Shown piece by piece: positions 1 to 64,000 of a DNA stretch of 64,000 bases. The position numbers and the translations under genes were made by a program. The notes under the pieces are model-generated. The model had not been told where the DNA came from. It saw only the letters and a list, made by a program, of their open reading frames with translations, and searched no databases. The DNA lies in NCBI GenBank assembly GCA_022824465.1, contig JAJDZV010000005.1, forward strand, positions 62,001-126,000, read 5' to 3'. Source of the stretch: Anaerolineae bacterium (GTDB taxonomy: Bacteria > Chloroflexota > Anaerolineae > Aggregatilineales > Phototrophicaceae). The number at the start of each line of letters is the position of its first letter. Positions within the stretch are counted from its first letter, which is position 1.

Positions 1-938
1 GTCAGCCCGAAGGTAGAGGCGACGATGTATAGCGGACGATCGCGCGATTCGTCGTAGATACGCGCGACATATTGGCCGATGATGAAAAGGAAAAACAATT
101 GAAAAGCGCTGAGCAGAAGCAGCAGGATGATAGTGGTTGATTGCCCGCCAAAAAACTCTTCGCCCAGCGCCAGGCGCAAGCCGGAAATCACGATGCCAAC
201 GAGCAGCGAGGCGACCGCCAGAGAAAGACTGATAAAGATCATGATTTGCAGCGGAAAGAATGAAAAGCTGGTGATGGCGTCCAAGGCGAAGGCGATCATT
301 TTGCGCAGCGGGTACTTCGTTTCCCCCCAGACGCGTTCTTCGCGCACATATTCGACGCCGGTCTGTTTATAGCCGACCCAACTGGTCAAGCCGCGCACAA
401 AACGATAATGTTCGCGCATTTGACGCAGCACGGCGGCGACGCGTTCGTCCATTAGACGAAAATCACCGGTGTCGACGGGTATGTCGATGTCGGTGATGCG
501 ATGAAGCAGGCGATAGAAGACTTTGGCGCTGAAGCGTTTCCACAGGCTCTCGCCGCGGCGCTCGGCGCGTATGGCGTAGACGACGTCATAACCTTCTTTC
601 CATTTGGCGATTAAACGGGGTATGACCGCCGGCGGATCCTGCAGATCGGCATCGATCAGGATGACGGCGCGCCCGCAGGCGTAATCGATGCCGGCTGTCA
701 CTGCGATCTGATGCCCGAAATTCCGCGCGAAACTAATCACCCTTAGACGCGCGTCGGTTTCGGCCAATTGCAGCATCAGTTCGTGGGAGGCATCGGTGCT
801 GCCATCGTTGACCAGAATCAGCTCCCAGCTCTCGTCAATGCCGTCCAGCGTCGAGCGCACCTCTTGGCAGAAGCGTTTGAGGTTGCCGGCTTCGTTGTAA
901 ACCGGCGCCACAACTGAAATCGTCGGTCGCGCGCTCAT
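1..938 (-). CDS. Family 2 glycosyltransferase, DPM1/GtrB-like with C-terminal TM helices (partial, runs off left edge)
   Basis: Reverse-strand translation from ATG at 938: MSARPTISVVAPVYNEAGNLKRFCQEV...LILVNDGSTD...ILIDADLQDPP..., GT-A signatures followed by hydrophobic segments; start overlaps the stop of the upstream gene. Confidence 0.9.
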   Translation of the reverse strand, partial: MSARPTISVVAPVYNEAGNLKRFCQEVRSTLDGIDESWELILVNDGSTDASHELMLQLAETDARLRVISFARNFGHQIAVTAGIDYACGRAVILIDADLQDPPAVIPRLIAKWKEGYDVVYAIRAERRGESLWKRFSAKVFYRLLHRITDIDIPVDTGDFRLMDERVAAVLRQMREHYRFVRGLTSWVGYKQTGVEYVREERVWGETKYPLRKMIAFALDAITSFSFFPLQIMIFISLSLAVASLLVGIVISGLRLALGEEFFGGQSTTIILLLLLSAFQLFFLFIIGQYVARIYDESRDRPLYIVASTFGL

Positions 939-2191
939 AGGACCCCCACAGATTGCAGGGCTCGGCGAATGTCAGCGGCATCGGCGGCTACGCGCAATTC
1001 TCCGCCGACAGCCTTGCGCGCGTTGGCGATATCTTTCAAGCCATTGCCGGTGCTCACCAAGCATACGCTCTCTTCCGAGTCTATCAGACCGGCTTTGACA
1101 GCGCTCTCCAAACCGGCGCAGGCGGCGGCCGAGGCGGGCTCGGCGAAGACTCCGCTCGCCTGTGCCAGCGTCGGTATCGCCTCCAGGATGCGCTCATCCG
1201 ATACCGTGACAAAAGCGCCGCCGGTCTGGCGCACGGCGCGCAGAGCCTTGGCGCGATCGCGCGGCAATTCGGAGGCGATGCTGTCGGCGACGGTGGTCGC
1301 TTTCGCACGCTGGATGGATTCGGGAGCGGCGCCGGCGGCGAAAGCCTTCGCGAGCGCGGCGCTGCCTTCGGCTTGCACACCGATCAAGCGTGGCGCGCGG
1401 TCTATCCAGCCCAATTGAAGAAGGTCGCTGAAGCCCTTGTGAATGCCGCTGATGATGCTGCCATCGCCAACGCTAACTACCACGACATCGGGCGCCTGCC
1501 AGTTCAACTGCTCGGCGATTTCAAAGGCGACGGTTTTCTTGCCTTCGGTGGTGAAGGGATTCACGCCAGTGTTGCGCATATACCAGCCCTGTTCGCGGCA
1601 GAATTCAAGGCACAATTCAAAGGCGTCGTCGTAGGCGCCGTCGACAAGCAGCACGGTAGCGCCGTACACGAGCAATTGCGCGATTTTCGCTTCGGGGGCG
1701 CTCGCTGGCACGAAGATGACGATGCCAATTTCCGGCAAAGACGCGCCCAAGCCAGCCAGGGCGGCCGCGGCGTTGCCAGTGCTGGCAGTGCTGACGACGC
1801 CCAGCTCCGATTCCAGCGCGCGCGCCAGAACCAGGGCGCTGGCGCGATCCTTCAAGGAGCCGGTCGGGTTGGCGCCATCGTCTTTCAGCCAAAGCCGAGA
1901 AAGCCCGAGGGCATCTGCCAGCCGAGGCGAATCGTAGAGCGGCGTCCAGCCGACGGCGAGCGGCGGCACACGACTGCATTCATCGATGGGCAACAAGGTC
2001 TTGTAGCGCCAGCAACTGTGCAAGGCGCTAACGCTGATCTCGTCTCGATCGATGTCGCGGCGCAGCGCGGCGTAATCATATAATACGTCCAGCGTGCCGG
2101 CCTCGCCATGCACCGGGCATGTGTAGACGTCCTCCGCAGCCCTGTAACTGCAGCCGCCGATAACACAGCGCAATTCCTTGATTTCCGCCAT
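935..2191 (-). CDS. Threonine synthase-like PLP-dependent enzyme (fold type II)
   Basis: PLP-lysine motif GANPTGSLKDRAS, STGNAAAALAGLGA, N-terminal Cys-rich segment typical of ThrC (LRCVIGGCSYRAAEDVYTCPVHG); exact substrate uncertain. Confidence 0.8.
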   Translation of the reverse strand: MAEIKELRCVIGGCSYRAAEDVYTCPVHGEAGTLDVLYDYAALRRDIDRDEISVSALHSCWRYKTLLPIDECSRVPPLAVGWTPLYDSPRLADALGLSRLWLKDDGANPTGSLKDRASALVLARALESELGVVSTASTGNAAAALAGLGASLPEIGIVIFVPASAPEAKIAQLLVYGATVLLVDGAYDDAFELCLEFCREQGWYMRNTGVNPFTTEGKKTVAFEIAEQLNWQAPDVVVVSVGDGSIISGIHKGFSDLLQLGWIDRAPRLIGVQAEGSAALAKAFAAGAAPESIQRAKATTVADSIASELPRDRAKALRAVRQTGGAFVTVSDERILEAIPTLAQASGVFAEPASAAACAGLESAVKAGLIDSEESVCLVSTGNGLKDIANARKAVGGELRVAADAADIRRALQSVGVL

Positions 2192-2247
2192 TACGCTTGT
2201 TTCACCTCACATTTCCGCCGTAGCGCAACGCACAATGAATGATTTGG

Positions 2248-3207
2248 TCACAAGCCGCCGCCGGGAACAATTCGCGTGCCGGTTTCCCCATGCAAGGCAC
2301 GCGTTATGTTCTGGGGATTGGTGATGATCGCGCGCGGACCGCCATTGTGCACAAAGTCAATCGCGGCTTCAACCTTGGGATACATGCTTCCGCGCGCGAA
2401 TTGGCCGGCTTCTAGATGCCCTCTGGCCTCCTGCAGGGTCATGGAGTCGATCGGGCGTTCCCCGGGCGTATTGAAATCCAGGCACACGCGTTCGACGGCG
2501 GTTGAGATCAGCAGCAGGTCGGCGCGCAGGGTCTGCGCCAGTGTGCTGCTAGCGCGGTCTTTGTCGATGACAGCGGGGATCCCGCGCAAGCTGCCGAATT
2601 CGTTGCGCACAACCGGCACGCCGCCGCCGCCGCAGACGATGACGATATAACCGGCCAAGACCAAAGCCTGGATCGCATTTATTTCGTTAACGACTTGGGG
2701 CTTTGGCGATGCGACAACGCGGCGCCAGCCTCGCCCGGCGTCTTCCATCACATGCCAGCCGTCAGCGACCGCTTCATGCGCTTCCGCTTCGGTCAGGAAG
2801 CCGCCTATCGGTTTGTCGGGATACTCGAAAGCGGGATCATCGGGGTCGACTCGCATCTGCGTGATGAGCGTCGCCACGGTGTGGTTCATCCCGACGCGGC
2901 GCAAGGAGTTATCCAGCGCTTGCTGCAGCATATAACCGATGCTGCCCTGTGTATCAGCCACGACCAAGTCGAGCGGCACTTCGTGGATGCCGGCTTCGCG
3001 CTTGGCGATTTCAGAACGATTCATGATGTAGCCGACTTGGGGTCCGTTGCCATGCGTGATCACGACCTGCCAGCCATCGGCGACCATGTCGGCGATATGA
3101 CGGCAAGTCTCGCGCACGGCATCCCACTGTTGTTCTATATCGGGGTTGCGCGGGTCGGGTATCAGAGAGTTGCCGCCGATGGCCACCACGACGAGTTTGT
3201 CAATCAT
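2248..3207 (-). CDS. arcC: Carbamate kinase
   Basis: VVAIGGNSLI, ITHGNGPQVG, CGGGGVPVV, DKDRASSTLAQTL motifs of carbamate kinase. Confidence 0.93.
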   Translation of the reverse strand: MIDKLVVVAIGGNSLIPDPRNPDIEQQWDAVRETCRHIADMVADGWQVVITHGNGPQVGYIMNRSEIAKREAGIHEVPLDLVVADTQGSIGYMLQQALDNSLRRVGMNHTVATLITQMRVDPDDPAFEYPDKPIGGFLTEAEAHEAVADGWHVMEDAGRGWRRVVASPKPQVVNEINAIQALVLAGYIVIVCGGGGVPVVRNEFGSLRGIPAVIDKDRASSTLAQTLRADLLLISTAVERVCLDFNTPGERPIDSMTLQEARGHLEAGQFARGSMYPKVEAAIDFVHNGGPRAIITNPQNITRALHGETGTRIVPGGGL

Positions 3208-3277
3208 GCTTAGCGTCTCTTTAAGTGGTCTCCGTCTGATTTCTCATGCGCAATTGGCGGCTCAGCACTGATCAAGC

Positions 3278-4258
3278 TCAGCGCATAGTCAGCGCCATCG
3301 CCGCCTTTTGCACATGCAGGCGATTCTCGGCCTCGTCATAGACGACGCTTTGAGGTCCGTCAATGACGCTGTCGGTCACTTCGATATTGCGATCGGCGGG
3401 CAAGCAGTGCATGTAGACCGCGTCTTTGCTGGCTTGCGCCATTCGCCGGTCGTCGGTGATCCAGTCGCTATATTTGGCGCCGATATCGGCTGATGCCGCC
3501 TCGTCTTCGGTCGTGAGCCAACTGCCCCAGCTCTTCGGATACAGAATGTCGGCGCCGGCGAAACCGGCATCAAAGTTGTCAATGATTTCGAAGGAGCCGC
3601 CGTGCTTGCGCGTATTGACTCGAGCCTGTTCGACGATATCGGGCATGAGTTCATATTCCGGCGGCCGCGTCAGCCGGACATTCATGCCAAAGCGGGACAT
3701 GAGCAGAACAAGGCTCTGCGGAACCGAGATCGGCTTTTGATAGCTGGCGGCGTAGGCCCAACTGATATTGATGGTTTTGCCGCGCAGGTCGCGGCCGAAT
3801 TTTTCCTGGATGGTCATCAGGTCCGCCAAGATCTGGAAGGGATGGTAGATGTCGCATTGCATATTTAAGACTGGCGCGCGACTGGCCTCAGCCACGGCAT
3901 TGATATATTTGTTGCCGAAGCCCCAGTCGCATTGGCGGATGGCGATGCCATCGGTGTATCTGCCGACGATTTCGCCTATTTCCTTGGCGGTATCGCCGTG
4001 ACTGATTTGCGTCGTGGTGTGGTCGATAAATTGCGCGTGTCCGCCCAATTGCGCCATGCCGGCTTCAAAGCTGATTCTGGTTCTGGTGCTGGTGAAAAAG
4101 AACAGGAGAGCAAGCACCTTGTCGCGGAGGTAGGGGTGCGGCTCGCCAAGAGCCCGTTTACGTTTCAGGTCCCAGGCGACGTCAAGCAGGGTTTCTATTT
4201 CTTCTCTGGTCCAGTCTTGCGTGCTGATTAAATCTCGTCCGCGCAAATCCGTCTGCAT
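3278..4258 (-). CDS. Carbamoyltransferase, YgeW-like (aspartate/ornithine carbamoyltransferase superfamily)
   Basis: FTSTRTRISFEAGMAQLGG (carbamoyl-P motif), HPFQILADLMTI, MHCLPADR; neighbours are carbamate kinase and a YgeY-like hydrolase. Confidence 0.88.
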   Translation of the reverse strand: MQTDLRGRDLISTQDWTREEIETLLDVAWDLKRKRALGEPHPYLRDKVLALLFFFTSTRTRISFEAGMAQLGGHAQFIDHTTTQISHGDTAKEIGEIVGRYTDGIAIRQCDWGFGNKYINAVAEASRAPVLNMQCDIYHPFQILADLMTIQEKFGRDLRGKTINISWAYAASYQKPISVPQSLVLLMSRFGMNVRLTRPPEYELMPDIVEQARVNTRKHGGSFEIIDNFDAGFAGADILYPKSWGSWLTTEDEAASADIGAKYSDWITDDRRMAQASKDAVYMHCLPADRNIEVTDSVIDGPQSVVYDEAENRLHVQKAAMALTMR

Positions 4259-4342
4259 TGCATTCTCCCTTTGTGGTCTAACGTAGAGCTTGGCGCGCGG
4301 CCAAAGCGCGCTTGCGTTATTCTAGGCGAACACGGCATGCGT

Positions 4343-5563
4343 TCAAGCGTTTGCCATGCCGTTGAGAGTCTGGCTGAGAACAGCCGGGAACAAGGCATAC
4401 CATTCGGTCGAGCGCACGACATCTTCCAGCGGCACTTGATCCAGGACGGTATGGGCATGGATCTCGTTGCCGGGCGCGAAGCCGATGCTCGGTATGCCGG
4501 CCTTGCCCGCCCAGTAAATGCCGTTGGTGGAGAAGTCCCATTTGCCGGTATCCACCGGTCCATAGAGCGCCGCCGCCGCCGCCAGTCCGGCCCTGACTAT
4601 CGGCTCGTCCTCCTCAAAGGCCCAGGCGGGATAGATCTTGTCAAGCGGGAAAGCGAAGCCGGTGTAGCTGGGCTCGTCATAGACGAGAATCTCGGCGCGG
4701 ATATCATTACGGCGCCCGATGATGTTCCGCAAGCGCCGCAACTCGGTATCCGGGTCCTCGCCAAAGGTGATTCGCCGGTCGACATAGATGGTGGCTTCGT
4801 CCGGCACCGCGTTTATGCTAGGCGTCTTGACCTCCATATCGGTAACAGTGATGCGACCCTGCCCGAGAAAGTCATGGTCGCCCAATTCCGGCTCAATATG
4901 ACTAATGCGCTCAATAATGGGCAGCAGTTTATAGATGGCGTTATCGCCAAGATAGTTGCTGGCGGCATGGGCGCTTTTGCCTTTGGCGACGATCTTGAAT
5001 TCCACCCGGCCTTTGTGTCCGCGATAGATTTGCATTTTTGTCGGTTCGCCAATGACCACGTAATCCGGCTTGATGCCTTCGGTCTGCACAAAGGCGTGGG
5101 GCGCTTGGCCATCGTTCCATTCTTCCATATTGCCAAAATAGTAGACGCTGTAGCCCTCAAGCAAACCAAGATCGCGCGCCAGCGCCAAGCCGTAGACCAT
5201 ACCGGGCGTGCTGCCTTTCTCGTCGCAGGCGCCGCGGGCGTATAAGACGCCGTTTTCGATTTTGCCTTGGAAGGGATCCCACTCCCATTCGTCGGGATCG
5301 CCGATGCCGACGGTATCAATATGGCTGTCGTATAGCAGGATCGTGTCACCGTCGCCGATACGGCCTACAATATTGCCCATCTTATCCCAGAAGATCTCGT
5401 CATAGCCAAGCTTGGTCATCTCGGACGCGATGCGCTCGCCGCAAGCCCGTATCTGGCTGTCCATGCTCGGAATTGCGCAGATCTCGCGGAGAAACGCAAT
5501 GATTTCGTGACGCCGAGCTTCTACGCCGTTGCGCAACTCTTGCAGTTTTACGTGGTCGACCAT
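4343..5563 (-). CDS. M20-family metallohydrolase, YgeY-like
   Basis: YDSHIDTVGIGD, ARGACDEKGSTPGMVYGLAL, metal ligands of M20 peptidases; YgeY-type arrangement beside the YgeW-like gene. Confidence 0.88.
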   Translation of the reverse strand: MVDHVKLQELRNGVEARRHEIIAFLREICAIPSMDSQIRACGERIASEMTKLGYDEIFWDKMGNIVGRIGDGDTILLYDSHIDTVGIGDPDEWEWDPFQGKIENGVLYARGACDEKGSTPGMVYGLALARDLGLLEGYSVYYFGNMEEWNDGQAPHAFVQTEGIKPDYVVIGEPTKMQIYRGHKGRVEFKIVAKGKSAHAASNYLGDNAIYKLLPIIERISHIEPELGDHDFLGQGRITVTDMEVKTPSINAVPDEATIYVDRRITFGEDPDTELRRLRNIIGRRNDIRAEILVYDEPSYTGFAFPLDKIYPAWAFEEDEPIVRAGLAAAAALYGPVDTGKWDFSTNGIYWAGKAGIPSIGFAPGNEIHAHTVLDQVPLEDVVRSTEWYALFPAVLSQTLNGMANA

Positions 5564-5639
5564 ATCGCTGCCCGCCCGTTAGTATGTTCACAAACCGCCG
5601 AAACTCTAGCACAAATCCACAAAAGTCCACAGTTGCTCT

Positions 5640-7346
5640 TTATACAAAAAGTTCAACCAATTCGAAGCGGTCGACGTCCACGAGACCAAGGTCAGTCAGT
5701 TTCAGTTTGGGAATCACTTCGAGTCCCATGAAGCTCATGACGATGAACGGGTCGTTCATTCCGGCGCCCAGCGCGCGGGCGACGGCAATCAACTGGTCAT
5801 AGTCCTTGCGCAAGGCATCTATGGGTTTTTCGCTCATCAAGCCGGCAATTGGCAGGGGCAGACGCGCCAGAACGTTTTCGCCGTCGGCAAGCGCCAAACC
5901 GCCGCCCATTTCAACTATTGCGCGAACAGCCGTCCGCATGCTGGCGTCGTCTACGCCGATGACCGCCAGGTTATGGTGATCGTGCGCGACCGTGCCAGCG
6001 ATAGCGCCTTTCCGCAAGCCGAATCCCTTGATGAATCCGAGCCCGACATTGCCGCTGGCTCGATGCCGCTCGACCATGGCGAACTTGAGAATGTCGCGTT
6101 GGATATCGCTTTCGACGCAGCCGGCGACAACACGGGCGGGCGCGATCAGATGCTCGGTAACCACTTGATCTGTGACCGTTTCTATGACGCGGATCCTTTC
6201 ACCGGCGGCCGGGACGCGCAAGTCCAGGGTGGACAAGTCTAGGTTGACCGTGCTGCCCACGCTTTCACGGCTCGATTGCGCGGGTTCAAGGACCATAGCG
6301 CCGTCGCGCGCGACCAGCGCTCCTCCGCGATAGACCTGCTCGGGACGAAAGTCATGCAAGTCGTGCACGATTAGCAGATCCGCGTATTTCCCCGGGGCGA
6401 CAGCGCCGTGCTTTCGCAATCCAAAATGGCGCGCCGTGTTGTAGCTGCCCATTCGAATGGCCATGATCGGTTCGATGCCTTCGGCGATGGCGACGCGCAG
6501 CATGTGGTCGATAGACCCCTGGTCGATCAGGTCAGCGGGAATCCGGTCGTCAGTGCAAAAGCAAATAGCGCCATGATTCTGCGCCGTTATCAACGGCAGC
6601 AAGGGTTTGAGATTGCGTGTGGTCGTGCCTTCGCGGACAAATATCGTCATGCCAAGGCGCAGCTTCTCCCGCGCTTCAGCGACGCTGGTGCATTCGTGCT
6701 CGCTCTGGACGCCGGCTGTGACATAGGCGTTGAGCATTGCGCCGGTCATATCGGGCGCGTGACCGTCGAGCGCCATGTGCCTGAAGAGGCTAATTTTGTC
6801 AAGCATGCCCTCGTCGCCGAGCGCCACACCCGGGTAATTCATCAATTCAGCCAAGCCCAGGACCCATGGGTTTTCCAATAAGGGCGCGAGGTCTTCGGCT
6901 TCCAGGCGAGCGCCGGAGCTTTCCATGTCGGTGGCCGGCACGCAGCTGGACGCCATGACAAAAATGTTCAGGGGACCGTGCTTTGCCTGTCGCAGCATAA
7001 AGCGAATGCCTTCCAAGCCAAGCACATTCGCGATTTCATGTGGATCGGCAATGACAGTCGTAACGCCATGCGGCAAAACGGCGCGGGCGAATTGCGGCGG
7101 AGTCGCCAGACTGCTCTCGATATGAACATGGGCATCAATGAGGCCGGGCGTCACGTATTTGCCTGAGACGTCAAGCTCGCGTCTTCCGCGGTAGCCGGGA
7201 CCCAGCGCCACCACATGACGATCGTGAATGACGATATCGCTGCGATAGATTTCGCCGCTGACGACGTTGACCAGGTTGCCGCCGCGCAGGACTAGGTCGG
7301 CTCTGATCTCGCCGCGCGCCGCCGCCAGTCGATCAACAATGGACAT
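5640..7346 (-). CDS. ade: Adenine deaminase
   Basis: VTPGLIDAHVHIESSLATPPQFARAVLPHGVTTVIADPHEIANVLG, HHNLAVIGVDDASM, typical Ade family motifs. Confidence 0.93.
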   Translation of the reverse strand: MSIVDRLAAARGEIRADLVLRGGNLVNVVSGEIYRSDIVIHDRHVVALGPGYRGRRELDVSGKYVTPGLIDAHVHIESSLATPPQFARAVLPHGVTTVIADPHEIANVLGLEGIRFMLRQAKHGPLNIFVMASSCVPATDMESSGARLEAEDLAPLLENPWVLGLAELMNYPGVALGDEGMLDKISLFRHMALDGHAPDMTGAMLNAYVTAGVQSEHECTSVAEAREKLRLGMTIFVREGTTTRNLKPLLPLITAQNHGAICFCTDDRIPADLIDQGSIDHMLRVAIAEGIEPIMAIRMGSYNTARHFGLRKHGAVAPGKYADLLIVHDLHDFRPEQVYRGGALVARDGAMVLEPAQSSRESVGSTVNLDLSTLDLRVPAAGERIRVIETVTDQVVTEHLIAPARVVAGCVESDIQRDILKFAMVERHRASGNVGLGFIKGFGLRKGAIAGTVAHDHHNLAVIGVDDASMRTAVRAIVEMGGGLALADGENVLARLPLPIAGLMSEKPIDALRKDYDQLIAVARALGAGMNDPFIVMSFMGLEVIPKLKLTDLGLVDVDRFELVELFV

Positions 7347-7384
7347 TCCGTCTCTCCGCGTCTCGCTTTATTGCAGCGGCCCGC

Positions 7385-8743
7385 TCATCCAGCGCCCCGA
7401 AGCAGGTCAGCCGACAGCCGATTATGTACGCTTATGAGTCTTGGCAATTCCGCCGTAAGCAACTCGCCGTCTTCGACCACGATCTCCCCGTTGATTATGG
7501 ACAGGTCGACGCTTGATGGCTGGCAGAATACCAATGCGGCGACGGGGTCGTGCAAGGCGCCAGCCAGCGCCAGGGAGTCCAGCCGAAAAGCGATGACGTC
7601 GGCGGACTTGCCGGGCGCGATCTGGCCGATGTCGTCACGGCCGAGGACGCGCGCGCCGCCCAAGGTCGCCATCTCCAGCGCCTCGCGAGCAGTAAGCGCG
7701 GCCGGATCGCCCAGCGCCCGCTGAAGCAACATCGCCTGGCGCGCTTCGCCGAGCAAGTGCCCGCTGTCGTTTGAGGCTGAGCCGTCGACGCCCAAAGCAA
7801 CTTTGACGCCCTGGTCGAGCATAAGGCGCACAGGCGCGATGCCGGAAGCCAAACGCATGTTGGAAGACGGACAATGACAGACGCCGGCGCCGCAGCTCGC
7901 GAACAACTGTATCTCGGCTTCATTCAGCTTGACGCAGTGCGCGTGCCAAACGTCATCGTGCAGCCAACCCACGTCTTGCGCATATTGCCCTGGTTCCAAG
8001 CCAAATTGTTCTCGACTATAGGCGACGTCTTTGTCGTTTTCAGCCAGGTGGGTATGCAGACGCACGCCGTAAGCGCGGGCCAAGGCAGCCGATTCGCGCA
8101 TCAGGTCGGAGGTAACGCTGAAAGGCGAGGCCGGCGCGACCACGATGCGCAACATGGACTGCGGCGCCGGATCATGCCAGGTCTCGATCAGCCGCTGCGT
8201 ATCGCGCAGAATATCCGGCTCGCGCTCGACCAGGCTATCGGGCGGCAAGCCACCGTCGCTCTCGCCAAGACTTGTTGATCCGCGAGCGGCGTGAAAGCGA
8301 ATGCCGATTTCCTGCGCCGCGCGTATCTCGTCTTCAAGCTGCACGTCGTTGGGAAACAAGTAATGATGATCGCTGGCGGTGGCGCAGCCTGAGAGCATTA
8401 GCTCGGCCATCGCCAATTTGGCCGCGGTGTATAGGTGTTCGCCGCGCAAGCCAGACCAGACCGGGTAAAGTTTAAGCAGCCAATTGAATAGTTCTTCCTC
8501 TTGCGCCCAGACTCGGGTCAAGCTTTGAAACATGTGGTGATGCGTATTGACAAGGCCCGGCAGAACCACGTGATTGGAGAGATCAATAACGCGATCAGGC
8601 GTCGTCTCGGGCGGGAAATCGTCTCCGGCGCCAACCGCGGCGATGACAGTATCGCGAATCAGAATCCAGGCGGACGACAACTCCCGACGCTGATCGTCCA
8701 TGGTTGCCAGACAATGGATGTTATTGAGCAGCAAGGTCGCCAT
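7385..8743 (-). CDS. 8-oxoguanine deaminase / amidohydrolase family
   Basis: LPGLVNTHHHMFQSLTR, HTHLAEN, HCVKLNEAEIQLFASCGAGVCHCPSSNMRLASG, LGVDGSASND. Confidence 0.85.
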   Translation of the reverse strand: MATLLLNNIHCLATMDDQRRELSSAWILIRDTVIAAVGAGDDFPPETTPDRVIDLSNHVVLPGLVNTHHHMFQSLTRVWAQEEELFNWLLKLYPVWSGLRGEHLYTAAKLAMAELMLSGCATASDHHYLFPNDVQLEDEIRAAQEIGIRFHAARGSTSLGESDGGLPPDSLVEREPDILRDTQRLIETWHDPAPQSMLRIVVAPASPFSVTSDLMRESAALARAYGVRLHTHLAENDKDVAYSREQFGLEPGQYAQDVGWLHDDVWHAHCVKLNEAEIQLFASCGAGVCHCPSSNMRLASGIAPVRLMLDQGVKVALGVDGSASNDSGHLLGEARQAMLLQRALGDPAALTAREALEMATLGGARVLGRDDIGQIAPGKSADVIAFRLDSLALAGALHDPVAALVFCQPSSVDLSIINGEIVVEDGELLTAELPRLISVHNRLSADLLRGAG

Positions 8744-8811
8744 GTCCGTCCTTGATCATTAGATCGGCGTTCTCACGCGCGGCGCATACGGTTACAATAC
8801 TGCGCCTCCGC

Positions 8812-9699
8812 CTAGCTGGCGACCGCCAGGCTGCGCTGAGCCGCCTTGAGCGTATTGGCCAAGAGCATAGTTATCGTCATCGGTCCGACGCCGCCCGGCA
8901 CTTTGGTAATGTGGCCCGCCACCGAGCGCGCGGCTTCAAAGTCGACATCGCCGACATAGCGGTAACCTTTCTCGGATTCGGGAGCGGGCACGGAGTTCGA
9001 ACCCACGTCAATGACGACTGCGCCGGGTTTTAACCAGTCGCCCTGCACATACTCAGCCCGCCCTACCGCCGCCACAAGGATGTCCGCGCGCTTGACGACT
9101 TTGGCGAGATCCCGCGTTCGGCTGTGGCAGATGGTCACAGTAGCGTTGGCGTTCGCCAGCATCAGCGCCACGGGCAGGCCGACGATGTTGCTGCGCCCGA
9201 TCACTACCGCCTCCGCCCCTTCGATTTGGGCGCCGGTTTCGTTGATCAGGATCATTACGCCAGTGGGTGTGGCCGGCGTGAAGCTGGGTTCGCGCCCTCG
9301 CATGCCAAGCAGGCCCAGATTGACAGGATGGATGCCGTCGACGTCCTTTGCCAAACCGACCACATTGAGCGCCGCCTCCTCGTCTATGTGATCCGGCATG
9401 GGCAATTGCACAAGGATTCCGTGAATCGACTGGTCGCAATTGAAGGCGCGGATGGCGCTTTCAACTTCTTGCTGCGTAGCCGACGCGGGCAGGATATGCG
9501 CCTCGGAGTGGATGCCGACCCGTTCGCAAGCGCGCCGTTTCATGCGCACATACATGGCCGAGGCCGGGTCATCGCCGACCAATACGACGCCCAGACCGGG
9601 CGCCGCCCCGGCACTCGCTACAAAATCTTTGACATGCTCGCCGATTTCGGCTTGCAGGCGCTTGGCTACAGCCCGTCCGTCAATGATTTCCGCCGGCAT
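8812..9699 (-). CDS. folD: Bifunctional methylenetetrahydrofolate dehydrogenase/cyclohydrolase
   Basis: GILVQLPMPDHID, KDVDGIHPVNLG, PATPTGVMILI, VIGRSNIVGLPVALML, PGGVGPMTITMLLANT. Confidence 0.96.
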   Translation of the reverse strand: MPAEIIDGRAVAKRLQAEIGEHVKDFVASAGAAPGLGVVLVGDDPASAMYVRMKRRACERVGIHSEAHILPASATQQEVESAIRAFNCDQSIHGILVQLPMPDHIDEEAALNVVGLAKDVDGIHPVNLGLLGMRGREPSFTPATPTGVMILINETGAQIEGAEAVVIGRSNIVGLPVALMLANANATVTICHSRTRDLAKVVKRADILVAAVGRAEYVQGDWLKPGAVVIDVGSNSVPAPESEKGYRYVGDVDFEAARSVAGHITKVPGGVGPMTITMLLANTLKAAQRSLAVAS

Positions 9700-9873
9700 C
9701 CTGCTGTCCTTTCTTATGGGCTTGGCAAAATGCTGTCATGATCGCGTATTTGCGCGTTCCCGGTCACGGGTCTCGCCAAATCACAGCACCCTGCCAGCGA
9801 GCGGCTATGGTCAGAATCAGTCGCTGTTGCTACACTAAATGGCGTTGCATTCACACGCTAAGGATAACACAAG

Positions 9874-10500
9874 GTGAGCGCTTTTGAGAGCCTGCCCGGC
9901 GTGATTTTCGTCATGATTGGGCCGGGCGGCGCCGGTAAGAACGCGATCATGAGGGCGCTTATCGCCCGGTTTGACAAGGTTGAGCAATTGGCGACCGCGA
10001 CCACCCGGCCGATGCGCGGCGACGAAGCGCAGGGACGCGAACACCACTTCCTGAGCCGGGCGGAATTTACGCAGATGCTCGAGCGCGGCGACCTGCTTGA
10101 GCATCAAGAGGTGACGCCTGGCAAGTTTTATGGCATCCCCAGGAGGACGGTCGCGGAGGCGCTTGTGAATGGTTGCGCGCGCATCGCAGACATTGACGTG
10201 CTGGGAGCGATTGCGCTGGCGCAAGCGTTTCGCAAGAATGTGGTGCAGATATTCGTGACTGCGCCGGGCGAGACGCTGGCGCAGCAATTGAGTGTTTTGC
10301 GCCAAAGAATGCAAGTTCGCGCCGACCTGTTTACCGATATTGAGGCGCGACTGGAGCGAGCAATGACGTTGGAGCTGCCGTATCAAGACAAGTGCGATTA
10401 TGTGATCGTGAACGACAGTTTGGCGCAGGCTATAGAGCGGACAAGCGCAATCGTCCAAAGCGAATTGCAGGCTCGCAGTCTCTTGGGCGAGCCCTCATGA
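9874..10500 (+). CDS. Guanylate kinase-like protein with atypical P-loop
   Basis: GTG start; TRPMRGDEAQGREHHFLSRAEFTQMLERGDLLEH... typical of Gmk; P-loop reads GPGGAGKNAI. Confidence 0.8.
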   Translation: MSAFESLPGVIFVMIGPGGAGKNAIMRALIARFDKVEQLATATTRPMRGDEAQGREHHFLSRAEFTQMLERGDLLEHQEVTPGKFYGIPRRTVAEALVNGCARIADIDVLGAIALAQAFRKNVVQIFVTAPGETLAQQLSVLRQRMQVRADLFTDIEARLERAMTLELPYQDKCDYVIVNDSLAQAIERTSAIVQSELQARSLLGEPS

Positions 10501-11588
10501 TTTCGCTGGCAGAGCAGCACCGCGCGTTGGGCGCGACCTTGGTGCCCGACGGCATTCCCTTAGATTACGGCGATCAAGCGGGCGAGATTGACGCGGCGAC
10601 CAAGGCCGCCATCCTGCTGGATCGGTCGCATGAAGGGCGAATCCTGCTGACTGGACGCGACCGCAGGACCCTGGTCAACCGCATGTCGACCAACGATGTC
10701 GCGTCGCTGAAAGCCCATCAAGGCTGCGCCACCGTGTTCACCAATTCAAACGCGAGAATCTTGTTCCGGGCGGTTTGCCTGAACCGGCCAGAGGGCTTGT
10801 TGCTCATAAGCGAAGCGGGTCAAGGACCAGCCTTGGCGGCGTATTTACGGCGGAACATATTCTTCGGCGATCAGACGCAGGTGAGCGAGATCAGCGGCGC
10901 CACGGCCCAATTCGCGCTGCATGGACCGCGCGCGCGTCGCGTCATCGAAAGTCTCTCGCCCGACCTTGATGGCGTTCAGTTGATGCAAAGCGTCGAACAG
11001 GACGCGTTCGGCGTTCGCCTCACTGTCGCGCGGCGGAAGCCGATTTGCGGCGACCATTGGTTGCTGATATGCGCGGCGGAAAAGGCTGGTTGGATACATA
11101 GTCAGCTATTGAACGCAGGCGCCGACTACGGACTAAGGCCGGCTGGTTCGCTCACGTTCAACGCTTTGCGCATACGCAGCGGTCGACCCGCTGGACTCGA
11201 GCTGTCCACCGATTACATACCCCTCGAGGTCGGGCTGTGGGACGAGGTCAGCTTCAGCAAGGGCTGTTACACCGGCCAGGAGATCATTGCGCGGATGGAG
11301 AGCCGCGGACGTTTGGCAAAGACTATCGTCAAACTGGGCATGGCGAGAATGGTAGCGGCGCCGGCGAAAGTGACCATCAATGGCAGAGCGATTGGCGCGC
11401 TGACGAGCAGCGTGCAGGCGGCCGATGGCGAGACTTACGGTCTGGCGGTAGTCCGCCTCAAATTCGCCAAACCGGGTCATTCGCTGCAACTGGGCGAAGA
11501 ACTCGTTTCGGCAAGGGTCACAGACGTCGCCGGCGCCCAGCCGCCATTTCTCTCGCAACTGATACAAGAGCAGCGATCGCCAGATTGA
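10497..11588 (+). CDS. Folate-binding YgfZ/GcvT-domain protein
   Basis: ATG overlaps gmk stop (ATGA); LDRSHEGRILLTGRDRRTLVNRMSTNDV, YIPLEVGLWDEVSFSKGCYTGQEIIARMESRGRLAK. Confidence 0.88.
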   Translation: MISLAEQHRALGATLVPDGIPLDYGDQAGEIDAATKAAILLDRSHEGRILLTGRDRRTLVNRMSTNDVASLKAHQGCATVFTNSNARILFRAVCLNRPEGLLLISEAGQGPALAAYLRRNIFFGDQTQVSEISGATAQFALHGPRARRVIESLSPDLDGVQLMQSVEQDAFGVRLTVARRKPICGDHWLLICAAEKAGWIHSQLLNAGADYGLRPAGSLTFNALRIRSGRPAGLELSTDYIPLEVGLWDEVSFSKGCYTGQEIIARMESRGRLAKTIVKLGMARMVAAPAKVTINGRAIGALTSSVQAADGETYGLAVVRLKFAKPGHSLQLGEELVSARVTDVAGAQPPFLSQLIQEQRSPD

Positions 11589-11603
11589 TAGACGCGATTG
11601 GCG

Positions 11604-12068
11604 CTATTCTAGCGCTGACGGAGGCGCGTCAAAGAAGAGCGCCCACCACAGTTGCCAGTTCTCGGGTTCGGGACGGGTGGTTTCGAATGCGACCAGTTGG
11701 CGCGTGGCGGCAGGCAGCGCATCTTGAACGCCGACGCCCTGAGGCAGAATCAAGACTTCGCCTTCCTTGATCATCTTGCCTTCGTCGCGCGCCCAATATT
11801 CGACGTAGGCGTCGCTCTTGACGTATTCCAGCTCAGCCAAGAGAGACTTTTGTTCCGCGAGCAAAGAGTCGATTTCCCGCCCGAATTCGGTGTGGATGCG
11901 CCCGAGATCCCGGTCAAGGGTGATGCGGCCGCTAAAATTGAGAGCCAGCACCAGACCGAGCGTCAAGGCGACCGCCAGTATCACTTGTACGCTTGTCAAG
12001 CGGCGGCGGGCGTCGAAACGTCGGGCCACGCCTGTATCGGACCCGCTGCCAAGGCCGACTTCTGTCAT
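11604..12068 (-). CDS. Septum formation initiator family (FtsB/DivIC-like) protein
   Basis: One TM helix followed by coiled coil and YVEYWARDEGKMIKEGEVLILP motif. Confidence 0.75.
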   Translation of the reverse strand: MTEVGLGSGSDTGVARRFDARRRLTSVQVILAVALTLGLVLALNFSGRITLDRDLGRIHTEFGREIDSLLAEQKSLLAELEYVKSDAYVEYWARDEGKMIKEGEVLILPQGVGVQDALPAATRQLVAFETTRPEPENWQLWWALFFDAPPSALE

Positions 12069-12302
12069 AGAAGGTCATCGTTCTCATTCGCGTGACAACT
12101 CAATCTTATATCAGCGTCGGAATCCCGCCAGCGCGCGCGAGAGGCATTCGCATCAAAGGCTGGCTAGCCCATCGCCAGCGGGGAAAAACACAAGGGCAAG
12201 CGCGAGCGTTCGCCACGAGTCTGAAGCCCAATGGCAGGCGGAATCACGATACTGACAGCGTATTGACAAGCAAAGAGCTCGGCGACGGCCGAGCTTATTA
12301 GT

Positions 12303-12386
12303 TGCCGAAGGTGGGAGTCGAACCCACACTCCCCGAAGAGAACTACGCCCTGAACGTAGCGCGTCTGCCAATTCCGCCACTTCGGC
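12303..12386 (-). tRNA. tRNA-Leu (CAG)
   Basis: Reverse strand gccgaagtggcggaattggcagacgcgctacgttcagggcgtag...gtgggttcgactcccaccttcggca; 7-bp acceptor stem, CAG anticodon in loop TTCAGGG, long variable arm. Confidence 0.95.
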
Positions 12387-12512
12387 TTGTAACTATCCAG
12401 CAGTATAAACGCTAGACGCAAGATGTCAATATTCAGGTCGCATCCGGCAAGACAAGCCGGCGTCGATGAGACTCGGCTGCCTCGCCTAAGCCTTCTCGCC
12501 GGGCACAAGCGC

Positions 12513-13550
12513 CTAACGCAGTTTGTAGTGCTCCTCTGGGGATTCGCGCAGGCGTGCAGCGGCTTGCTCTGGCGTAATGTCTCGCTGCGCCTCAGCCAGC
12601 ATTTCATACCCGACCATGAATTTCTTTACCGTAGAGGAGCGCAGCAAAGGCGGATAAAAGTGCGCATGCAACTGCCAGTGGTCATTGGCGTCGCCGGAGT
12701 GTGGCGCGCCATGCCAGCCCATTGAATAGGGAAAGGACGTTTCGAATAGATTATCGTAGGCGACAAGCAGCCGCTTTAGTATCTGCGACAGTTTGCGGCG
12801 CTGCCTTGCGTCAAGCTCCGGCAGGCGCATAACGGGAAACTTGGGAAGGAGCATGGTCTCATAGGGCCAGAGCGCCCAGTAGGGTACGACAACAAGCCAA
12901 CTGCTGTTCTCCATCACCACTCGTTCAGCCATTTCCAGCTCGCGATTGGCGTACTCCAACAGCAGCCTGTTTCCACAACGTTCGCTAAAGGCGCGTTGCT
13001 GAGCGTCTTCCTTATGAGGAATGGAGCCCAAGCTATCGGTGGCCCAAATCTGGCCGTGGGGATGCGGGTTGGAGGCGCCCATCATCGCGCCGCGATTCTC
13101 GAAGACCTGCACCCAGCTATATCTCTCTCCAAGCTCGAGCGTCTGGCGCGCCCAAAGGTCGACTACTCGCTCGATTTCTGTAAGCGACATCTCGGCCAGC
13201 GTCAGATCGTGCCGCGGCGAGAAGCAGATAACACGCGCCTCGCCACGAAGCGACATTGTCTTGAACAGGGCTCCGGCGCATTTATCGAAATCGGGGGCGT
13301 CTGGCAACACGGCGGAGTAATCGTTAACGAAGACGAAGGTGGATTCGTAGTTTGGATTCCGGTCGCCATTCGCGCGCGTGTTGCCCGGGCAGAGATAGCA
13401 GTCAGGATCGTATGGCGGGCGGACAATAGCGGGCGGTCTTTCTTCGCTCCCCTGCCATGGTCGCTTGGCGCGATGCGGCGATACCAGAATCCACTCGTCC
13501 AGAAGGGGGTTATAGCGCCGGTGCGGATGCTTCTCCAGATCAAAACTCAT
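12513..13550 (-). CDS. galT: Galactose-1-phosphate uridylyltransferase
   Basis: [41 protein letters not shown] motifs. Confidence 0.95.
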
Positions 13551-13553
13551 GGG

Positions 13554-14435
13554 TCAATCGCTGATTCGCGCGCGGCCGCGATCTAATGCCACCGTGTTGC
13601 GTTCTTTAACCCGGGTGCGAAAGCCAACTTCTTGCGCGCTTAGGCGCCACATTTCGGTTATCAGCGCCTCGCCAGGAAAGACGTGATTGGAGAAGCGCGC
13701 ATCCAAGCCGCGCAATCGCCCGGCCTCATTTTCACAGAAATGCCGCAATACCGCGCGCGCCGCGAAACCATAGACGCAAAGGCCGTGCATGATTGGCGCG
13801 GGATATCCGGCGATGCTGGCAACGCGCGGGTCGGCATGGAGTGGATTGGCGTCGCCCGCCAGGCGATAGAGGAGCGCCTGTGTTGGCAGCGTTGTCGCCT
13901 CGTTTACCGCGTCCGGCTTACGATGTGGCAGGGTGACCTGAGCGCCGGACCGCCGATGCGGGTCGAAGCCGCCGATTCCGCGAATGAATATCGAGAAGCG
14001 CGCGACCGCGAGCGCTGCCCCGTCCAAGCGATTGCTTTCAATCCTGATAACCATAAGGAGACCGCTGCCCTTGTCCTGGATGTCGGCGATAGTACAAGTG
14101 GATTCCACCGTGGCGGCGCGCGGCAAGGGTCCGAACAACTCCAACTGTTGCTCGCCGTGCAACAGCAACTTGCTGTCGTATTCAATGCCTTCAATCTTGC
14201 CGCCAAGCACAAGGTCGTATAGATTTCGCGCGAATACGACGGCGAACGTGGGCAATACCTGGAAGTCACTGCTGCGCTCGTAGACGAATTTCAGATCGTC
14301 GTTATACCAATGACCGGAGGCGGCGCCGATTCCCAGCGCATAGCGTATGGCGTCGTACTCGTTATAGGTATAACGCGACCGCGCTATCACCTTGTCAATC
14401 GCATTATTGACGGTCTGCTGCGTGGGAGGCGGCAT
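13554..14435 (-). CDS. MaoC-like (hot-dog) dehydratase/hydratase
   Basis: YALGIGA N-terminal half; LYRLAGDANPLHADP...APIMHGLCVYGFAARAV hydratase-2 motif. Confidence 0.88.
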   Translation of the reverse strand: MPPPTQQTVNNAIDKVIARSRYTYNEYDAIRYALGIGAASGHWYNDDLKFVYERSSDFQVLPTFAVVFARNLYDLVLGGKIEGIEYDSKLLLHGEQQLELFGPLPRAATVESTCTIADIQDKGSGLLMVIRIESNRLDGAALAVARFSIFIRGIGGFDPHRRSGAQVTLPHRKPDAVNEATTLPTQALLYRLAGDANPLHADPRVASIAGYPAPIMHGLCVYGFAARAVLRHFCENEAGRLRGLDARFSNHVFPGEALITEMWRLSAQEVGFRTRVKERNTVALDRGRARISD

Positions 14436-14531
14436 ACGCGCTGAACCCTGTTTTTATTGGCGCCTTATGACCAAGTCAATCGCGTTGTGCCACGCCGCTT
14501 GCAAGCCAGCTTCGCGCTTCAATCGCCGCTT

Positions 14532-15641
14532 TTAGCCCTTGACCGCGCCTTGGGTCAAGCCGCCTACGATTTGGTCTTGAAGCGACAGATAGATAATCAG
14601 GCTCGGAAGCGCGCCAATGACGGCGCCGGCGGCGAAGACACCCCAATCCTGACCGAAGGTGGCGCTAATGAATTGCCACAAGCCGACCATCAAGGTCCAA
14701 CTGTCCTTGTCGCGGAGCAGGACGCGCGCCAGCACAAACTCATTGTAAATGCCGACAAATGACAAGATGCCGACGACCACCAGCACGGGCCGCACCAGCG
14801 GGAATATCAAGCGCCAATAGACCTGCCAATGGTTTGCGCCGTCCACCATCGCCGACTCGTCAATATCGCGCGGCACAGAATCGAAGAAGCCTTTCATCAG
14901 CCAGATGTTGATGCCCATCGCGCCGCCGACGTAAACCAAGATCAAGCCGCCGGCCGTGTTCAAGCCAAAGAATGGGATGTGCTGGCCGATTTGCTGCAGC
15001 ATCAGAAAGATCGCAACCATGGACAGCAAGTTTGGGAAGACTTGCACCAGCAAAATCAAGACGAGCAAATTGCGCCGCCCGGCAAAACGAAAGCGCGAGA
15101 AAGAATAGGCGCTGAATGCCGTGATGAGCACCACGATGATGGAACTGACGCTGGCGATAACGACCGAGTTGAACATCCAGCGCATAAATGGTTTGCGCTC
15201 GGTGTTAAGCAAGGTGTCAACATTGATGAGATAGCTGGAACGGATATCATACAAGTCGTCGCCGGCCAGGAAGGACTCGCCTGGCTCAAGCCTGATATTG
15301 TCGACGTATCCATTCTTGGGCGCGCGCAGTTCTTTTTCTTCGCCGTCGATTTCCACCAGAAGGACCAATTCCGCGCTGCGCTCCACACGCGCGCCATCGG
15401 GCGATGCGATTCGCAAGAGCTTGCCCGGCTCGTCGGCGGTGATGATTCGCCTGTCAGGCAGTGGCGGGATAACCGTCTGCGAGCTCATCGACTGGCTGGG
15501 GTTGAGGGCCGCCGAGATAACCCAGACAATTGGGAACAGGGCGAAGATCACCGCGGCCGCCAGAATGGTCGTCTGCAGCGCCAGTTGGAGGTTCTCGGCC
15601 GGTCGATAGCGTCTGCGTTTGGGCGCCTTGGCTTTAGACAT
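14532..15641 (-). CDS. Sugar ABC transporter permease, MalG-type, with inserted barrel-sandwich-like domain
   Basis: MalG-like EAA region ESAMVDGANHWQVYWRLIFPLVRPVL; extra segment at residues ~61-134. Confidence 0.88.
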   Translation of the reverse strand: MSKAKAPKRRRYRPAENLQLALQTTILAAAVIFALFPIVWVISAALNPSQSMSSQTVIPPLPDRRIITADEPGKLLRIASPDGARVERSAELVLLVEIDGEEKELRAPKNGYVDNIRLEPGESFLAGDDLYDIRSSYLINVDTLLNTERKPFMRWMFNSVVIASVSSIIVVLITAFSAYSFSRFRFAGRRNLLVLILLVQVFPNLLSMVAIFLMLQQIGQHIPFFGLNTAGGLILVYVGGAMGINIWLMKGFFDSVPRDIDESAMVDGANHWQVYWRLIFPLVRPVLVVVGILSFVGIYNEFVLARVLLRDKDSWTLMVGLWQFISATFGQDWGVFAAGAVIGALPSLIIYLSLQDQIVGGLTQGAVKG

Positions 15642-17265
15642 TCTCTGATGTCTCCTCCCAGCCTTTGGTCAGCCGGTACTGAAGCAAGGTCACGGCCGCC
15701 ACCATGAGGAAAATGATGATGGTGATGGCTGAGGCCAAGCCAAAATCGGCGCCGCGCCCGCCGCCGAAGGCCAGACGAAAGGCATAACTGATGAGTATGT
15801 CCGTGTGGCCCGCGGGCAAGGTCCCCGACTCCACCATGGGCGGACCGCCCTCGTTGAAGGCTTCGATCAGCACAAAATTATTGAAGTTGTAGGTGAACGA
15901 GGCTATCAGCAGGGGTCCGACAGCGACCAGGAGCATCGGCAGGGTCAAGTCGCGGAACTTGCTCCACCAGCCGGCGCCATCAACCTCAGCCGCCTCATAC
16001 ATATCGGAGGGAATCGCCGCCAGCGCGCCGCTGCAAACCAGCATGAAATAGGGATAGCCAAGCCAGAGATTGATCAGGAGAATGCCCGCCTTCGCCCAGC
16101 CGGGGTCGATGAAGAAGGGCGGCGCCTCCAAGCCGATGGCGCGGAGCAAGTTGGAAACGACGCCCAGGTTGGGATTGAGCATACCCTTCCACACCGCCAC
16201 AGAGATGAGCCCGGGAATCGCCCATGGTACTATGAGCAAGGTGCGGAAGGCGCGTCGGAAGGGAATCCGCCGGTTTTGCAGAATGAGCGCAAAGCATAAA
16301 CCGACCGTAAAGGTCGAAAGCACAGACAGCAATGAGAAGCTAATAGTCCACAAGAATATCCGCGTCAAGGGAATGCGGATGTCGTCGCGCTCAAGAAAGC
16401 TGCGGTAGTTTTTGATGCCGATATTGGCGATGAAACCGGTGCGCAAGGTAGCGCCCGCGTCGTTCACGAACTGTCCGGTACGATAGGATTGCCCCGCCGG
16501 GTCTTTGCCCGTTGCATACACGGGATAGAAGATCGAGCCAGTCGCCCGGTCCAAAACGGCGTCCTGTTCTTCTTGGTAGATGTAACGTTGGGCAAACTCG
16601 CCGGCGATTCTGCGTCCAGCGATGCCGATCGGCGCCGAGGGCGGGCCAAAGCTCAGGTTTTGCGCTTCCCCGCTAGCGCGCAGGGATTCCGCCCGGCTCA
16701 GCCTGCGATAGCCTTGATAAGTTTCCGGCAGGTCAGCGCCAGCGGCGACAGCGGCGACCGGCGCGAAGTCAGCGGTTGTGGCGAAGTAATATTTGTCGCC
16801 GTCGGCCTCGTCAGTCAGCCAAAGCGCAAGCGCGCCCTGCTCGTTCCGGTAAAGAGCCCAAGCGTATTCTTTGCCGCCCTCCGGCAGGTAAGTCTCGCGC
16901 GATACGAGCTTGATCACCTGCGACTTTGTCAGCAAGTTGCCATCGCCATAATTGGTGAAGGAGACGTATACCGTATAGGCAATCGGATAAACGACGAGCA
17001 GGCACATCAGCGCCAGCGCCGGCGCGATCCAACGCAAGGCATAGAGCCAGGGACGCAAGTTGATCACGTTGACCATCAAGGTGATCAAGCCGACGGTGAT
17101 CGCCAGTTCCCACACGCCGTCTGCGGCGAAAGCGTAGACAAGAAAGAGCGCGAAGGCGTCAACGACCATCAGTCCCAAATAGACGAGTCCGAGCCTGAAA
17201 ATCGATGCGAGCCCGAATGCTCTCTGATTGGTTATCGCCGCGGGTGTTGACTCAGCCATGGGCAT
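15634..17265 (-). CDS. Sugar ABC transporter permease, MalF-type with large extracytoplasmic loop
   Basis: EAAEVDGAGWWSKFRDLTLPMLLVAVGPLLIASFTYNFNNF; overlaps the MalG-type start. Confidence 0.88.
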   Translation of the reverse strand: MPMAESTPAAITNQRAFGLASIFRLGLVYLGLMVVDAFALFLVYAFAADGVWELAITVGLITLMVNVINLRPWLYALRWIAPALALMCLLVVYPIAYTVYVSFTNYGDGNLLTKSQVIKLVSRETYLPEGGKEYAWALYRNEQGALALWLTDEADGDKYYFATTADFAPVAAVAAGADLPETYQGYRRLSRAESLRASGEAQNLSFGPPSAPIGIAGRRIAGEFAQRYIYQEEQDAVLDRATGSIFYPVYATGKDPAGQSYRTGQFVNDAGATLRTGFIANIGIKNYRSFLERDDIRIPLTRIFLWTISFSLLSVLSTFTVGLCFALILQNRRIPFRRAFRTLLIVPWAIPGLISVAVWKGMLNPNLGVVSNLLRAIGLEAPPFFIDPGWAKAGILLINLWLGYPYFMLVCSGALAAIPSDMYEAAEVDGAGWWSKFRDLTLPMLLVAVGPLLIASFTYNFNNFVLIEAFNEGGPPMVESGTLPAGHTDILISYAFRLAFGGGRGADFGLASAITIIIFLMVAAVTLLQYRLTKGWEETSENV

Positions 17266-17327
17266 CAGTCGCCAAACTCAAGCGCTATTGCGCAAGGTCC
17301 TCAGTTTTCGAAGCAGTAAGAGCCAGA

Positions 17328-17360
17328 AGCGGAGGACAGCCTTGCGGGCGATCCTCCGCT
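17328..17360 (-). other. Stem-loop between binding-protein and permease genes
   Basis: Inverted repeat agcggagga-N15-tcctccgct, 9-bp perfect stem in intergenic region. Confidence 0.6.
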
Positions 17361-17403
17361 TGCAACATGCTCATGTCTGCCAAACGCTTACTATGGGCGC
17401 GGC

Positions 17404-18594
17404 TTATTCTTCGCCCGCAATCAAGCTGCGGATTTGTTCGCCTGCGTTGCCAAAGGCGTCTTCCGCGCTTGATTCACCGGTGCGCACCAATTCCATCGCG
17501 TTGCCCCACGCCGACCATACCGAAGCCATCTCGGGAATCGCCGGCATGGCCAAGCCTTCGCTGCCGGCGGCGACAAAGCCGAGCATGATCTCGTCTTCCA
17601 AGCCATCACGCGCTTCCAGCAAGGCGGGCGGACGCGGATCGGCGCTGTATAGCGACTGCATCGTTTCTACCGTGGCTACATAATCCAGCAGGAAAGTTTC
17701 CGCCAGGATCTTGTTTTCGCTGAAGGCGCTCACCATAAAGCCTTGCACGCCCAGGAAAGGCTTGCCGGCCCCGCCGGGTCCGGCCGGTATAGCCGCCACT
17801 TCAAAGCTGACGCCGGATTCTTCTATGCGCGGGATCGCCCAGGGACCGGTGATGATCATGGCGGCATCGCCCGATTCAAACATGGTGTGCATCACGTCGT
17901 AGTCGATGCCGGTCGGCATCAAGCCATCGGCGCCGTAGGCCTCAAGATAGGCGGCGGCCGCGATCGAACCTTCGCTGTCCATGCCGACGTCGCCGGGATC
18001 ATAACCTTCGTCGGTCAAGCCAAAGATATATCCGCCGAATGCCGTTTGCACGGGGAAGAAGTGGTAGGGATTGTTGTCGAACATGATGAAACCGTATTGC
18101 GAGGCGCCATCGGCGATGAGCTGCTCGCTGATCGCGCGGACATCGTCCCAAGTTGCTGGGTTATCAGCCACCAGTTCCGTATTGCGAAGGAAGGCGACAT
18201 TCTCGGCGGCATAGGGCAAGCCGTATTGCGCGCCTTCATAAACGAAAGCGGACAGCGACGCGGGCAGGAACTGATCGGCGACGTCAGAAACGTCAATCTC
18301 CGCCAGCAATCCGTTCACGGCTAATTCGCCAAGCCAATCGTGCGCGCCGATGATCATATCGGGTCCTTCGCCCGCCGGCGCGGCCGTTTTGAATTGGTCG
18401 CGGATATCGCCGAAGCCAAGCTCGTGCACGACGACGGCAATGCCAAATTCATCCTCGAACTGCGCGCCAAGCTCCTCCAGGATCGGGGCGCGCGTATCGT
18501 CAGCCCAGATTGTGAGGCTGTCGTCTTGCGCCGAGACGGCAAAGGCGCTGGCAAGCAGCAGCATGACCAACAAGAAGAGTCGTGTGGATTTCAT
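17404..18594 (-). CDS. Maltose/maltodextrin-type solute-binding protein
   Basis: Signal peptide (MKSTRLFLLVMLLLASAFAVSAQ); LTIWADDTRAPILEELGAQFEDEFGIAVVV, GPDMIIGAHDWLGELAVNG, MIITGPWAI. Confidence 0.9.
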   Translation of the reverse strand: MKSTRLFLLVMLLLASAFAVSAQDDSLTIWADDTRAPILEELGAQFEDEFGIAVVVHELGFGDIRDQFKTAAPAGEGPDMIIGAHDWLGELAVNGLLAEIDVSDVADQFLPASLSAFVYEGAQYGLPYAAENVAFLRNTELVADNPATWDDVRAISEQLIADGASQYGFIMFDNNPYHFFPVQTAFGGYIFGLTDEGYDPGDVGMDSEGSIAAAAYLEAYGADGLMPTGIDYDVMHTMFESGDAAMIITGPWAIPRIEESGVSFEVAAIPAGPGGAGKPFLGVQGFMVSAFSENKILAETFLLDYVATVETMQSLYSADPRPPALLEARDGLEDEIMLGFVAAGSEGLAMPAIPEMASVWSAWGNAMELVRTGESSAEDAFGNAGEQIRSLIAGEE

Positions 18595-18702
18595 CTCGTT
18601 TTCCCTCTATATGTCTTGTGTACCTTATGTTAGGCGTGATGCTGCAATTCTATTCTGATTTTGCCGATTATCAATAAGGAAGTGGCTGGCGCGCGAATAT
18701 TG

Positions 18703-19026
18703 TCAGGCCGTCGGCTGTTGCGGAGAGATGTGTCGCAAGTATTCCCAAGTATAGATGCCGGTGCTATGGCCGTCGTCCCAGCTTGGTTGCAGCGCGTAGT
18801 TGCCAACGGCGCTGATAGCGGCAACCGCGTAGGAGCGCCTGGGCGTGAGCTTGAGGATATCGTCGGGCGCGTGCGCCATGCCCATCTTGCCATGGCCGCC
18901 GCGGCACTCGACGCAAGGACAGGCTTCGCGCAGGTGGCTCAAGGGGTAGCGGCTGACCAGACCATCGGTCCAGGTGATTTCCAGCGCGTCCGCATTCCTG
19001 TCCAACGTAATTGCTTGAGGCTTCAC
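18703..19026 (-). CDS. DUF971 / gamma-butyrobetaine hydroxylase-like N-terminal domain protein
   Basis: LEITWTDGLVSRYPLSHLREACPCVECRGGHG ... GNYALQPSWDDGHSTGIYTWEYLR. Confidence 0.88.
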   Translation of the reverse strand: MKPQAITLDRNADALEITWTDGLVSRYPLSHLREACPCVECRGGHGKMGMAHAPDDILKLTPRRSYAVAAISAVGNYALQPSWDDGHSTGIYTWEYLRHISPQQPTA

Positions 19027-19204
19027 GTCCGATCGCCACTCTCATGTAACTTCAGCAGCGCGTCTATCGTAATAGATACTGACGCGAGCGACCAGTCGTA
19101 AACTCTTCTCGCCTGCGCTCGCCGCCGACTTTACTTGCAGTACGCTTGCGCTCTGCTACAATGGCGGCGCTTTCGTCATTGTTTCCAAGGGCGGAGGATA
19201 CAAA

Positions 19205-19894
19205 ATGCCAGCAACCTTTCGTTTGCTGCGACTGCTCGTAGGCATCGTCTTCCTATCGGCTTGCCAGGGACCGACGATTGCGCCGGCGCAGCAAACTGCC
19301 ACGGCCGAGTCCGAGGCGGTCGCCCAGCATATCGCCACCTTGGGCAGCATCGCCGCCACCGGCACCGCTATACAGGCAACTGCGCAGTTTGACCAAGTTG
19401 AAACCGAAGCGGCGCCGACCGAAACGCCGACAATTACGCCGACGCCGGATCCCTTCCCCACCCCAGTCAAGGGCAAGATTTATGTCGCCGAGCAGCGCTT
19501 CGAAGGCGGCCGGATGTTCTGGCTACAGCCCAACGGACAGATTTGGGCGCTCAGCGTTGACGAAAACGGCAACAACATCTGGTCGGTGTACGACGATACC
19601 TTTGTGGAGGGCGAAGCCGAATTTGATGCCAATATCGTGGCGCCGGAGAATCGCCATCAACCCATACGCGGTTTCGGCAAGCTATGGCGGGATAACCTGG
19701 AGGTGCGGCAGGAGCTTGGTTGGGCGCTTGAGTCTGAAGTGGGGCACACGACGCGCTACGAATATCACCATGGCGGCCGCCTTAGCGACGCGAATGTTTA
19801 TGTGCCGGGACCCGGCTATCACCTGGTGCGCAGCGCCAACGGCGACACCTACCGTTTCAACGAGGGTGTTTTCACCTGGTCGATTGAAAGTTAA
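19205..19894 (+). CDS. Putative lipoprotein, hypothetical
   Basis: Lipobox-like LSAC after hydrophobic N-terminus; Thr/Pro linker TPTITPTPDPFPTPV. Confidence 0.6.
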   Translation: MPATFRLLRLLVGIVFLSACQGPTIAPAQQTATAESEAVAQHIATLGSIAATGTAIQATAQFDQVETEAAPTETPTITPTPDPFPTPVKGKIYVAEQRFEGGRMFWLQPNGQIWALSVDENGNNIWSVYDDTFVEGEAEFDANIVAPENRHQPIRGFGKLWRDNLEVRQELGWALESEVGHTTRYEYHHGGRLSDANVYVPGPGYHLVRSANGDTYRFNEGVFTWSIES

Positions 19895-19904
19895 TCGCTG
19901 ACGG

Positions 19905-22505
19905 ATGTACAGCATGCAGCATCTCCGCCGCCAATCGATCGCTCACGACCAGCCCTTCGAGTATCACATCGCGGCCGACGCCCGCATTAGCAAGACAGAC
20001 TATTGCGACGATCAAGCCTGGGTGGCGCGCCTGGGATCCCGCGATGAAGCGGCAATAGCAATGCAGACCCAGTATGGCGGGCGCGCGGGTTTGGTCAGCT
20101 TGGTACCGATGTGGCGCGTCGGCAATCGAGTGATATATCAGACGCAAGTGTACGCCCGGCGACCGGTGATTACCGCCTTTGCCCCCAATTTCATCCAGAT
20201 TGAAGCGGCGCCCCTGCCAGAGCTTGAATTGGTAGCGCGCTTCCTGGCGCTAGAATCACGCGCGGCGGGCGGCGAGTTTACACTGAAGAATTCCGGCGCC
20301 GAATCGCTTGATGTCCAGCTCGACCTCTTCGGTCATGTAGTTATCAATGAACGCAATCAGACCTTGAATGTGCTGACGATGGAGGATTACAGCCTGGCGC
20401 TGCATCTGGGGCAAGTTGGCAATCTCAACCCAGTGGCGACACTTGAAGGCGCCAGCGTTGAGATCTATGGGGGGCGCATCAGCAGCCCGAAAATTGGTCG
20501 CCGTGTGACACTGGCGCCCGGAGATGAAGCTCGATTGCCCTTTGTCGTCGCGAGCCTGCCTGATATGCGCGACGCATATAGCGTCGCCATGAACTGGTTG
20601 TCTCGGCCTTGGGTCGGCTACTACGAAAACATCGTCCGATGCGCGGCGGCGACGCCGATAATCAGCACGGGCCGCGAGAGTTGGGATCTGCTATTGGATT
20701 TGTCCTTCGCCCAGCTGTTCAAGTCTTTCATGGATCCTACCGAGCATTTGCCTCACGCGTCGCTAGTGGCGACACGCGCCAGCAATCGCGGCTGGAGCCG
20801 GCGCGGCGACGGCAAGGACCATGCGCGCTCCTGGTCCGGGCAAGACCCGACCTTGGCTTATCTGGCTACAAAGGCAGTCGCAGCTTCTAACTTGGAAATC
20901 GCCAAGTCGGTCATTCGCAACTATCTATCGGTCCAGGAGGAATCCGGATTCATCGATCGACGTCCGGGCTTGGGCGGACAACGGCAAGGCGTCCTGCTGA
21001 TGCCGATATTGGCGCGGCTGTCGCTCTTTCTTATAGAGTTGAGCGGCGATCTACCTTTTGCCGTCGAAGCGCTGCCGCAGTTGGCGGCGTTCTTTGGCCG
21101 ATGGCTGGCGACCGATGCCGATGGCGATGGCGTGCCCGAATGGCAATCAGAACGCCAAATGGGTTATATCGCCATGCCGACCTTCGGGCGGGGGCAAGCC
21201 TGGGCGCAGGGCGCGGATATCCGCCAAATGGAGACGCCGGATTTGCTTGCTTACTTGATCTCGGAAGCCGATTCCATAAGGCGCATCGCCGAGTTCGCGG
21301 ACGATGCGGCGACCGCCGAAGTCATGGTAGAGAATCGGGACAGGCTAGAGGCGCAACTGGACGACTTTTGGGATGGCGCGCGTTACGCCTATCGCGATCG
21401 CGACTCGCACCATGCGGGCGGCGAACAGCATCTGCTTCGGCGCGGAGCAGGCGATCAAACACACGAAATCGGCCAGACCTTGGAACCGCCGTCGCGCTTG
21501 ATGATACGCGTGGTCGGCGGTGTCAGCCAGCGACCTCGAATCTCGTTGCATCTGGAAGGCCGGGACGAGCGCGGCGTCGCCTGCCTTATCCAAGCGCCTG
21601 TGGATGACTTTCTCTGGCAGAACCGCCAAGGCGTCTACACAACCGAAGAGCCGCTCTCCCGCGTGGAACGCATCACCGTTAAGGGCTTGAGCCGCGTATA
21701 CAAGGTATATGCCCAGACCATTGACTACGGCAAGCTGGACATTAATGCGCTGCTGCCCTTATGGACCGGTCGACTCTCGTCCGAACGCGCCGGGGCTACG
21801 GTCGAGATGGCGCTGGACGAACAGCTGTTCCTGCAGCCCAACGGTATCACTATGGTGAGCGCCAAAGACCGCAATTATGATCCGTCCAGCGCGCGCGGAG
21901 GCGGCGGCATCTGGATGTACTGGCTGACGCTGGTCGGCGAAGGCATGTTGAGATCCGGCTATCGGCAGGCGGCGACGGATATTGTGAAGCGCGTTATTGA
22001 CATGCTCGCGCGGATCCTTGAGCGCGAGGGAAAGCTGTCACGTTTCTATCATGCTGATGAAGCCAAGGGGTTCGGGGAAGATCATCATATTGGCGGCATC
22101 GTGCCGCTTAGCTTGTTGCATGATGTCATCGGCGTGAGAATCATAGCGCCGGACAAGGTATGGGTGGGCGGCGAGTTCTTTTGGGGACGCGCGGTACGCG
22201 TCGACCAGCATGGAATCACCGTGCGGCGATCAGCGGACGGGACTCAAATTGACTTCCCGTCCGGTCACAGCCAGACCCTGCCCGCCGATGCGCCGTGGCA
22301 GTTGCTGCGCGATCCGGCGCCAGTCACACGGGCCGAAGAGCCAGAGACGATTGAATTGCCCGCAGCAGTGCTCCCAAGCGAGCGAGATGCCGCAGGACCA
22401 GTGTCAATCGAAGTCGAGGACAACAACGGCACGGACACATACAAGTCCGGGCCTGAAGAAGCTTGCGACGATCGGGCGGACGATGATGACGCTTCGCAGG
22501 CATAG
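19905..22505 (+). CDS. Six-hairpin (alpha/alpha) glycosidase-like protein
   Basis: DATDGDGVPEW-type segment (ATDADGDGVPEWQSERQMGY), DFWDGARYAYRDRDS, repeating helical hairpins; acidic low-complexity C-terminal tail. Confidence 0.55.
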   Translation: MYSMQHLRRQSIAHDQPFEYHIAADARISKTDYCDDQAWVARLGSRDEAAIAMQTQYGGRAGLVSLVPMWRVGNRVIYQTQVYARRPVITAFAPNFIQIEAAPLPELELVARFLALESRAAGGEFTLKNSGAESLDVQLDLFGHVVINERNQTLNVLTMEDYSLALHLGQVGNLNPVATLEGASVEIYGGRISSPKIGRRVTLAPGDEARLPFVVASLPDMRDAYSVAMNWLSRPWVGYYENIVRCAAATPIISTGRESWDLLLDLSFAQLFKSFMDPTEHLPHASLVATRASNRGWSRRGDGKDHARSWSGQDPTLAYLATKAVAASNLEIAKSVIRNYLSVQEESGFIDRRPGLGGQRQGVLLMPILARLSLFLIELSGDLPFAVEALPQLAAFFGRWLATDADGDGVPEWQSERQMGYIAMPTFGRGQAWAQGADIRQMETPDLLAYLISEADSIRRIAEFADDAATAEVMVENRDRLEAQLDDFWDGARYAYRDRDSHHAGGEQHLLRRGAGDQTHEIGQTLEPPSRLMIRVVGGVSQRPRISLHLEGRDERGVACLIQAPVDDFLWQNRQGVYTTEEPLSRVERITVKGLSRVYKVYAQTIDYGKLDINALLPLWTGRLSSERAGATVEMALDEQLFLQPNGITMVSAKDRNYDPSSARGGGGIWMYWLTLVGEGMLRSGYRQAATDIVKRVIDMLARILEREGKLSRFYHADEAKGFGEDHHIGGIVPLSLLHDVIGVRIIAPDKVWVGGEFFWGRAVRVDQHGITVRRSADGTQIDFPSGHSQTLPADAPWQLLRDPAPVTRAEEPETIELPAAVLPSERDAAGPVSIEVEDNNGTDTYKSGPEEACDDRADDDDASQA

Positions 22506-22580
22506 GATTCAGGACCAGAACCTTGTGATTGGCGCGGCTTCTATAGGCGGCGAATCCACGAGGCCGCCGCGATACGCCTG

Positions 22581-24374
22581 ATGTACCGTGTTCGATCCGG
22601 CGGGGGCAAACGCAAGCGCGAAATTCCGGCGACGAGAATGCAGTGGCGCCGCTTGCTGGGTTATCTGCTGTCACACAAGCTTCGATTGTCCATAGCCGCG
22701 ATCGGCTTGGCGCTCGCCTCAGCGCTTAGCCTGGTGTTTCCCGCCGTGATTCGGGACGTGATTGATTCTGTATTCGCCGACACCGATATTGCGCTGCTTG
22801 ACACCATTACGTTTGTCTTGCTTGCCGTCTTTGCGTTTCGATCGCTGGCCAGCTTTGTGCAGACTTACAACTTGAATTACGTCGGCGAGCGCGTTGTTGT
22901 GCAAATGCGCACCGAGCTATATGCCCACCTGCAAACGCTTTCGATCCGCTTCTATGCCGATCGGCGCGTCGGCGAGTTGATAAGCCGCATCTCTTCCGAT
23001 GTCACGGTCGTGCGAACAGTGCTCACAGGCAATCTCAGCACGTTTTTGCAGCAAACTCTGACACTGATTGGCGCGGTCGCCATCATGTTCTACCTCAACT
23101 GGAGGCTGACGCTCTTCATCATCGTGTTGATGCCGATAATCGTGGCGATTGGCTTCGCGCTCGGCGGTGTGATACGCCGAACCAGCACAAGAGTACAGGA
23201 CGAAATTGCCGGCGCTACGGTCGTCGCCGAAGAGGTTTTCCAGAATATCCGCGAAGTCAAGAGCTTTGTCCGCGAGCGCTACGAAATCGATCGTTATAAC
23301 AGCGCCATCGCGGTTGCCTTTCGCGCCGCCGTCAAATTATTGACCGTGCGCTCGGTCTTCGGTCCCATCATCGCGTTCTTCGCCTTCGCGGGCTTGGCGC
23401 TGATTCTCTGGTATGGCGGACGTGAAGTCCTGGCGGGCCGGCTCAGCCCCGGCGAATTGGTGTCCTTTCTCATCTACGGCTTAACTGTCGCCGCCAATTT
23501 CGCTGGCGTAATCAGTGTCTATTCGCAGGTCCAGGAAGCCATCGGCGCGACCAAACGCGTATTTGAGATCCTTGACGCCAATCCAGATGTCTGCGACGCG
23601 CCGGACGCGCAGGAATTGGAAGCGGTCAGCGGCGCCATAAGGCTGCGCGGCGTGAGCTTCGCCTATGAGGCGGGTCTTAAAGTCTTGAGCGACATCGATC
23701 TGAATATCGCCGCTGGCGAAATCATCGCGCTTGTGGGTCCGAGCGGCGCGGGCAAGAGTACCTTGTTCAATTTGATCCCGCGCTTCTATGATCCTGACAT
23801 CGGCACGATCCGCATCGACGGCTATGACATTCGCCAGGTGACGCAAAGCAGCCTGCGCGGGCATATAGGCATTGTTCCGCAAGAGACGCTGCTATTCGGC
23901 GGCAGCATTCGCGAGAACATACTTTACGGCAAGCTTGACGCCGACGAAGCTGAATTGATCGCGGCGGCGAAATCCGCCAATGCGCACGACTTCATCATGG
24001 CGCTGCCCAAGACATACGATACCGTGGTGGGCGAGCGCGGCGTCAAGCTCAGCGGCGGACAGCGCCAGCGCATTGCGATCGCGCGCGCCCTGCTCAAGAA
24101 TCCCTCGATATTGCTGTTGGACGAAGCCACATCCAGCCTCGACAGCGAAAGCGAACAGCAAGTGCAAGACGCGTTGAGCCGACTGATGAAAGACCGCACG
24201 ACCCTCATAATCGCGCATCGCTTGAGCACGGTACGCGTCGCGCATCGTATTGCGGTGCTTGACCATGGACGCATCATTGAGCTCGGCAGCCACGAAGATC
24301 TGATGGCGCTGCAAGGCCTCTACGCCAGGCTCTACGAGATGCAATTTCGCGAGGCGGACTTGTTCGTCGCGTAG
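22581..24374 (+). CDS. ABC exporter, fused permease-ATPase (MsbA/LmrA-like)
   Basis: Walker A GPSGAGKST, signature LSGGQRQRIAIARALLKNPSILLLDEATSSLD, six TM helices. Confidence 0.95.
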   Translation: MYRVRSGGGKRKREIPATRMQWRRLLGYLLSHKLRLSIAAIGLALASALSLVFPAVIRDVIDSVFADTDIALLDTITFVLLAVFAFRSLASFVQTYNLNYVGERVVVQMRTELYAHLQTLSIRFYADRRVGELISRISSDVTVVRTVLTGNLSTFLQQTLTLIGAVAIMFYLNWRLTLFIIVLMPIIVAIGFALGGVIRRTSTRVQDEIAGATVVAEEVFQNIREVKSFVRERYEIDRYNSAIAVAFRAAVKLLTVRSVFGPIIAFFAFAGLALILWYGGREVLAGRLSPGELVSFLIYGLTVAANFAGVISVYSQVQEAIGATKRVFEILDANPDVCDAPDAQELEAVSGAIRLRGVSFAYEAGLKVLSDIDLNIAAGEIIALVGPSGAGKSTLFNLIPRFYDPDIGTIRIDGYDIRQVTQSSLRGHIGIVPQETLLFGGSIRENILYGKLDADEAELIAAAKSANAHDFIMALPKTYDTVVGERGVKLSGGQRQRIAIARALLKNPSILLLDEATSSLDSESEQQVQDALSRLMKDRTTLIIAHRLSTVRVAHRIAVLDHGRIIELGSHEDLMALQGLYARLYEMQFREADLFVA

Positions 24375-24425
24375 CGGCGCGGCCGAGGTCATTCACTCGA
24401 AATCAAGGCGAGGCGAAAATCTGGC

Positions 24426-25148
24426 GTGGATTCAGTCTTGACATTGCTGTTGGCGCTCCTCGCGCCGGCACTTGCCGCATTTCTCGTATGGTGGCTTGTG
24501 TTCGAGACGGAAGGCGTCTACCTGGGTCGACGAGCCGTCATCGCGCTCTATGACCTCTACGCCAATCGTTACGACCGGATAAAGCAATTCGACGAGCGAG
24601 CCGACCTCATGCTGGTTGCTCTGCCCTTGCTGGATCGCCTCGCGCCGCAAACCGACCCGCTCATTTTGGACGTGGCCACCGGTACGGGCCGCCTGCCGCT
24701 GCTCATGGCGCGGGTCGCCCGCTTCCAGGGGCATGTCATCGGCATCGACGCCAGCCGACGCATGTTGCACAAGGCGCGCGAGAAAGTCCGCCGCGAATGC
24801 TTTGAGCCCTTCGTGACCTTGCTCCGTCACGACGCCAGCGCATTGCCCTTCCCTGACAGATCCTTTAATGTCGTGACCTGTATTGAAGCGCTGGAGTTTA
24901 TGCCTGACCCAAAGCAGACGCTAGCCGAAATGACGCGTGTGCTGCGGCCCGGCGGCTTGCTGCTCGCCACGATACGCATTGATACGCGCTGGATGCCCAA
25001 CCGAACCTGGAGCGAGGCGCGCATGCGGCTAGAGCTTGAAGCCTTAGGGTTGCGCGATGTTGACGTAATGATCTGGCAAGACGACTACAGCCAAGTATGG
25101 GCTTTCAAGAAATCTGTACAACCGCAAACTTCAGGAAATCTCCATTAA
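24426..25148 (+). CDS. Membrane-anchored class I SAM-dependent methyltransferase
   Basis: GTG start; N-terminal TM helix; ILDVATGTGRLPLLMA, VTCIEALEFMPDPKQTLAEMTRVLRPGGLLL. Confidence 0.87.
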   Translation: MDSVLTLLLALLAPALAAFLVWWLVFETEGVYLGRRAVIALYDLYANRYDRIKQFDERADLMLVALPLLDRLAPQTDPLILDVATGTGRLPLLMARVARFQGHVIGIDASRRMLHKAREKVRRECFEPFVTLLRHDASALPFPDRSFNVVTCIEALEFMPDPKQTLAEMTRVLRPGGLLLATIRIDTRWMPNRTWSEARMRLELEALGLRDVDVMIWQDDYSQVWAFKKSVQPQTSGNLH

Positions 25149-25211
25149 CATCTTACCTTATTTTGCTAGACTGCAAGTATAACGTCTCCGCACAAACATA
25201 GAGGGCGAATA

Positions 25212-27251
25212 ATGAAAAAGTTTGGCAAACAGTTCAACGACTTGGCGAAAGAACAAGCTAAAGCCTTTGACAAAATAGCAAAAAAACAAAGTGCCAGAAT
25301 CAACAAGCAGTTGGCGGATTCATTACCCGACTTTACCCGTCTTGTTCCCCCGATACAAATCGACCATGATTTGAGAACACCCATTGACATCCTGATCAAG
25401 GATTCCCTGCCCGACTTCGACGCACTTTTTCCGCCGTTGGAAATAGAACGCGAAACACGAAAGCGCCTCGACAAAATCATTAACGACAGTTTGCCAGACT
25501 TTGATGCACTTTGCCGGAACGTAATTCAAGGGCAGGTAGAGATAGCGCTAAAGAAGGCTCAATCGTCGGGTAAATTGCCTGAATTTGAAATACCTGACAT
25601 ACCCGTTTCAATACCTAAACTCCCTGTGCACGGCGATTTCACATATCCAGCTATGCGGTTGTCGCGCCTTGCAAAGAAGAATCCGTTAATCATTGCTGAG
25701 ACTATCAAGAACAATATGCCCCGTTCAGTCTTTGTTGATGAAATGGAGATAATACCCCCAGGGTTTCTGAACTTTTTTAGCGATTCCGGGCACTTTGCGG
25801 AACTAGAAAAACGAATACTAGTAGGCTGGGTCGATGTAATAATTGACGACTTTGAACAACTGTTGCCTCTATATATTGGTGAGGACAAGCAAGCGCAAGT
25901 CGAGTTCGTCAGCGCCAACCCCAGCGGTCCTATTACCATCGGTCACACACGCAACGCAGTCGTGGGTGATGCTATGGCGCGTTTGCTGGAAGCAGCCGGT
26001 TACACGGTGCAGCGCGAATACTACTACAACAATGCCGGCAATCAGATGATCGTGCTGGGCAAGAGCCTTATGCTGCGCTATCTGCAACAGTTAGGCGATG
26101 CCATCGACTTCCCGGATGACTATTATCAGGGCGACTATCTGGTAGAGGTTGCCGCCGACCTAGCGCGACAGCATGGCGACGGGCTGCGTGACAGCGATTG
26201 GCAGCGCTTCAAGGACGTCGCCGAAACCCGCATGTTCGCCTGGATTAATCGATCGCTCGCCGCAATTGATATCAAGCATGACGATTTCTACAACGAGACA
26301 TCGCTATTCGAGTCTAGGAAGATCTGGCGTGTGCTCGACGCCCTTCGCGCCAACGGACACATCTACGAATCGAGCCATCGAGAAGGCGCTGACGCCGCCG
26401 AAGTCGCCGATACCAAGGAGAAAGCATACCAGCCAGCCACCTGGTTCCGCAGCACGACATTCGGCGACGAAAAAGACCGGGTAATGGTCAAGAGCGACGG
26501 CGCACCGACCTATACGCTGCCCGATATCGCTTATCATTGCGACAAGCTCAAGCGCGGCTTCGATGTCGCGGTCAATGTGTTGGGCGCCGATCACTTTTCA
26601 CAAGCCGCGGTCGTGAAATATGGCCTCCGCGCCTTGAAGCTGAATCCCGATCCGATTCACGTCATCTTCATTCAGATGGTGCGCGCGGTGCGCCGAAACA
26701 AAGAAAGCGGCGAACACGAAGCGATCAAGCAATCGAAACGGGCGGGCGACTTCGATACCCTCGATGATCTGGTCGCCATGACCAGCGCCGACGCCGTGCG
26801 CTATCACATGCTGGCGCGCAGCCCAAACAGCCAACTGGACTTTGACGTCGATCAAGTAGTGAAGCAAACCAATGAGAATCCGGTCTACTATATTCAGAAC
26901 GCATACGTCCGCTGCGCTGGCATCTTCCGCGAAGCTGAGGAGCGCGGCTTTGATGACGACGGCGCTGACCTGAACCTGCTCGACGCGGTCGAGCTGAAGT
27001 TCATCCGCAAGTCGCTGGAGCTAGGCAATGTCATCGAGCAGGCGGTGACAAACTATGAGCCGCACAAGATCGCATTCTTCGCCCATGAACTTGCCGCGAT
27101 CTTTCATCCCATCTACGACCAGGCGCGTGTGCTTCATAGCGAAGTGCCGCCGGGCGTCGCCAAGGCGCGCCTTCGCTTTTATCGAGCGGCTGCTGTGGTA
27201 TTTCACCGTATTCTGCGGCTCATGGGCATGACCACGCCGGAACGTATGTGA
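25212..27251 (+). CDS. argS: Arginyl-tRNA synthetase with unusual repeat-containing N-terminal extension
   Basis: VEFVSANPSGPITIGHTRNAVVGDAMARLLEAAGYTVQREYYYNNAGNQ, YHCDKLKRGFDVAVNVLGADH, DALRYHMLARSPNS-type motif, C-terminal DALR domain. Confidence 0.93.
   Translation: MKKFGKQFNDLAKEQAKAFDKIAKKQSARINKQLADSLPDFTRLVPPIQIDHDLRTPIDILIKDSLPDFDALFPPLEIERETRKRLDKIINDSLPDFDALCRNVIQGQVEIALKKAQSSGKLPEFEIPDIPVSIPKLPVHGDFTYPAMRLSRLAKKNPLIIAETIKNNMPRSVFVDEMEIIPPGFLNFFSDSGHFAELEKRILVGWVDVIIDDFEQLLPLYIGEDKQAQVEFVSANPSGPITIGHTRNAVVGDAMARLLEAAGYTVQREYYYNNAGNQMIVLGKSLMLRYLQQLGDAIDFPDDYYQGDYLVEVAADLARQHGDGLRDSDWQRFKDVAETRMFAWINRSLAAIDIKHDDFYNETSLFESRKIWRVLDALRANGHIYESSHREGADAAEVADTKEKAYQPATWFRSTTFGDEKDRVMVKSDGAPTYTLPDIAYHCDKLKRGFDVAVNVLGADHFSQAAVVKYGLRALKLNPDPIHVIFIQMVRAVRRNKESGEHEAIKQSKRAGDFDTLDDLVAMTSADAVRYHMLARSPNSQLDFDVDQVVKQTNENPVYYIQNAYVRCAGIFREAEERGFDDDGADLNLLDAVELKFIRKSLELGNVIEQAVTNYEPHKIAFFAHELAAIFHPIYDQARVLHSEVPPGVAKARLRFYRAAAVVFHRILRLMGMTTPERM
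25317..25568 (+). repeat. Three consecutive 84-bp (28-aa) degenerate repeats inside argS
   Basis: Units start DSLPDFTRLVPPIQ..., DSLPDFDALFPPLE..., DSLPDFDALCRNVI... exactly 28 residues apart. Confidence 0.8.
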
Positions 27252-27272
27252 CGCGCTCGGCAGGGAGGCTCT

Positions 27273-27827
27273 ATGGGACTCAAACCCGATCACTGGATCA
27301 AGAAGATGGCGCGCGAACAGCGCATGATTGAACCATTCGTCGATCAACAGGTCCGCGAAGGCGCAATCAGTTATGGCGTCTCGTCTTATGGCTATGACCT
27401 GCGCGTATCAGACGAATTCAAGATCTTCACCAATGTGCGCTCCGCCATCGTCGACCCCAAAGATTTCGCCAGCGACTCCTTTGTTGATTATCAAGGCGCC
27501 GTCTGCCTCATACCGCCAAACTCATTTGCGCTGGCGCGCTCTATCGAGTACTTTCGCATTCCGCGCCGCGTGCTGACCGTCTGCCTCGGCAAGTCCACCT
27601 ATGCCCGCTGCGGCCTGATCGTGAACGTCACGCCTTTTGAGCCGGAATGGGAAGGCTACGCCACCCTTGAAATCAGCAACACCACGCCGCTGCCAGCCAA
27701 GGTGTATGCCAACGAAGGACTGGCGCAGGTATTGTTCTTTGAAGCCGACGAGGTATGTGAGCAATCCTATGCCGACAAAAAAGGCAAATACCAGGGACAG
27801 ACCGGCGTTACGCCGCCGCGGATGTGA
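27273..27827 (+). CDS. dcd: dCTP deaminase
   Basis: [75 protein letters not shown]. Confidence 0.96.
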
Positions 27828-27879
27828 CCAAAGAAACCTTGACGGCAACGACTATCCATCACTATAATACGGAATCTGC

Positions 27880-27952
27880 GGGCGATTAGCTCAATTGGCA
27901 GAGCATCCGGTTTACACCCGGAAGGTTGTAGGTTCGAGTCTTACATCGCCCA
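27880..27952 (+). tRNA. tRNA-Val (UAC)
   Basis: gggcgattagctcaattggcagagcatccggtttacacccggaaggttgtaggttcgagtcttacatcgccca; 7-bp acceptor stem, anticodon TAC. Confidence 0.95.
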
Positions 27953-28381
27953 TTCAGCAGTTGCGGAGCAACGTGCCCTGCGTCCGGCGTCACGAACCAA
28001 TGGAATGCTCTGGATTTTGTTGCGCAGTTGGCGCGCCTAGCGGCAAACCTTGGCTAAGTCATTTGACTTCGTATTCTCCCATAGCCGACGTCGAAGTCTA
28101 AATGCGACCATTTAGTCGCCTGTGGCGTCGGGATTTCCGCTATGCTTAACAATTGAGGCGTCTGTTGTGGCATCACGAGCGCGCGCAATGCGTCTATGGA
28201 AGAATGGTGAATTGCTAGGCGGCACAAAATGACGATACTTCATTCCCTCTATTCCGTCGCTTTACGCAACAGGCCAATCCTGACACGATCAAATCTAGGA
28301 CTGGTAGCCCAATGGCCAGATTGCCAGATTGCCGGAAAAACATTTCTTCTGGCGTGCCATACTCTCGCAGCGCGGGGAAGC

Positions 28382-28410
28382 TTGACAGCAGGTTGTCAAT
28401 TGTCTACAAT
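28382..28410 (+). promoter_or_regulatory. Sigma70-type promoter TTGACA-N17-TACAAT upstream of the peptide-type transporter ATPase operon
   Basis: cttgacagcaggttgtcaattgtctacaat; spacing 17; start codon 35 nt downstream. Confidence 0.7.
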
Positions 28411-28416
28411 ACGACA
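28393..28416 (+). promoter_or_regulatory. Operator-like site D: TTGTCAATTGTCTACAATACGACA
   Basis: Contains palindrome ATTGT-CT-ACAAT overlapping the -10; shares TTGTCAATTGTCTACAAT (18 bp) with site C. Confidence 0.7.
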
Positions 28417-28444
28417 ATATTCTCCGCTCAGCATCGGCTGACGC

Positions 28445-29470
28445 ATGACTCGCGATAGCAACTACGTTCTTGAAGTGCGTGACTTACGCACGTACTTTCA
28501 TTTGCCGGAAGGGACGCTCAAGGCCGTCGACGGCGTTGATCTGACGATTGAGCCGGGACAGACTGTTGGCGTCATCGGCGAGTCGGGCTCAGGCAAAAGC
28601 GTCACCGCCCAGTCCATTTTGCAGATCGTCACGCCGCCAGGCGCAATCGAGTCCGGTGAGATTATCCTGCGCCGCAAGAACGGCAACGTAGCCGACTTGG
28701 CAAATATGGACGCGCGCAGTCGCGAGATTCGCGCCATCCGCGGCGCCGAAATCTCGATGGTCTTTCAAGAACCGATGACGAGTCTATCCCCGGTTCATAC
28801 AATCGGCGCGCAGATTGTTGAAGCGATTCAACTGCATATAATGCCGGATAAGCGCAACGCCAAGGACCTGGCGCTGGACATGATCAATCGCGTCGGCATC
28901 TCTAGCCCGGCGCAGCGCTTCGATGAATACCCGCACCAACTTTCCGGCGGCATGCGTCAGCGCGCCATGATCGCGATGGCGCTGTCTTGCAGTCCCGCGC
29001 TCTTGATCGCCGACGAACCCACCACCGCGCTTGATGTGACCGTGCAAGCCCAGATACTTGAGTTGATGAAAGAGCTGCAGGATGAGCTGGGCATGGCGGT
29101 CATGTATATCACGCATGATCTGGGCGTCATTGCTGAAATCGCCGATCTCGTCAATGTTATGTATCTTGGTCGAGTCGTCGAGCGCGCTACGACCGTCGAG
29201 CTCTTCAAGAATCCGCTGCATCCGTATACCCAGCGGCTGTTGAGTTCCATCCCGCGCCTGGGAAGTCGCGGTCAAGGCCGCCTTGACGCCATCCGCGGCA
29301 GCGTGCCCGTGCCGATGGATCCGCCGCCTCAATGCGGTTTCGCGTCGCGCTGCGATGAGTTCATGGCGGGCAAATGCGACGCCGCCGTGCCGTCGTTGGT
29401 CGATATGGGCAACGAGCACTGGGTGCGCTGCTACCTGCACAGCGAAGAAAGCGAAGCGCAATATGCCTGA
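28445..29470 (+). CDS. Oligopeptide/dipeptide-type ABC transporter ATPase (DppD/OppD-like)
   Basis: GESGSGKSVTAQSIL, HQLSGGMRQRAMIAMALSCSPALLIADEPTTALDVTVQAQIL, C-terminal oligo_HPY region. Confidence 0.93.
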   Translation: MTRDSNYVLEVRDLRTYFHLPEGTLKAVDGVDLTIEPGQTVGVIGESGSGKSVTAQSILQIVTPPGAIESGEIILRRKNGNVADLANMDARSREIRAIRGAEISMVFQEPMTSLSPVHTIGAQIVEAIQLHIMPDKRNAKDLALDMINRVGISSPAQRFDEYPHQLSGGMRQRAMIAMALSCSPALLIADEPTTALDVTVQAQILELMKELQDELGMAVMYITHDLGVIAEIADLVNVMYLGRVVERATTVELFKNPLHPYTQRLLSSIPRLGSRGQGRLDAIRGSVPVPMDPPPQCGFASRCDEFMAGKCDAAVPSLVDMGNEHWVRCYLHSEESEAQYA

Positions 29471-30527
29471 CTCGACGATGAAGGAGCAAGCGTCCGCGAC
29501 GAAGGAAATCGGCGAAGTTCTGTTGGACGTGCGCGACCTCAAGAAATACTTTCCCATCGAGAAGGGTTTCTTTCGGTCGGTTACGGGAAACGTGCGGGCG
29601 GTAGACGGCGTCAGCTTCCAAATCCATGAAGGCGAGACCTTTGGCTTGGTCGGCGAATCCGGCAGCGGCAAGACCACCCTCGGGCGGTGTATCGTGCGGG
29701 CGATTTCGCCGACAAGCGGGCAGATTCGTTTTCGCTTGCCCGATGGCGACGAGGTCGACATTGCGGCGCTGTCCCGCCGCGAATTGCGGGACGTGCGGAA
29801 ACACTTTCACATGATTTTCCAGGATCCCTACTCCTCGCTCGATCCCAGGATGTCAGTATTGGATATCATCGCCGAGCCGATACGCAACAACAGGCTGCTC
29901 GCCGAAAAGCGCGACATTCAAGATCGAGTGCGTGACCTGATGCAAGTCGTCGGATTGGATATCCAGCATCTCAACCGCTATCCGCACGCGTTCTCCGGCG
30001 GACAGCGTCAGCGCATTGGCATCGCGCGTTCGCTGGCGCCCAATCCCCGGCTCATCGTCTGCGACGAAGCGGTATCGGCGCTTGATGTTTCAATTCAGGC
30101 GCAGATTCTCAATTTGCTCGAAGACCTGCAGGAAGACTTCAATCTGACCTTTCTGTTCATCGCGCATGACTTGTCTGTGGTGGAGCACATCTCGGATCGC
30201 GTCGGCGTGATGTATGTTGGCAAACTCGTCGAAATGGCTGATACCGACTCGCTCTTCGCCGACCCGAAACATCCCTACACCGAAGCGCTGCTGTCCGCCG
30301 TGCCGACCACCGATCCCGAAATCAAGATGGATCGCATAATCCTGCCGGGCGAAGTGGCCAATCCCGCTGCGCCGCCCTCCGGTTGCTATTTTCATCCCCG
30401 CTGCCGGTACGCGCAGGACATCTGCAAGAGCGAAACGCCACAGTGGAACGAGGTAGCGCCCGGGCACTTTGCCGCCTGCCACTTCGCCGACGAGCTCGAT
30501 TTACGCGGTGTGGATAGCGTGCGCTGA
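29463..30527 (+). CDS. Oligopeptide/dipeptide-type ABC transporter ATPase (DppF/OppF-like)
   Basis: GESGSGKTTLGRCIV, FSGGQRQRIGIARSLAPNPRLIVCDEAVSALDVSIQAQIL; ATG at 29463 overlaps previous stop. Confidence 0.93.
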   Translation: MPDSTMKEQASATKEIGEVLLDVRDLKKYFPIEKGFFRSVTGNVRAVDGVSFQIHEGETFGLVGESGSGKTTLGRCIVRAISPTSGQIRFRLPDGDEVDIAALSRRELRDVRKHFHMIFQDPYSSLDPRMSVLDIIAEPIRNNRLLAEKRDIQDRVRDLMQVVGLDIQHLNRYPHAFSGGQRQRIGIARSLAPNPRLIVCDEAVSALDVSIQAQILNLLEDLQEDFNLTFLFIAHDLSVVEHISDRVGVMYVGKLVEMADTDSLFADPKHPYTEALLSAVPTTDPEIKMDRIILPGEVANPAAPPSGCYFHPRCRYAQDICKSETPQWNEVAPGHFAACHFADELDLRGVDSVR

Positions 30528-30907
30528 TGGATCTGCTCCTTCTTTTCGGCCTGGCAGCCGTCATCGGCGCACTAGCCATAGCCGCTGTGATTATCTGGTC
30601 GACGCAACGGGCGGCCGCATCAGCCATAACCAGCTATTTCAAGGCGAGCGAATTTATCCTGGAAACTGGCCAGCCGCCTCCCGAGTGGCTGGCGCAAACC
30701 AAGCGCCGGCGTCTGTTTCGCGTGAATCGATCCCGCGCGTCGCATGCGGAACTGATGGCGCGCTTTGACGAGTTGGCGCGCTTCTTTGAAGGCTGCCGTT
30801 TCTTCGAGGACGAATGGGCGCGCGAGCAAATGCTGACGCAATTGGCGGCTATTCGCGAAAAGTGGCAGGATCGCGCGTTCACCTGCGCATCGATTGACAG
30901 ACTATAG
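30527..30907 (+). CDS. Small single-pass membrane protein, hypothetical
   Basis: ATG overlaps previous TGA (TGATGG); N-terminal TM helix followed by charged helical domain. Confidence 0.55.
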   Translation: MDLLLLFGLAAVIGALAIAAVIIWSTQRAAASAITSYFKASEFILETGQPPPEWLAQTKRRRLFRVNRSRASHAELMARFDELARFFEGCRFFEDEWAREQMLTQLAAIREKWQDRAFTCASIDRL

Positions 30908-32548
30908 CTTTCGCACATAAACGTAATACGCGCCGCGCTCGCGCTTGGACCTGGCATTCGAAAGCCGGGTGCTTAGCAATGTCGCGCCAGCGCCCAAGTC
31001 CACTTTGAAGACGGCGCTGCTGGCGCCTGGCTCAAGCGGCTGCTCCCACTCGACCTCGCCCACCTTTACAACGGCGCGATCAGCGCCTATGGGCTGATCG
31101 ACATTGATGGGATAGCTGCGCAATTCGACCTCGTAGCTGCCTGGCGCCGTCGCGTCTATGCGCCAGAATCCGTTAGCGTCAACCTCGGGCGAGTCGATCC
31201 AGCTTTGCATCCAAGGGACGCGGCCGCTTGTCGGATGCCAATCACGCGCCGATAGCAGTACCGGATCATGGCGAGTATCGCCAACGGGAATAGCGATGGT
31301 TTCAGAGAACGCGCCCTGCATATCCGCCCACCAGCGGTCGTAATCGCGTCGAAGCTCCGCCGCCCGCCCGTGATTTTCAGCCAAACGATTGCAGGTTTGC
31401 GCCGGATCTCGCTGGGTGTCGTAGAGTTCTCCGTCATTGATCAGGCGCCAGCGCCCCTTGAGCACAGCGGTATGATGCCACTTCGTCGGTTGGTCCGGCT
31501 GCAATTGAATTACAATCGAGCGCTCCGGTAAGACTGAGTCATCGCCGCGCATGAGATCCGCCAGGCTCAGCCCATCGAATTCAACAGTTGCAGCGGGCGC
31601 TAGATCGCAGAGTTCAAGCAAGGTCGGGAGGATATCAATATGGGCGGTAGCCTGGGGGATTCTTCGCGCAGCCGGGAGCGAGCCTTGCCAGCGCATAAAG
31701 AAGCTGACACGATGGCCGCCGTCATACACCGAGCCCTTCTTGCCGCGCATGCCGGCATTGTAGCCCTCGCCAGTTAGAGGGTCGTAACCGGCCGCTGTGC
31801 CATGGTCAGAGGTGAAGATTACGATAGTGTCTTCATCAAGTTGCAGTCGTTTCAAGAGTGTGAAAAGGCGGCCCATGTTTTCGTCGAAGTTTGCGATCAT
31901 GCCGTAGAAATTGGCGCGGTCCTCAGGAATTCCCAGCTTCTTGTAGGGCGCGGCGTATTGCTTAGGCACAATGAAGGGTGAATGCATGGCGTTTGTGGCC
32001 AGGTAAACGAAGAACGGTGATTGGGCGCTTGCGTTGATGAAGTCGAGCGCGGCCTCAAAGAAGACATCAGTGCAATAGCCCGCGCATTGTTCCGGCACGC
32101 CCTTGCGGAAGTAGGCGTCGTCGAAGTAGCTGTTGCCCCAGAAATCGGGCAATTCGCCGACGCCGCCGCCACGATGGCACAGGACGTCGTGAAAGCCACG
32201 AAATTCCGGGGCAAAGGGGTAGTTGTCTCCCAGATGCCATTTGCCGAACATGCCGCAGCGGTAGCCGTTTGCCGCGAAGTGGTCGGCCATTGTTAGCGCC
32301 TTGGGATTCAGCAGATGCCGTCCTTGAGTCACATGCCAGACGCCATTGCGAGCGGCGTATTGACCGGTAAGGAGCGCCGCGCGCGAGGGCGAACAAAGCG
32401 GATCGTGATGATGGTCATCGAGTTGGACGCTTTCGCGCGCCATCTGATCGAGGTTCGGCGTTTGCAGCAGCGGATTGCCGTGACAACCGATATCGCCGTA
32501 GCCTTGGTCGTCAGTGAAGACGAGTATCACGTTCGGCGATCGCGTCAT
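30902..32548 (-). CDS. Type I sulfatase (arylsulfatase family, formylglycine type)
   Basis: NVILVFTDDQGYGDIGCHGN, CSPSRAALLTGQYAARNG (C-x-P-x-R FGly motif), GKWHLGD, FTSDHGTAAG. Confidence 0.94.
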   Translation of the reverse strand: MTRSPNVILVFTDDQGYGDIGCHGNPLLQTPNLDQMARESVQLDDHHHDPLCSPSRAALLTGQYAARNGVWHVTQGRHLLNPKALTMADHFAANGYRCGMFGKWHLGDNYPFAPEFRGFHDVLCHRGGGVGELPDFWGNSYFDDAYFRKGVPEQCAGYCTDVFFEAALDFINASAQSPFFVYLATNAMHSPFIVPKQYAAPYKKLGIPEDRANFYGMIANFDENMGRLFTLLKRLQLDEDTIVIFTSDHGTAAGYDPLTGEGYNAGMRGKKGSVYDGGHRVSFFMRWQGSLPAARRIPQATAHIDILPTLLELCDLAPAATVEFDGLSLADLMRGDDSVLPERSIVIQLQPDQPTKWHHTAVLKGRWRLINDGELYDTQRDPAQTCNRLAENHGRAAELRRDYDRWWADMQGAFSETIAIPVGDTRHDPVLLSARDWHPTSGRVPWMQSWIDSPEVDANGFWRIDATAPGSYEVELRSYPINVDQPIGADRAVVKVGEVEWEQPLEPGASSAVFKVDLGAGATLLSTRLSNARSKRERGAYYVYVRKL

Positions 32549-32768
32549 GTCAGCTCAAGTCGATTACTGTTAGGCTTCGCCCGTCTGGGCACGACATGCA
32601 ATGGGAAGTGACGCGCCACTGGCGATTTGGCGCAGACTGGTTGGAGACTGCGACCATGGCGCTGGGACAGGGCGAGGATGTGGTTTGGTTCGCGGCGGCA
32701 ACAGAATGTCGAGCGTATGGGACCGGCATTGCGAAATGCGCTAGCGGCGGAACGAAGGAGCGGATGGC

Positions 32769-33860
32769 TCAAGCATAACCGCCGCGATGATGTGAGCTTT
32801 CCCAACGAACGATGAAGTCCCAAGGTTCGTCGTTTGCCAGCAAGCCTAGCGGATCATGCCCTTGCACGACGTTGTGGGCGCTATAAGTCGCCACGTGGCT
32901 CAACCCCCAGCGCAAGCCGGAAAGCGGCTCGGCATTGTCGGCGTCCTCAACGCGCGTGGCGCCGGTAGCCTGTGGCGGCGCGATGATGGTCGCCTTTGGC
33001 TCGAAGTTGATGCCGTCTTGCGCGAACTGGATCGTATTCTTCTCAGGACCGCAGCGGGTGAGCAGGGCGCCGACCCCGCCGCTGTAATTCCAAACCATGA
33101 CTTCGTGGCCGCTGTTGGTGATTGGATTGAAAGGAGACTTCGTGTAGGGACCGCACGGATTATCGGCGATGGCGACGCCCCACATGCTGTGCATATTACT
33201 GTGTCCGATGCCTTCGCCTTTGAAGTAGAGCCAATACTGCCCATTGCGGTAGAGCAAGGCGGGATCATGGACGCGGAGGCTGTCGAACGTGCCCTTTACG
33301 GTGGCGTCAAGCGGATGGGCGCGCTCGTCAACTTCGCCAGACGGGTCTGGCTCGACGACGGGCGCGGGGCTTTTGGTCCAGGGTCCGCTCGGCGAATCGG
33401 ACCAAGCGATGGCGATGGACTCCGGCGTACAGCGCCAGGTAGGCGCGGCAGTGACTTGGTAAACCAGGTAGTAGCGTCCGTCATGCGCCAGGACATCGGG
33501 CGTGAAGACGCTGCGCTCGTCGTAGCTGCCGGCCGGTCCTCGTTCAACTGCTGGACCTTGCTCCTGCCAGGTATGGCCGTCTGCCGATGTCGCAAACCAG
33601 ACATCGGTAAGATCCCAAGGCATAGCGGGCAAGGCGTCTGTAGCGCGTTCGTGGCCGACTGGCGGGCAGGGATGGGCGCCGCGCGTGTACCAGACGTAGT
33701 AGAGACCGTCGACTTGAATGATGCAGCTGGGATCGCGACGGACAATGCCGCGCTCATAACCGAGACCAGGAGCGGGCATATAGCGGAAGCGTGTGAACCA
33801 GGGATTGTCTTCGTCGGGACCGTGGTATCGTTTGCTGGCGGCGCTTTGCATAAAAGTCAA
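32769..33860 (-). CDS. GH117-like glycoside hydrolase
   Basis: RRDPSCIIQVDGLYYVWYTRG, YDERSVFTPDVL, SDSPSGPWTKSPAPV, RVHDPALL, NPITNSGHEVMVWNYSGGVGALLTRCGPEKNTIQFAQDGINFE, WGLSHV: GH117 (neoagarobiose hydrolase) layout. Confidence 0.87.
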   Translation of the reverse strand: MTFMQSAASKRYHGPDEDNPWFTRFRYMPAPGLGYERGIVRRDPSCIIQVDGLYYVWYTRGAHPCPPVGHERATDALPAMPWDLTDVWFATSADGHTWQEQGPAVERGPAGSYDERSVFTPDVLAHDGRYYLVYQVTAAPTWRCTPESIAIAWSDSPSGPWTKSPAPVVEPDPSGEVDERAHPLDATVKGTFDSLRVHDPALLYRNGQYWLYFKGEGIGHSNMHSMWGVAIADNPCGPYTKSPFNPITNSGHEVMVWNYSGGVGALLTRCGPEKNTIQFAQDGINFEPKATIIAPPQATGATRVEDADNAEPLSGLRWGLSHVATYSAHNVVQGHDPLGLLANDEPWDFIVRWESSHHRGGYA

Positions 33861-33874
33861 TACTCCAGTAGCAA

Positions 33875-34960
33875 CTAGATATAGGTGCGGCGCTCGTCAT
33901 CGATTTCCCAGCGAACGAGGAAATCCCATGGTTCGTCGATATCGGCAAGCCCCAGCGGATCCGCGCCTTGCATGATGAGATGAGAGCTCCGCGGAATGAC
34001 ATGACTCAAGCCCCAGCGGAAACGCGCCAGCGGCTCGGTGTTTCGCGCTTCATCGACTCGATGGGGACCGGCGGCTTGCGGCGGCACAACCAACTGCGCC
34101 ATCACCTCAAAGTTGATGCCGTCGGCGGCGAACTGGAAGGTGTTTTTCTCCGGACCGCAGCGGTTAACCAGGCCGGCCACGCCACCTTCGTATGACCACA
34201 CTACCACCTCGTGTCCGCTGTTGGTGATCGGGTTGAAGAGCGATCGGGTGTAGGGACCGAAGGGCGAATCGGCAAGCGCCACGCCCCATTTGCTCTCCAT
34301 GTGATGGTAGCCGATGCCTTCGCCCTTATAGTAGAGCCAGAATTTCCCCTCGCGGTAAATCAGGGCGGGATCGTGGACTTGCAGGCTGTCCCAGGCGCCG
34401 CGTTCTATACAGTCTTCGGGGTCGCACCGTTCGTCGACCACGCCCGAGGGGTGGGGTTCAAGGATCGGCGACGGGCTCTTTGTCCAAGGTCCGCGAGGCG
34501 AGTCGGCCCAGGCAATGGCGATGGATTCCGGCGTGCTGCGAAAATTGGGCGAGCGCGCTACCTGGTAGACCATGTAATAGCGGCCCTCATGCAAGAGCAC
34601 ATCGGCGGTGAAGACGCCGCGCTCATCATAGGCGCCGACGCCTCCGCGCTCAACCGCAGGACCCTGCTCCACCCAGTTATGCCCGTCGACCGATGTGGCA
34701 TACCAGACATCAGCCAAGTCCCAAGGCGTGGCCGGCAGGGTGTCGGTCATGCGGTCGAAGCCAACCGGCGGACAAGGATGGGCGGCGCGGGTGTACCAGA
34801 TGAAATACTCGCCGTTTATCTGCAGAATGGCGCTGGGGTCGCGGCGGACGACGCCTTTCTCGTATCCCAAGCCGGTTATGGGACTGTATTTGAACTTTGC
34901 GTACCAGGGATTATCGCGATCGGGTTGGTGGAATCGTTGCATGGCGGCGCTTAAAGGCAT
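33875..34960 (-). CDS. GH117-like glycoside hydrolase
   Basis: Paralog of 32769..33860; start set at MPLSAAMQRFH (34960) preceded by AGGA, rather than the 35005 ORF start. Confidence 0.87.
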   Translation of the reverse strand: MPLSAAMQRFHQPDRDNPWYAKFKYSPITGLGYEKGVVRRDPSAILQINGEYFIWYTRAAHPCPPVGFDRMTDTLPATPWDLADVWYATSVDGHNWVEQGPAVERGGVGAYDERGVFTADVLLHEGRYYMVYQVARSPNFRSTPESIAIAWADSPRGPWTKSPSPILEPHPSGVVDERCDPEDCIERGAWDSLQVHDPALIYREGKFWLYYKGEGIGYHHMESKWGVALADSPFGPYTRSLFNPITNSGHEVVVWSYEGGVAGLVNRCGPEKNTFQFAADGINFEVMAQLVVPPQAAGPHRVDEARNTEPLARFRWGLSHVIPRSSHLIMQGADPLGLADIDEPWDFLVRWEIDDERRTYI

Positions 34961-34985
34961 AGTTTGTCCTTTCAAAAAGAAGCAA

Positions 34986-35011
34986 GGTGGTGCGACAGGC
35001 GTCACACCACC
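34986..35011 (-). other. Stem-loop between family-5 binding protein and GH117 gene
   Basis: ggtggtg...caccacc inverted repeat; on minus transcript followed by ttgcttcttttt. Confidence 0.5.
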
Positions 35012-35038
35012 GTTTGCGTTGCGTTTTGCGGCAAGAGC

Positions 35039-37051
35039 TTAGTTGCTGCCGCCTTCGAAGTACCACTGTTCGGGCATGAACATGACCCATTGGCGGTAGC
35101 TCCATGCCCATTGACCGACAGTGTCGTTTGGCGGCGTGTTCTTCAAGTTGGTCTTGAAGAGTAGGGGCTGGGGCGGGCGCTGGATGGTGCCGATGATGTA
35201 GAGTCCGCCGAAGGAAGCGTTGTAGAAGGTTTTGCCGGTCTCGATCCATTCGTCAGTGCCGTAGGGGGCTTCCAGGAATTGCTCGCCAAGTTCCCAGAGT
35301 TCCTTGATCACTTCCGGCGGTTCTTCGCCATTTTCGCCGTCGCTGAGAATCCAGTCACGCCAGGGAATGCCGGAGGCGCGGTTGCCCCAACTGACACGGG
35401 TGTTGCCGAGTTGGCTGGCAACTTCACCGATATCCAGGATATCAGCTCCCCAGGCGGAGACATCAAGCTGGTTGCTGTTACGCAGCTCACGGAAGAGGCT
35501 GTCGCCGATGAGCTTGTACTGGGTTTTGACGCCGACTTCGTTCCAGTAGGAGCTGATCAACTCGCCGATTTGACGCCAGGCGTCTTCGGGGACATAGACC
35601 TGGAAGTTGATGAAGAGCGTTTCGCCGTCGGGGCGGAGGCGGAAGCCATCGCTATCGCGCTGGTCCAAGCCCATTTCGTCCAGGAGCTGGTTGGCCAGGT
35701 CGGGGTCATATTGGGCGTAGTGGGTGGTCATCCAGGGTTCGTAGAAGTTCGACGATGGCACAAGGGAGTTCTGTGAAGCATTGGCGAGACCGAAGTAGAC
35801 GAGTTCGTTGATCTCTTCGCGGTTGATGGCGACGGACATGGCTTGTCGGAAGCGGACATCCCAGAAGATCTCGCGCAGGGGCATATTTTCGGTGGTGAAG
35901 TTGAAGCCCAGGGCGTATTCATTGCCGCGGCTGTATTCAGCCAGGGCGGTGCGATAGCCGCCGGCTTCTTCATTTTCGCGATAGGTGGGGTAGCTGGCGA
36001 GGGTGCCCCAGCCGAAGTGGGTGTATTCGCCGGCGATGCCTTTGAGGTCCTGGACTTGCACATCTTCGACCAGGAGGCGGCGCAGGGTATCGGTATAGGG
36101 CAGTTGGTTGCCGGCGGTATCGACCTTGAAGAAGTAGGGGTTGCGCTCATAGAGCTTGTTGCCGAAAGCGTCTTCGCTGACGAAGACGAAGGTGTTGAGC
36201 GTGGGCGAATAGGGATCGGTTTCCGAGCCCAGGTTCCAGGTGAAGTTGTAGGTGTTCATCTTGGCGTTGAACATCTGGACCCAGTCTTCGAAGCCGAGTT
36301 CATCGGCGAGCGCATTGGCATCGGCGTTGTAGTCGAGGTGGTACTGCTGGAAGTAGTGTGAGGGGCGGAAGCCGCGGTGGCCGACCTCGCTGCCGAGTTG
36401 AATGATCAGGCCGTTGCGGGGTTCGGGATAGGTGAAGGTGATGGTGGTGTCGTCGATGATGTCCATTTGCGGCAGTTCGCCGTCGAGGACCCAGGGTCCG
36501 CCGGGCGCTGGCGTCAGGTCGGTATTGCCGAGCACGTCTTCAAAGTAGAAGCGGAAGTCTTCGGTGGTGAAGGGGGTGCCGTCGGACCATTTGTGGCCTT
36601 CGCGCAGGTGGAAGGTGAAGGTGGTCAGGTCGTCGGAGACTTCGTAGTCTTGGGCGATGTTGGGAACGATGGAAGCCAGGTCGGTGTCGATGGTGAGCAG
36701 CTTCTGCAAGCGCATCTCCAGGACATCCCAGCCGCAGCAATTGGGAAGGGCTGTTGGTCCTTTCAGTTCGCCGCCGTATTCGCCGATTTGCTCGAGCGGC
36801 TGGACGACGACGGGTTGTGCGGGCAGGCGCTCTTCAACCGGCGGCAGTTCGCCAGCGGCGACGCGTTCGGCCAGCATGGGCGGTTCGCCCCAAGAGTCAA
36901 TCGAGTTGCCGGTGGCGGCGGTGTAAGCGTCGAGGTCACCATATTGGAATGGATAGACGAGTTCGCCCTCGTGCATGACTTGCGCGAGCGTCCCGCCTGA
37001 TAGCAATATCAATGCGAAGAGGAGCGCGCTAGTAAAGATAATTCGCTTCAT
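35039..37051 (-). CDS. Family 5 extracellular solute-binding protein (Opp/Dpp-type)
   Basis: Signal peptide; LTTFTFHLREGHKWSDGTPFTTEDFRFYFEDV, VRFRQAMSVAINREEINELVYFGLA. Confidence 0.93.
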   Translation of the reverse strand: MKRIIFTSALLFALILLSGGTLAQVMHEGELVYPFQYGDLDAYTAATGNSIDSWGEPPMLAERVAAGELPPVEERLPAQPVVVQPLEQIGEYGGELKGPTALPNCCGWDVLEMRLQKLLTIDTDLASIVPNIAQDYEVSDDLTTFTFHLREGHKWSDGTPFTTEDFRFYFEDVLGNTDLTPAPGGPWVLDGELPQMDIIDDTTITFTYPEPRNGLIIQLGSEVGHRGFRPSHYFQQYHLDYNADANALADELGFEDWVQMFNAKMNTYNFTWNLGSETDPYSPTLNTFVFVSEDAFGNKLYERNPYFFKVDTAGNQLPYTDTLRRLLVEDVQVQDLKGIAGEYTHFGWGTLASYPTYRENEEAGGYRTALAEYSRGNEYALGFNFTTENMPLREIFWDVRFRQAMSVAINREEINELVYFGLANASQNSLVPSSNFYEPWMTTHYAQYDPDLANQLLDEMGLDQRDSDGFRLRPDGETLFINFQVYVPEDAWRQIGELISSYWNEVGVKTQYKLIGDSLFRELRNSNQLDVSAWGADILDIGEVASQLGNTRVSWGNRASGIPWRDWILSDGENGEEPPEVIKELWELGEQFLEAPYGTDEWIETGKTFYNASFGGLYIIGTIQRPPQPLLFKTNLKNTPPNDTVGQWAWSYRQWVMFMPEQWYFEGGSN

Positions 37052-37209
37052 GGGTTGTTTCCTCCCAAAGACTGTACGCGATAGAAACGTTTTCTAGATG
37101 CAGAGTTCTTCAACCGACCTCCCTTCAACCAAAGGATCACTTAAGGTTATCAGCGTGTAATCCAAGGCTACGCCGAATCTCACCATGAGGTTAACGCATT
37201 TGGTTCACT

Positions 37210-37233
37210 TTGTAAATTGTCCATTGTTGACAA
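37210..37233 (-). promoter_or_regulatory. Operator-like site A (minus strand TTGTCAACAATGGACAATTTACAA)
   Basis: Near-identical to site B over 24 bp (two differences); between 37267..38409 and the binding-protein gene. Confidence 0.7.
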
Positions 37234-37266
37234 TCTGGCGTCAAATCCTCATTTTATCCCCAAGCA

Positions 37267-38409
37267 TCAGCCTGTGACTTCAAAGTCGCGTAATTGGTCC
37301 CAATCAAATTGGACGCCGTGCCCGGGCACATCAGGCGCGCGCATAATGCCATCGCGCAACTGCGGCGGGTTAGTGATGAAGCGTTCCAAGCCAAAGCTAT
37401 GGACTTCCAAGTACGACGCGTTGGGTATGGCAGCCAGGAGGTGCAGATGCAACTCATGGACGCCATGTGATGTCACCTGCAAGTTGTGGGCATAAGCCAG
37501 CTTGGCCACGCGCATCCAATTGGTGATGCCGCCGATATTGGAAACATCGGGCTCGGGAAAGGCGATCTTGCCGATCTCGATCGAGTGGCGAAATTCAAAG
37601 ATGGTGTGCAGGTTTTCCCCGGCGGCGATAGGCAAGCCACCCTCGGCGGCGATCCGCGCCATGCCTTGATAGTCGTCGGGAATGGTCGGCTCTTCGAACC
37701 AAAACACATCGTATTCGCTAAAGGCTCGCGCCGCCCGGATTGCCTGTTCGACCGACCAACGCATATTGGCATCGACCATGAGCGGGAGATCTGGACCGAG
37801 GCATTCGCGCACGGCCCGCACTCGCGCGATGTCTTCGGAGAGCTTGTCGCGCCCGACTTTGATTTTTATCGCGCGGAAACCTTTCTGCAGGTTGCAGAGT
37901 GTCTGCTCGATCAATTCGTCGGGGTTGAGTTGGAGGTCGATGCCGCCGGCATAAGCGCGCGCCTCGCCCGAGAATCCGCCCAGCATTTTCCAGAGCGGCT
38001 GGCAATCGGTTTGTCCACGCAAGTCCCAAAGGGCGATATCTACGGCGGACATGGCGAAGGAAACCAATCCACCGCGGCCGATATAATGCAGGCAGCGCCA
38101 CATGCGCTCCCAGGTCTGTTCTATGCGGCGGGCGTCGGCGCCAAGCAGCAACGGCTTCAAATCCCGCTCGATCAAGGCAGCGATCGCCGCGCCGCCACGC
38201 CCGATGGTGTAGGTGTAACCGTAGCCAGCGCAGCCGCACTGTGACTCCAGCCGGACGACCACGACTTCAAAGTCGGTATGCAGGCCGTGGGTTGCGTCCG
38301 TCATAGGGTGGCTGAGCGGCAAGCGGTAGAGCTTAGTTTCGATGTATCGCACGAACATGTTAGGCACCATCGCGGCAGCAAGGGCCGCAACTGAATCAAG
38401 ACGCTTCAT
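37267..38409 (-). CDS. Enolase-superfamily enzyme, probable 3,6-anhydro-L-galactonate cycloisomerase
   Basis: GRGGLVSFAMSAVDIALWDLRGQ, AYAGGIDLQLNPDELIEQTL, IKIKVGRDKLSEDIARVRAVRECLGPDLPLMVDANMRWSVEQAI, WFEEPTIPDDYQGMARIA, AAGENLHTIFEF; resembles the Vibrio cycloisomerase as I recall it. Start may be 38358 (MFVRYIE). Confidence 0.8.
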   Translation of the reverse strand: MKRLDSVAALAAAMVPNMFVRYIETKLYRLPLSHPMTDATHGLHTDFEVVVVRLESQCGCAGYGYTYTIGRGGAAIAALIERDLKPLLLGADARRIEQTWERMWRCLHYIGRGGLVSFAMSAVDIALWDLRGQTDCQPLWKMLGGFSGEARAYAGGIDLQLNPDELIEQTLCNLQKGFRAIKIKVGRDKLSEDIARVRAVRECLGPDLPLMVDANMRWSVEQAIRAARAFSEYDVFWFEEPTIPDDYQGMARIAAEGGLPIAAGENLHTIFEFRHSIEIGKIAFPEPDVSNIGGITNWMRVAKLAYAHNLQVTSHGVHELHLHLLAAIPNASYLEVHSFGLERFITNPPQLRDGIMRAPDVPGHGVQFDWDQLRDFEVTG

Positions 38410-38484
38410 GTTTGTTAGGCAACGGCATCAATGGTAAAGACCTTGATCAAGATAATAGATGCGGTTCAAAGGATTTACAAGTGA

Positions 38485-38508
38485 TTGTAAAGTGTACATT
38501 GTTGACAA
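38485..38508 (-). promoter_or_regulatory. Operator-like site B (minus strand TTGTCAACAATGTACACTTTACAA)
   Basis: In divergent intergenic region between cycloisomerase-like gene and permease gene; ATTGT-TG-ACAAT palindrome at 38498-38509. Confidence 0.7.
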
Positions 38509-38530
38509 TTTGCAATCTTGAAGCTAGACT
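38502..38530 (+). promoter_or_regulatory. Sigma70-type promoter TTGACA-N17-TAGACT for permease operon
   Basis: TTGACA 38502-38507, TAGACT 38525-38530, overlapping operator-like site B. Confidence 0.6.
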
Positions 38531-38594
38531 GCCGAAGTATGGCGTTTGCGCCGCTCGCGTTTGCCTAAGGCAATGAGATCGTAAGACACGAACC

Positions 38595-39593
38595 ATGAAG
38601 AACTACTTGTTTAAGCGTTTCGTTTATATGGTTTTTCTTCTGTGGTTGGTTTCGGTTGTTACCTTCATCGTAATTGAATTGCCGCCGGGCGATTATTTGT
38701 CCACCTACATTATCCTGCTTGAACAGAATACGGGGCAGCAACTCAGCGAGGACATCGTTGAGCGGCTTCGGCGGCAGTATGGTCTCGACTTGCCGACATA
38801 CGCTCGGTATTTCAAGTGGTTTGGACAGGTGCTTCAGGGCGAGTTTGGCTTCTCATTTGATTGGCAACAGCCGGTCCGCGACATAATCGGCGAGCGGCTT
38901 GTGTTGACCTTTACCATCGCGATATTGAGCGCGATATTCACGTACGCGGTAGCGATTCCAATCGGGATTTATTCTGCGACGCATCAGTATTCCTTTGGCG
39001 ATTATTTGGTGTCCATCATCGGCTTTGTCGGCTTAGCCATACCGAATTTCATGTTGGCTCTGATCATGCTTTACGTAGGCTTTAAGCAATTCGGCGTGAA
39101 CCTATCCGGTCTTTTTTCTCCGGATTACCTGGACGCGCCATGGAATCTGGCAAAGATTGGCGATTTGTTGTTGCACCTGCCGATTCCGATTATCGTCATC
39201 GGAACCGGCGGAACAGCCGGCTTAATTCGCGTATTGCGCGGAACATTGCTGGATGAGCTTAACAAGCAGTATGTAATCACGGCGCGCAGCAAGGGCGTCG
39301 GCGAAGTACGGCTTCTATTCAAGTATCCGGTTAGAGTGGCGCTGAATCCCATCGTCAGCAGTCTCGCCTGGCTGTTTCCTTCGCTGGTTTCGGGGGGAAC
39401 GATAACTGCGATTGTCCTGGGCCTGCCGACGGCGGGACCGATGCTATTGCGCGCTCTGCTCGCGCAGGACACCTTCCTCACGGCGACGCTGCTTATGTTC
39501 ATCACGATTCTCACCGTGATAGGCACGACGGTATCCGATATCTTGCTGGTGGTAGTGGATCCGCGTATACGCATGGAACGCGCGGCCAGCTAG
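38595..39593 (+). CDS. Oligopeptide/dipeptide-type ABC permease (DppB/OppB-like)
   Basis: YLFKRFVYMVFLLWLVSVVTFIVIELPPGDY; RVLRGTLLDELNKQYVITARSKGVGE EAA loop. Confidence 0.93.
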   Translation: MKNYLFKRFVYMVFLLWLVSVVTFIVIELPPGDYLSTYIILLEQNTGQQLSEDIVERLRRQYGLDLPTYARYFKWFGQVLQGEFGFSFDWQQPVRDIIGERLVLTFTIAILSAIFTYAVAIPIGIYSATHQYSFGDYLVSIIGFVGLAIPNFMLALIMLYVGFKQFGVNLSGLFSPDYLDAPWNLAKIGDLLLHLPIPIIVIGTGGTAGLIRVLRGTLLDELNKQYVITARSKGVGEVRLLFKYPVRVALNPIVSSLAWLFPSLVSGGTITAIVLGLPTAGPMLLRALLAQDTFLTATLLMFITILTVIGTTVSDILLVVVDPRIRMERAAS

Positions 39594-39605
39594 ACGGGTT
39601 GGATC

Positions 39606-40751
39606 ATGTGGCGACGACTGCTTGGCAGGCAGAAGAGCAACGAGCCTACAACTGGTCAATACGACGAGAGCTACTATCTGGCGTCGCAATGGCAGTTGAT
39701 GTGGCGCAAGTTCCGCCGCCACCGTTTGGCGATGGTTTCGCTTGTCGTCATACTCTTCTTGTATTCGCTGGCGCTTTTCGCCGAATTCTATTCGATAAAC
39801 GATCACCACAGGCGCCATGTCAAGTATGCGAAAGCGCCGCCGCATACCTTGTATTTCGTCGATGAAGACGGCAAGTTTCACCTTGTTCCCTTCATATACG
39901 ATCTCAAGCAAGAGCTCGATTTGGATACCCTGCAGCGCAATTACACCGAGGATCGCTCGAAGCGTTTTCATCTGCGCTTCTTTGTTGAGGGCGAGCCGTA
40001 CAAGCTCTTGGGTTTGCTGGAGAGCAATATCCACCTGGTCGGCGTCGATCAGCCAGCGGTGTTCTTTCCTTTTGGGACCGATGATTTGGGGCGAGACTTG
40101 TTCTCGCGCACGATGTACGCGGCGAGGATTTCCCTTTCCATAGGTGTATTTGGGGTCGTGATCAGCTTCGTATTGGGCTGCCTCATCGGCGGCATTTCCG
40201 GTTACTTTGGCGGCACGGTTGATCTTATCATTCAACGCGTCATTGAGTTCATCATATCAATTCCGCATATTCCGCTGTGGATTGCGCTTGCGGCCGCTCT
40301 GCCTGCCGAGTGGAGTTCGACGCAAGTCTACTTCGGCATTACGATCGTGTTGGCGACGGTCGGCTGGACGACGCTGGCGCGCGCCGTCCGCGGCAAGCTG
40401 CTGGAATTGCGCGAGGCGGACTTTGTTATGGCGGCGCGGATTTCCAATATGGGCGACTTCGACATTATCGTGAAACACCTGCTGCCGTCCTTCGCGAGCT
40501 TCTTGATCGTGGTGCTCAGCCTGTCGGTGCCGGGCATGATCCTGGCGGAGACGGCGCTTAGCTTCTTGCGGATTGGAATCCAGCCGCCAGCCGTGAGTTG
40601 GGGCGTACTTCTGCAGGACGCGCAAAATATACGCAGTTTGAGCCAGAGCCCATGGCTGCTGATTCCCGGTTTATTTGTAATCGTCACGGTACTGGCTTTC
40701 AACTTTCTAGGCGACGGCTTGCGTGATGCGGCCGATCCGTATAAACAGTAG
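39606..40751 (+). CDS. Oligopeptide/dipeptide-type ABC permease (DppC/OppC-like)
   Basis: WRKFRRHRLAMVSLVVILFLYSLALFAEF; GTDDLGRDLFSRTMYAARISLSIG; READFVMAARISNMGDFDIIVKHLLPS. Confidence 0.93.
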   Translation: MWRRLLGRQKSNEPTTGQYDESYYLASQWQLMWRKFRRHRLAMVSLVVILFLYSLALFAEFYSINDHHRRHVKYAKAPPHTLYFVDEDGKFHLVPFIYDLKQELDLDTLQRNYTEDRSKRFHLRFFVEGEPYKLLGLLESNIHLVGVDQPAVFFPFGTDDLGRDLFSRTMYAARISLSIGVFGVVISFVLGCLIGGISGYFGGTVDLIIQRVIEFIISIPHIPLWIALAAALPAEWSSTQVYFGITIVLATVGWTTLARAVRGKLLELREADFVMAARISNMGDFDIIVKHLLPSFASFLIVVLSLSVPGMILAETALSFLRIGIQPPAVSWGVLLQDAQNIRSLSQSPWLLIPGLFVIVTVLAFNFLGDGLRDAADPYKQ

Positions 40752-40797
40752 CGATTAAGCGTCGCTTGATGCCCGGCTATTTGGTAGAGATGAGCAG

Positions 40798-41406
40798 ATG
40801 TCCACACCCGAAATCTATCGCACACTTCCAGAGCAGATCGCTGCCCGATTGCGGCAGGAGGTTCTGTCAAGCAAGCTGAAGCCGGGGGACCCGCTTCGCG
40901 AGGTTGATCTCTCTGAGCGCTTTGGCGTTAGTCGAGGACCGGTACGCGAAGCCTTCCGCCAATTGACGCAGCAGGGCCTGTTGGTGCTGGAACCAAATAA
41001 GGGTGTGCGCGTGGCGGAGAACCCGAGTGTAGAAGTGCGACCGCTGGTTGTAAGATTGCGGCGCACAATCGAAATATTCGTGCTGGAGAGCATATTTGAG
41101 CGGATCACTGAAGACGATGTTTCGAACTGGGAAGATATTCTAGCGGATATCAAAACGGCATGTGAGTCCAACGATGTGGATGCCTTAACCGAGCACGATT
41201 TGCGTTTTCATCAGGCAATCATCCGCAGCCATGATGACAAGGACTTGTTCGCATTGTGGCAGCCGATAGCGATGCGAATGATGATGCACTACAATCGCCT
41301 GGATGACATTATGGACAGCTATCGCGAGCACGAGCGCATTCTCGAAGCTATTCGCGCTGGCGACCGGGCGGCGGCCGTCCGCGCCCTCGAAACCAACATT
41401 CAGTAG
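40798..41406 (+). CDS. GntR-family regulator with FCD domain
   Basis: IAARLRQEVLSSKLKPGDPLREVDLSERFGVSRGPVREAFRQLTQQGLLVLEPNKGVRV wHTH plus helical FCD C-terminus. Confidence 0.93.
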   Translation: MSTPEIYRTLPEQIAARLRQEVLSSKLKPGDPLREVDLSERFGVSRGPVREAFRQLTQQGLLVLEPNKGVRVAENPSVEVRPLVVRLRRTIEIFVLESIFERITEDDVSNWEDILADIKTACESNDVDALTEHDLRFHQAIIRSHDDKDLFALWQPIAMRMMMHYNRLDDIMDSYREHERILEAIRAGDRAAAVRALETNIQ

Positions 41407-41466
41407 CCGGCTTCCCAGCAGCAGACTTGCGAAGACAATTGATGTTCTCCGATTGAAGACGACAAT

Positions 41467-42483
41467 ATGACAAAAGCAGCCTACTACCTGGGCGACCATA
41501 CGATTCGTCACGGACCAGGTGAGATAATCGAACCGAAGAGCGGCGAGGTTCAGCTTAAGGTATCACATTGCGGCATCTGCGGCACGGACCTGCACATCTA
41601 CCACGGCGCGATGGACGCTCGTGTCAAGATGCCCTTGGTCATGGGACATGAGATGTCGGGGACGGTGCAATCTGTCGGTGATGGCGTTGTCAATTTCGCC
41701 GCGGGCGATAAAGTGGTTGTCATGCCGCTAGCCCCATGTGGCGACTGCCCCGCTTGCGCCACCGGACATAGCCATATCTGCCATAATCTGAACTTCCTCG
41801 GCATTGACACGCCGGGCGCATTCCAAAGCTATTGGACAGTGCCGGCCTACACCTTGCACAGGATGCCGGAACATCTCTCTCTGGCGCATGGCGCCTTGAT
41901 AGAGCCGCTGGCGGTCGCCGCGCACGATGTGCGGCTGGCCGGAGTGAAAGCTGGCGATGAAGTTGTGGTGCTGGGCGGCGGACCCATCGGATTGCTCGTC
42001 GCCTTGGTGGCGCGGCAAGCTGGCGCTCGTGTACTCGTATCCGAGATCAATCCTTACCGCGTCGAGTTGGCTATGCGTCTCGGTTTGGATGCGATCAATC
42101 CAAATGAGGCGGATCTAATCAAGCTGGTCATGCAGCGCACAAGCGGCGCCGGCGCCGATATTGTCTTTGAGGTGTCGGGTTCGCAAGCTGGCGCATCGGT
42201 CATGACTGAATTGCTGCGCACACGTGGACTGGCAGTGGTGGTGGCGATATTTGCGCGGAAGCCTGAGGTCGATCTTTTTCGTTTCTTCTGGCGCGAATTG
42301 CGCTTGCAGGGCGTACGGGTTTATGAATCCGAAGATTTCACCGCTGCGATTGAACTGGCTGCCTCCGGCGTCTTGCCGCTAGACGATCTAATCACCGATA
42401 TCCGTCCGCTGAGCGCTTTGAAGTCTGGTTTCAAGGATTTGGATAGGGGCGGGCGCGTGATGAAGATACTTCTGGAGCTCTAA
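41467..42483 (+). CDS. Zinc-dependent alcohol/polyol dehydrogenase (MDR family)
   Basis: CGICGTDLHIYHGAMDARVKMPLVMGHEMSGTV, GGGPIGLLVALVARQAGA. Confidence 0.92.
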   Translation: MTKAAYYLGDHTIRHGPGEIIEPKSGEVQLKVSHCGICGTDLHIYHGAMDARVKMPLVMGHEMSGTVQSVGDGVVNFAAGDKVVVMPLAPCGDCPACATGHSHICHNLNFLGIDTPGAFQSYWTVPAYTLHRMPEHLSLAHGALIEPLAVAAHDVRLAGVKAGDEVVVLGGGPIGLLVALVARQAGARVLVSEINPYRVELAMRLGLDAINPNEADLIKLVMQRTSGAGADIVFEVSGSQAGASVMTELLRTRGLAVVVAIFARKPEVDLFRFFWRELRLQGVRVYESEDFTAAIELAASGVLPLDDLITDIRPLSALKSGFKDLDRGGRVMKILLEL

Positions 42484-43254
42484 ATGAAGGTACTGCAGAG
42501 TTTTCGTCTGGACGGGAAGACAGCGCTGGTTACCGGCGCGCGCCGCGGCATCGGGCGGGCAATGGCGAATGCCCTGGCGGAGGCGGGCGCGGATATTATC
42601 GCGGTCAGCGCCAACCTTGAGGCGACCGGCAGTGATATCGAACAAGAGGTTACCAGGCTGGGCCGACGCTTTGCTGGCTACCGCTGCGACTTTTCCCATC
42701 GTGATGACGTCTATCGTTTTGTCCAGCGGGTGACTGCTGACCATCCGGCGATAGACATCCTGGTCAACAACGCCGGCACGGTAGTGCGTGAGCCGGCTGA
42801 GAACCACTCTGACGAATATTGGGACAGAATCATAGAGACCAACCTCAGCGCCCAATTCGTGCTCAGCCGTGAATTGGGCAAGCGGATGCTTGAGCGCGGT
42901 CGGGGCAAGATCATCTTTACCGCGTCGCTTCTAACCTTCCAGGGCGGTATAACTGTGCCTGGTTATGCGGCGAGCAAAGGCGGCATCGGGCAGTTGACCA
43001 AGGCGCTCGCCAACGAGTGGGCGGGACGGGGCGTCCAGGTCAACGCGATCGCGCCTGGTTATGTGCGCACGGATGTCACCGAAGCGCTGCAAAATGATCC
43101 TGATCGTTACCGCGCCATTCTCGAACGGATTCCCGCCGGACGCTGGGGCAACATTGATGATTTCAAGGGTCCGGCGGTCTTCCTGGCTTCGGCCGCTTCA
43201 GATTTTGTGAACGGCGAGATCCTGGTGGTCGATGGCGGTTGGATGGGGCGCTAA
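42484..43254 (+). CDS. SDR oxidoreductase, KduD-like (2-keto-3-deoxy sugar acid dehydrogenase)
   Basis: TGARRGIGRAMANALAEAGAD, NNAGTVVREPAENHSDEYWDRIIETNLSAQF, LTFQGGITVPGYAASKGGIGQLTKALANEWAGRGVQVNAIAPGYVRTDVTEAL, RIPAGRWG, VDGGWMGR, KduD-type. Confidence 0.88.
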   Translation: MKVLQSFRLDGKTALVTGARRGIGRAMANALAEAGADIIAVSANLEATGSDIEQEVTRLGRRFAGYRCDFSHRDDVYRFVQRVTADHPAIDILVNNAGTVVREPAENHSDEYWDRIIETNLSAQFVLSRELGKRMLERGRGKIIFTASLLTFQGGITVPGYAASKGGIGQLTKALANEWAGRGVQVNAIAPGYVRTDVTEALQNDPDRYRAILERIPAGRWGNIDDFKGPAVFLASAASDFVNGEILVVDGGWMGR

Positions 43255-43292
43255 CCTGGACCACGGATGCACAGTGAAATCTCCTCACAGTT

Positions 43293-44567
43293 TCAAGTCC
43301 CGATTGTTGACCGGTCGAATTCGGACTGTTGCGCCAGGATCTGCTTGCGCCACTCGTCCGGCAGTTGAGCAATCGGCTGAAACCAACTGTCTTCGTGCCA
43401 GTGCAGATTACTTCGTTTGAATTCTTGCCGATTGCTGTCGCGCGACAGCTCACAATCAAAGCGCACGATGTAGAGCCCTTTGTTCGTGTTGGGTGTCTGC
43501 GGATGGATGTGGCTCAAACCCCAGGTAATACCGCGTCCGTCGCCATTGTCAGCGAACGCGTCAGGGCAGAAGGGACCGGGCGCGTGAGGCGAAAGCTGGA
43601 CGTGCGCCTTTGGTTCGAAATTTAGTCCATCCGGCGCGAATTGCACGGTATCTTTTTCCGGACCATCCTGGATGAGCAAGGCGGCGATGCCACCCTCGTA
43701 GGGCCACAACATTGTTTCATGACCGGAATTGGTCACCGGATTCAAATCCGGTTTTACGAAGGGCCCTTCGGGATGCTCGGCGATTGCCACGCCTTGCGCC
43801 AGCCTTAAGCTGCCGGGCGACTTATCGGCCGGCGAGCCTTTGTAATAGAGCCAAATCTTGCCCTGATAGATCAAGGGATAAGGGTCGTGGATGGCGCAAC
43901 TGTCCCAATCGCCGGGCAAGCCTTGTGGAATCACCGGCCGGTCAAGACGCGTCCACGGACCATCCGGCGAATCTGACCAGGCGGCGCTGACGTTAACGCA
44001 GTCGTTCTGACGCCACATCGTGGTGAAGGTCTGATAATAGAGATAGTAGCGCCCCTTGAAAACCAGGATATCCGGCGTCGAAAGCGATCGGTCGCCATAG
44101 GAGCCTTTGGGCGCGCGCGGCACGGCGACGCCCTGCTCCACCCAGTCAAAACCGTCTTTAGAGGTAGCGTAGCATATGTCGGCGAGATCCCAATCGACCA
44201 CCGGTATTTCGTTATTCGCCTTGTCGATATTGAAACGCCCAACCGGCATAAACTTCGTGCGTCGCCGCGTATACCACACATAGTAGGTATCGCCAATTTT
44301 GAGAACTTTCGACGGATCCCGCCGAGACACCGAAAGTTCGGTCTCATCCTTTCCGATGCCCGTGACCCGCGAATATCTGAATGTTGTATAGAATGGGTTG
44401 CCGATATCTTGTCTGGGCGTCCACCTATCGTAGACCCGCGCCATCGCCGCGCTCAGCGGTCGGTCAGTCGGTTTTTCCAGCGGCAACTTGCCAGGGAATG
44501 CTCCTCTTGATTCGCTCATTACTCCTCCTGAATTACTGGATTGCCGCAAAGCGCGCTGCCTCAACAA
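43293..44567 (-). CDS. GH117-like glycoside hydrolase
   Basis: SRRDPSKVLKIGDTYYVWYTRRRT, YGDRSLSTPDILV, AIHDPYPLI, NPVTNSGHETMLWPYEGGIAALLIQDGPEKDTVQFAPDGLNFE, WGLSHI. Start may be downstream at MSESRGAFPG. Confidence 0.85.
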   Translation of the reverse strand: MLRQRALRQSSNSGGVMSESRGAFPGKLPLEKPTDRPLSAAMARVYDRWTPRQDIGNPFYTTFRYSRVTGIGKDETELSVSRRDPSKVLKIGDTYYVWYTRRRTKFMPVGRFNIDKANNEIPVVDWDLADICYATSKDGFDWVEQGVAVPRAPKGSYGDRSLSTPDILVFKGRYYLYYQTFTTMWRQNDCVNVSAAWSDSPDGPWTRLDRPVIPQGLPGDWDSCAIHDPYPLIYQGKIWLYYKGSPADKSPGSLRLAQGVAIAEHPEGPFVKPDLNPVTNSGHETMLWPYEGGIAALLIQDGPEKDTVQFAPDGLNFEPKAHVQLSPHAPGPFCPDAFADNGDGRGITWGLSHIHPQTPNTNKGLYIVRFDCELSRDSNRQEFKRSNLHWHEDSWFQPIAQLPDEWRKQILAQQSEFDRSTIGT

Positions 44568-44596
44568 TTGTCTGGCTATTTGCAGCAGTGTACAAT

Positions 44597-44620
44597 CTGT
44601 AAATTGTAGACAATTGACAA
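44597..44620 (-). promoter_or_regulatory. Operator-like site C (minus strand TTGTCAATTGTCTACAATTTACAG)
   Basis: ATTGT-AG-ACAAT palindrome at 44603-44614 between divergent GH117 and GMC genes; shares 18 bp with site D. Confidence 0.7.
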
Positions 44621-44673
44621 AGCTGCGTCAAATTATGGAGCGCATTTACGAGCGCCAATGACTTGGAGCCTAA

Positions 44674-46248
44674 ATGAACGTTGCCGATTATATCGTCATC
44701 GGCGCCGGGTCTGCGGGCGCGGCGGTAGCGGGCCGTCTGAGCGAAAGCGGCCGCTTCACTGTGCTGCTGCTTGAAGCGGGCGGACCGGATTCCAATCCGA
44801 ATATTCATATTCCAGCGCGATTTTCTGACTTATTTCACAGCGATATCGATTGGGATTATGTGACCGTTCCGCAGCCCGGTCTGAATGGACGCCGGGAGTA
44901 CGTGCCGCGGGGCAAGGTTTTCGGCGGCACCAGCTCAATGAACGCCATGGTCTATCAGCGCGGACATCCCTCGGATTACGATCGCTGGGCGGCGGGTGGC
45001 AACAGTGGCTGGGCTTATGACGAGTTGCTGCCCTACTTCCGTAAGATGCAGCATCAGGAGCGCGGCGAATCGGCGAATCACGGCGTCGGGGGGCCGATCA
45101 ATGTGGCTGATCTGCAAGACCCCAATCCGCTGAGTCATGCATTCGTGGCGGCGGCGCTGACATTGGGCTTTCGCCACAATGCCGACTTCAATGATGGCGA
45201 GCAGGAAGGCTTTGGTCTCTACCAAGTGACGCAGAAAGACGGACGGCGACATAGCTCGGCGGTGGGCTATTTGCGGCCCGCCTTAAAGCGAGAAAACTTC
45301 AGCGCCCTGCCCCTCGCCCGAGCCACAGAGCTGGATGTCAAGAGCGGACGCTGCGTCGGCGTCAGGTATCTGCATGAGGGCGCAGAAAAGACTGCGCGCG
45401 CCGTTCAGGAAGTCATCGTCTGTGGCGGCGCCATTAATTCACCCCAACTGCTGATGCTTTCGGGGATCGGACCGCGCGATCATCTTTTGGATAAAGGCAT
45501 AGAAGTGATCCAAGACCTGCCCGGCGTCGGACAGAACCTGATGGATCATATGCAAGTCCCCTTGGCCTATCACTGCAAAGAGCCAGTCAGCCTGGTCGGT
45601 AAGGAATCAGCCGGGCAGCTAAGACAGTATCAGCAGAGCCGGATGGGCTTATTGACGTCTAATTTGGGCGAGGCGGGCGGGTTCGTACGCTTGAACGCGG
45701 ATTCGACTGCGCCGGAATTGCAATATCATTTTGGTCCGGACTGGTTCATCCGCCACGGCTTCGAAACGCCCGACGGCCACGGCTTTACCATTCTGGCTGG
45801 CATGGTCAGCACCAAAAGCATCGGCGAACTTAGGTTGCGGTCGGCGAGTCTTTTAGCGCCACCTCTCATTGACTTCGCTTGTCTCAGCCGCGATGAAGAC
45901 GTTCAGACGCTATTGGCAGGCATTAGATTGGGGCGCGAGATCGCTTCCGCCACAACCTTCGATCGCTATCGCGGCGATGAGTTTTTGCCGGGGGCTGGCG
46001 TCGCCTCTGATGAAGATCTCACGCATTATATTCGAGAATTCGCCACCACCATTTATCATCCGGCGGGCAGCTGCAAGATGGGCAGCGATCGTATGGCGGT
46101 TGTGGATGAGCGCCTCCGCGTCAGAGGCATCGAAGGCTTGCGCGTAGCTGACGCATCGATAATGCCGCATATCATCAATGCCAATACCAACGCGCCTTGC
46201 ATCATGATCGGCGAAAAGGCCGCCGCTATGATTCTTGAGGATTCCTAA
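44674..46248 (+). CDS. GMC-family FAD-dependent oxidoreductase
   Basis: YIVIGAGSAGAAVAGRLSE, RGKVFGGTSSMNAMVYQRG, GAINSPQLLMLSGIGP, NTNAPCIMIGEKAAAMIL. Confidence 0.94.
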   Translation: MNVADYIVIGAGSAGAAVAGRLSESGRFTVLLLEAGGPDSNPNIHIPARFSDLFHSDIDWDYVTVPQPGLNGRREYVPRGKVFGGTSSMNAMVYQRGHPSDYDRWAAGGNSGWAYDELLPYFRKMQHQERGESANHGVGGPINVADLQDPNPLSHAFVAAALTLGFRHNADFNDGEQEGFGLYQVTQKDGRRHSSAVGYLRPALKRENFSALPLARATELDVKSGRCVGVRYLHEGAEKTARAVQEVIVCGGAINSPQLLMLSGIGPRDHLLDKGIEVIQDLPGVGQNLMDHMQVPLAYHCKEPVSLVGKESAGQLRQYQQSRMGLLTSNLGEAGGFVRLNADSTAPELQYHFGPDWFIRHGFETPDGHGFTILAGMVSTKSIGELRLRSASLLAPPLIDFACLSRDEDVQTLLAGIRLGREIASATTFDRYRGDEFLPGAGVASDEDLTHYIREFATTIYHPAGSCKMGSDRMAVVDERLRVRGIEGLRVADASIMPHIINANTNAPCIMIGEKAAAMILEDS

Positions 46249-46251
46249 GCC

Positions 46252-48789
46252 ATGAGCAAACTGAGCAGCGACTTGCCCAGGCTGCCGGGGGAGCCGAGCA
46301 GCGAGAGGCCGGCGGATCGACAGTTAAGCGCCGCCAGCGAGCGCCTCTATGACAAGTGGGGACGCTTTCAAGACTCGACAAGCGAGTTCTACACGACTTT
46401 CAAATACAGCCAAATTACTGGGATTGGCAAAGAAGCTGGCGTGACCCGGCGCGACCCGTCGACTGTGCTGCGGATTGAAGACACGTACTACGTCTGGTAT
46501 ACGCGCCGCAAGACCGCGGATGATCGCAATCCGCAGAATAAGCCGCCACACCGCGTTCAAAGCTGGGATACGCCGGTATTTGACTGGGACCTGGCGGAAA
46601 TCTGGTACGCCACCTCGGAAGACGGCTTCCACTGGCAAGAACAGGGTGTGGCAGTGAAGCGCGGACCCAGAGACGCTTACGACGGACGCTCGGTCTTCAC
46701 GCCCGATGTGCTGATGGCGGGCGACAAATTCTATCTCTATTATCAGGCGGTCGATTACCCTTACCGAACGCGAACCCGCAACACTGTTGGCATGTCTTGG
46801 GCAGAGTCGCCTGATGGTCCCTGGCAGCGCGCCGAGGCGCCACTACTTCTGCCCGGCGAAGCCGGCGAATGGCTGGGCGACGATGACTCCGACGAGGTCC
46901 GGCGTTATGGCGCTTGGGATAGCCACAAAGTGCACGACCCTTTCATTCTTATGCGCGAGGGCAAGTACTGGCTCTATTACAAAGGGCAGCCGATGGGCTG
47001 GACGACGCGGTATGCGCGCGGTATTGGCTGGGGTGTGGCTGTCGCCGATAAGCCAGAGGGACCATTTGTCAAGTCGCCGCTGAATCCTGTCACAAACAGC
47101 GGTCACGAGACCTGTCTCTTCCCGTACGGTGAAGGCTTGCTCGCCATTTGCGGTCATGACGGACCGGAGAAAGATACGATTCAGTATGCGCGGGATGGGC
47201 TGAACTTTGATGTTGTGGCGCATGTCACGCTGCCGCCATTGGCTGCAGGACCGTTCGCGCCAGATTCCTACAAGAGTACTCGTGACGGCAAGGGCGTTAT
47301 CTGGGGGCTGTCTCACATCGCGACGGAGGAGATGAAAACAGGGAATTCCTATATCGTGCGTTTCGATTGCAATTTGCGGCGCGACCTTGAACGGTCCGGT
47401 TTTCGTGGCACGAACATACGCTTTCCCGAAGAGGTGTATTTCTCACCTGATCTGGAACTGAACCAAGGGAATATGGAGGAACCGAGATACTTCAACGCGC
47501 CAGTTCGACCATCGGAAGCGCGACCTTCGGGACCTATCAGCCGGACGATGAGGCGGGTATACGACAGGTATGGCGTCCGCAAAGACCAGGGCAGTGACTT
47601 CTTCTCCGCCTTCAGATATTGCGCGCTGTCTGGCATTGGCAAAGAATTTGGGGTGACGCGGCGCGATCCATCCAAAGTAATCAAGGTCGGCGACCTCTAC
47701 TATGTTTGGTACACGCGGAGGCAGACTGCGACCACATGGCGCGGCATAGCCTATGCGAGCGAGTCCCGACCGGCCTGGGATTGGGATATGGCGGACATCT
47801 GGTTTGCCACGTCATCGGATGGCTTTCACTGGACGGAGCGTGGCTGCGCCGTCCGCCGCGGCGAAAATGGCGACTTCGATGATCGCTCGGTTTTCACGCC
47901 CGATCTCCTGATCCACAACAACAAGTATTATCTTTACTATCAAGTCATAAGCGGCGTCTGGAAGCATAGAACGCCCCACCAGCTCGGGATGGCTTGGTCC
48001 GATTCGCCCGCTGGTCCCTGGACCAAGCTGGGCAATCCCGTGCTGCGTCCAGGACGGCGCGGTGAATTTCTCGGTGACGCAGACGATGCTGACGCGATCG
48101 CCAGTTTCGGCGACTGGGATTCTCACAAATTGCATGATCCCTATTTGCTAAAATATCGAGGGCAAATCTGGCTGTATTACAAAGGCGTTCAGTACGGCCG
48201 AACGTATCGGCACGACTTGGGCATCGGCTGGGGCGTTGCAACTGCCGACGATCCCTGCGGTCCCTTTGTCAAGTCGCCGTTGAACCCGGTAACTAACAGC
48301 GGGCACGAGACGTTTCTGTATCCATTTCGCGAAGGCATTGTAGCCATTACGAGTCACGAAGGTCCCGAGAAGAACACCGTACAGTACGCACCGGACGGAT
48401 TGAATTTCGAAGTTGTCGGAAAAGTGAGCGCGCCGCCGGTCGCCGCCGGTCCCTTCGTGCCCGACGCCTTTGCCAGCAATGGCGATGGGCGTGGCATCAC
48501 TTGGGGCTTGGCGCATGTTCAGCACGATAATGATGGTCCGTTATCCCACGGCTACCTTGTCCGCTTCGACTGTAACTTAAGCCGAGACGCGCAGCGAGCT
48601 GATTTTTACCGCGCCTGGAATTACCGGTTCCCGGAGTCGGTCTACTTCAGCCGCGATTTCGCCCTGAGCGAGGCGATGCGAGACGAAGCGCTCGAACTAA
48701 TGGCCACCGTGGACGAGGATACTGCGGCGCCATCTCGACGAGCGAGACCAGTGACCTCGTCTAGCGAGTGTTGCGGCGCGGTGCGTTAG
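46252..48789 (+). CDS. Tandem two-domain GH117-like protein
   Basis: Two full GH117-like modules in one 845-aa ORF; each has RRDPS, DxRSVFTPD(V/L)L, (V/L)HDP, NP(V)TNSGHET, GPEK(D/N)T and GL(S/A)H. Confidence 0.88.
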   Translation: MSKLSSDLPRLPGEPSSERPADRQLSAASERLYDKWGRFQDSTSEFYTTFKYSQITGIGKEAGVTRRDPSTVLRIEDTYYVWYTRRKTADDRNPQNKPPHRVQSWDTPVFDWDLAEIWYATSEDGFHWQEQGVAVKRGPRDAYDGRSVFTPDVLMAGDKFYLYYQAVDYPYRTRTRNTVGMSWAESPDGPWQRAEAPLLLPGEAGEWLGDDDSDEVRRYGAWDSHKVHDPFILMREGKYWLYYKGQPMGWTTRYARGIGWGVAVADKPEGPFVKSPLNPVTNSGHETCLFPYGEGLLAICGHDGPEKDTIQYARDGLNFDVVAHVTLPPLAAGPFAPDSYKSTRDGKGVIWGLSHIATEEMKTGNSYIVRFDCNLRRDLERSGFRGTNIRFPEEVYFSPDLELNQGNMEEPRYFNAPVRPSEARPSGPISRTMRRVYDRYGVRKDQGSDFFSAFRYCALSGIGKEFGVTRRDPSKVIKVGDLYYVWYTRRQTATTWRGIAYASESRPAWDWDMADIWFATSSDGFHWTERGCAVRRGENGDFDDRSVFTPDLLIHNNKYYLYYQVISGVWKHRTPHQLGMAWSDSPAGPWTKLGNPVLRPGRRGEFLGDADDADAIASFGDWDSHKLHDPYLLKYRGQIWLYYKGVQYGRTYRHDLGIGWGVATADDPCGPFVKSPLNPVTNSGHETFLYPFREGIVAITSHEGPEKNTVQYAPDGLNFEVVGKVSAPPVAAGPFVPDAFASNGDGRGITWGLAHVQHDNDGPLSHGYLVRFDCNLSRDAQRADFYRAWNYRFPESVYFSRDFALSEAMRDEALELMATVDEDTAAPSRRARPVTSSSECCGAVR

Positions 48790-48946
48790 TGTCAATGATG
48801 GCTCGGGCCTCGATACGATAGCCGACTTCATTGATATGCGTCTGATCATAGAAGATCTCGTCGCTGACATCGCGGAACAGGTCCGAGAGGATGAGAACAT
48901 CGTCCCTCGATTTCGCGCTGGCGGCCGCAGGTATGATTGCGTTCAC
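48761..48946 (-). pseudogene. Possible C-terminal remnant of an SGNH/GDSL-type protein
   Basis: 61-aa ORF ...DDVLILSDLFRDVSDEIFYDQTHINEVGYRIEARAIID resembles the DxxH block near the C-terminus of SGNH proteins; no N-terminal part nearby. Confidence 0.35.
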
Positions 48947-49010
48947 TTTCTGGTATAATGCGACGAAAGTGGAAAGCCGGCGTTTTATGTCCCTTCGGCG
49001 GGTCTAACAT

Positions 49011-49865
49011 TCACGACGCCGACTCAGCGACCAGACTGAACATAAAGGGGAAGTTCCGCGGCAGATGTTGTGGGGCGCCGTAACGTCTGCCGCCGAGGTC
49101 GCGCATATCGGGCATCGGTCGGAATCCGTTGCAATGGGCGTGTTCCTGCAGATGCCTCAGACTCAGGCCCGCTTGCAGCAACGCGCGCACAACTTCGGCA
49201 AGGCCCCACTGATATTCGACGCCAGGGTAGGGATTGCGAAAATCGACCATGCCGGGCTGCAATGAGTCGATCTCGGCAGCCGAACCGGTCAACGCGACGT
49301 AATCGCCGATTCCCGACTCGAACTCGTAGCGAACGCCGCCCATATACTCATGACGCAATTGCCATGACGCGTCGAACATGGCAAAGGCTGGATGGAAGTC
49401 GATCAATACAAAGCGCCCGCCGGGCTGCAAGCTGCCGGTGATGCCACGCGCCCATTCTCGCAGGTCAGATAGCCAGCAGAGTACGCCGTACGAACTGAAG
49501 ATGAGATCAAAACGTCGGCAATTGTCATGAAAGAAATCGTAGATATCCGCGCGAATGAAATCGGCTGGTATATCGCAATCCGAAGACAATTGCCGGGCGA
49601 AACGTATGGCTTCGTCGCTGATATCGACGCCGGTCACCCGGGCGCCCAGATGGTTGGCGATGCTCAGGCTGTCCTGCCCGCAATTGCACTGCAAATGCAA
49701 CAGGGTTTTGCCTGCAATATCGCCAAGCAGCGTCTGCTCCTCGTGAAACAATGTGTTGCCGCCAGCACGAAAATAGGCAGCCTGGTCGCCTTTGTGGCTG
49801 TTGTGAGCCTTGGTGGCTTCATTCCATGAGAACCGGTTTAGTTCGTGGCGCGCTCTGTCTGGCAT
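49011..49865 (-). CDS. Class I SAM-dependent methyltransferase
   Basis: LLHLQCNCGQDSLSIANHLGARVTGVDISDEAIRFARQLS; FSSYGVLCWLSDLREWARGITGSLQPGGRFVLIDFHP. Confidence 0.9.
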   Translation of the reverse strand: MPDRARHELNRFSWNEATKAHNSHKGDQAAYFRAGGNTLFHEEQTLLGDIAGKTLLHLQCNCGQDSLSIANHLGARVTGVDISDEAIRFARQLSSDCDIPADFIRADIYDFFHDNCRRFDLIFSSYGVLCWLSDLREWARGITGSLQPGGRFVLIDFHPAFAMFDASWQLRHEYMGGVRYEFESGIGDYVALTGSAAEIDSLQPGMVDFRNPYPGVEYQWGLAEVVRALLQAGLSLRHLQEHAHCNGFRPMPDMRDLGGRRYGAPQHLPRNFPFMFSLVAESAS

Positions 49866-50138
49866 GGCGCAGATCCTCTCGCGTTAGACCACGTCGATTC
49901 TAGCTGTTTGAATAGCAAGCTGCAATGCGGTGTATTGCCAGCGAAAGCTAGGCTGGTGATTCTCGTCGGCGTTGCTCGCATGCAAACCTCTTTAAGTTCG
50001 GGCAACCCTTGCTTGTCTCAGGATACACTCAAGTCTATAATGCTGGACACGGTTACGGGACGGTCAAACGCGTATCGCTCTTGTGATCATGAGCCGTGCA
50101 ACCGAGATGCCTGACCGTCTACCCTACGCGCGGCAGAA

Positions 50139-50933
50139 TTGACAAGCAAAACGGCTGACAAATCAGGTTACAGAATGCGTTTCCCTAATCTGACGCAAGT
50201 GGTCTTGTCGACGCTGCAATCGTCGATTTCCCCCGGAATAGCGCGTGCAAATCACGACGAGGGGCATCGGCTGAGAGCCAAGATTCTAGGCGTCATTATT
50301 AGAAAGGCGCGGCAAGATGTAGAACTTTCGGCTGAAGATTGCGCGCGCTATCTGGGCGAGCCGCCCAAAACTATTGAGGCATGGGAATACGGCCAGAGCG
50401 CGCCAAGTTTAGCGCAGTTGGAAAGTTTGGCTGATTGCTTCCAATTGTCTAACGGCAGCGAACTACTTGGGCAGCGCCCACACAAACTTGGCGAATATGC
50501 GCGTCTGCGGCAACGGTTGGCAGGCGCTTTGCTGCGGTCGGCGCGGCGAGCAAACGACAACAGCCTGCGCGATTTAGGCGCGCAAACGGGCTTGGATGCA
50601 GAGCTACTGACACGCTACGAATTTGGCGAAACCGCGATACCGGTGCATCATCTCGCTATTCTCGCGCGAGCTTTGGGGCGGGACATCAGCTACTTTGAAG
50701 ACAGCGCTGACTTAGGTCGCCGGGTGATGGAAGATAAGCTCGGCGAGACGATCCGAGCCAATGATGATGAAGCCCAGATAAAGGAGTTCGCCGCGGACGG
50801 TCGCAACGAGCCGTTTATTCGTTTGGCAATGGCTTTTCGGGACATTGACCGCGACGATCTTGGTCGGCTTGCATCCGCGCTTGCCGCAATTATAAGAGAA
50901 CGTCGCGACTCCAACGGCCTGCCTCCAGCATGA
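50139..50933 (+). CDS. XRE-type regulator with two tandem HTH domains
   Basis: IRKARQDVELSAEDCARYLGEPPKTIEAWEYGQSAPSLAQLESLADCF and LLRSARRANDNSLRDLGAQTGLDAELLTRYEFGETAIPVHHLAILARAL. Confidence 0.75.
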   Translation: MTSKTADKSGYRMRFPNLTQVVLSTLQSSISPGIARANHDEGHRLRAKILGVIIRKARQDVELSAEDCARYLGEPPKTIEAWEYGQSAPSLAQLESLADCFQLSNGSELLGQRPHKLGEYARLRQRLAGALLRSARRANDNSLRDLGAQTGLDAELLTRYEFGETAIPVHHLAILARALGRDISYFEDSADLGRRVMEDKLGETIRANDDEAQIKEFAADGRNEPFIRLAMAFRDIDRDDLGRLASALAAIIRERRDSNGLPPA

Positions 50934-50949
50934 CAACGACGATGCCCCG

Positions 50950-53355
50950 ATGCTCGTCTCCAGGCTAAAGACTTTCCCTTTCAGCATTCTGGCGCTGCTC
51001 GTCACCCTTACGCTTGGCGTCTATATGTTGACCTACCGCGCGGTCATTCAGTCGGGCGATACTCTGCGGGCTTTGGACGCGGTGACCAGTCAAGGGCGTT
51101 ATGGCGACTGGCTGATGGACGAATCAAACTGGTTTAAGCAGGCGTCGAAAATTCGGGAGGCGTCGGCTCTGCCGCTGCGCGAGTACGATGTTGAGGAGCG
51201 CCTGAACACGCAGTTGGCGATACCTTTGCTTCATCTGGCGGATACGCTGCCTCGGCTTGGCGCGATCCACACAGTGTGGCTATTCAACGTTTTTGTCACT
51301 TCGTTAATCGTGGGACTCATTTTCTGTTTGGCGCGCGCGCTACAATATGGCGACCCCGCCGCTGCAATCGTCGCTGTAACGGCCGGTCTCGGCACAAACC
51401 TGTGGTCTTATTCGCAGACTTTTTTTCGCGAACCATTGAGCGCGCTTTTCGTCGTGAGCGCGCTGCTGCTCATCCGTCTCGGCCACGAACGGCCGATGCG
51501 GCTTCGACTCTTAAGTCTTGGCGCCGGCGCAGTCAGCTTAACCTTGGCAATATTGACCAAGCATTCAGCTGTATTCGCGATTCCCGCCGCGCTAGTTTTC
51601 GCTATCCCTGAACCAACTGGCGCGGAAAGGCCGGCTCACCGTCGATTCGCTTTACTAAGCATTGCGCTGGCTGGCGCCGCCATTCTCGCCCTAATGATTA
51701 TTGATCCGCTTCCGAGACCACTGCTTGGGCTATTGGAACGCGGCGGACTCAAGGCGGAGTTTACCGGCGCCGCCCTTCGCAGCTATCTACTTAGCCCCGG
51801 CGCTAGCATCTGGGGCACATCGCCTATCGTTCTTCTGGCGATTGCGGGCTGCAGCATGCTCTGGCGCGAGAAGCGATACACGTTAGTTTCAACGGTTATC
51901 GCGCTACTATTCTGTTATGCGGTCGGCCATGCGCTAATTCTGGGCGCGCACTGGTTCGGTGGTTTAAGCTGGCCGCCTCGTTTTCTGTTGCCAGTTCTGC
52001 CTATCCTAATGCTGGCGACCGCACCCGTTGCCGAAAAAGTGGCGCGGCGCGGCGTCGGTCGCCTGCGTATTCTTTGGGTCGCGCTGTTATTGTATGGCGC
52101 CTGGATTCAGTTTAGCGGCGTTTCCTTGAGTTGGTCCCATTATGGAGACACGTTGCCAGCAGAATCGCAAGGCCTGGCCGAATGGCTGCCGTCCATGTTT
52201 CAGCCGCAGTATTTTCGTTGGGTCCTGCTGCCCCAGCGTTGGGACGACTTGGGCATCGACTTCTTATGGACGCGCGGACATCTGCCCTTTTGGGGCATAA
52301 GTTTCATATTCTTCATCGCGGTCTGCGCCTGGGCGCTGATTCGAATCTTACGCAACCATCGCAGTCGTTGGCGTTACGCTGCCCCGCTTTTGACACTGAT
52401 CTGTCTCAACCTGATCTTGCTCAACCTCAGCGCCGCGTATTTTCGGGATCCTCGCACCCAGTCAGCGCAGCTTGCTCTGCATGAAGTTCGCCGATACCTC
52501 ACGAAGGAAGCTGTACCGGACGACATCCTGCTGCTGCCGGGCAACGACTATGGCAATTTCGCGCTGAATCATTTCGACGATACGGGTCCGCGTGTCATCG
52601 TCCTGCCGCGTCCGCTGGCTCAAGCGGCGAGCGACCGGCAACCAGCGCGGATTATCTCTGAGAATCCTAACAGCTGGTTTGATGTGCAAAGTCTGCGCGT
52701 CATTCAGCACGTGGCGAGCCAACACGACCGCATTTGGGTATTAGACAATACGAGCGAATTCATGCCTTGGAGTTTCCGTCCCTTGGAGCGCTATTTGGCA
52801 ATGCACTATTACTTCGTTCAGGAATTGTCCCTTTCCAGCGCCGATGACACCGTGAGGCTGTTGGAATACAGCGCGGAGGTAGCTGCGCCTGATCCGATGA
52901 CCTTGTATTTTGGCGAGTCATCCGCCAATTTGCGCTATGGCGATTCGGTGCAGTTGGTCAGCTTTGTCCTGCCAAAAGGGAATCGCTTTCAGCCTGGCGC
53001 AGCGGTTCCGTTTTCGCTGCTGTGGAGAACAACCGCGGAACTTGACCGCGATTACACCGTAGCGACATTCATAGTTGACGCGGGAGCCGGCAAAGTAGTC
53101 GCGCAAGGATACGACTCGCGTCCCCAAGGCGGTTTCTCCGGCACATCCGAATGGGCGCGCGGGGCGTCCGTCTGGGACAACCGGGCGATCCGGTTCCCGG
53201 CGGAGGTCGAAGACGGCGCGTATCGGATCTGGGTAATCATGTATAGCATCGAGCCTGAATCCGGCGAAATTGCGCGCTTGCAGGTTGAAGGCGCGGAGGT
53301 CGCGGGAGACGGCACGATAGGCGTCTTACCAATGGCGCTTGATGTTCAATCATGA
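50950..53355 (+). CDS. Multi-pass membrane glycosyltransferase-like protein (GT-C/PMT-like) with C-terminal beta domain
   Basis: Many TM segments, PMT-like architecture; C-terminal soluble domain (YFGESSANLRYGDSVQLVSFVLP...). Confidence 0.6.
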   Translation: MLVSRLKTFPFSILALLVTLTLGVYMLTYRAVIQSGDTLRALDAVTSQGRYGDWLMDESNWFKQASKIREASALPLREYDVEERLNTQLAIPLLHLADTLPRLGAIHTVWLFNVFVTSLIVGLIFCLARALQYGDPAAAIVAVTAGLGTNLWSYSQTFFREPLSALFVVSALLLIRLGHERPMRLRLLSLGAGAVSLTLAILTKHSAVFAIPAALVFAIPEPTGAERPAHRRFALLSIALAGAAILALMIIDPLPRPLLGLLERGGLKAEFTGAALRSYLLSPGASIWGTSPIVLLAIAGCSMLWREKRYTLVSTVIALLFCYAVGHALILGAHWFGGLSWPPRFLLPVLPILMLATAPVAEKVARRGVGRLRILWVALLLYGAWIQFSGVSLSWSHYGDTLPAESQGLAEWLPSMFQPQYFRWVLLPQRWDDLGIDFLWTRGHLPFWGISFIFFIAVCAWALIRILRNHRSRWRYAAPLLTLICLNLILLNLSAAYFRDPRTQSAQLALHEVRRYLTKEAVPDDILLLPGNDYGNFALNHFDDTGPRVIVLPRPLAQAASDRQPARIISENPNSWFDVQSLRVIQHVASQHDRIWVLDNTSEFMPWSFRPLERYLAMHYYFVQELSLSSADDTVRLLEYSAEVAAPDPMTLYFGESSANLRYGDSVQLVSFVLPKGNRFQPGAAVPFSLLWRTTAELDRDYTVATFIVDAGAGKVVAQGYDSRPQGGFSGTSEWARGASVWDNRAIRFPAEVEDGAYRIWVIMYSIEPESGEIARLQVEGAEVAGDGTIGVLPMALDVQS

Positions 53356-53463
53356 GACTTTGGACTGTCCGCCGGTCGCGGTCGGCCTAATCTTCTATTC
53401 TTGAATCAGCAAGTTTCCGATAAACTCGGCGATTGACTTCCCGTAGCTAGCCACGGAGCGGCC

Positions 53464-55257
53464 ATGGCGCTTGAGTTCAGCGTAAAGTCACCGATCAAGA
53501 CCAACCATACGAGCCCATTCCGTTTCATCGTTTCGCATATCACGCGTCACCCGATAGCGGCGCTGCTGCTTATACTCGGCGCCTTTAGCAACGCGTTCCT
53601 GGCGGGCGTGGTTCCTGGGGCGGTCGGCAGCGCCTTTGATGCGATTCGGCTGATGAACGATGAGACGCTGCGCTTGGTGCTCAATAGCGTCCTCATTATC
53701 ATTGCGTCGCAGACCTTGCGTTCGTTTCTGCAATTCATCCGCAACTTTTCAGCTGAAGTCTTCGCGCAGCGCTTTGAACGCGACATTCGCGATGAGCTCT
53801 ATGCAAGTTTACTGGGCAAGAGCATGAGTTATCACGACCTTCAGCCAGTCGGCGAGACCATGGCGCGCGTTACCAACGATGTGCGCGAGATGAACCTGAT
53901 GATGAACCCGGGCGTGAATCTTATCGCCGGCGCGTTCATGTTTCTGATCATGCCCGCAATTTACGCGCCGGGCATTCACCCTCAACTGATATTGGTTCCG
54001 CTGCTTTTTGTCGCCTCGCACTTGCTTGTGCAGGTCTATTTTGTTTGGCGCCTATACCCGATTGCGCAGGAAGTACGCGGCAGCTTCGGGCGTATGAACG
54101 CGCGGCTCGCTGAGTCATTGGACGGGCTGGAGGTGGTGAAAGGATCCGCGCAGGAGAATCAAGAGATAGGCGCATTCAACAACCTGGCGGACTTGGTGCG
54201 CGATCGGTTCATAGCTCAAGGCGAATTCGAGGCGCGATATCTTTCGGTGTTATTCTTCGGCCTCGCCGTGGTCGCCGCGCTGATCCATTCTGTAGCGCTC
54301 TATCGGTCTGGCGCGATCGGCGAGGGGCAAGTTATCGCCTTTCTCGGTCTGATCAATATGTTCCAGTTTCCGGTCTTTATCTCGCTGTTTTCGTCGTCGC
54401 GGATCGCGTCAGGATACGCCGGCGCCGAGCGCATCCTGGAGGTAATTAATGCGAAAACGGCGCTGGATCAAAATGCTCGCGGCTACAACGCGGGCATCAT
54501 AGGGTCGATCGTTTTCGACAATGCCAGCTTTGGCTACAGCGATGATGAAGAGGCGATTAGCAATGTGTCGTTCGAGGCGCGGGCGGGCCAGACAGTTGCG
54601 ATCGTCGGTCAAACGGGTTCCGGCAAGAGCACGCTCAGCAAACTTATCAATCGCATCTATGACGTGGACGAGGGGCGTGTGCTTGTCGACGGCGTGGACG
54701 TGCGCGACTGGAACCTGCAGTCGCTGCGTTCGCAGATAAGTATCATTGAACAGGACGTATTTTTGTTCAGCCGCAGCGTTGCGGACAATATCGCCTTTGG
54801 CAAAGACAGACCAGACAGGGAGAGCATTGTCGAATCGTCCAAGGCAGCGCAAGCGCATGAGTTCGTCTCCGCCTTCCCTGCCCAATATGACACGATTATC
54901 GGCCAGCGCGGCATGACCCTTAGCGGCGGCCAGCGACAACGCCTCGCCTTGGCGCGCGCCTTTCTGACAGATCCGCCCGTCCTGATACTTGACGACAGCA
55001 CCAGCGCCATAGACAGCGCCACCGAAGACAAGATACAGCGAGCGATTTGGTCTGCGGCCAGGGGACGCACGACGCTTCTCATCACGCATCGGCTGTCGCA
55101 GATACGATGGGCTGATCACATTGTCGTGCTGCGCCGGGGGCGTGTCGTGGCGCAAGGAACGCACGAGGAACTTCTGCGAACATCCGAGTCTTATCGTCAC
55201 ATTTTTGACCGTTACGCGCCATCAGAATCGGCGTCCTTGGCCCAGACAGGAGGCTGA
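53464..55257 (+). CDS. ABC exporter subunit, fused permease-ATPase
   Basis: GQTGSGKSTLSKLINRIYDVDEG, LSGGQRQRLALARAFLTDPPVLILDDSTSAIDSATE. Confidence 0.94.
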   Translation: MALEFSVKSPIKTNHTSPFRFIVSHITRHPIAALLLILGAFSNAFLAGVVPGAVGSAFDAIRLMNDETLRLVLNSVLIIIASQTLRSFLQFIRNFSAEVFAQRFERDIRDELYASLLGKSMSYHDLQPVGETMARVTNDVREMNLMMNPGVNLIAGAFMFLIMPAIYAPGIHPQLILVPLLFVASHLLVQVYFVWRLYPIAQEVRGSFGRMNARLAESLDGLEVVKGSAQENQEIGAFNNLADLVRDRFIAQGEFEARYLSVLFFGLAVVAALIHSVALYRSGAIGEGQVIAFLGLINMFQFPVFISLFSSSRIASGYAGAERILEVINAKTALDQNARGYNAGIIGSIVFDNASFGYSDDEEAISNVSFEARAGQTVAIVGQTGSGKSTLSKLINRIYDVDEGRVLVDGVDVRDWNLQSLRSQISIIEQDVFLFSRSVADNIAFGKDRPDRESIVESSKAAQAHEFVSAFPAQYDTIIGQRGMTLSGGQRQRLALARAFLTDPPVLILDDSTSAIDSATEDKIQRAIWSAARGRTTLLITHRLSQIRWADHIVVLRRGRVVAQGTHEELLRTSESYRHIFDRYAPSESASLAQTGG

Positions 55258-55258
55258 C

Positions 55259-57079
55259 GTGGCAGCAGTGTTTGGCGGCTTGCAAAGCGACCGATATGAC
55301 CGCCAGTATTCAGACGCTTATTTATTCAAACGTATATTCCGTTATGTCGGCGAGCACCGGTTGCAGGTCGCGCTTGGTCTGCTGGGATTCCTAATCGTTG
55401 GAGTCGCGCGCGCGGTCCGGCCCGTATTGATCAGCGCGTCGGTGGATGAATTGGTGGGCGGCAGCGAGTTCCTGGCGTTTCTTTTGACCGCTTTGACAGT
55501 CGTCACTGTTACAGAATATGTCTCGAATTATGGCCGGCGACGGTTCACCGTAGTTGTCATCGGCAAGATAGTGGCGCAAATGCGCAAGGATTCTTTTCGA
55601 GCGGCGGTCGAGCGAGACCTTTCCTTCTACGACCGCCAAAAGTCAGGCGCCGTCATCAGCCGAATCACCAGCGACACGCAAGAATTCGGCGATGTCATGC
55701 TCTTGGGAAGCGATGTCGTCTCGCAGTTTCTCGCGGTGGTCATTTTGTTTGCGGCGTTGCTTGCGTATTCGGTCGAACTTACAATTGTGCTGTTGCTGAC
55801 GATGCCATTCGTCGCCTTCGCCGCCCTAGGGTTTCGAGTTATCGCTCGCATAGTAACCCGTCAGGGCGCGCGCGCGATGGCTGTAGTCAACGACAATATT
55901 CAGGAGAGCGTCACTGGCATTCGCGTCGCGAAGAACTTCCGCCAGGAACAGATGATTTACGACGAATTCTCGGCGGTAAACACCTTGAGCTACCGCATTA
56001 ATTTGAAGCGAGGCTTCGTCATGTCATTAGTATTCCCGACTATGGGCGTTCTGTCCGCGCTCGCGTTGTCCATCATCGTCTGGACAGGTTCGCACTCAGT
56101 GATTGGCGGGGCAATAACGGCCGGCGCCTGGTACCTGTTTATCCAGGGTGTAGACCGATTCTGGTTCCCGTTCATGAATCTGGCTTCATTCTGGAGCCAA
56201 TTCCAGCAAGGGTTAAGCGCGGCTGAGAGAATATTCGCCTTGATCGACGCGGAAAACGAAGTCGTCCAGAGTGACAGTCTCGCATTAGGTCAATTGAGAG
56301 GCCAAATCACATTTGAGAGCGTTGACTTTGAGTACGACGACGGTGAACCGGTTCTGCGCGACTTCAGCCTTGATATTCAGCCAGGCGAAAACGTAGCGTT
56401 TGTGGGCCACACTGGCGCCGGGAAGAGCACGATTGCCAAGCTAATTACCCGCTTCTACGAATATCAAAGCGGGCGGCTGCTGATCGACGGCGTGGACATC
56501 CGCACGCTCGATCTTAAGCGTTACCGCGCGGACTTAGGCGTCGTCCCGCAGCAACCCTTCCTCTTCAGCGGAACCGTACTGGAAAACGTGCAATACGGAA
56601 ACAGGCGGGCCACGCTGGAGGAGATCCAGGACGTTGCCAATAGTATTGGGCATGGCGAGTGGCTGGAAAGCTTGCCGGACGGTTTGAACACCGGCGTCGG
56701 CGAACGTGGCGGGCGGCTGAGCCTGGGTCAACGTCAACTTGTCAGCCTTCTGCGCGTTCTGGTGCAAAAGCCGTCGATTTTCATCCTTGACGAGGCGACC
56801 GCCAGCATAGATCCCTTCACCGAGTCGCAGATTCAAGACGCTATCGAGTTGATTTTGGAACGTTCAACTTCCATTCTGATTGCGCATCGGCTAAGCACCG
56901 TTCAAAGCGCCGACCGCATCGTAGTCCTTCGTGACGGCCAAATTATTGAAGAGGGCAACCATGTTCAGCTTATGCGAAGCGGCGGTCACTACGCCGACTT
57001 ATACAACACCTATTTCCGTCATCAGTCTTTGAATTACGTGGAGCATGCCAAAGAGATGTTTGCCGCAGCCGGTGGATAG
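55259..57079 (+). CDS. ABC exporter subunit, fused permease-ATPase (probable heterodimer partner)
   Basis: GTG start after gagg-like RBS; GHTGAGKSTIAKLITRFYEY, LSLGQRQLVSLLRVLVQKPSIFILDEATASID. Confidence 0.94.
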   Translation: MAAVFGGLQSDRYDRQYSDAYLFKRIFRYVGEHRLQVALGLLGFLIVGVARAVRPVLISASVDELVGGSEFLAFLLTALTVVTVTEYVSNYGRRRFTVVVIGKIVAQMRKDSFRAAVERDLSFYDRQKSGAVISRITSDTQEFGDVMLLGSDVVSQFLAVVILFAALLAYSVELTIVLLLTMPFVAFAALGFRVIARIVTRQGARAMAVVNDNIQESVTGIRVAKNFRQEQMIYDEFSAVNTLSYRINLKRGFVMSLVFPTMGVLSALALSIIVWTGSHSVIGGAITAGAWYLFIQGVDRFWFPFMNLASFWSQFQQGLSAAERIFALIDAENEVVQSDSLALGQLRGQITFESVDFEYDDGEPVLRDFSLDIQPGENVAFVGHTGAGKSTIAKLITRFYEYQSGRLLIDGVDIRTLDLKRYRADLGVVPQQPFLFSGTVLENVQYGNRRATLEEIQDVANSIGHGEWLESLPDGLNTGVGERGGRLSLGQRQLVSLLRVLVQKPSIFILDEATASIDPFTESQIQDAIELILERSTSILIAHRLSTVQSADRIVVLRDGQIIEEGNHVQLMRSGGHYADLYNTYFRHQSLNYVEHAKEMFAAAGG

Positions 57080-57232
57080 GTCCGATTCGCGCGTTTGCTG
57101 CCTCGGCCTGACGTTTGCACGGTGCCATGCACGGGCGCGGCTCTCGCGGCCAATGCGTCTATCATGCGGATCTGCGTCCAAATTTGCGCCGTAAATTCGA
57201 TTTGCGGGCTTATGGCAACGAGCTAGGGAGAT

Positions 57233-59863
57233 TTGCAATTCATGCGTGGACGCTTGGCAGCCGGCAACCAATTTCTATTGCCGATAAGGTCATCTATTCA
57301 AGACAAGCTTGGTCGCCTGCTTGCGCTGATGGCGCGCGCATGGCGCTGGGTGGATTCGCTTGAAATCCCGCTGAGCCCGCTTCAATGGGTGCTTCTATTC
57401 TACATTGTGTTTGGCGCCATATACGCGACCGCCACACCCGTATTTGAAGCCAACGACGAAATATGGCACTTCGGATATATTCAGCACATTCGCGAATCCC
57501 GGACCCTGCCGGTCCTGGTATTTGACGGCGCGGACACCAGGTATCAGCAGCATGGCAGTCAACCGCCGCTCTACTATGTCCTTTCGGCAGCGCTGACATC
57601 GCCCATAAGCCTTGACGACGCCGAGAAGTATCGCCTGCTAAACCCTCACGTGACTGCCAACCAGCCCGACGCCTTTGGAAACAAGAATCTCACATTGAGC
57701 GACGCGTCACACTCTATGTGGCGCGGCGCCGGCTTGGCGGTTCTAGCTTTGCGCCTCTTCGGCTTGGCGCTCGGCGCAAGCGCGATTGTCTTCGTATTCA
57801 AGATTGGCGAATTGGTTGCGCCGCAGCGACCGACAGTCGCCTTTGTGGCGGCGGCCATTACCGGCTTGAATCCAATGTTCATCTATGTCTGCGCGTCAGT
57901 CACTAACGACGCCATGGCCATGGCGCTTAACGGAGCGCTTGTTTTAGCCTTGCTGCGGACATTGCGCGACGGTTTCAAGCTGCGCTACATCGCTGTCATT
58001 GCGATCCTGTTTGCGTTGACTAGCCTGACCAAACTAACCTCATTGGCGCTTCTGCCGGTTTTAGTCGCGGCTGCGTTCTTCGCGCATCGGAAGACGCGCA
58101 ATCGACGCGGATTGCTGATCTACGTCTATGCGCTCGCGCTTGCATGGCTCCTGATCGCCGGCTGGTGGTATTTGAGAAACATCCAGCTTTACGGCGAACC
58201 GCTCGGCATCATCATGATGTCTAATCTCGCCGGTCCACGCGACCTCACATTTAGCGTCGTTGACCTCTTCGCGGAGTTCCAATTGTTTCGCATGTCTTAC
58301 TGGGGCCTCTTCGGCGCGCTTAACATTCAACTGACGAGCATATTCTACTTGCTTGTCGACTTGATGACGCTTTTGAGTGTCTTCGGCTTGGCCTTCCTGA
58401 TTCTGCAACTGACGGCGATCAGCGACTTCGCTTATGCCCGCTACGAGCTTGCGCACCTGCTAACATTATTGAGCGCCTTGGCGCTGACATCGCTGGGCCT
58501 TATCGTCTGGAGCACGCTGACCCGCGCGGCTGACGGACGGATCGTTTTCCCTTTGATAGCGGTCACAAGTCCCCTGCTTGCAGTCGGTTTGGTAGAAGCC
58601 GTTTGGTGGATCGTGTTTTCGCTGCGTCCTCCAAATCTGGAGTTCGTCCGCGCAGGCGACGCCGTCCCGAAGGATCTGTTGCACGATACAATGCTCTGGC
58701 AACTTCGCGTGTTAGGAATCGTCGCATTCTTTGCGCCTCTGACAGTCATTGCCAGTCATTACACCGCGCCTCAACCGGTGGAACAGGCGCCGGAGAAGGC
58801 GCAAGAAGTATACGCCGAATTTGGCGACGTCGCTTTGGTGGCGTACGAGCGGATCGACCGGAGATACGCTGCCGGCGACCGTGTCCGCCTTAAGCTCTAT
58901 TGGCAGGTGCTAGAGCAATCCACTACAGACAAGACCATCCATCTGACGCTGGTCGACGATAATCAGCAGGAGATAGGCCGGTATTCGACCTATCCGGGCG
59001 CGGGCAGCTTGCGCACATCGCATTGGCGAGCAGGCGCAATTTATCCTGATGAGTATCTCGTCAACATTTACCAGTATGCCTATGGGCGCTACCCGTTCTA
59101 CCTGCGCATCGCTTGGGAAGACATGCAAAGTGATGTTTCGTTGGCGCCGACCGACGCCGAAGGCAACATAATCGAACCCGTTTTGTTGGATGTTGGCGCA
59201 GTTGTTTCACTTGGATCGCAGTCGGCCGCCACCGGTTTCAACGAGATTCCGACTGACATTCAGCCGAAATTCGACGACGCGGTCATTCTAGAGTCGTTTC
59301 AACTGGATCTAGAACTCAACGAGATAGTTTTGAGTTGGAAGGCGGAAACGGCGCCGACTGAGAACTACACCGTTTTCGCTCACATGCTGGACGAAGCGGG
59401 ATCTATCTTGACCCAGGCGGATGCGTCGCCGCGACTGCCGACAAAGTACTGGCGCTGGGGAGAATCGTATGCGACATATCATCGCTTCCCGCCTGAATTC
59501 GAAATGATCGAGCGCGAGGTAATTGTCGGTCTGTATGTCAACGACGGTCTGACCTATCCCAAGGCGGAATACACCTTAACACTTACGACCGAACAGATCG
59601 AAGCGACGGAAGCAGCCGGCGCGGAAATCGGCAACGATATCGTTACCCAAGCCGTTAGCGACGAGCAGCTGGACCAACTCGCCGAGACAGGCGAGGAGAT
59701 GGTTTACTTGGATTCGTTTACGATACCCTGGGAAATCGCCAGCGAAGTGATAGCGTTGACGCCAACGGCCGAACCGACTGCGGAAGGCAACGGCGGCCTT
59801 CCGCCCGAAGCGGCGGCTCACGAGCGGCTTACGGCAGCGCCCGCGGCCACAATGGACGAGTGA
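57233..59863 (+). CDS. Large multi-pass membrane glycosyltransferase-like protein (PMT/DUF2142-like) with C-terminal beta domains
   Basis: ATPVFEANDEIWHFGYIQHIRE...GSQPPLYYVLSA loop typical of GT-C proteins, multiple TM helices; C-terminal soluble repeats and Pro/Thr tail. Confidence 0.65.
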   Translation: MQFMRGRLAAGNQFLLPIRSSIQDKLGRLLALMARAWRWVDSLEIPLSPLQWVLLFYIVFGAIYATATPVFEANDEIWHFGYIQHIRESRTLPVLVFDGADTRYQQHGSQPPLYYVLSAALTSPISLDDAEKYRLLNPHVTANQPDAFGNKNLTLSDASHSMWRGAGLAVLALRLFGLALGASAIVFVFKIGELVAPQRPTVAFVAAAITGLNPMFIYVCASVTNDAMAMALNGALVLALLRTLRDGFKLRYIAVIAILFALTSLTKLTSLALLPVLVAAAFFAHRKTRNRRGLLIYVYALALAWLLIAGWWYLRNIQLYGEPLGIIMMSNLAGPRDLTFSVVDLFAEFQLFRMSYWGLFGALNIQLTSIFYLLVDLMTLLSVFGLAFLILQLTAISDFAYARYELAHLLTLLSALALTSLGLIVWSTLTRAADGRIVFPLIAVTSPLLAVGLVEAVWWIVFSLRPPNLEFVRAGDAVPKDLLHDTMLWQLRVLGIVAFFAPLTVIASHYTAPQPVEQAPEKAQEVYAEFGDVALVAYERIDRRYAAGDRVRLKLYWQVLEQSTTDKTIHLTLVDDNQQEIGRYSTYPGAGSLRTSHWRAGAIYPDEYLVNIYQYAYGRYPFYLRIAWEDMQSDVSLAPTDAEGNIIEPVLLDVGAVVSLGSQSAATGFNEIPTDIQPKFDDAVILESFQLDLELNEIVLSWKAETAPTENYTVFAHMLDEAGSILTQADASPRLPTKYWRWGESYATYHRFPPEFEMIEREVIVGLYVNDGLTYPKAEYTLTLTTEQIEATEAAGAEIGNDIVTQAVSDEQLDQLAETGEEMVYLDSFTIPWEIASEVIALTPTAEPTAEGNGGLPPEAAAHERLTAAPAATMDE

Positions 59864-59999
59864 CCAAAGAGACCTCGCCAAGGCAATGTTGGGGTCGTCG
59901 GCTGGCAGATTCAGCGACCACGAAAGCGCCAAAACGCTTGCCTTGATACGGTCAAACGAAACTATACGGGAAGTCCGCTTGGAGCCGCGGCGCGACTGT

Positions 60000-60512
60000 C
60001 TAGGCGAGCGGCGCCGTAAACAACTTTGTCCAGGTAACCCGCATCCGCGCGCGAATATTGGCAAGCGTATCCGGAACCGTCTGCGTGCCGCCGACTGTCA
60101 GCATAAAGTTGGCATCGCCGGGCCAGCGCGGTACGACGTGAAAATGGTAATGCGCGGCGATCCCCGCGCCCGCGGCCTCGCCGATATTTGCGCCGACGTT
60201 GAACGCTGGCGCGTTGGCTATTGCGCGCAGAACGCGCATTATTCGATTGGTAGTAACTGCCATCTCAGTCAGCGCTTCTGCAGACAAGTCTTCCGGTGAC
60301 GACACATGATCATATGGCGCGATCATGGTGTGTCCATAGGTATAGGGATAACGATTCAATAATACATACACATGGGATAAACGCGCGATCATGAGGCCGT
60401 CGTCCTCGGCGGATTCCGTGCCCAACTCGCAGAATACGCAGGTGTCTAGAAATTCGCCTTCGCGTTTGTCGTCTATGTATTCCATTCGCCACGGCGTCCA
60501 CAGATGATTCAT
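60000..60512 (-). CDS. HIT-family hydrolase
   Basis: LWTPWRMEYI, CVFCEL, NRYPYTYGHTMIAPYDHV, AHYHFHVVPRWPGD. Confidence 0.94.
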   Translation of the reverse strand: MNHLWTPWRMEYIDDKREGEFLDTCVFCELGTESAEDDGLMIARLSHVYVLLNRYPYTYGHTMIAPYDHVSSPEDLSAEALTEMAVTTNRIMRVLRAIANAPAFNVGANIGEAAGAGIAAHYHFHVVPRWPGDANFMLTVGGTQTVPDTLANIRARMRVTWTKLFTAPLA

Positions 60513-60615
60513 TTTGGGCTATCTGGCGTAAATTCGCATCTGACTGCGCTTCATATTCTATCCGTCTTTGCGAGTCTGATACAATGCACAGACAGATAGC
60601 GTTGCTTGAGCAATC

Positions 60616-61371
60616 ATGGCTCTTTCACACGGGAAACTGAAAGCCCAGTTAGCGCGGCGCCTTCGCTATTACGACAGCGTTGGCAGCACCAACGACTCAG
60701 CTAAAGAGTGGCTGATTGAGGGCGCGCCCGACGGGGCCGTCGTCATTGCCGATGAGCAGCGGCGCGGGCGCGGCAGGCACGGTCGCGTCTGGCATACGCC
60801 GCCCGGAGTCGCGTTGGCGCTTTCTGTGATACTTAAGCCGCTTGACGCCAGCCCGGCGCACGTAAACATGATTGGCGCCCTAAGCGTATACGACTTAGCA
60901 CGGCAAATCGGTTGCGACGAGGTCGCGATCAAGTGGCCCAACGACGTGCTGATCGGCGGCAAGAAAGTAAGCGGCATCCTTGTGGAAAGCATCTGGGAGA
61001 GTGACCGGCTCCTTGGCGTAGTCCTTGGTATCGGCGTCAACGTCCGAGTCAAGTTTCCCAGCGCCGAATTACTGCATACGGCTGCTAATCTGGAAGACGC
61101 CGCGCGATCGCCGCTTGAGCGTGCTGAACTGCTGCGCCAATTGCTGGAGTTGGTCGACTCGTGGTACGCGGCCAGCGCCGACCAGGTATACGTCGCCTGG
61201 AGGCGTCGCCTATTGACCCTGGGACAACGTGTCTGCTCCAGTGGAATCCGCGGGCTTGCGACTGATGTGACGCCGGAAGGCGCCTTGCGGGTCAAGTGCG
61301 ATTCCGGCGAAATACGTCTTATTCACGCGGGAGATCTCGCTCTGGCCGACAATTCCGAGGGCGCCGGATGA
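60616..61371 (+). CDS. birA: Biotin-[acetyl-CoA-carboxylase] ligase
   Basis: STNDSAKEW, VIADEQRRGRGRHGRVWHTPPGVALALSVIL, IKWPNDVLIGGKKVSGILVE, GIGVNV. Confidence 0.95.
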   Translation: MALSHGKLKAQLARRLRYYDSVGSTNDSAKEWLIEGAPDGAVVIADEQRRGRGRHGRVWHTPPGVALALSVILKPLDASPAHVNMIGALSVYDLARQIGCDEVAIKWPNDVLIGGKKVSGILVESIWESDRLLGVVLGIGVNVRVKFPSAELLHTAANLEDAARSPLERAELLRQLLELVDSWYAASADQVYVAWRRRLLTLGQRVCSSGIRGLATDVTPEGALRVKCDSGEIRLIHAGDLALADNSEGAG

Positions 61372-62738
61372 GTCGAATCAGATTCGAGTGGAATATTGAA
61401 GCGCAAGTGGTTGATGTCGCCGACAGCGAGGATCCTCATCTGAGACTGCGGCGCCGGCGGACGATTTTGCGCCTCGCGCTGCTTGTCGGCTTGCTGCTCG
61501 CTTTGATAGGTCTCGGCGCGTTTGCCGTGAGACAACGCCTGGCAGACGTGCGGAATCAATATGCGCAGCTGCTGCAGGATACAGTTAAGGCAGAGGTTGC
61601 TGCACTACGTATTGGCGACCTCAGTTCCTGGATGCAGCTCCAAAGCGGGGAGAACGACGAATGGATAAGCCGTCAGAGAAACCAGTTCCTGCAGTACGCA
61701 ACATTGAAAGCCCAAGCAACGATCGAGCTTACCGGCAGTATCGTAGGTGTAACCATCGACGAGACCCGCGCGCGCGTCCAAGTGCTAGAGACTATTAGCG
61801 GCATACCCTATGTCCGGCTTTGGTTTTATGAACGATCTGAAGGCGGCTGGCTACACGTTGCGCCCGACTTCGCGTTTTGGGGAGACGCCCGTCAAGTCAC
61901 CGGCGAAGGCGTCAGTATCCGGTATCGCGCCGCTGACGAGCAATTCGCGCGACAGCTTGGCGATGTATTGGTCGCTGGGCGCGCGCGCAGCTGCCGCTTC
62001 CTGGACTGTAGCGCGCTACCGAGCATCCAGGTAGACATCGCGCCCGATGCCGCAGAGGAAGTGGCATGGGCGGACGAGCGCAATCTTCAATTGTTGCTGC
62101 GTTCCCCTTACGTCGATATCGCCCGCGCCGACTTGCCATTTGATGGCTCGTTGCGTATCCAAGTCAGCAGTCTGATTGCCAGGCGTCTGGCACAGGCGCA
62201 TTCAGGTCTCCAATCCGCGGCCTACCCGCATGATGCCTTCTTTCTATTTGAGGCCGCGATCGCCTGGCTTGGCGATACCTTGGTTGGCTCTGAAACCAGC
62301 GGACGCCTGGTACCGTCGCTTGCGCAGAACTACGGCGATAGGCGAGTCGCTCAGTTGCTCACGGAAGTAAATCCGCGCGACGATATGTCGATCTTGCAGC
62401 AGGTTGTTCCAGTAACGCTCGAGTCGGCGGAATTGGACTGGCGCGATTTCATTGCTTGGCGCTTGCAGACGGAAACCGAGCTCGTCGCATCGAGAGCCGA
62501 GAGCGACTGGCTGCGTCTCTATGATACATCTGACGAAAGCGTTCGCATCGCGGCATATCAGCGCTTCAGCAATAATGCGCCAATGCAACTGCAAGAGGTG
62601 ATCGATTTCATCATTTTGACGTCGGACGCCGGTATGCCGCAGCTGCAAGCTAATGTTGTATTCGCCGACGGCAATGTTGACGCGGCGGAGTCTGTACTAT
62701 TCAATCTGGTGAACAATGTCTGGAAGCGGGCGAGTTGA
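61368..62738 (+). CDS. Hypothetical membrane-anchored protein
   Basis: ATG at 61368 overlaps the birA stop; single N-terminal TM helix and large extracytoplasmic region. Confidence 0.7.
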   Translation: MSRIRFEWNIEAQVVDVADSEDPHLRLRRRRTILRLALLVGLLLALIGLGAFAVRQRLADVRNQYAQLLQDTVKAEVAALRIGDLSSWMQLQSGENDEWISRQRNQFLQYATLKAQATIELTGSIVGVTIDETRARVQVLETISGIPYVRLWFYERSEGGWLHVAPDFAFWGDARQVTGEGVSIRYRAADEQFARQLGDVLVAGRARSCRFLDCSALPSIQVDIAPDAAEEVAWADERNLQLLLRSPYVDIARADLPFDGSLRIQVSSLIARRLAQAHSGLQSAAYPHDAFFLFEAAIAWLGDTLVGSETSGRLVPSLAQNYGDRRVAQLLTEVNPRDDMSILQQVVPVTLESAELDWRDFIAWRLQTETELVASRAESDWLRLYDTSDESVRIAAYQRFSNNAPMQLQEVIDFIILTSDAGMPQLQANVVFADGNVDAAESVLFNLVNNVWKRAS

Positions 62739-62816
62739 CCGGGGCATAAGCCTCAATGTTTTGGGGCGAACGAGCGATCACGCCTAGGTGAGGGAATGAC
62801 ATCTGGTTACGCCCAA

Positions 62817-62849
62817 GGAAAACGGGGCAGCGTATAACACTGCCCCGTC
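62817..62849 (-). terminator. Rho-independent terminator for the 62888..63313 gene
   Basis: Minus strand acggggcag-TGTTATACG-ctgccccgt followed by TTTTCC. Confidence 0.75.
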
Positions 62850-62887
62850 TGGCTTAATGTTGACTCGAGACGTTTTAAGGCGGGTCG

Positions 62888-63313
62888 CTAACCTTTGTCG
62901 CCGTCGCCCATGCCCATCGCCGCGTCGCGCAGGACCACGATGAAAGCGAGTACGTGGCCGAAGACTATGTGGCCATAGAAACTCGGGCCGATTGTCAATT
63001 GCAGAACGTCGCCGCCGCCAACGATAGGCATGACGATGTTTCCGCCAATGATCCACCAGATTAGCCCGTAGATCAAACCGCCCACCACAATGTTGGTCAA
63101 GTTATTGCCCAAGTTCACGTACTGCATGAACACACCAGTGTAGAGCGCGCCAATTACAATACTAATAATGATATGCAAGATAAAGCCGACAAAGGAGTCA
63201 GCACTGATCATGCCGCCTACCATGTCTTGCATACCCGGACCCGCGTAAGCGAGGAAAATGTAACCGGCGATGACACCGGGCACAATGCCTCTCCTCATAT
63301 CGTCGCTATTCAT
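62888..63313 (-). CDS. Small hydrophobic membrane protein, hypothetical
   Basis: Four predicted TM segments (GVIAGYIFLAYAG, FILHIIISIVIGALYTGVF, NIVVGGLIYGLIWWIIGG, GHVLAFIVVL); start MNSDDMRR after aggag-like RBS. Confidence 0.75.
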   Translation of the reverse strand: MNSDDMRRGIVPGVIAGYIFLAYAGPGMQDMVGGMISADSFVGFILHIIISIVIGALYTGVFMQYVNLGNNLTNIVVGGLIYGLIWWIIGGNIVMPIVGGGDVLQLTIGPSFYGHIVFGHVLAFIVVLRDAAMGMGDGDKG

Positions 63314-63774
63314 AACAATTCCTCCCAAATACTATGAACGTGCGATTGCGACTCAACGATGTAATGACAGAAGCATTTAGGTATTATTTACAAGCTGCGC
63401 CCCTGTCGATTGTTTACATTATATACGTTTGGCTTTCAGAGGGCAAGCAAATCAGTCAAGATTCTGTTGCGCAAGGGCTGAAATCCCGTTGCCCTTGCAA
63501 ACTCCAGGCGCGCAAGCGCATGACGGCGCGGGTCTGCGCGCGCTTGCTAGCAACGCAAGACATTGCGGTGAAAGGGAGAACATTCGACTCTGTGGCACGG
63601 ATACGACGGCCTTCGCAATAGCGGCAACTGCGCCTCCATGCTACAATTGCTGCAGATAATCGCGAAGACGCCACAGCGCGATGATGGTCCAGTTTGGCGC
63701 AGTAGTTAGAGTGCCACGAGCGTTAAGCGTATCGAGAGCAACAGGCCGGCGGGCAAATCAATGGGACTCCGTTG

Positions 63775-64000
63775 ATGGACAGTTTCAATTCGCAGAATCT
63801 TGACGACAATGCGGGCGCTATCCGCACCATTACGATCAACGAAGAGATGCGCGGCAGCTATCTCAATTATGCCATGAGCGTGATTGTGGCGCGCGCCTTG
63901 CCGGACGCCCGCGACGGGCTCAAGCCGGTTCACCGCCGCATCCTGTTTGCCATGCACGATATGGGCTTGCGCCCCGGCGCCGCCCACAAGAAGAGCGCGC
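63775..64000 (+). CDS. gyrA: DNA gyrase subunit A / topoisomerase IV A subunit (partial, runs off right edge)
   Basis: [75 protein letters not shown]. Confidence 0.93.

Follow-up and report, generated by a model that had tools for sequence, protein, structure and literature searches.

The gene at positions 37267-38409 of the analyzed window, a stretch of 64,000 nucleotides from an Anaerolineae bacterium, very probably encodes a 3,6-anhydro-L-galactonate cycloisomerase (ACI) acting in the L-anhydrogalactose (L-AHG) route of its locus, judging from its sequence. It is a further member of an already known enzyme family. 3,6-Anhydro-L-galactonate arises when the agar sugars of red algae are broken down, and AHG is poorly fermentable, which hinders the use of red seaweed. 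The gene lies in a near-complete, genus-wide L-AHG catabolic locus of a Chloroflexota group that apparently includes sponge-associated members. This suggests galactan fragments of red algae, or a yet-unrecognised AHG-like sugar of the holobiont, as a food source of the cells. The locus around ACI is possibly a pathway variant. Its features are listed in Table 1.

Table 1. Annotated features of the L-AHG locus and its surroundings in the window
Feature	Position	Strand	Basis
galT	12513..13550	-	TIGR00209, 517.9 bits vs cut-off 102.1
OppD-type ABC ATPase	28445..29470	+	OppD/OppF flank the locus in relatives too
OppF-type ABC ATPase	29463..30527	+	Sequence; ATG chosen as start, frame open from 29283
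S1-type sulfatase, CSPSR motif, signal peptide not obvious	30902..32548	-	Pfam; 6prm 1.1e-50, 9fo1 8.7e-47
GH117 (b), same type as GH117 (a), 65% identical to this neighbour	32769..33860	-	Catalytic motifs
GH117 (a), alpha-1,3-(3,6-anhydro)-L-galactosidase, BuGH117/BpGH117-like	33875..35005	-	5ta7 5.5e-96; RRDPS, VHDP, NSGHE
Family-5 extracellular solute-binding protein (SBP), signal-like N-terminus	35039..37051	-	Pfam SBP_bac_5 8.7e-58; conserved beside ACI
ACI, 3,6-anhydro-L-galactonate cycloisomerase, enolase superfamily, MR subgroup	37267..38409	-	Pfam, PDB phmmer, trees, catalytic residues
OppB-type ABC permease	38595..39593	+	Domain searches
OppC-type ABC permease	39606..40751	+	Domain searches
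GntR/FCD transcriptional regulator	40798..41406	+	Domain search
Zn-dependent alcohol dehydrogenase (ADH), predicted 2-keto-3-deoxy-L-galactonate 5-dehydrogenase	41467..42483	+	47-54% to ADH beside ACI elsewhere
SDR, predicted 2,5-diketo-3-deoxy-L-galactonate 5-reductase	42484..43254	+	69% to Catenovulum protein of that name
GH117 (c)	43293..44567	-	Identity: Zg3615 (4u6d) 48% vs BpGH117 44%
GMC FAD oxidoreductase, candidate AHG-dehydrogenase replacement	44674..46248	+	Pfam GMC_N/GMC_C; PDB 9lq0 3.5e-119
Tandem GH117 (d + e), two domains of ~420 aa each	46252..48789	+	Both catalytic motif sets intact

The ACI reading frame encodes 380 aa from an ATG start with zero internal stops, and its pairwise dN/dS of 0.08-0.11 against four relatives marks it as a genuine gene kept by purifying selection. 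The annotated start codon is uncertain; homologues mostly start aligning at about residue 17-20, and Met14 and Met18 are alternative starts. The overlapping frame on the opposite strand (37486-38244, +) is most likely a shadow frame.

Both MR_MLE_N (1.5e-18) and MR_MLE_C (8.2e-66) domains of Pfam were detected in the protein. The highest-scoring PDB entries in the phmmer search were 2ovl (429 bits, 1.6e-127) and VejACI of Vibrio sp. EJY3 (5xd7; 392 bits, 2.7e-116), followed far below by the third distinct protein with 206 bits (5.8e-60). The entry 2ovl, a Streptomyces coelicolor structure, is presumably SCO3480 (2ovl/3ck5). Besides this origin, the assignment is based on its 41% identity to VejACI, as the value printed for SCO3480 is 42% (PMC9706016). 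SCO3480 turns anhydrogalactonate into KDGal, as shown by TLC and mass spectrometry (PMC9706016).

In trees of 71 and 36 rows, the Chloroflexota proteins, SCO3480, and VejACI formed one clade with support of 100/99 and 92/97, respectively, and SCO3480 and VejACI, both assayed ACIs, were the only characterised enzymes inside it. The Chloroflexota ACI was tentatively placed as sister to the SCO3480 lineage (96/82 and 95/86), and AU tests kept the alternative orders of the three deep lineages (Chloroflexota, SCO3480, and VejACI; p 0.10 and 0.17). All NCBIfam equivalogs stayed below their cut-offs, the top match being L-talarate/galactarate dehydratase with 241 bits vs 500. Identities as rhamnonate (149 bits vs a cut-off of 393), galactonate, talarate/galactarate, and mannonate dehydratase were thus all rejected. 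The preliminary description had called the gene an ACI, had proposed HMM comparison with ACIs and other MR-subgroup enzymes as a check, and had named phylogeny beforehand as a refuting test. The ACIs are the best PDB matches and the catalytic residues are kept. The call holds in the phylogeny, where the protein lies in a different clade from galactarolactone cycloisomerase (4ggb), DauB (5olc), and the other MR-subgroup rows. All nine motif strings quoted in that description are present in the translation and recur in VejACI at aligned places.

The catalytic and metal residues of ACI are K182, K184, D213, E239, E265, D288, H315, and E335. Seven of the eight SCO3480 active-site residues map one to one on the first seven of these, while the eighth, E335, corresponds to the conserved Glu 317 in the numbering of the residue comparison, printed as 307 in the SCO3480 figure legend. 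Twelve columns (H41, G42, F47, Y65, Y67, H108, Y109, G155, D158, N266, H337, and F339) are invariant in 49 out of 49 clade rows; they are common to both assayed ACIs and uncommon in rows outside the clade. In the proposed reaction, a divalent metal would be bound by D213, E239, and E265, and the proton alpha to the carboxylate would be abstracted with a KxK lysine or the H315/D288 dyad as base. The C3-C6 ether oxygen would then be expelled, yielding 2-keto-3-deoxy-L-galactonate (L-KDGal).

Five GH117 domains occur in four genes of the locus, and RRDPS, HDP, and NSGHE are found in all five. GH117 (a) is the copy nearest to ACI, lying one gene away behind the SBP gene. Both GH117 (a) and (b) share 47-49% identity with BuGH117 and BpGH117 and retain the catalytic residues. 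By homology and catalytic motifs, the GH117s of the locus are the predicted AHG-releasing component of the pathway. The adjacency argument put forward earlier for ACI is therefore borne out by the two closest copies. Matches to GH117 appear in just 9 of 72,556 plasmids, mostly of known or likely agar users. The closest solved relatives of the sulfatase are carrageenan sulfatases (6prm, 9fo1).

The two components expected after ACI, KDGal 5-dehydrogenase and DDGal 5-reductase, are both present by homology in the form of the abutting Zn-ADH and SDR genes. The ACI-linked pairs of Catenovulum, Bacteroides uniformis, Microscilla, Persicobacter, and several alphaproteobacterial loci are 64-69% identical to the SDR and 47-54% to the Zn-ADH. 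The Catenovulum SDR is annotated as 2,5-didehydro-3-deoxy-L-galactonate 5-reductase. Among the 72,556 plasmids, 13 relatives of the SDR were found at 60-69% identity, with KduD as the next group at ~53%, and 9 of these 13 records also hold an ACI homologue among the ACI matches listed. Genes of the KDPG-aldolase family were present in 12 out of 12 genomes tested.

By eye, the N-terminus of the SBP is signal-like, while those of ACI, the GH117s, and the sulfatase are not, from which we infer oligosaccharide uptake followed by cytosolic breakdown. The SBP and Opp genes would accordingly form an oligosaccharide importer taking up short AHG-bearing galactan oligosaccharides, and the sulfatase and the five GH117 domains would trim these and free L-AHG. 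An oxidoreductase would convert L-AHG to the acid, whose ring ACI would open in the second step. The Zn-ADH and SDR would epimerise C5 via a 5-keto intermediate, and the resulting 2-keto-3-deoxygluconate would pass to a kinase and then KDPG aldolase. The substrate, the kinase, and the direction of flux are predicted here from the gene set, and the step order is the same as in the L-AHG pathway of Paraglaciecola and Pseudoalteromonas atlantica (PMC5943477). Released D-galactose could be fed into the Leloir pathway by galT, ~20 kb off.

The families searched, among them GH16, GH2, and GH42, brought up no agarase. The own genome holds just one GH16, whose orthologue read in a relative (L083) has a laminarinase-type sequence, as well as marginal GH2 matches and one clear GH42. 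Since no agarase was found among these families, the simplest reading is that the cell is probably a scavenger importing ready-cut short oligosaccharides.

What sets the locus apart is the first oxidation step. Agar loci such as that of Catenovulum hold an ALDH for AHG oxidation, and to our knowledge ALDH is the AHG-oxidising enzyme in every characterised L-AHG pathway. An ALDH-type AHG dehydrogenase was found neither in the locus nor in the ACI-flanking stretch of any relative examined. Just 3 bp separate the end of the GMC gene from the tandem GH117 gene that follows it. A GMC orthologue (identity of at least 70%) occurs in 31 of the 32 ACI-bearing genomes of the genus (as a contig-end fragment in one of them), and both genomes that lack ACI also lack it. 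Given the linkage of these genes and the relatedness of the genomes, the co-occurrence says more about a common locus than about independent coupling. The predicted roles of the ADH and SDR lie in later steps, which leaves the GMC as the remaining oxidoreductase; by elimination, it might tentatively be the flavoenzyme that oxidises L-AHG in place of an ALDH, a reading given somewhat under an even chance. Choline oxidase and HMF oxidase act on the hydrated aldehyde (gem-diol), and by analogy the GMC substrate would be the gem-diol of AHG.

Alternatively, an unlinked generic ALDH may oxidise AHG with the GMC acting elsewhere, e.g., on choline or an oligosaccharide end. This reading, placed just short of an even chance, is a rival to the proposed GMC role and leaves the ACI call untouched. 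The relatives hold 4-6 ALDHs per genome, whose identity to the ALDH of the Catenovulum AHG locus reaches 36%, and SCO3486 likewise belongs to the broad ALDHs, with 40% identity to VejAHGD (PMC9706016). The nearest plasmid relatives of the GMC, at 50-51% identity (the closest at 51%), are also in its favor, as these Sulfitobacter and haloarchaeal proteins, some annotated as choline dehydrogenase, come from records absent among the ACI-search matches listed. However, the best ALDH across 13 genomes is at most 36% identical to that of Catenovulum, and no ALDH lies on the ACI contig in 12 ACI-bearing genomes except at unrelated positions on large contigs. G034, a genus member without ACI, has ALDHs as numerous as its ACI-bearing relatives. 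No dedicated AHG ALDH was found in the own genome (87% complete), which has just a double-domain ALDH, a ketoglutarate-semialdehyde-type ALDH, and ProA, while the GMC gene adjoins a GH117 gene and tracks ACI. The ALDH-less locus is therefore a good place to seek a second class of AHG-oxidising enzymes. Orthology of the GMC to the ACI-adjacent GMCs of Roseibium, Jannaschia, Paracoccus AK26, Mesorhizobium, and Caballeronia was considered and found unsupported, as identities reached just 37-45% compared to the 50-51% above.

A different substrate for ACI itself is improbable. Under this alternative, the protein would be an aldonate dehydratase, e.g., an L-galactonate dehydratase removing the C3 hydroxyl, and its substrate would derive from L-galactose (such as desulfated porphyran units) and not AHG. 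The product, L-KDGal, and the chemistry would be identical, the locus has a sulfatase, and clade members in Mesorhizobium, Priestia, Geobacillus, and Paracoccus have no GH117 nearby. Yet both assayed clade proteins are ACIs (PMC9706016; 5xd7), the five GH117 domains adjoin ACI, and the pocket signature is common to the window protein and both ACIs. Less probable still is the carrageenan-route alternative, in which the protein would be a DauB-type 3,6-anhydro-D-galactonate cycloisomerase. The likeness of the sulfatase to carrageenan sulfatases would fit it, but 5olc shares just ~30% identity with the protein and groups with AtGci in a separate clade, the locus has GH117 and not GH127/GH129, the SDR and ADH belong to the L route, and a separate DauB-like paralogue lies elsewhere in the genome.

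This paralogue (G000:C6:325987-327021; L002, L080:975-2108) groups with DauB 5olc at 473 bits, and no carrageenan genes were seen beside it. Further ACI-clade enzymes were observed in Geobacillus, Priestia, Mesorhizobium, Paracoccus, Roseibium, and Jannaschia (L051, L052, L055, L056, L058, L062, L070, L073), where most loci carry the same ADH/SDR pair and none has GH117 within the stretch. These enzymes possibly act on free AHG or L-galactonate. Since the loci of such soil and plant-bacterial members are without GH117, the ACI clade need not share one substrate.

Compared to known systems, the window ACI is ~53% identical to SCO3480, with all active-site residues and the same deep clade, and ~47% identical to VejACI, with every quoted motif and the same clade. 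Such identity to solved and assayed enzymes suffices to settle the fold. The SCO3480 locus includes the agarases DagA/B/C and the ALDH SCO3486, whereas the window locus is without an ALDH and the families tested yielded no agarase. VejACI belongs to another sub-lineage and is partnered by an NADP-dependent AHG dehydrogenase. The gene sets of P. atlantica T6c and Paraglaciecola hydrolytica (PMC5943477) and of a Catenovulum adriaticum plasmid (L053) share ACI, KDGal 5-dehydrogenase, DDGal 5-reductase, and GH117 with the window. They hold an ALDH-type AHG dehydrogenase where the window has the GMC, and the window differs further in its five GH117 domains, sulfatase, Opp-type importer, and phylum, Chloroflexota. 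The GH117 domains are 43-49% identical to BuGH117/BpGH117 (5ta7, 4ak5) with the catalytic motifs kept, and GH117 (c) is 48% identical to Zg3615 (4u6d). Unlike these enzymes, two of the window domains are fused head to tail in an 845-aa protein.

Within the genus, 32 of 34 genomes carry ACI (28 of the 29 high-quality ones), and the gene order of the locus is kept in about 25 Anaerolineae/Chloroflexi MAGs. In a family sample beyond the genus, ACI was found in one other genus out of 23, where the ADH and SDR are not adjacent. Record names such as RHO, COS, CAR, and APA correspond to sponges in PMC8163846, and many genus members, on the names of some records, appear to be sponge-associated. No literature linking sponges, Chloroflexi, and GH117 was found, and the L-AHG literature found does not name this Chloroflexota group.

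Variation was seen around the locus in relatives. In L016 (matched to G081 by contig and position), ACI, the SDR, and GH117 (a) and (c) are kept, while the ADH, GMC, and tandem GH117 are absent at the locus. The sister genus has a ThDP-dependent-type enzyme and/or two D-2-hydroxyacid-dehydrogenase-like genes near ACI (L063:15636-19337; L065:7112-9097), with the ADH/SDR absent. Its tandem GH117 (L063:6676-9393) carries NSGR for NSGHE in the second domain, by which the acid His and the next Glu are lost, and by sequence this domain looks like a pseudo-enzyme. Elsewhere in the window, positions 935-8743 encode a PLP enzyme, an amino-acid-kinase-family protein, an OTCase-like protein, a YgeY hydrolase, an adenine deaminase, and an amidohydrolase, a cluster resembling the YgeW-YgeX-YgeY purine/selenium cluster.

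Follow-up and report, generated by a model that had tools for sequence, protein, structure and literature searches.

The 64,000-nucleotide stretch of Anaerolineae (Chloroflexota) DNA analysed here, referred to below as the window, encodes an 845-residue protein (46252..48789, + strand) in which two diverged GH117 modules follow one another in a single chain. Enzymes of this family act on sugars of red-algal agar and normally consist of two subunits. This tandem is real, conserved and old, and the GH117-GH117 arrangement is a new architectural variant of the family. The best supported reading is that the protein is a covalent pseudo-dimer, and its genetic surroundings point to a cluster for the catabolism of 3,6-anhydro-L-galactose (AHG) in an uncultured, probably sponge-associated Chloroflexota lineage.

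The tandem gene, its distribution and its age

The open reading frame (ORF) runs from an ATG at 46252 to a stop codon at 48787-48789 and has no internal stops. Its N module (aa 1-411; 46252..47484, +), which has its own N-terminal helix, and its C module (aa 412-845; 47485..48789, +) are both assigned to the GH117 propellers by tree, site alignment and predicted structure. They share 53% identity over 399 aligned residues, and both match the solved GH117 enzymes 4ak5, 4u6d, 3p2n and 3r4y by sequence (E 1e-80 to 1e-87). The first-pass annotation had described two complete GH117-like modules in one ORF, both retaining the RRDPS, HDP, NSGHE and GL(S/A)H blocks, and this description holds: the frame is uninterrupted, sequence and fold matches cover both modules and each block occurs twice. 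RRDPS lies at aa 66 (46447..46461, +), where it carries the general base D90, and at aa 470 (47659..47673, +), HDP at aa 228 and aa 628, SGHE at aa 283 (47098..47109, +), with the general acid H302 and E303, and at aa 683 (48298..48309, +), and GLSH and GLAH at aa 352 and aa 752, respectively. The Pfam Glyco_hydro_43 model also matches the tandem above its cut-off; membership of GH43 was rejected, as the GH117 structures match with E values of 1e-80 or better versus about 1e-5 for GH43. NCBIfam names (arabinosidase and others) all fell far below cut-off, and a search of BFVD returned no close relative.

A contig scan recovered the tandem protein from about 30 Chloroflexota metagenome-assembled genomes (MAGs) at 73-89% best-segment identity, nearly always as one ORF, with a length of about 824-890 aa in independent MAGs. 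In an order-wide whole-genome search it was found in 31 genomes of the same genus, in one of which it is split over two contig ends. The gene order OppC - GntR - ADH - SDR - single GH117 (reverse) - GMC - tandem is kept at most of these loci. The proposal that an assembly or frameshift error has joined two neighbouring genes could draw on GH117 genes that sit next to each other at another place in the window and also in a different phylum, yet it is refuted, with a negligible probability left to it, by about 30 independent assemblies in which this ORF recurs undivided; the neighbouring gene pair is moreover a separate clade and does not represent unfused parents. The assembly fusion at the module junction that the first-pass annotation had wanted excluded is thus excluded by these other MAGs and by the conserved order after the GMC gene.

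Divergent tandems occur in two further lineages, namely another genus of the same family (genome G049, locus L048) and UBA3499/UBA3001 (loci L030 and L031). No tandem was found in the other two genomes of G049's genus, and a 399-genome sample of the phylum contained no GH117 above threshold outside the window's own genome. The UBA3499 tandem (L030, 156-2774; L075, 9725-12343) has an extra Cys-rich, zinc-ribbon-like stretch between its modules (CRCGFEQINSDSRVCGRCG). From the names of the MAG series (e.g. COS and RHO; sponge species of PMC8163846) we infer that the carrier lineage probably lives in marine sponges. Expanded carbohydrate degradation has been described for sponge-symbiont Anaerolineae and Caldilineae (PMC6306507).

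In a domain tree of 68 rows, the N halves form one clade (support 100/99) and the C halves form another, apart from the long-branch C half of UBA3499; the AU test does not reject a single clade that takes in every C half (p = 0.33). Because the N halves are one clade and the C halves very nearly one, the fusion is old, and the separation of the two clades bears out the earlier statement that the modules are clearly diverged and do not stem from a recent duplication. The best tree places N and C halves as sisters with weak support (73/34), and alternatives to this placement are not rejected. Both halves are under purifying selection, with a median dN/dS of about 0.07 in the N half and about 0.09 in the C half at dS values near saturation; median dN is 0.146 in the C half versus 0.111 in the N half. 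Single GH117 proteins of the P0004 type cluster with Zg3615 and Zg3597 in the same tree, and the adjacent gene pair of the window clusters beside clade A (BpGH117, ZgAhgA and SdNABH). The pair consists of a clade-A-like gene of 376 aa (33875..35005, -) and a second gene of 363 aa (32769..33860, -), both recognized by domain, tree and site analyses, with 65% identity between them and Cys at position 320 in each. It was considered as the unfused ancestor of the tandem and rejected, since it is a clade of its own. This second GH117 duplication, kept as adjacent genes, is represented by the window pair and by loci L043-L062.

Catalytic residues, dimer residues and predicted fold

In BpGH117 numbering, D90 acts as the base and H302 as the acid, paired with D320, while D245 and E303 are further key residues; single mutation of E303, D90, D245, E167 or H302 inactivates the enzyme (PMC11574756). 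All N halves, and all C halves except that of G049, retain D90, D245, H302 and E303, and the equivalent of E167 is Asp in all tandem halves, as it is in Zg3615. Position 320 differs by class: it is Asp in the N halves (32/32; Asp303 in the window, 47158..47160, +, with its role taken from PMC11574756), Glu in the non-degenerate C halves (32/32; Glu703 in the window, 48358..48360, +), Asp in single GH117s (29/29) and Cys in the pair genes (35/35). Asn is found here in two gammaproteobacterial clade-B rows, so the position is not strictly invariant in GH117. The four paralogue classes with Asp, Glu or Cys at the dyad position provide natural variants for the proposed His/Asp dyad mechanism. The first-pass annotation had raised two specificities in one chain, which the class-specific D320/E320 difference suggests as a possibility.

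The GH117 dimer signature comprises the Arg of an SxAxxR motif, a Glu and a Gln (PMC11595537), which were mapped to R56, E323 and Q328, with Glu286 and Gln291 assigned to E323 and Q328 according to how far they lie from the catalytic Glu. In the window the motif reads SAASER in the N module (aa 26-31; 46327..46344, +) and SRTMRR in the C module (aa 430-435; 47539..47556, +), where it lies within the linker region and a helix is predicted at 431-440; its middle Ala is replaced by Thr in this C half. Every tandem has the Ser and Arg of SxAxxR, E323 and Q328 unchanged in both of its halves, and this extends to the degenerate C half of the G049 protein (L048, 3677-6394). This C half, known from one genome, has the changes H244Q, H302R, E303A and D320A and retains all four of these dimer residues. 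It offers a natural, ready-made test of how catalysis and the partner role can be separated.

In solved GH117 dimers the N-terminal helices are swapped and the +1 subsite receives a His from the partner subunit (PMC5849685, PMC11574756, PMC9728383); this His (H392) sits in a C-terminal region that gave no alignment to the tandem clade. One GH117 enzyme, Ahg943, has been reported to be monomeric (PMC9728383), and pairing is therefore not obligatory within the family. AlphaFold modelling of the tandem gave a pLDDT of 64.5 and a pTM of 0.47 with tandem sequences only (29 sequences), and a pLDDT of 81.9 and a pTM of 0.86 over the whole chain when single-module homologues, which appear aligned to the C half, were added. 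In a chain with two equal domains, a pTM of 0.86 implies a defined mutual placement of the two propellers. The best PDB matches of the model are all GH117 structures (five-bladed propeller fold), led by Zg3615 (4u6d; TM 0.89, 2.8 A, 407 columns), a match that would fit a helix and tail lying as they do in the swapped crystal chain. The earlier idea that a covalent tandem would mimic the swapped dimer thus gains from two sides, the invariance of the dimer-swap residues in the alignment and the confident inter-propeller placement in the model.

Gene neighbourhood and proposed mechanism

The tandem starts 3 nt after the stop codon of a GMC oxidoreductase gene (44674..46248, +), which domain search and locus comparison identify as its conserved direct upstream neighbour. 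Further upstream are a single-module GH117 of 424 aa that is nearest to Zg3615 by domain, tree and site analyses (43293..44567, -), a short-chain dehydrogenase (SDR) near KduD, just below the KduD cut-off (42484..43254, +), a Zn-type alcohol dehydrogenase (41467..42483, +) and OppB/OppC-type ABC permeases (38595..40751, +), followed by an enolase-superfamily protein (37267..38409, -), a family 5 solute-binding protein that is probably an importer component (35039..37051, -) and, beyond the GH117 pair, a sulfatase (30902..32548, -). On the other side of the tandem, a 264-aa ORF with two HTH domains (50139-50933, +) precedes an 801-aa ORF that has no Pfam matches. The enolase-superfamily protein is a homologue of 3,6-anhydro-L-galactonate cycloisomerase (5xd7, E = 2.7e-116), which is its second-best solved relative after the putative racemase 2ovl; the cycloisomerase works in the AHG catabolic pathway (PMC9147760). 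Homologues of it occur near GH117 genes in three lineages: the window, G118 and UBA3499/UBA3001. Those outside the window lie at 7289-8377 in L076 and near 6760-7840 in L030/L031. The scanned part of the window showed no dedicated AHG (aldehyde) dehydrogenase. The genome as a whole has a single GH16-type domain, a single weak GH2 match and four ALDH-family matches; none of these lies in the window, and the ALDH-family matches are on other contigs. No evident signal peptide was seen by eye in any GH117 ORF of the window, the tandem included. From the cycloisomerase and importer genes and the apparent lack of signal peptides, the substrate is most likely an imported AHG-ended oligosaccharide, and the cluster context supports a putative exo-alpha-1,3-(3,6-anhydro)-L-galactosidase activity of the tandem.

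We consider it probable that the tandem recreates the swapped GH117 homodimer as a covalent pseudo-heterodimer, which would work on AHG ends in the cytoplasm. Each half would form a GH117 propeller whose N-terminal helix packs onto the other half, so that the swap becomes intramolecular and each half helps to complete the substrate entrance of the other. The protein would remove terminal alpha-1,3-linked AHG, or a close relative of it, from imported oligosaccharides, and the freed sugar would be oxidized and then passed to the cycloisomerase encoded in the cluster. Fusion would lock two different subunits in a 1:1 pairing and permit them to diverge, and the halves, with a classical His/Asp dyad in the N half and His/Glu in the C half, may divide the labour between them. 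As the partner subunit completes the +1 subsite, fusion would separate catalysis from completion of the partner genetically, and each role could therefore mutate alone.

In favour of the pseudo-heterodimer, the dimer residues survive in the G049 C half, which has lost H302, E303 and D320. Their presence in both halves of all tandems, this degenerate one included, speaks against two independent catalytic domains arranged like beads on a string, whose fusion would serve only to co-express two specificities (one for AHG, say, and one for a substituted or different anhydro- or L-galactose) and form no functional pseudo-dimer, as does the confidently predicted inter-domain arrangement. We regard this alternative as unlikely, even though it would accommodate the full set of catalytic residues in both halves of almost all tandems, which yet differ at D320, and has precedent in GH117 modules fused to unrelated modules elsewhere. 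It is less probable still that the C half serves in all species mainly as a structural partner, a pseudo-enzyme in the making, with turnover by the N half only: the replacement of the dyad partner Asp by Glu in the C half of every species, its somewhat faster evolution and the loss of catalytic residues in G049 would fit such a role, yet D90, D245, H302 and E303 persist in all 32 other C halves, although a domain with a structural role alone would have no use for them. A further reading, tentative and less likely than not, is that fusion turned the homodimer into an asymmetric intramolecular one: one of the halves would be drifting from a second active site (His/Glu) towards a purely trans-acting partner for the +1 subsite of the other, with G049 as the end point.

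Comparison with known GH117 systems

The literature searched on GH117 in sponge Chloroflexota, GH117 domain swapping and double GH117 proteins, with few subscription papers among it, contains no description of a tandem, and the phrase 'two GH117 domains' is absent from it. Among the listed GH117 ORFs of 47 gammaproteobacterial genomes (31 from the family of G548 and 16 from that of G551) and 10 plasmid records, no second GH117 tandem was found. Longer proteins do exist there: a Gilvimarinus-family genome encodes GH117 ORFs of about 840-960 aa with other N-terminal modules, and in Gayadomonas a 797-aa ORF (L074, 2012-4405, -) combines a sulfatase with a GH117-like module that has diverged and carries GNHE in place of SGHE. 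Such fusions to other modules make it incorrect that GH117 is always single-module, and the corresponding sentence of the first-pass annotation was too strong. These multi-modular gammaproteobacterial ORFs resemble the tandem in their longer chain, but the partner is never a second GH117. GH117 gene pairs also recur outside Chloroflexota: in the Gilvimarinus-family genome G1121, two adjacent GH117 genes overlap (L079, 672-3048, -), the second ORF having HGP for HDP. Gilvimarinus also has GH117 paralogues (L039, L040 and L042, near 6001-7158) in which HGP replaces HDP, NSCHE replaces NSGHE and position 320 is Asn; judging from these substitutions, they are probably altered or inactive.

The VejACI-type cycloisomerase pathway has its counterpart in the cycloisomerase homologue of the tandem cluster, but no AHG aldehyde dehydrogenase gene is seen beside it. 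The clade A enzymes (BpGH117, BuGH117B, ZgAhgA and SdNABH) have the catalytic residues and the SxAxxR/Glu/Gln signature in common with the tandem, the halves of which are 43-45% identical to BpGH117; they differ in being unfused, swapped homodimers of identical subunits (PMC9728383, PMC5849685) and in E167, which is Asp in the tandem. Zg3615 (4u6d) and Zg3597 (4u6b) of Zobellia galactanivorans, with about 40-42% identity to each tandem half, share with it the fold (TM 0.89 to 4u6d), the C-terminal extension and the catalytic and dimer residues, whereas they are single-module enzymes and the tandem consists of two diverged modules, the second of which has Glu at position 320.
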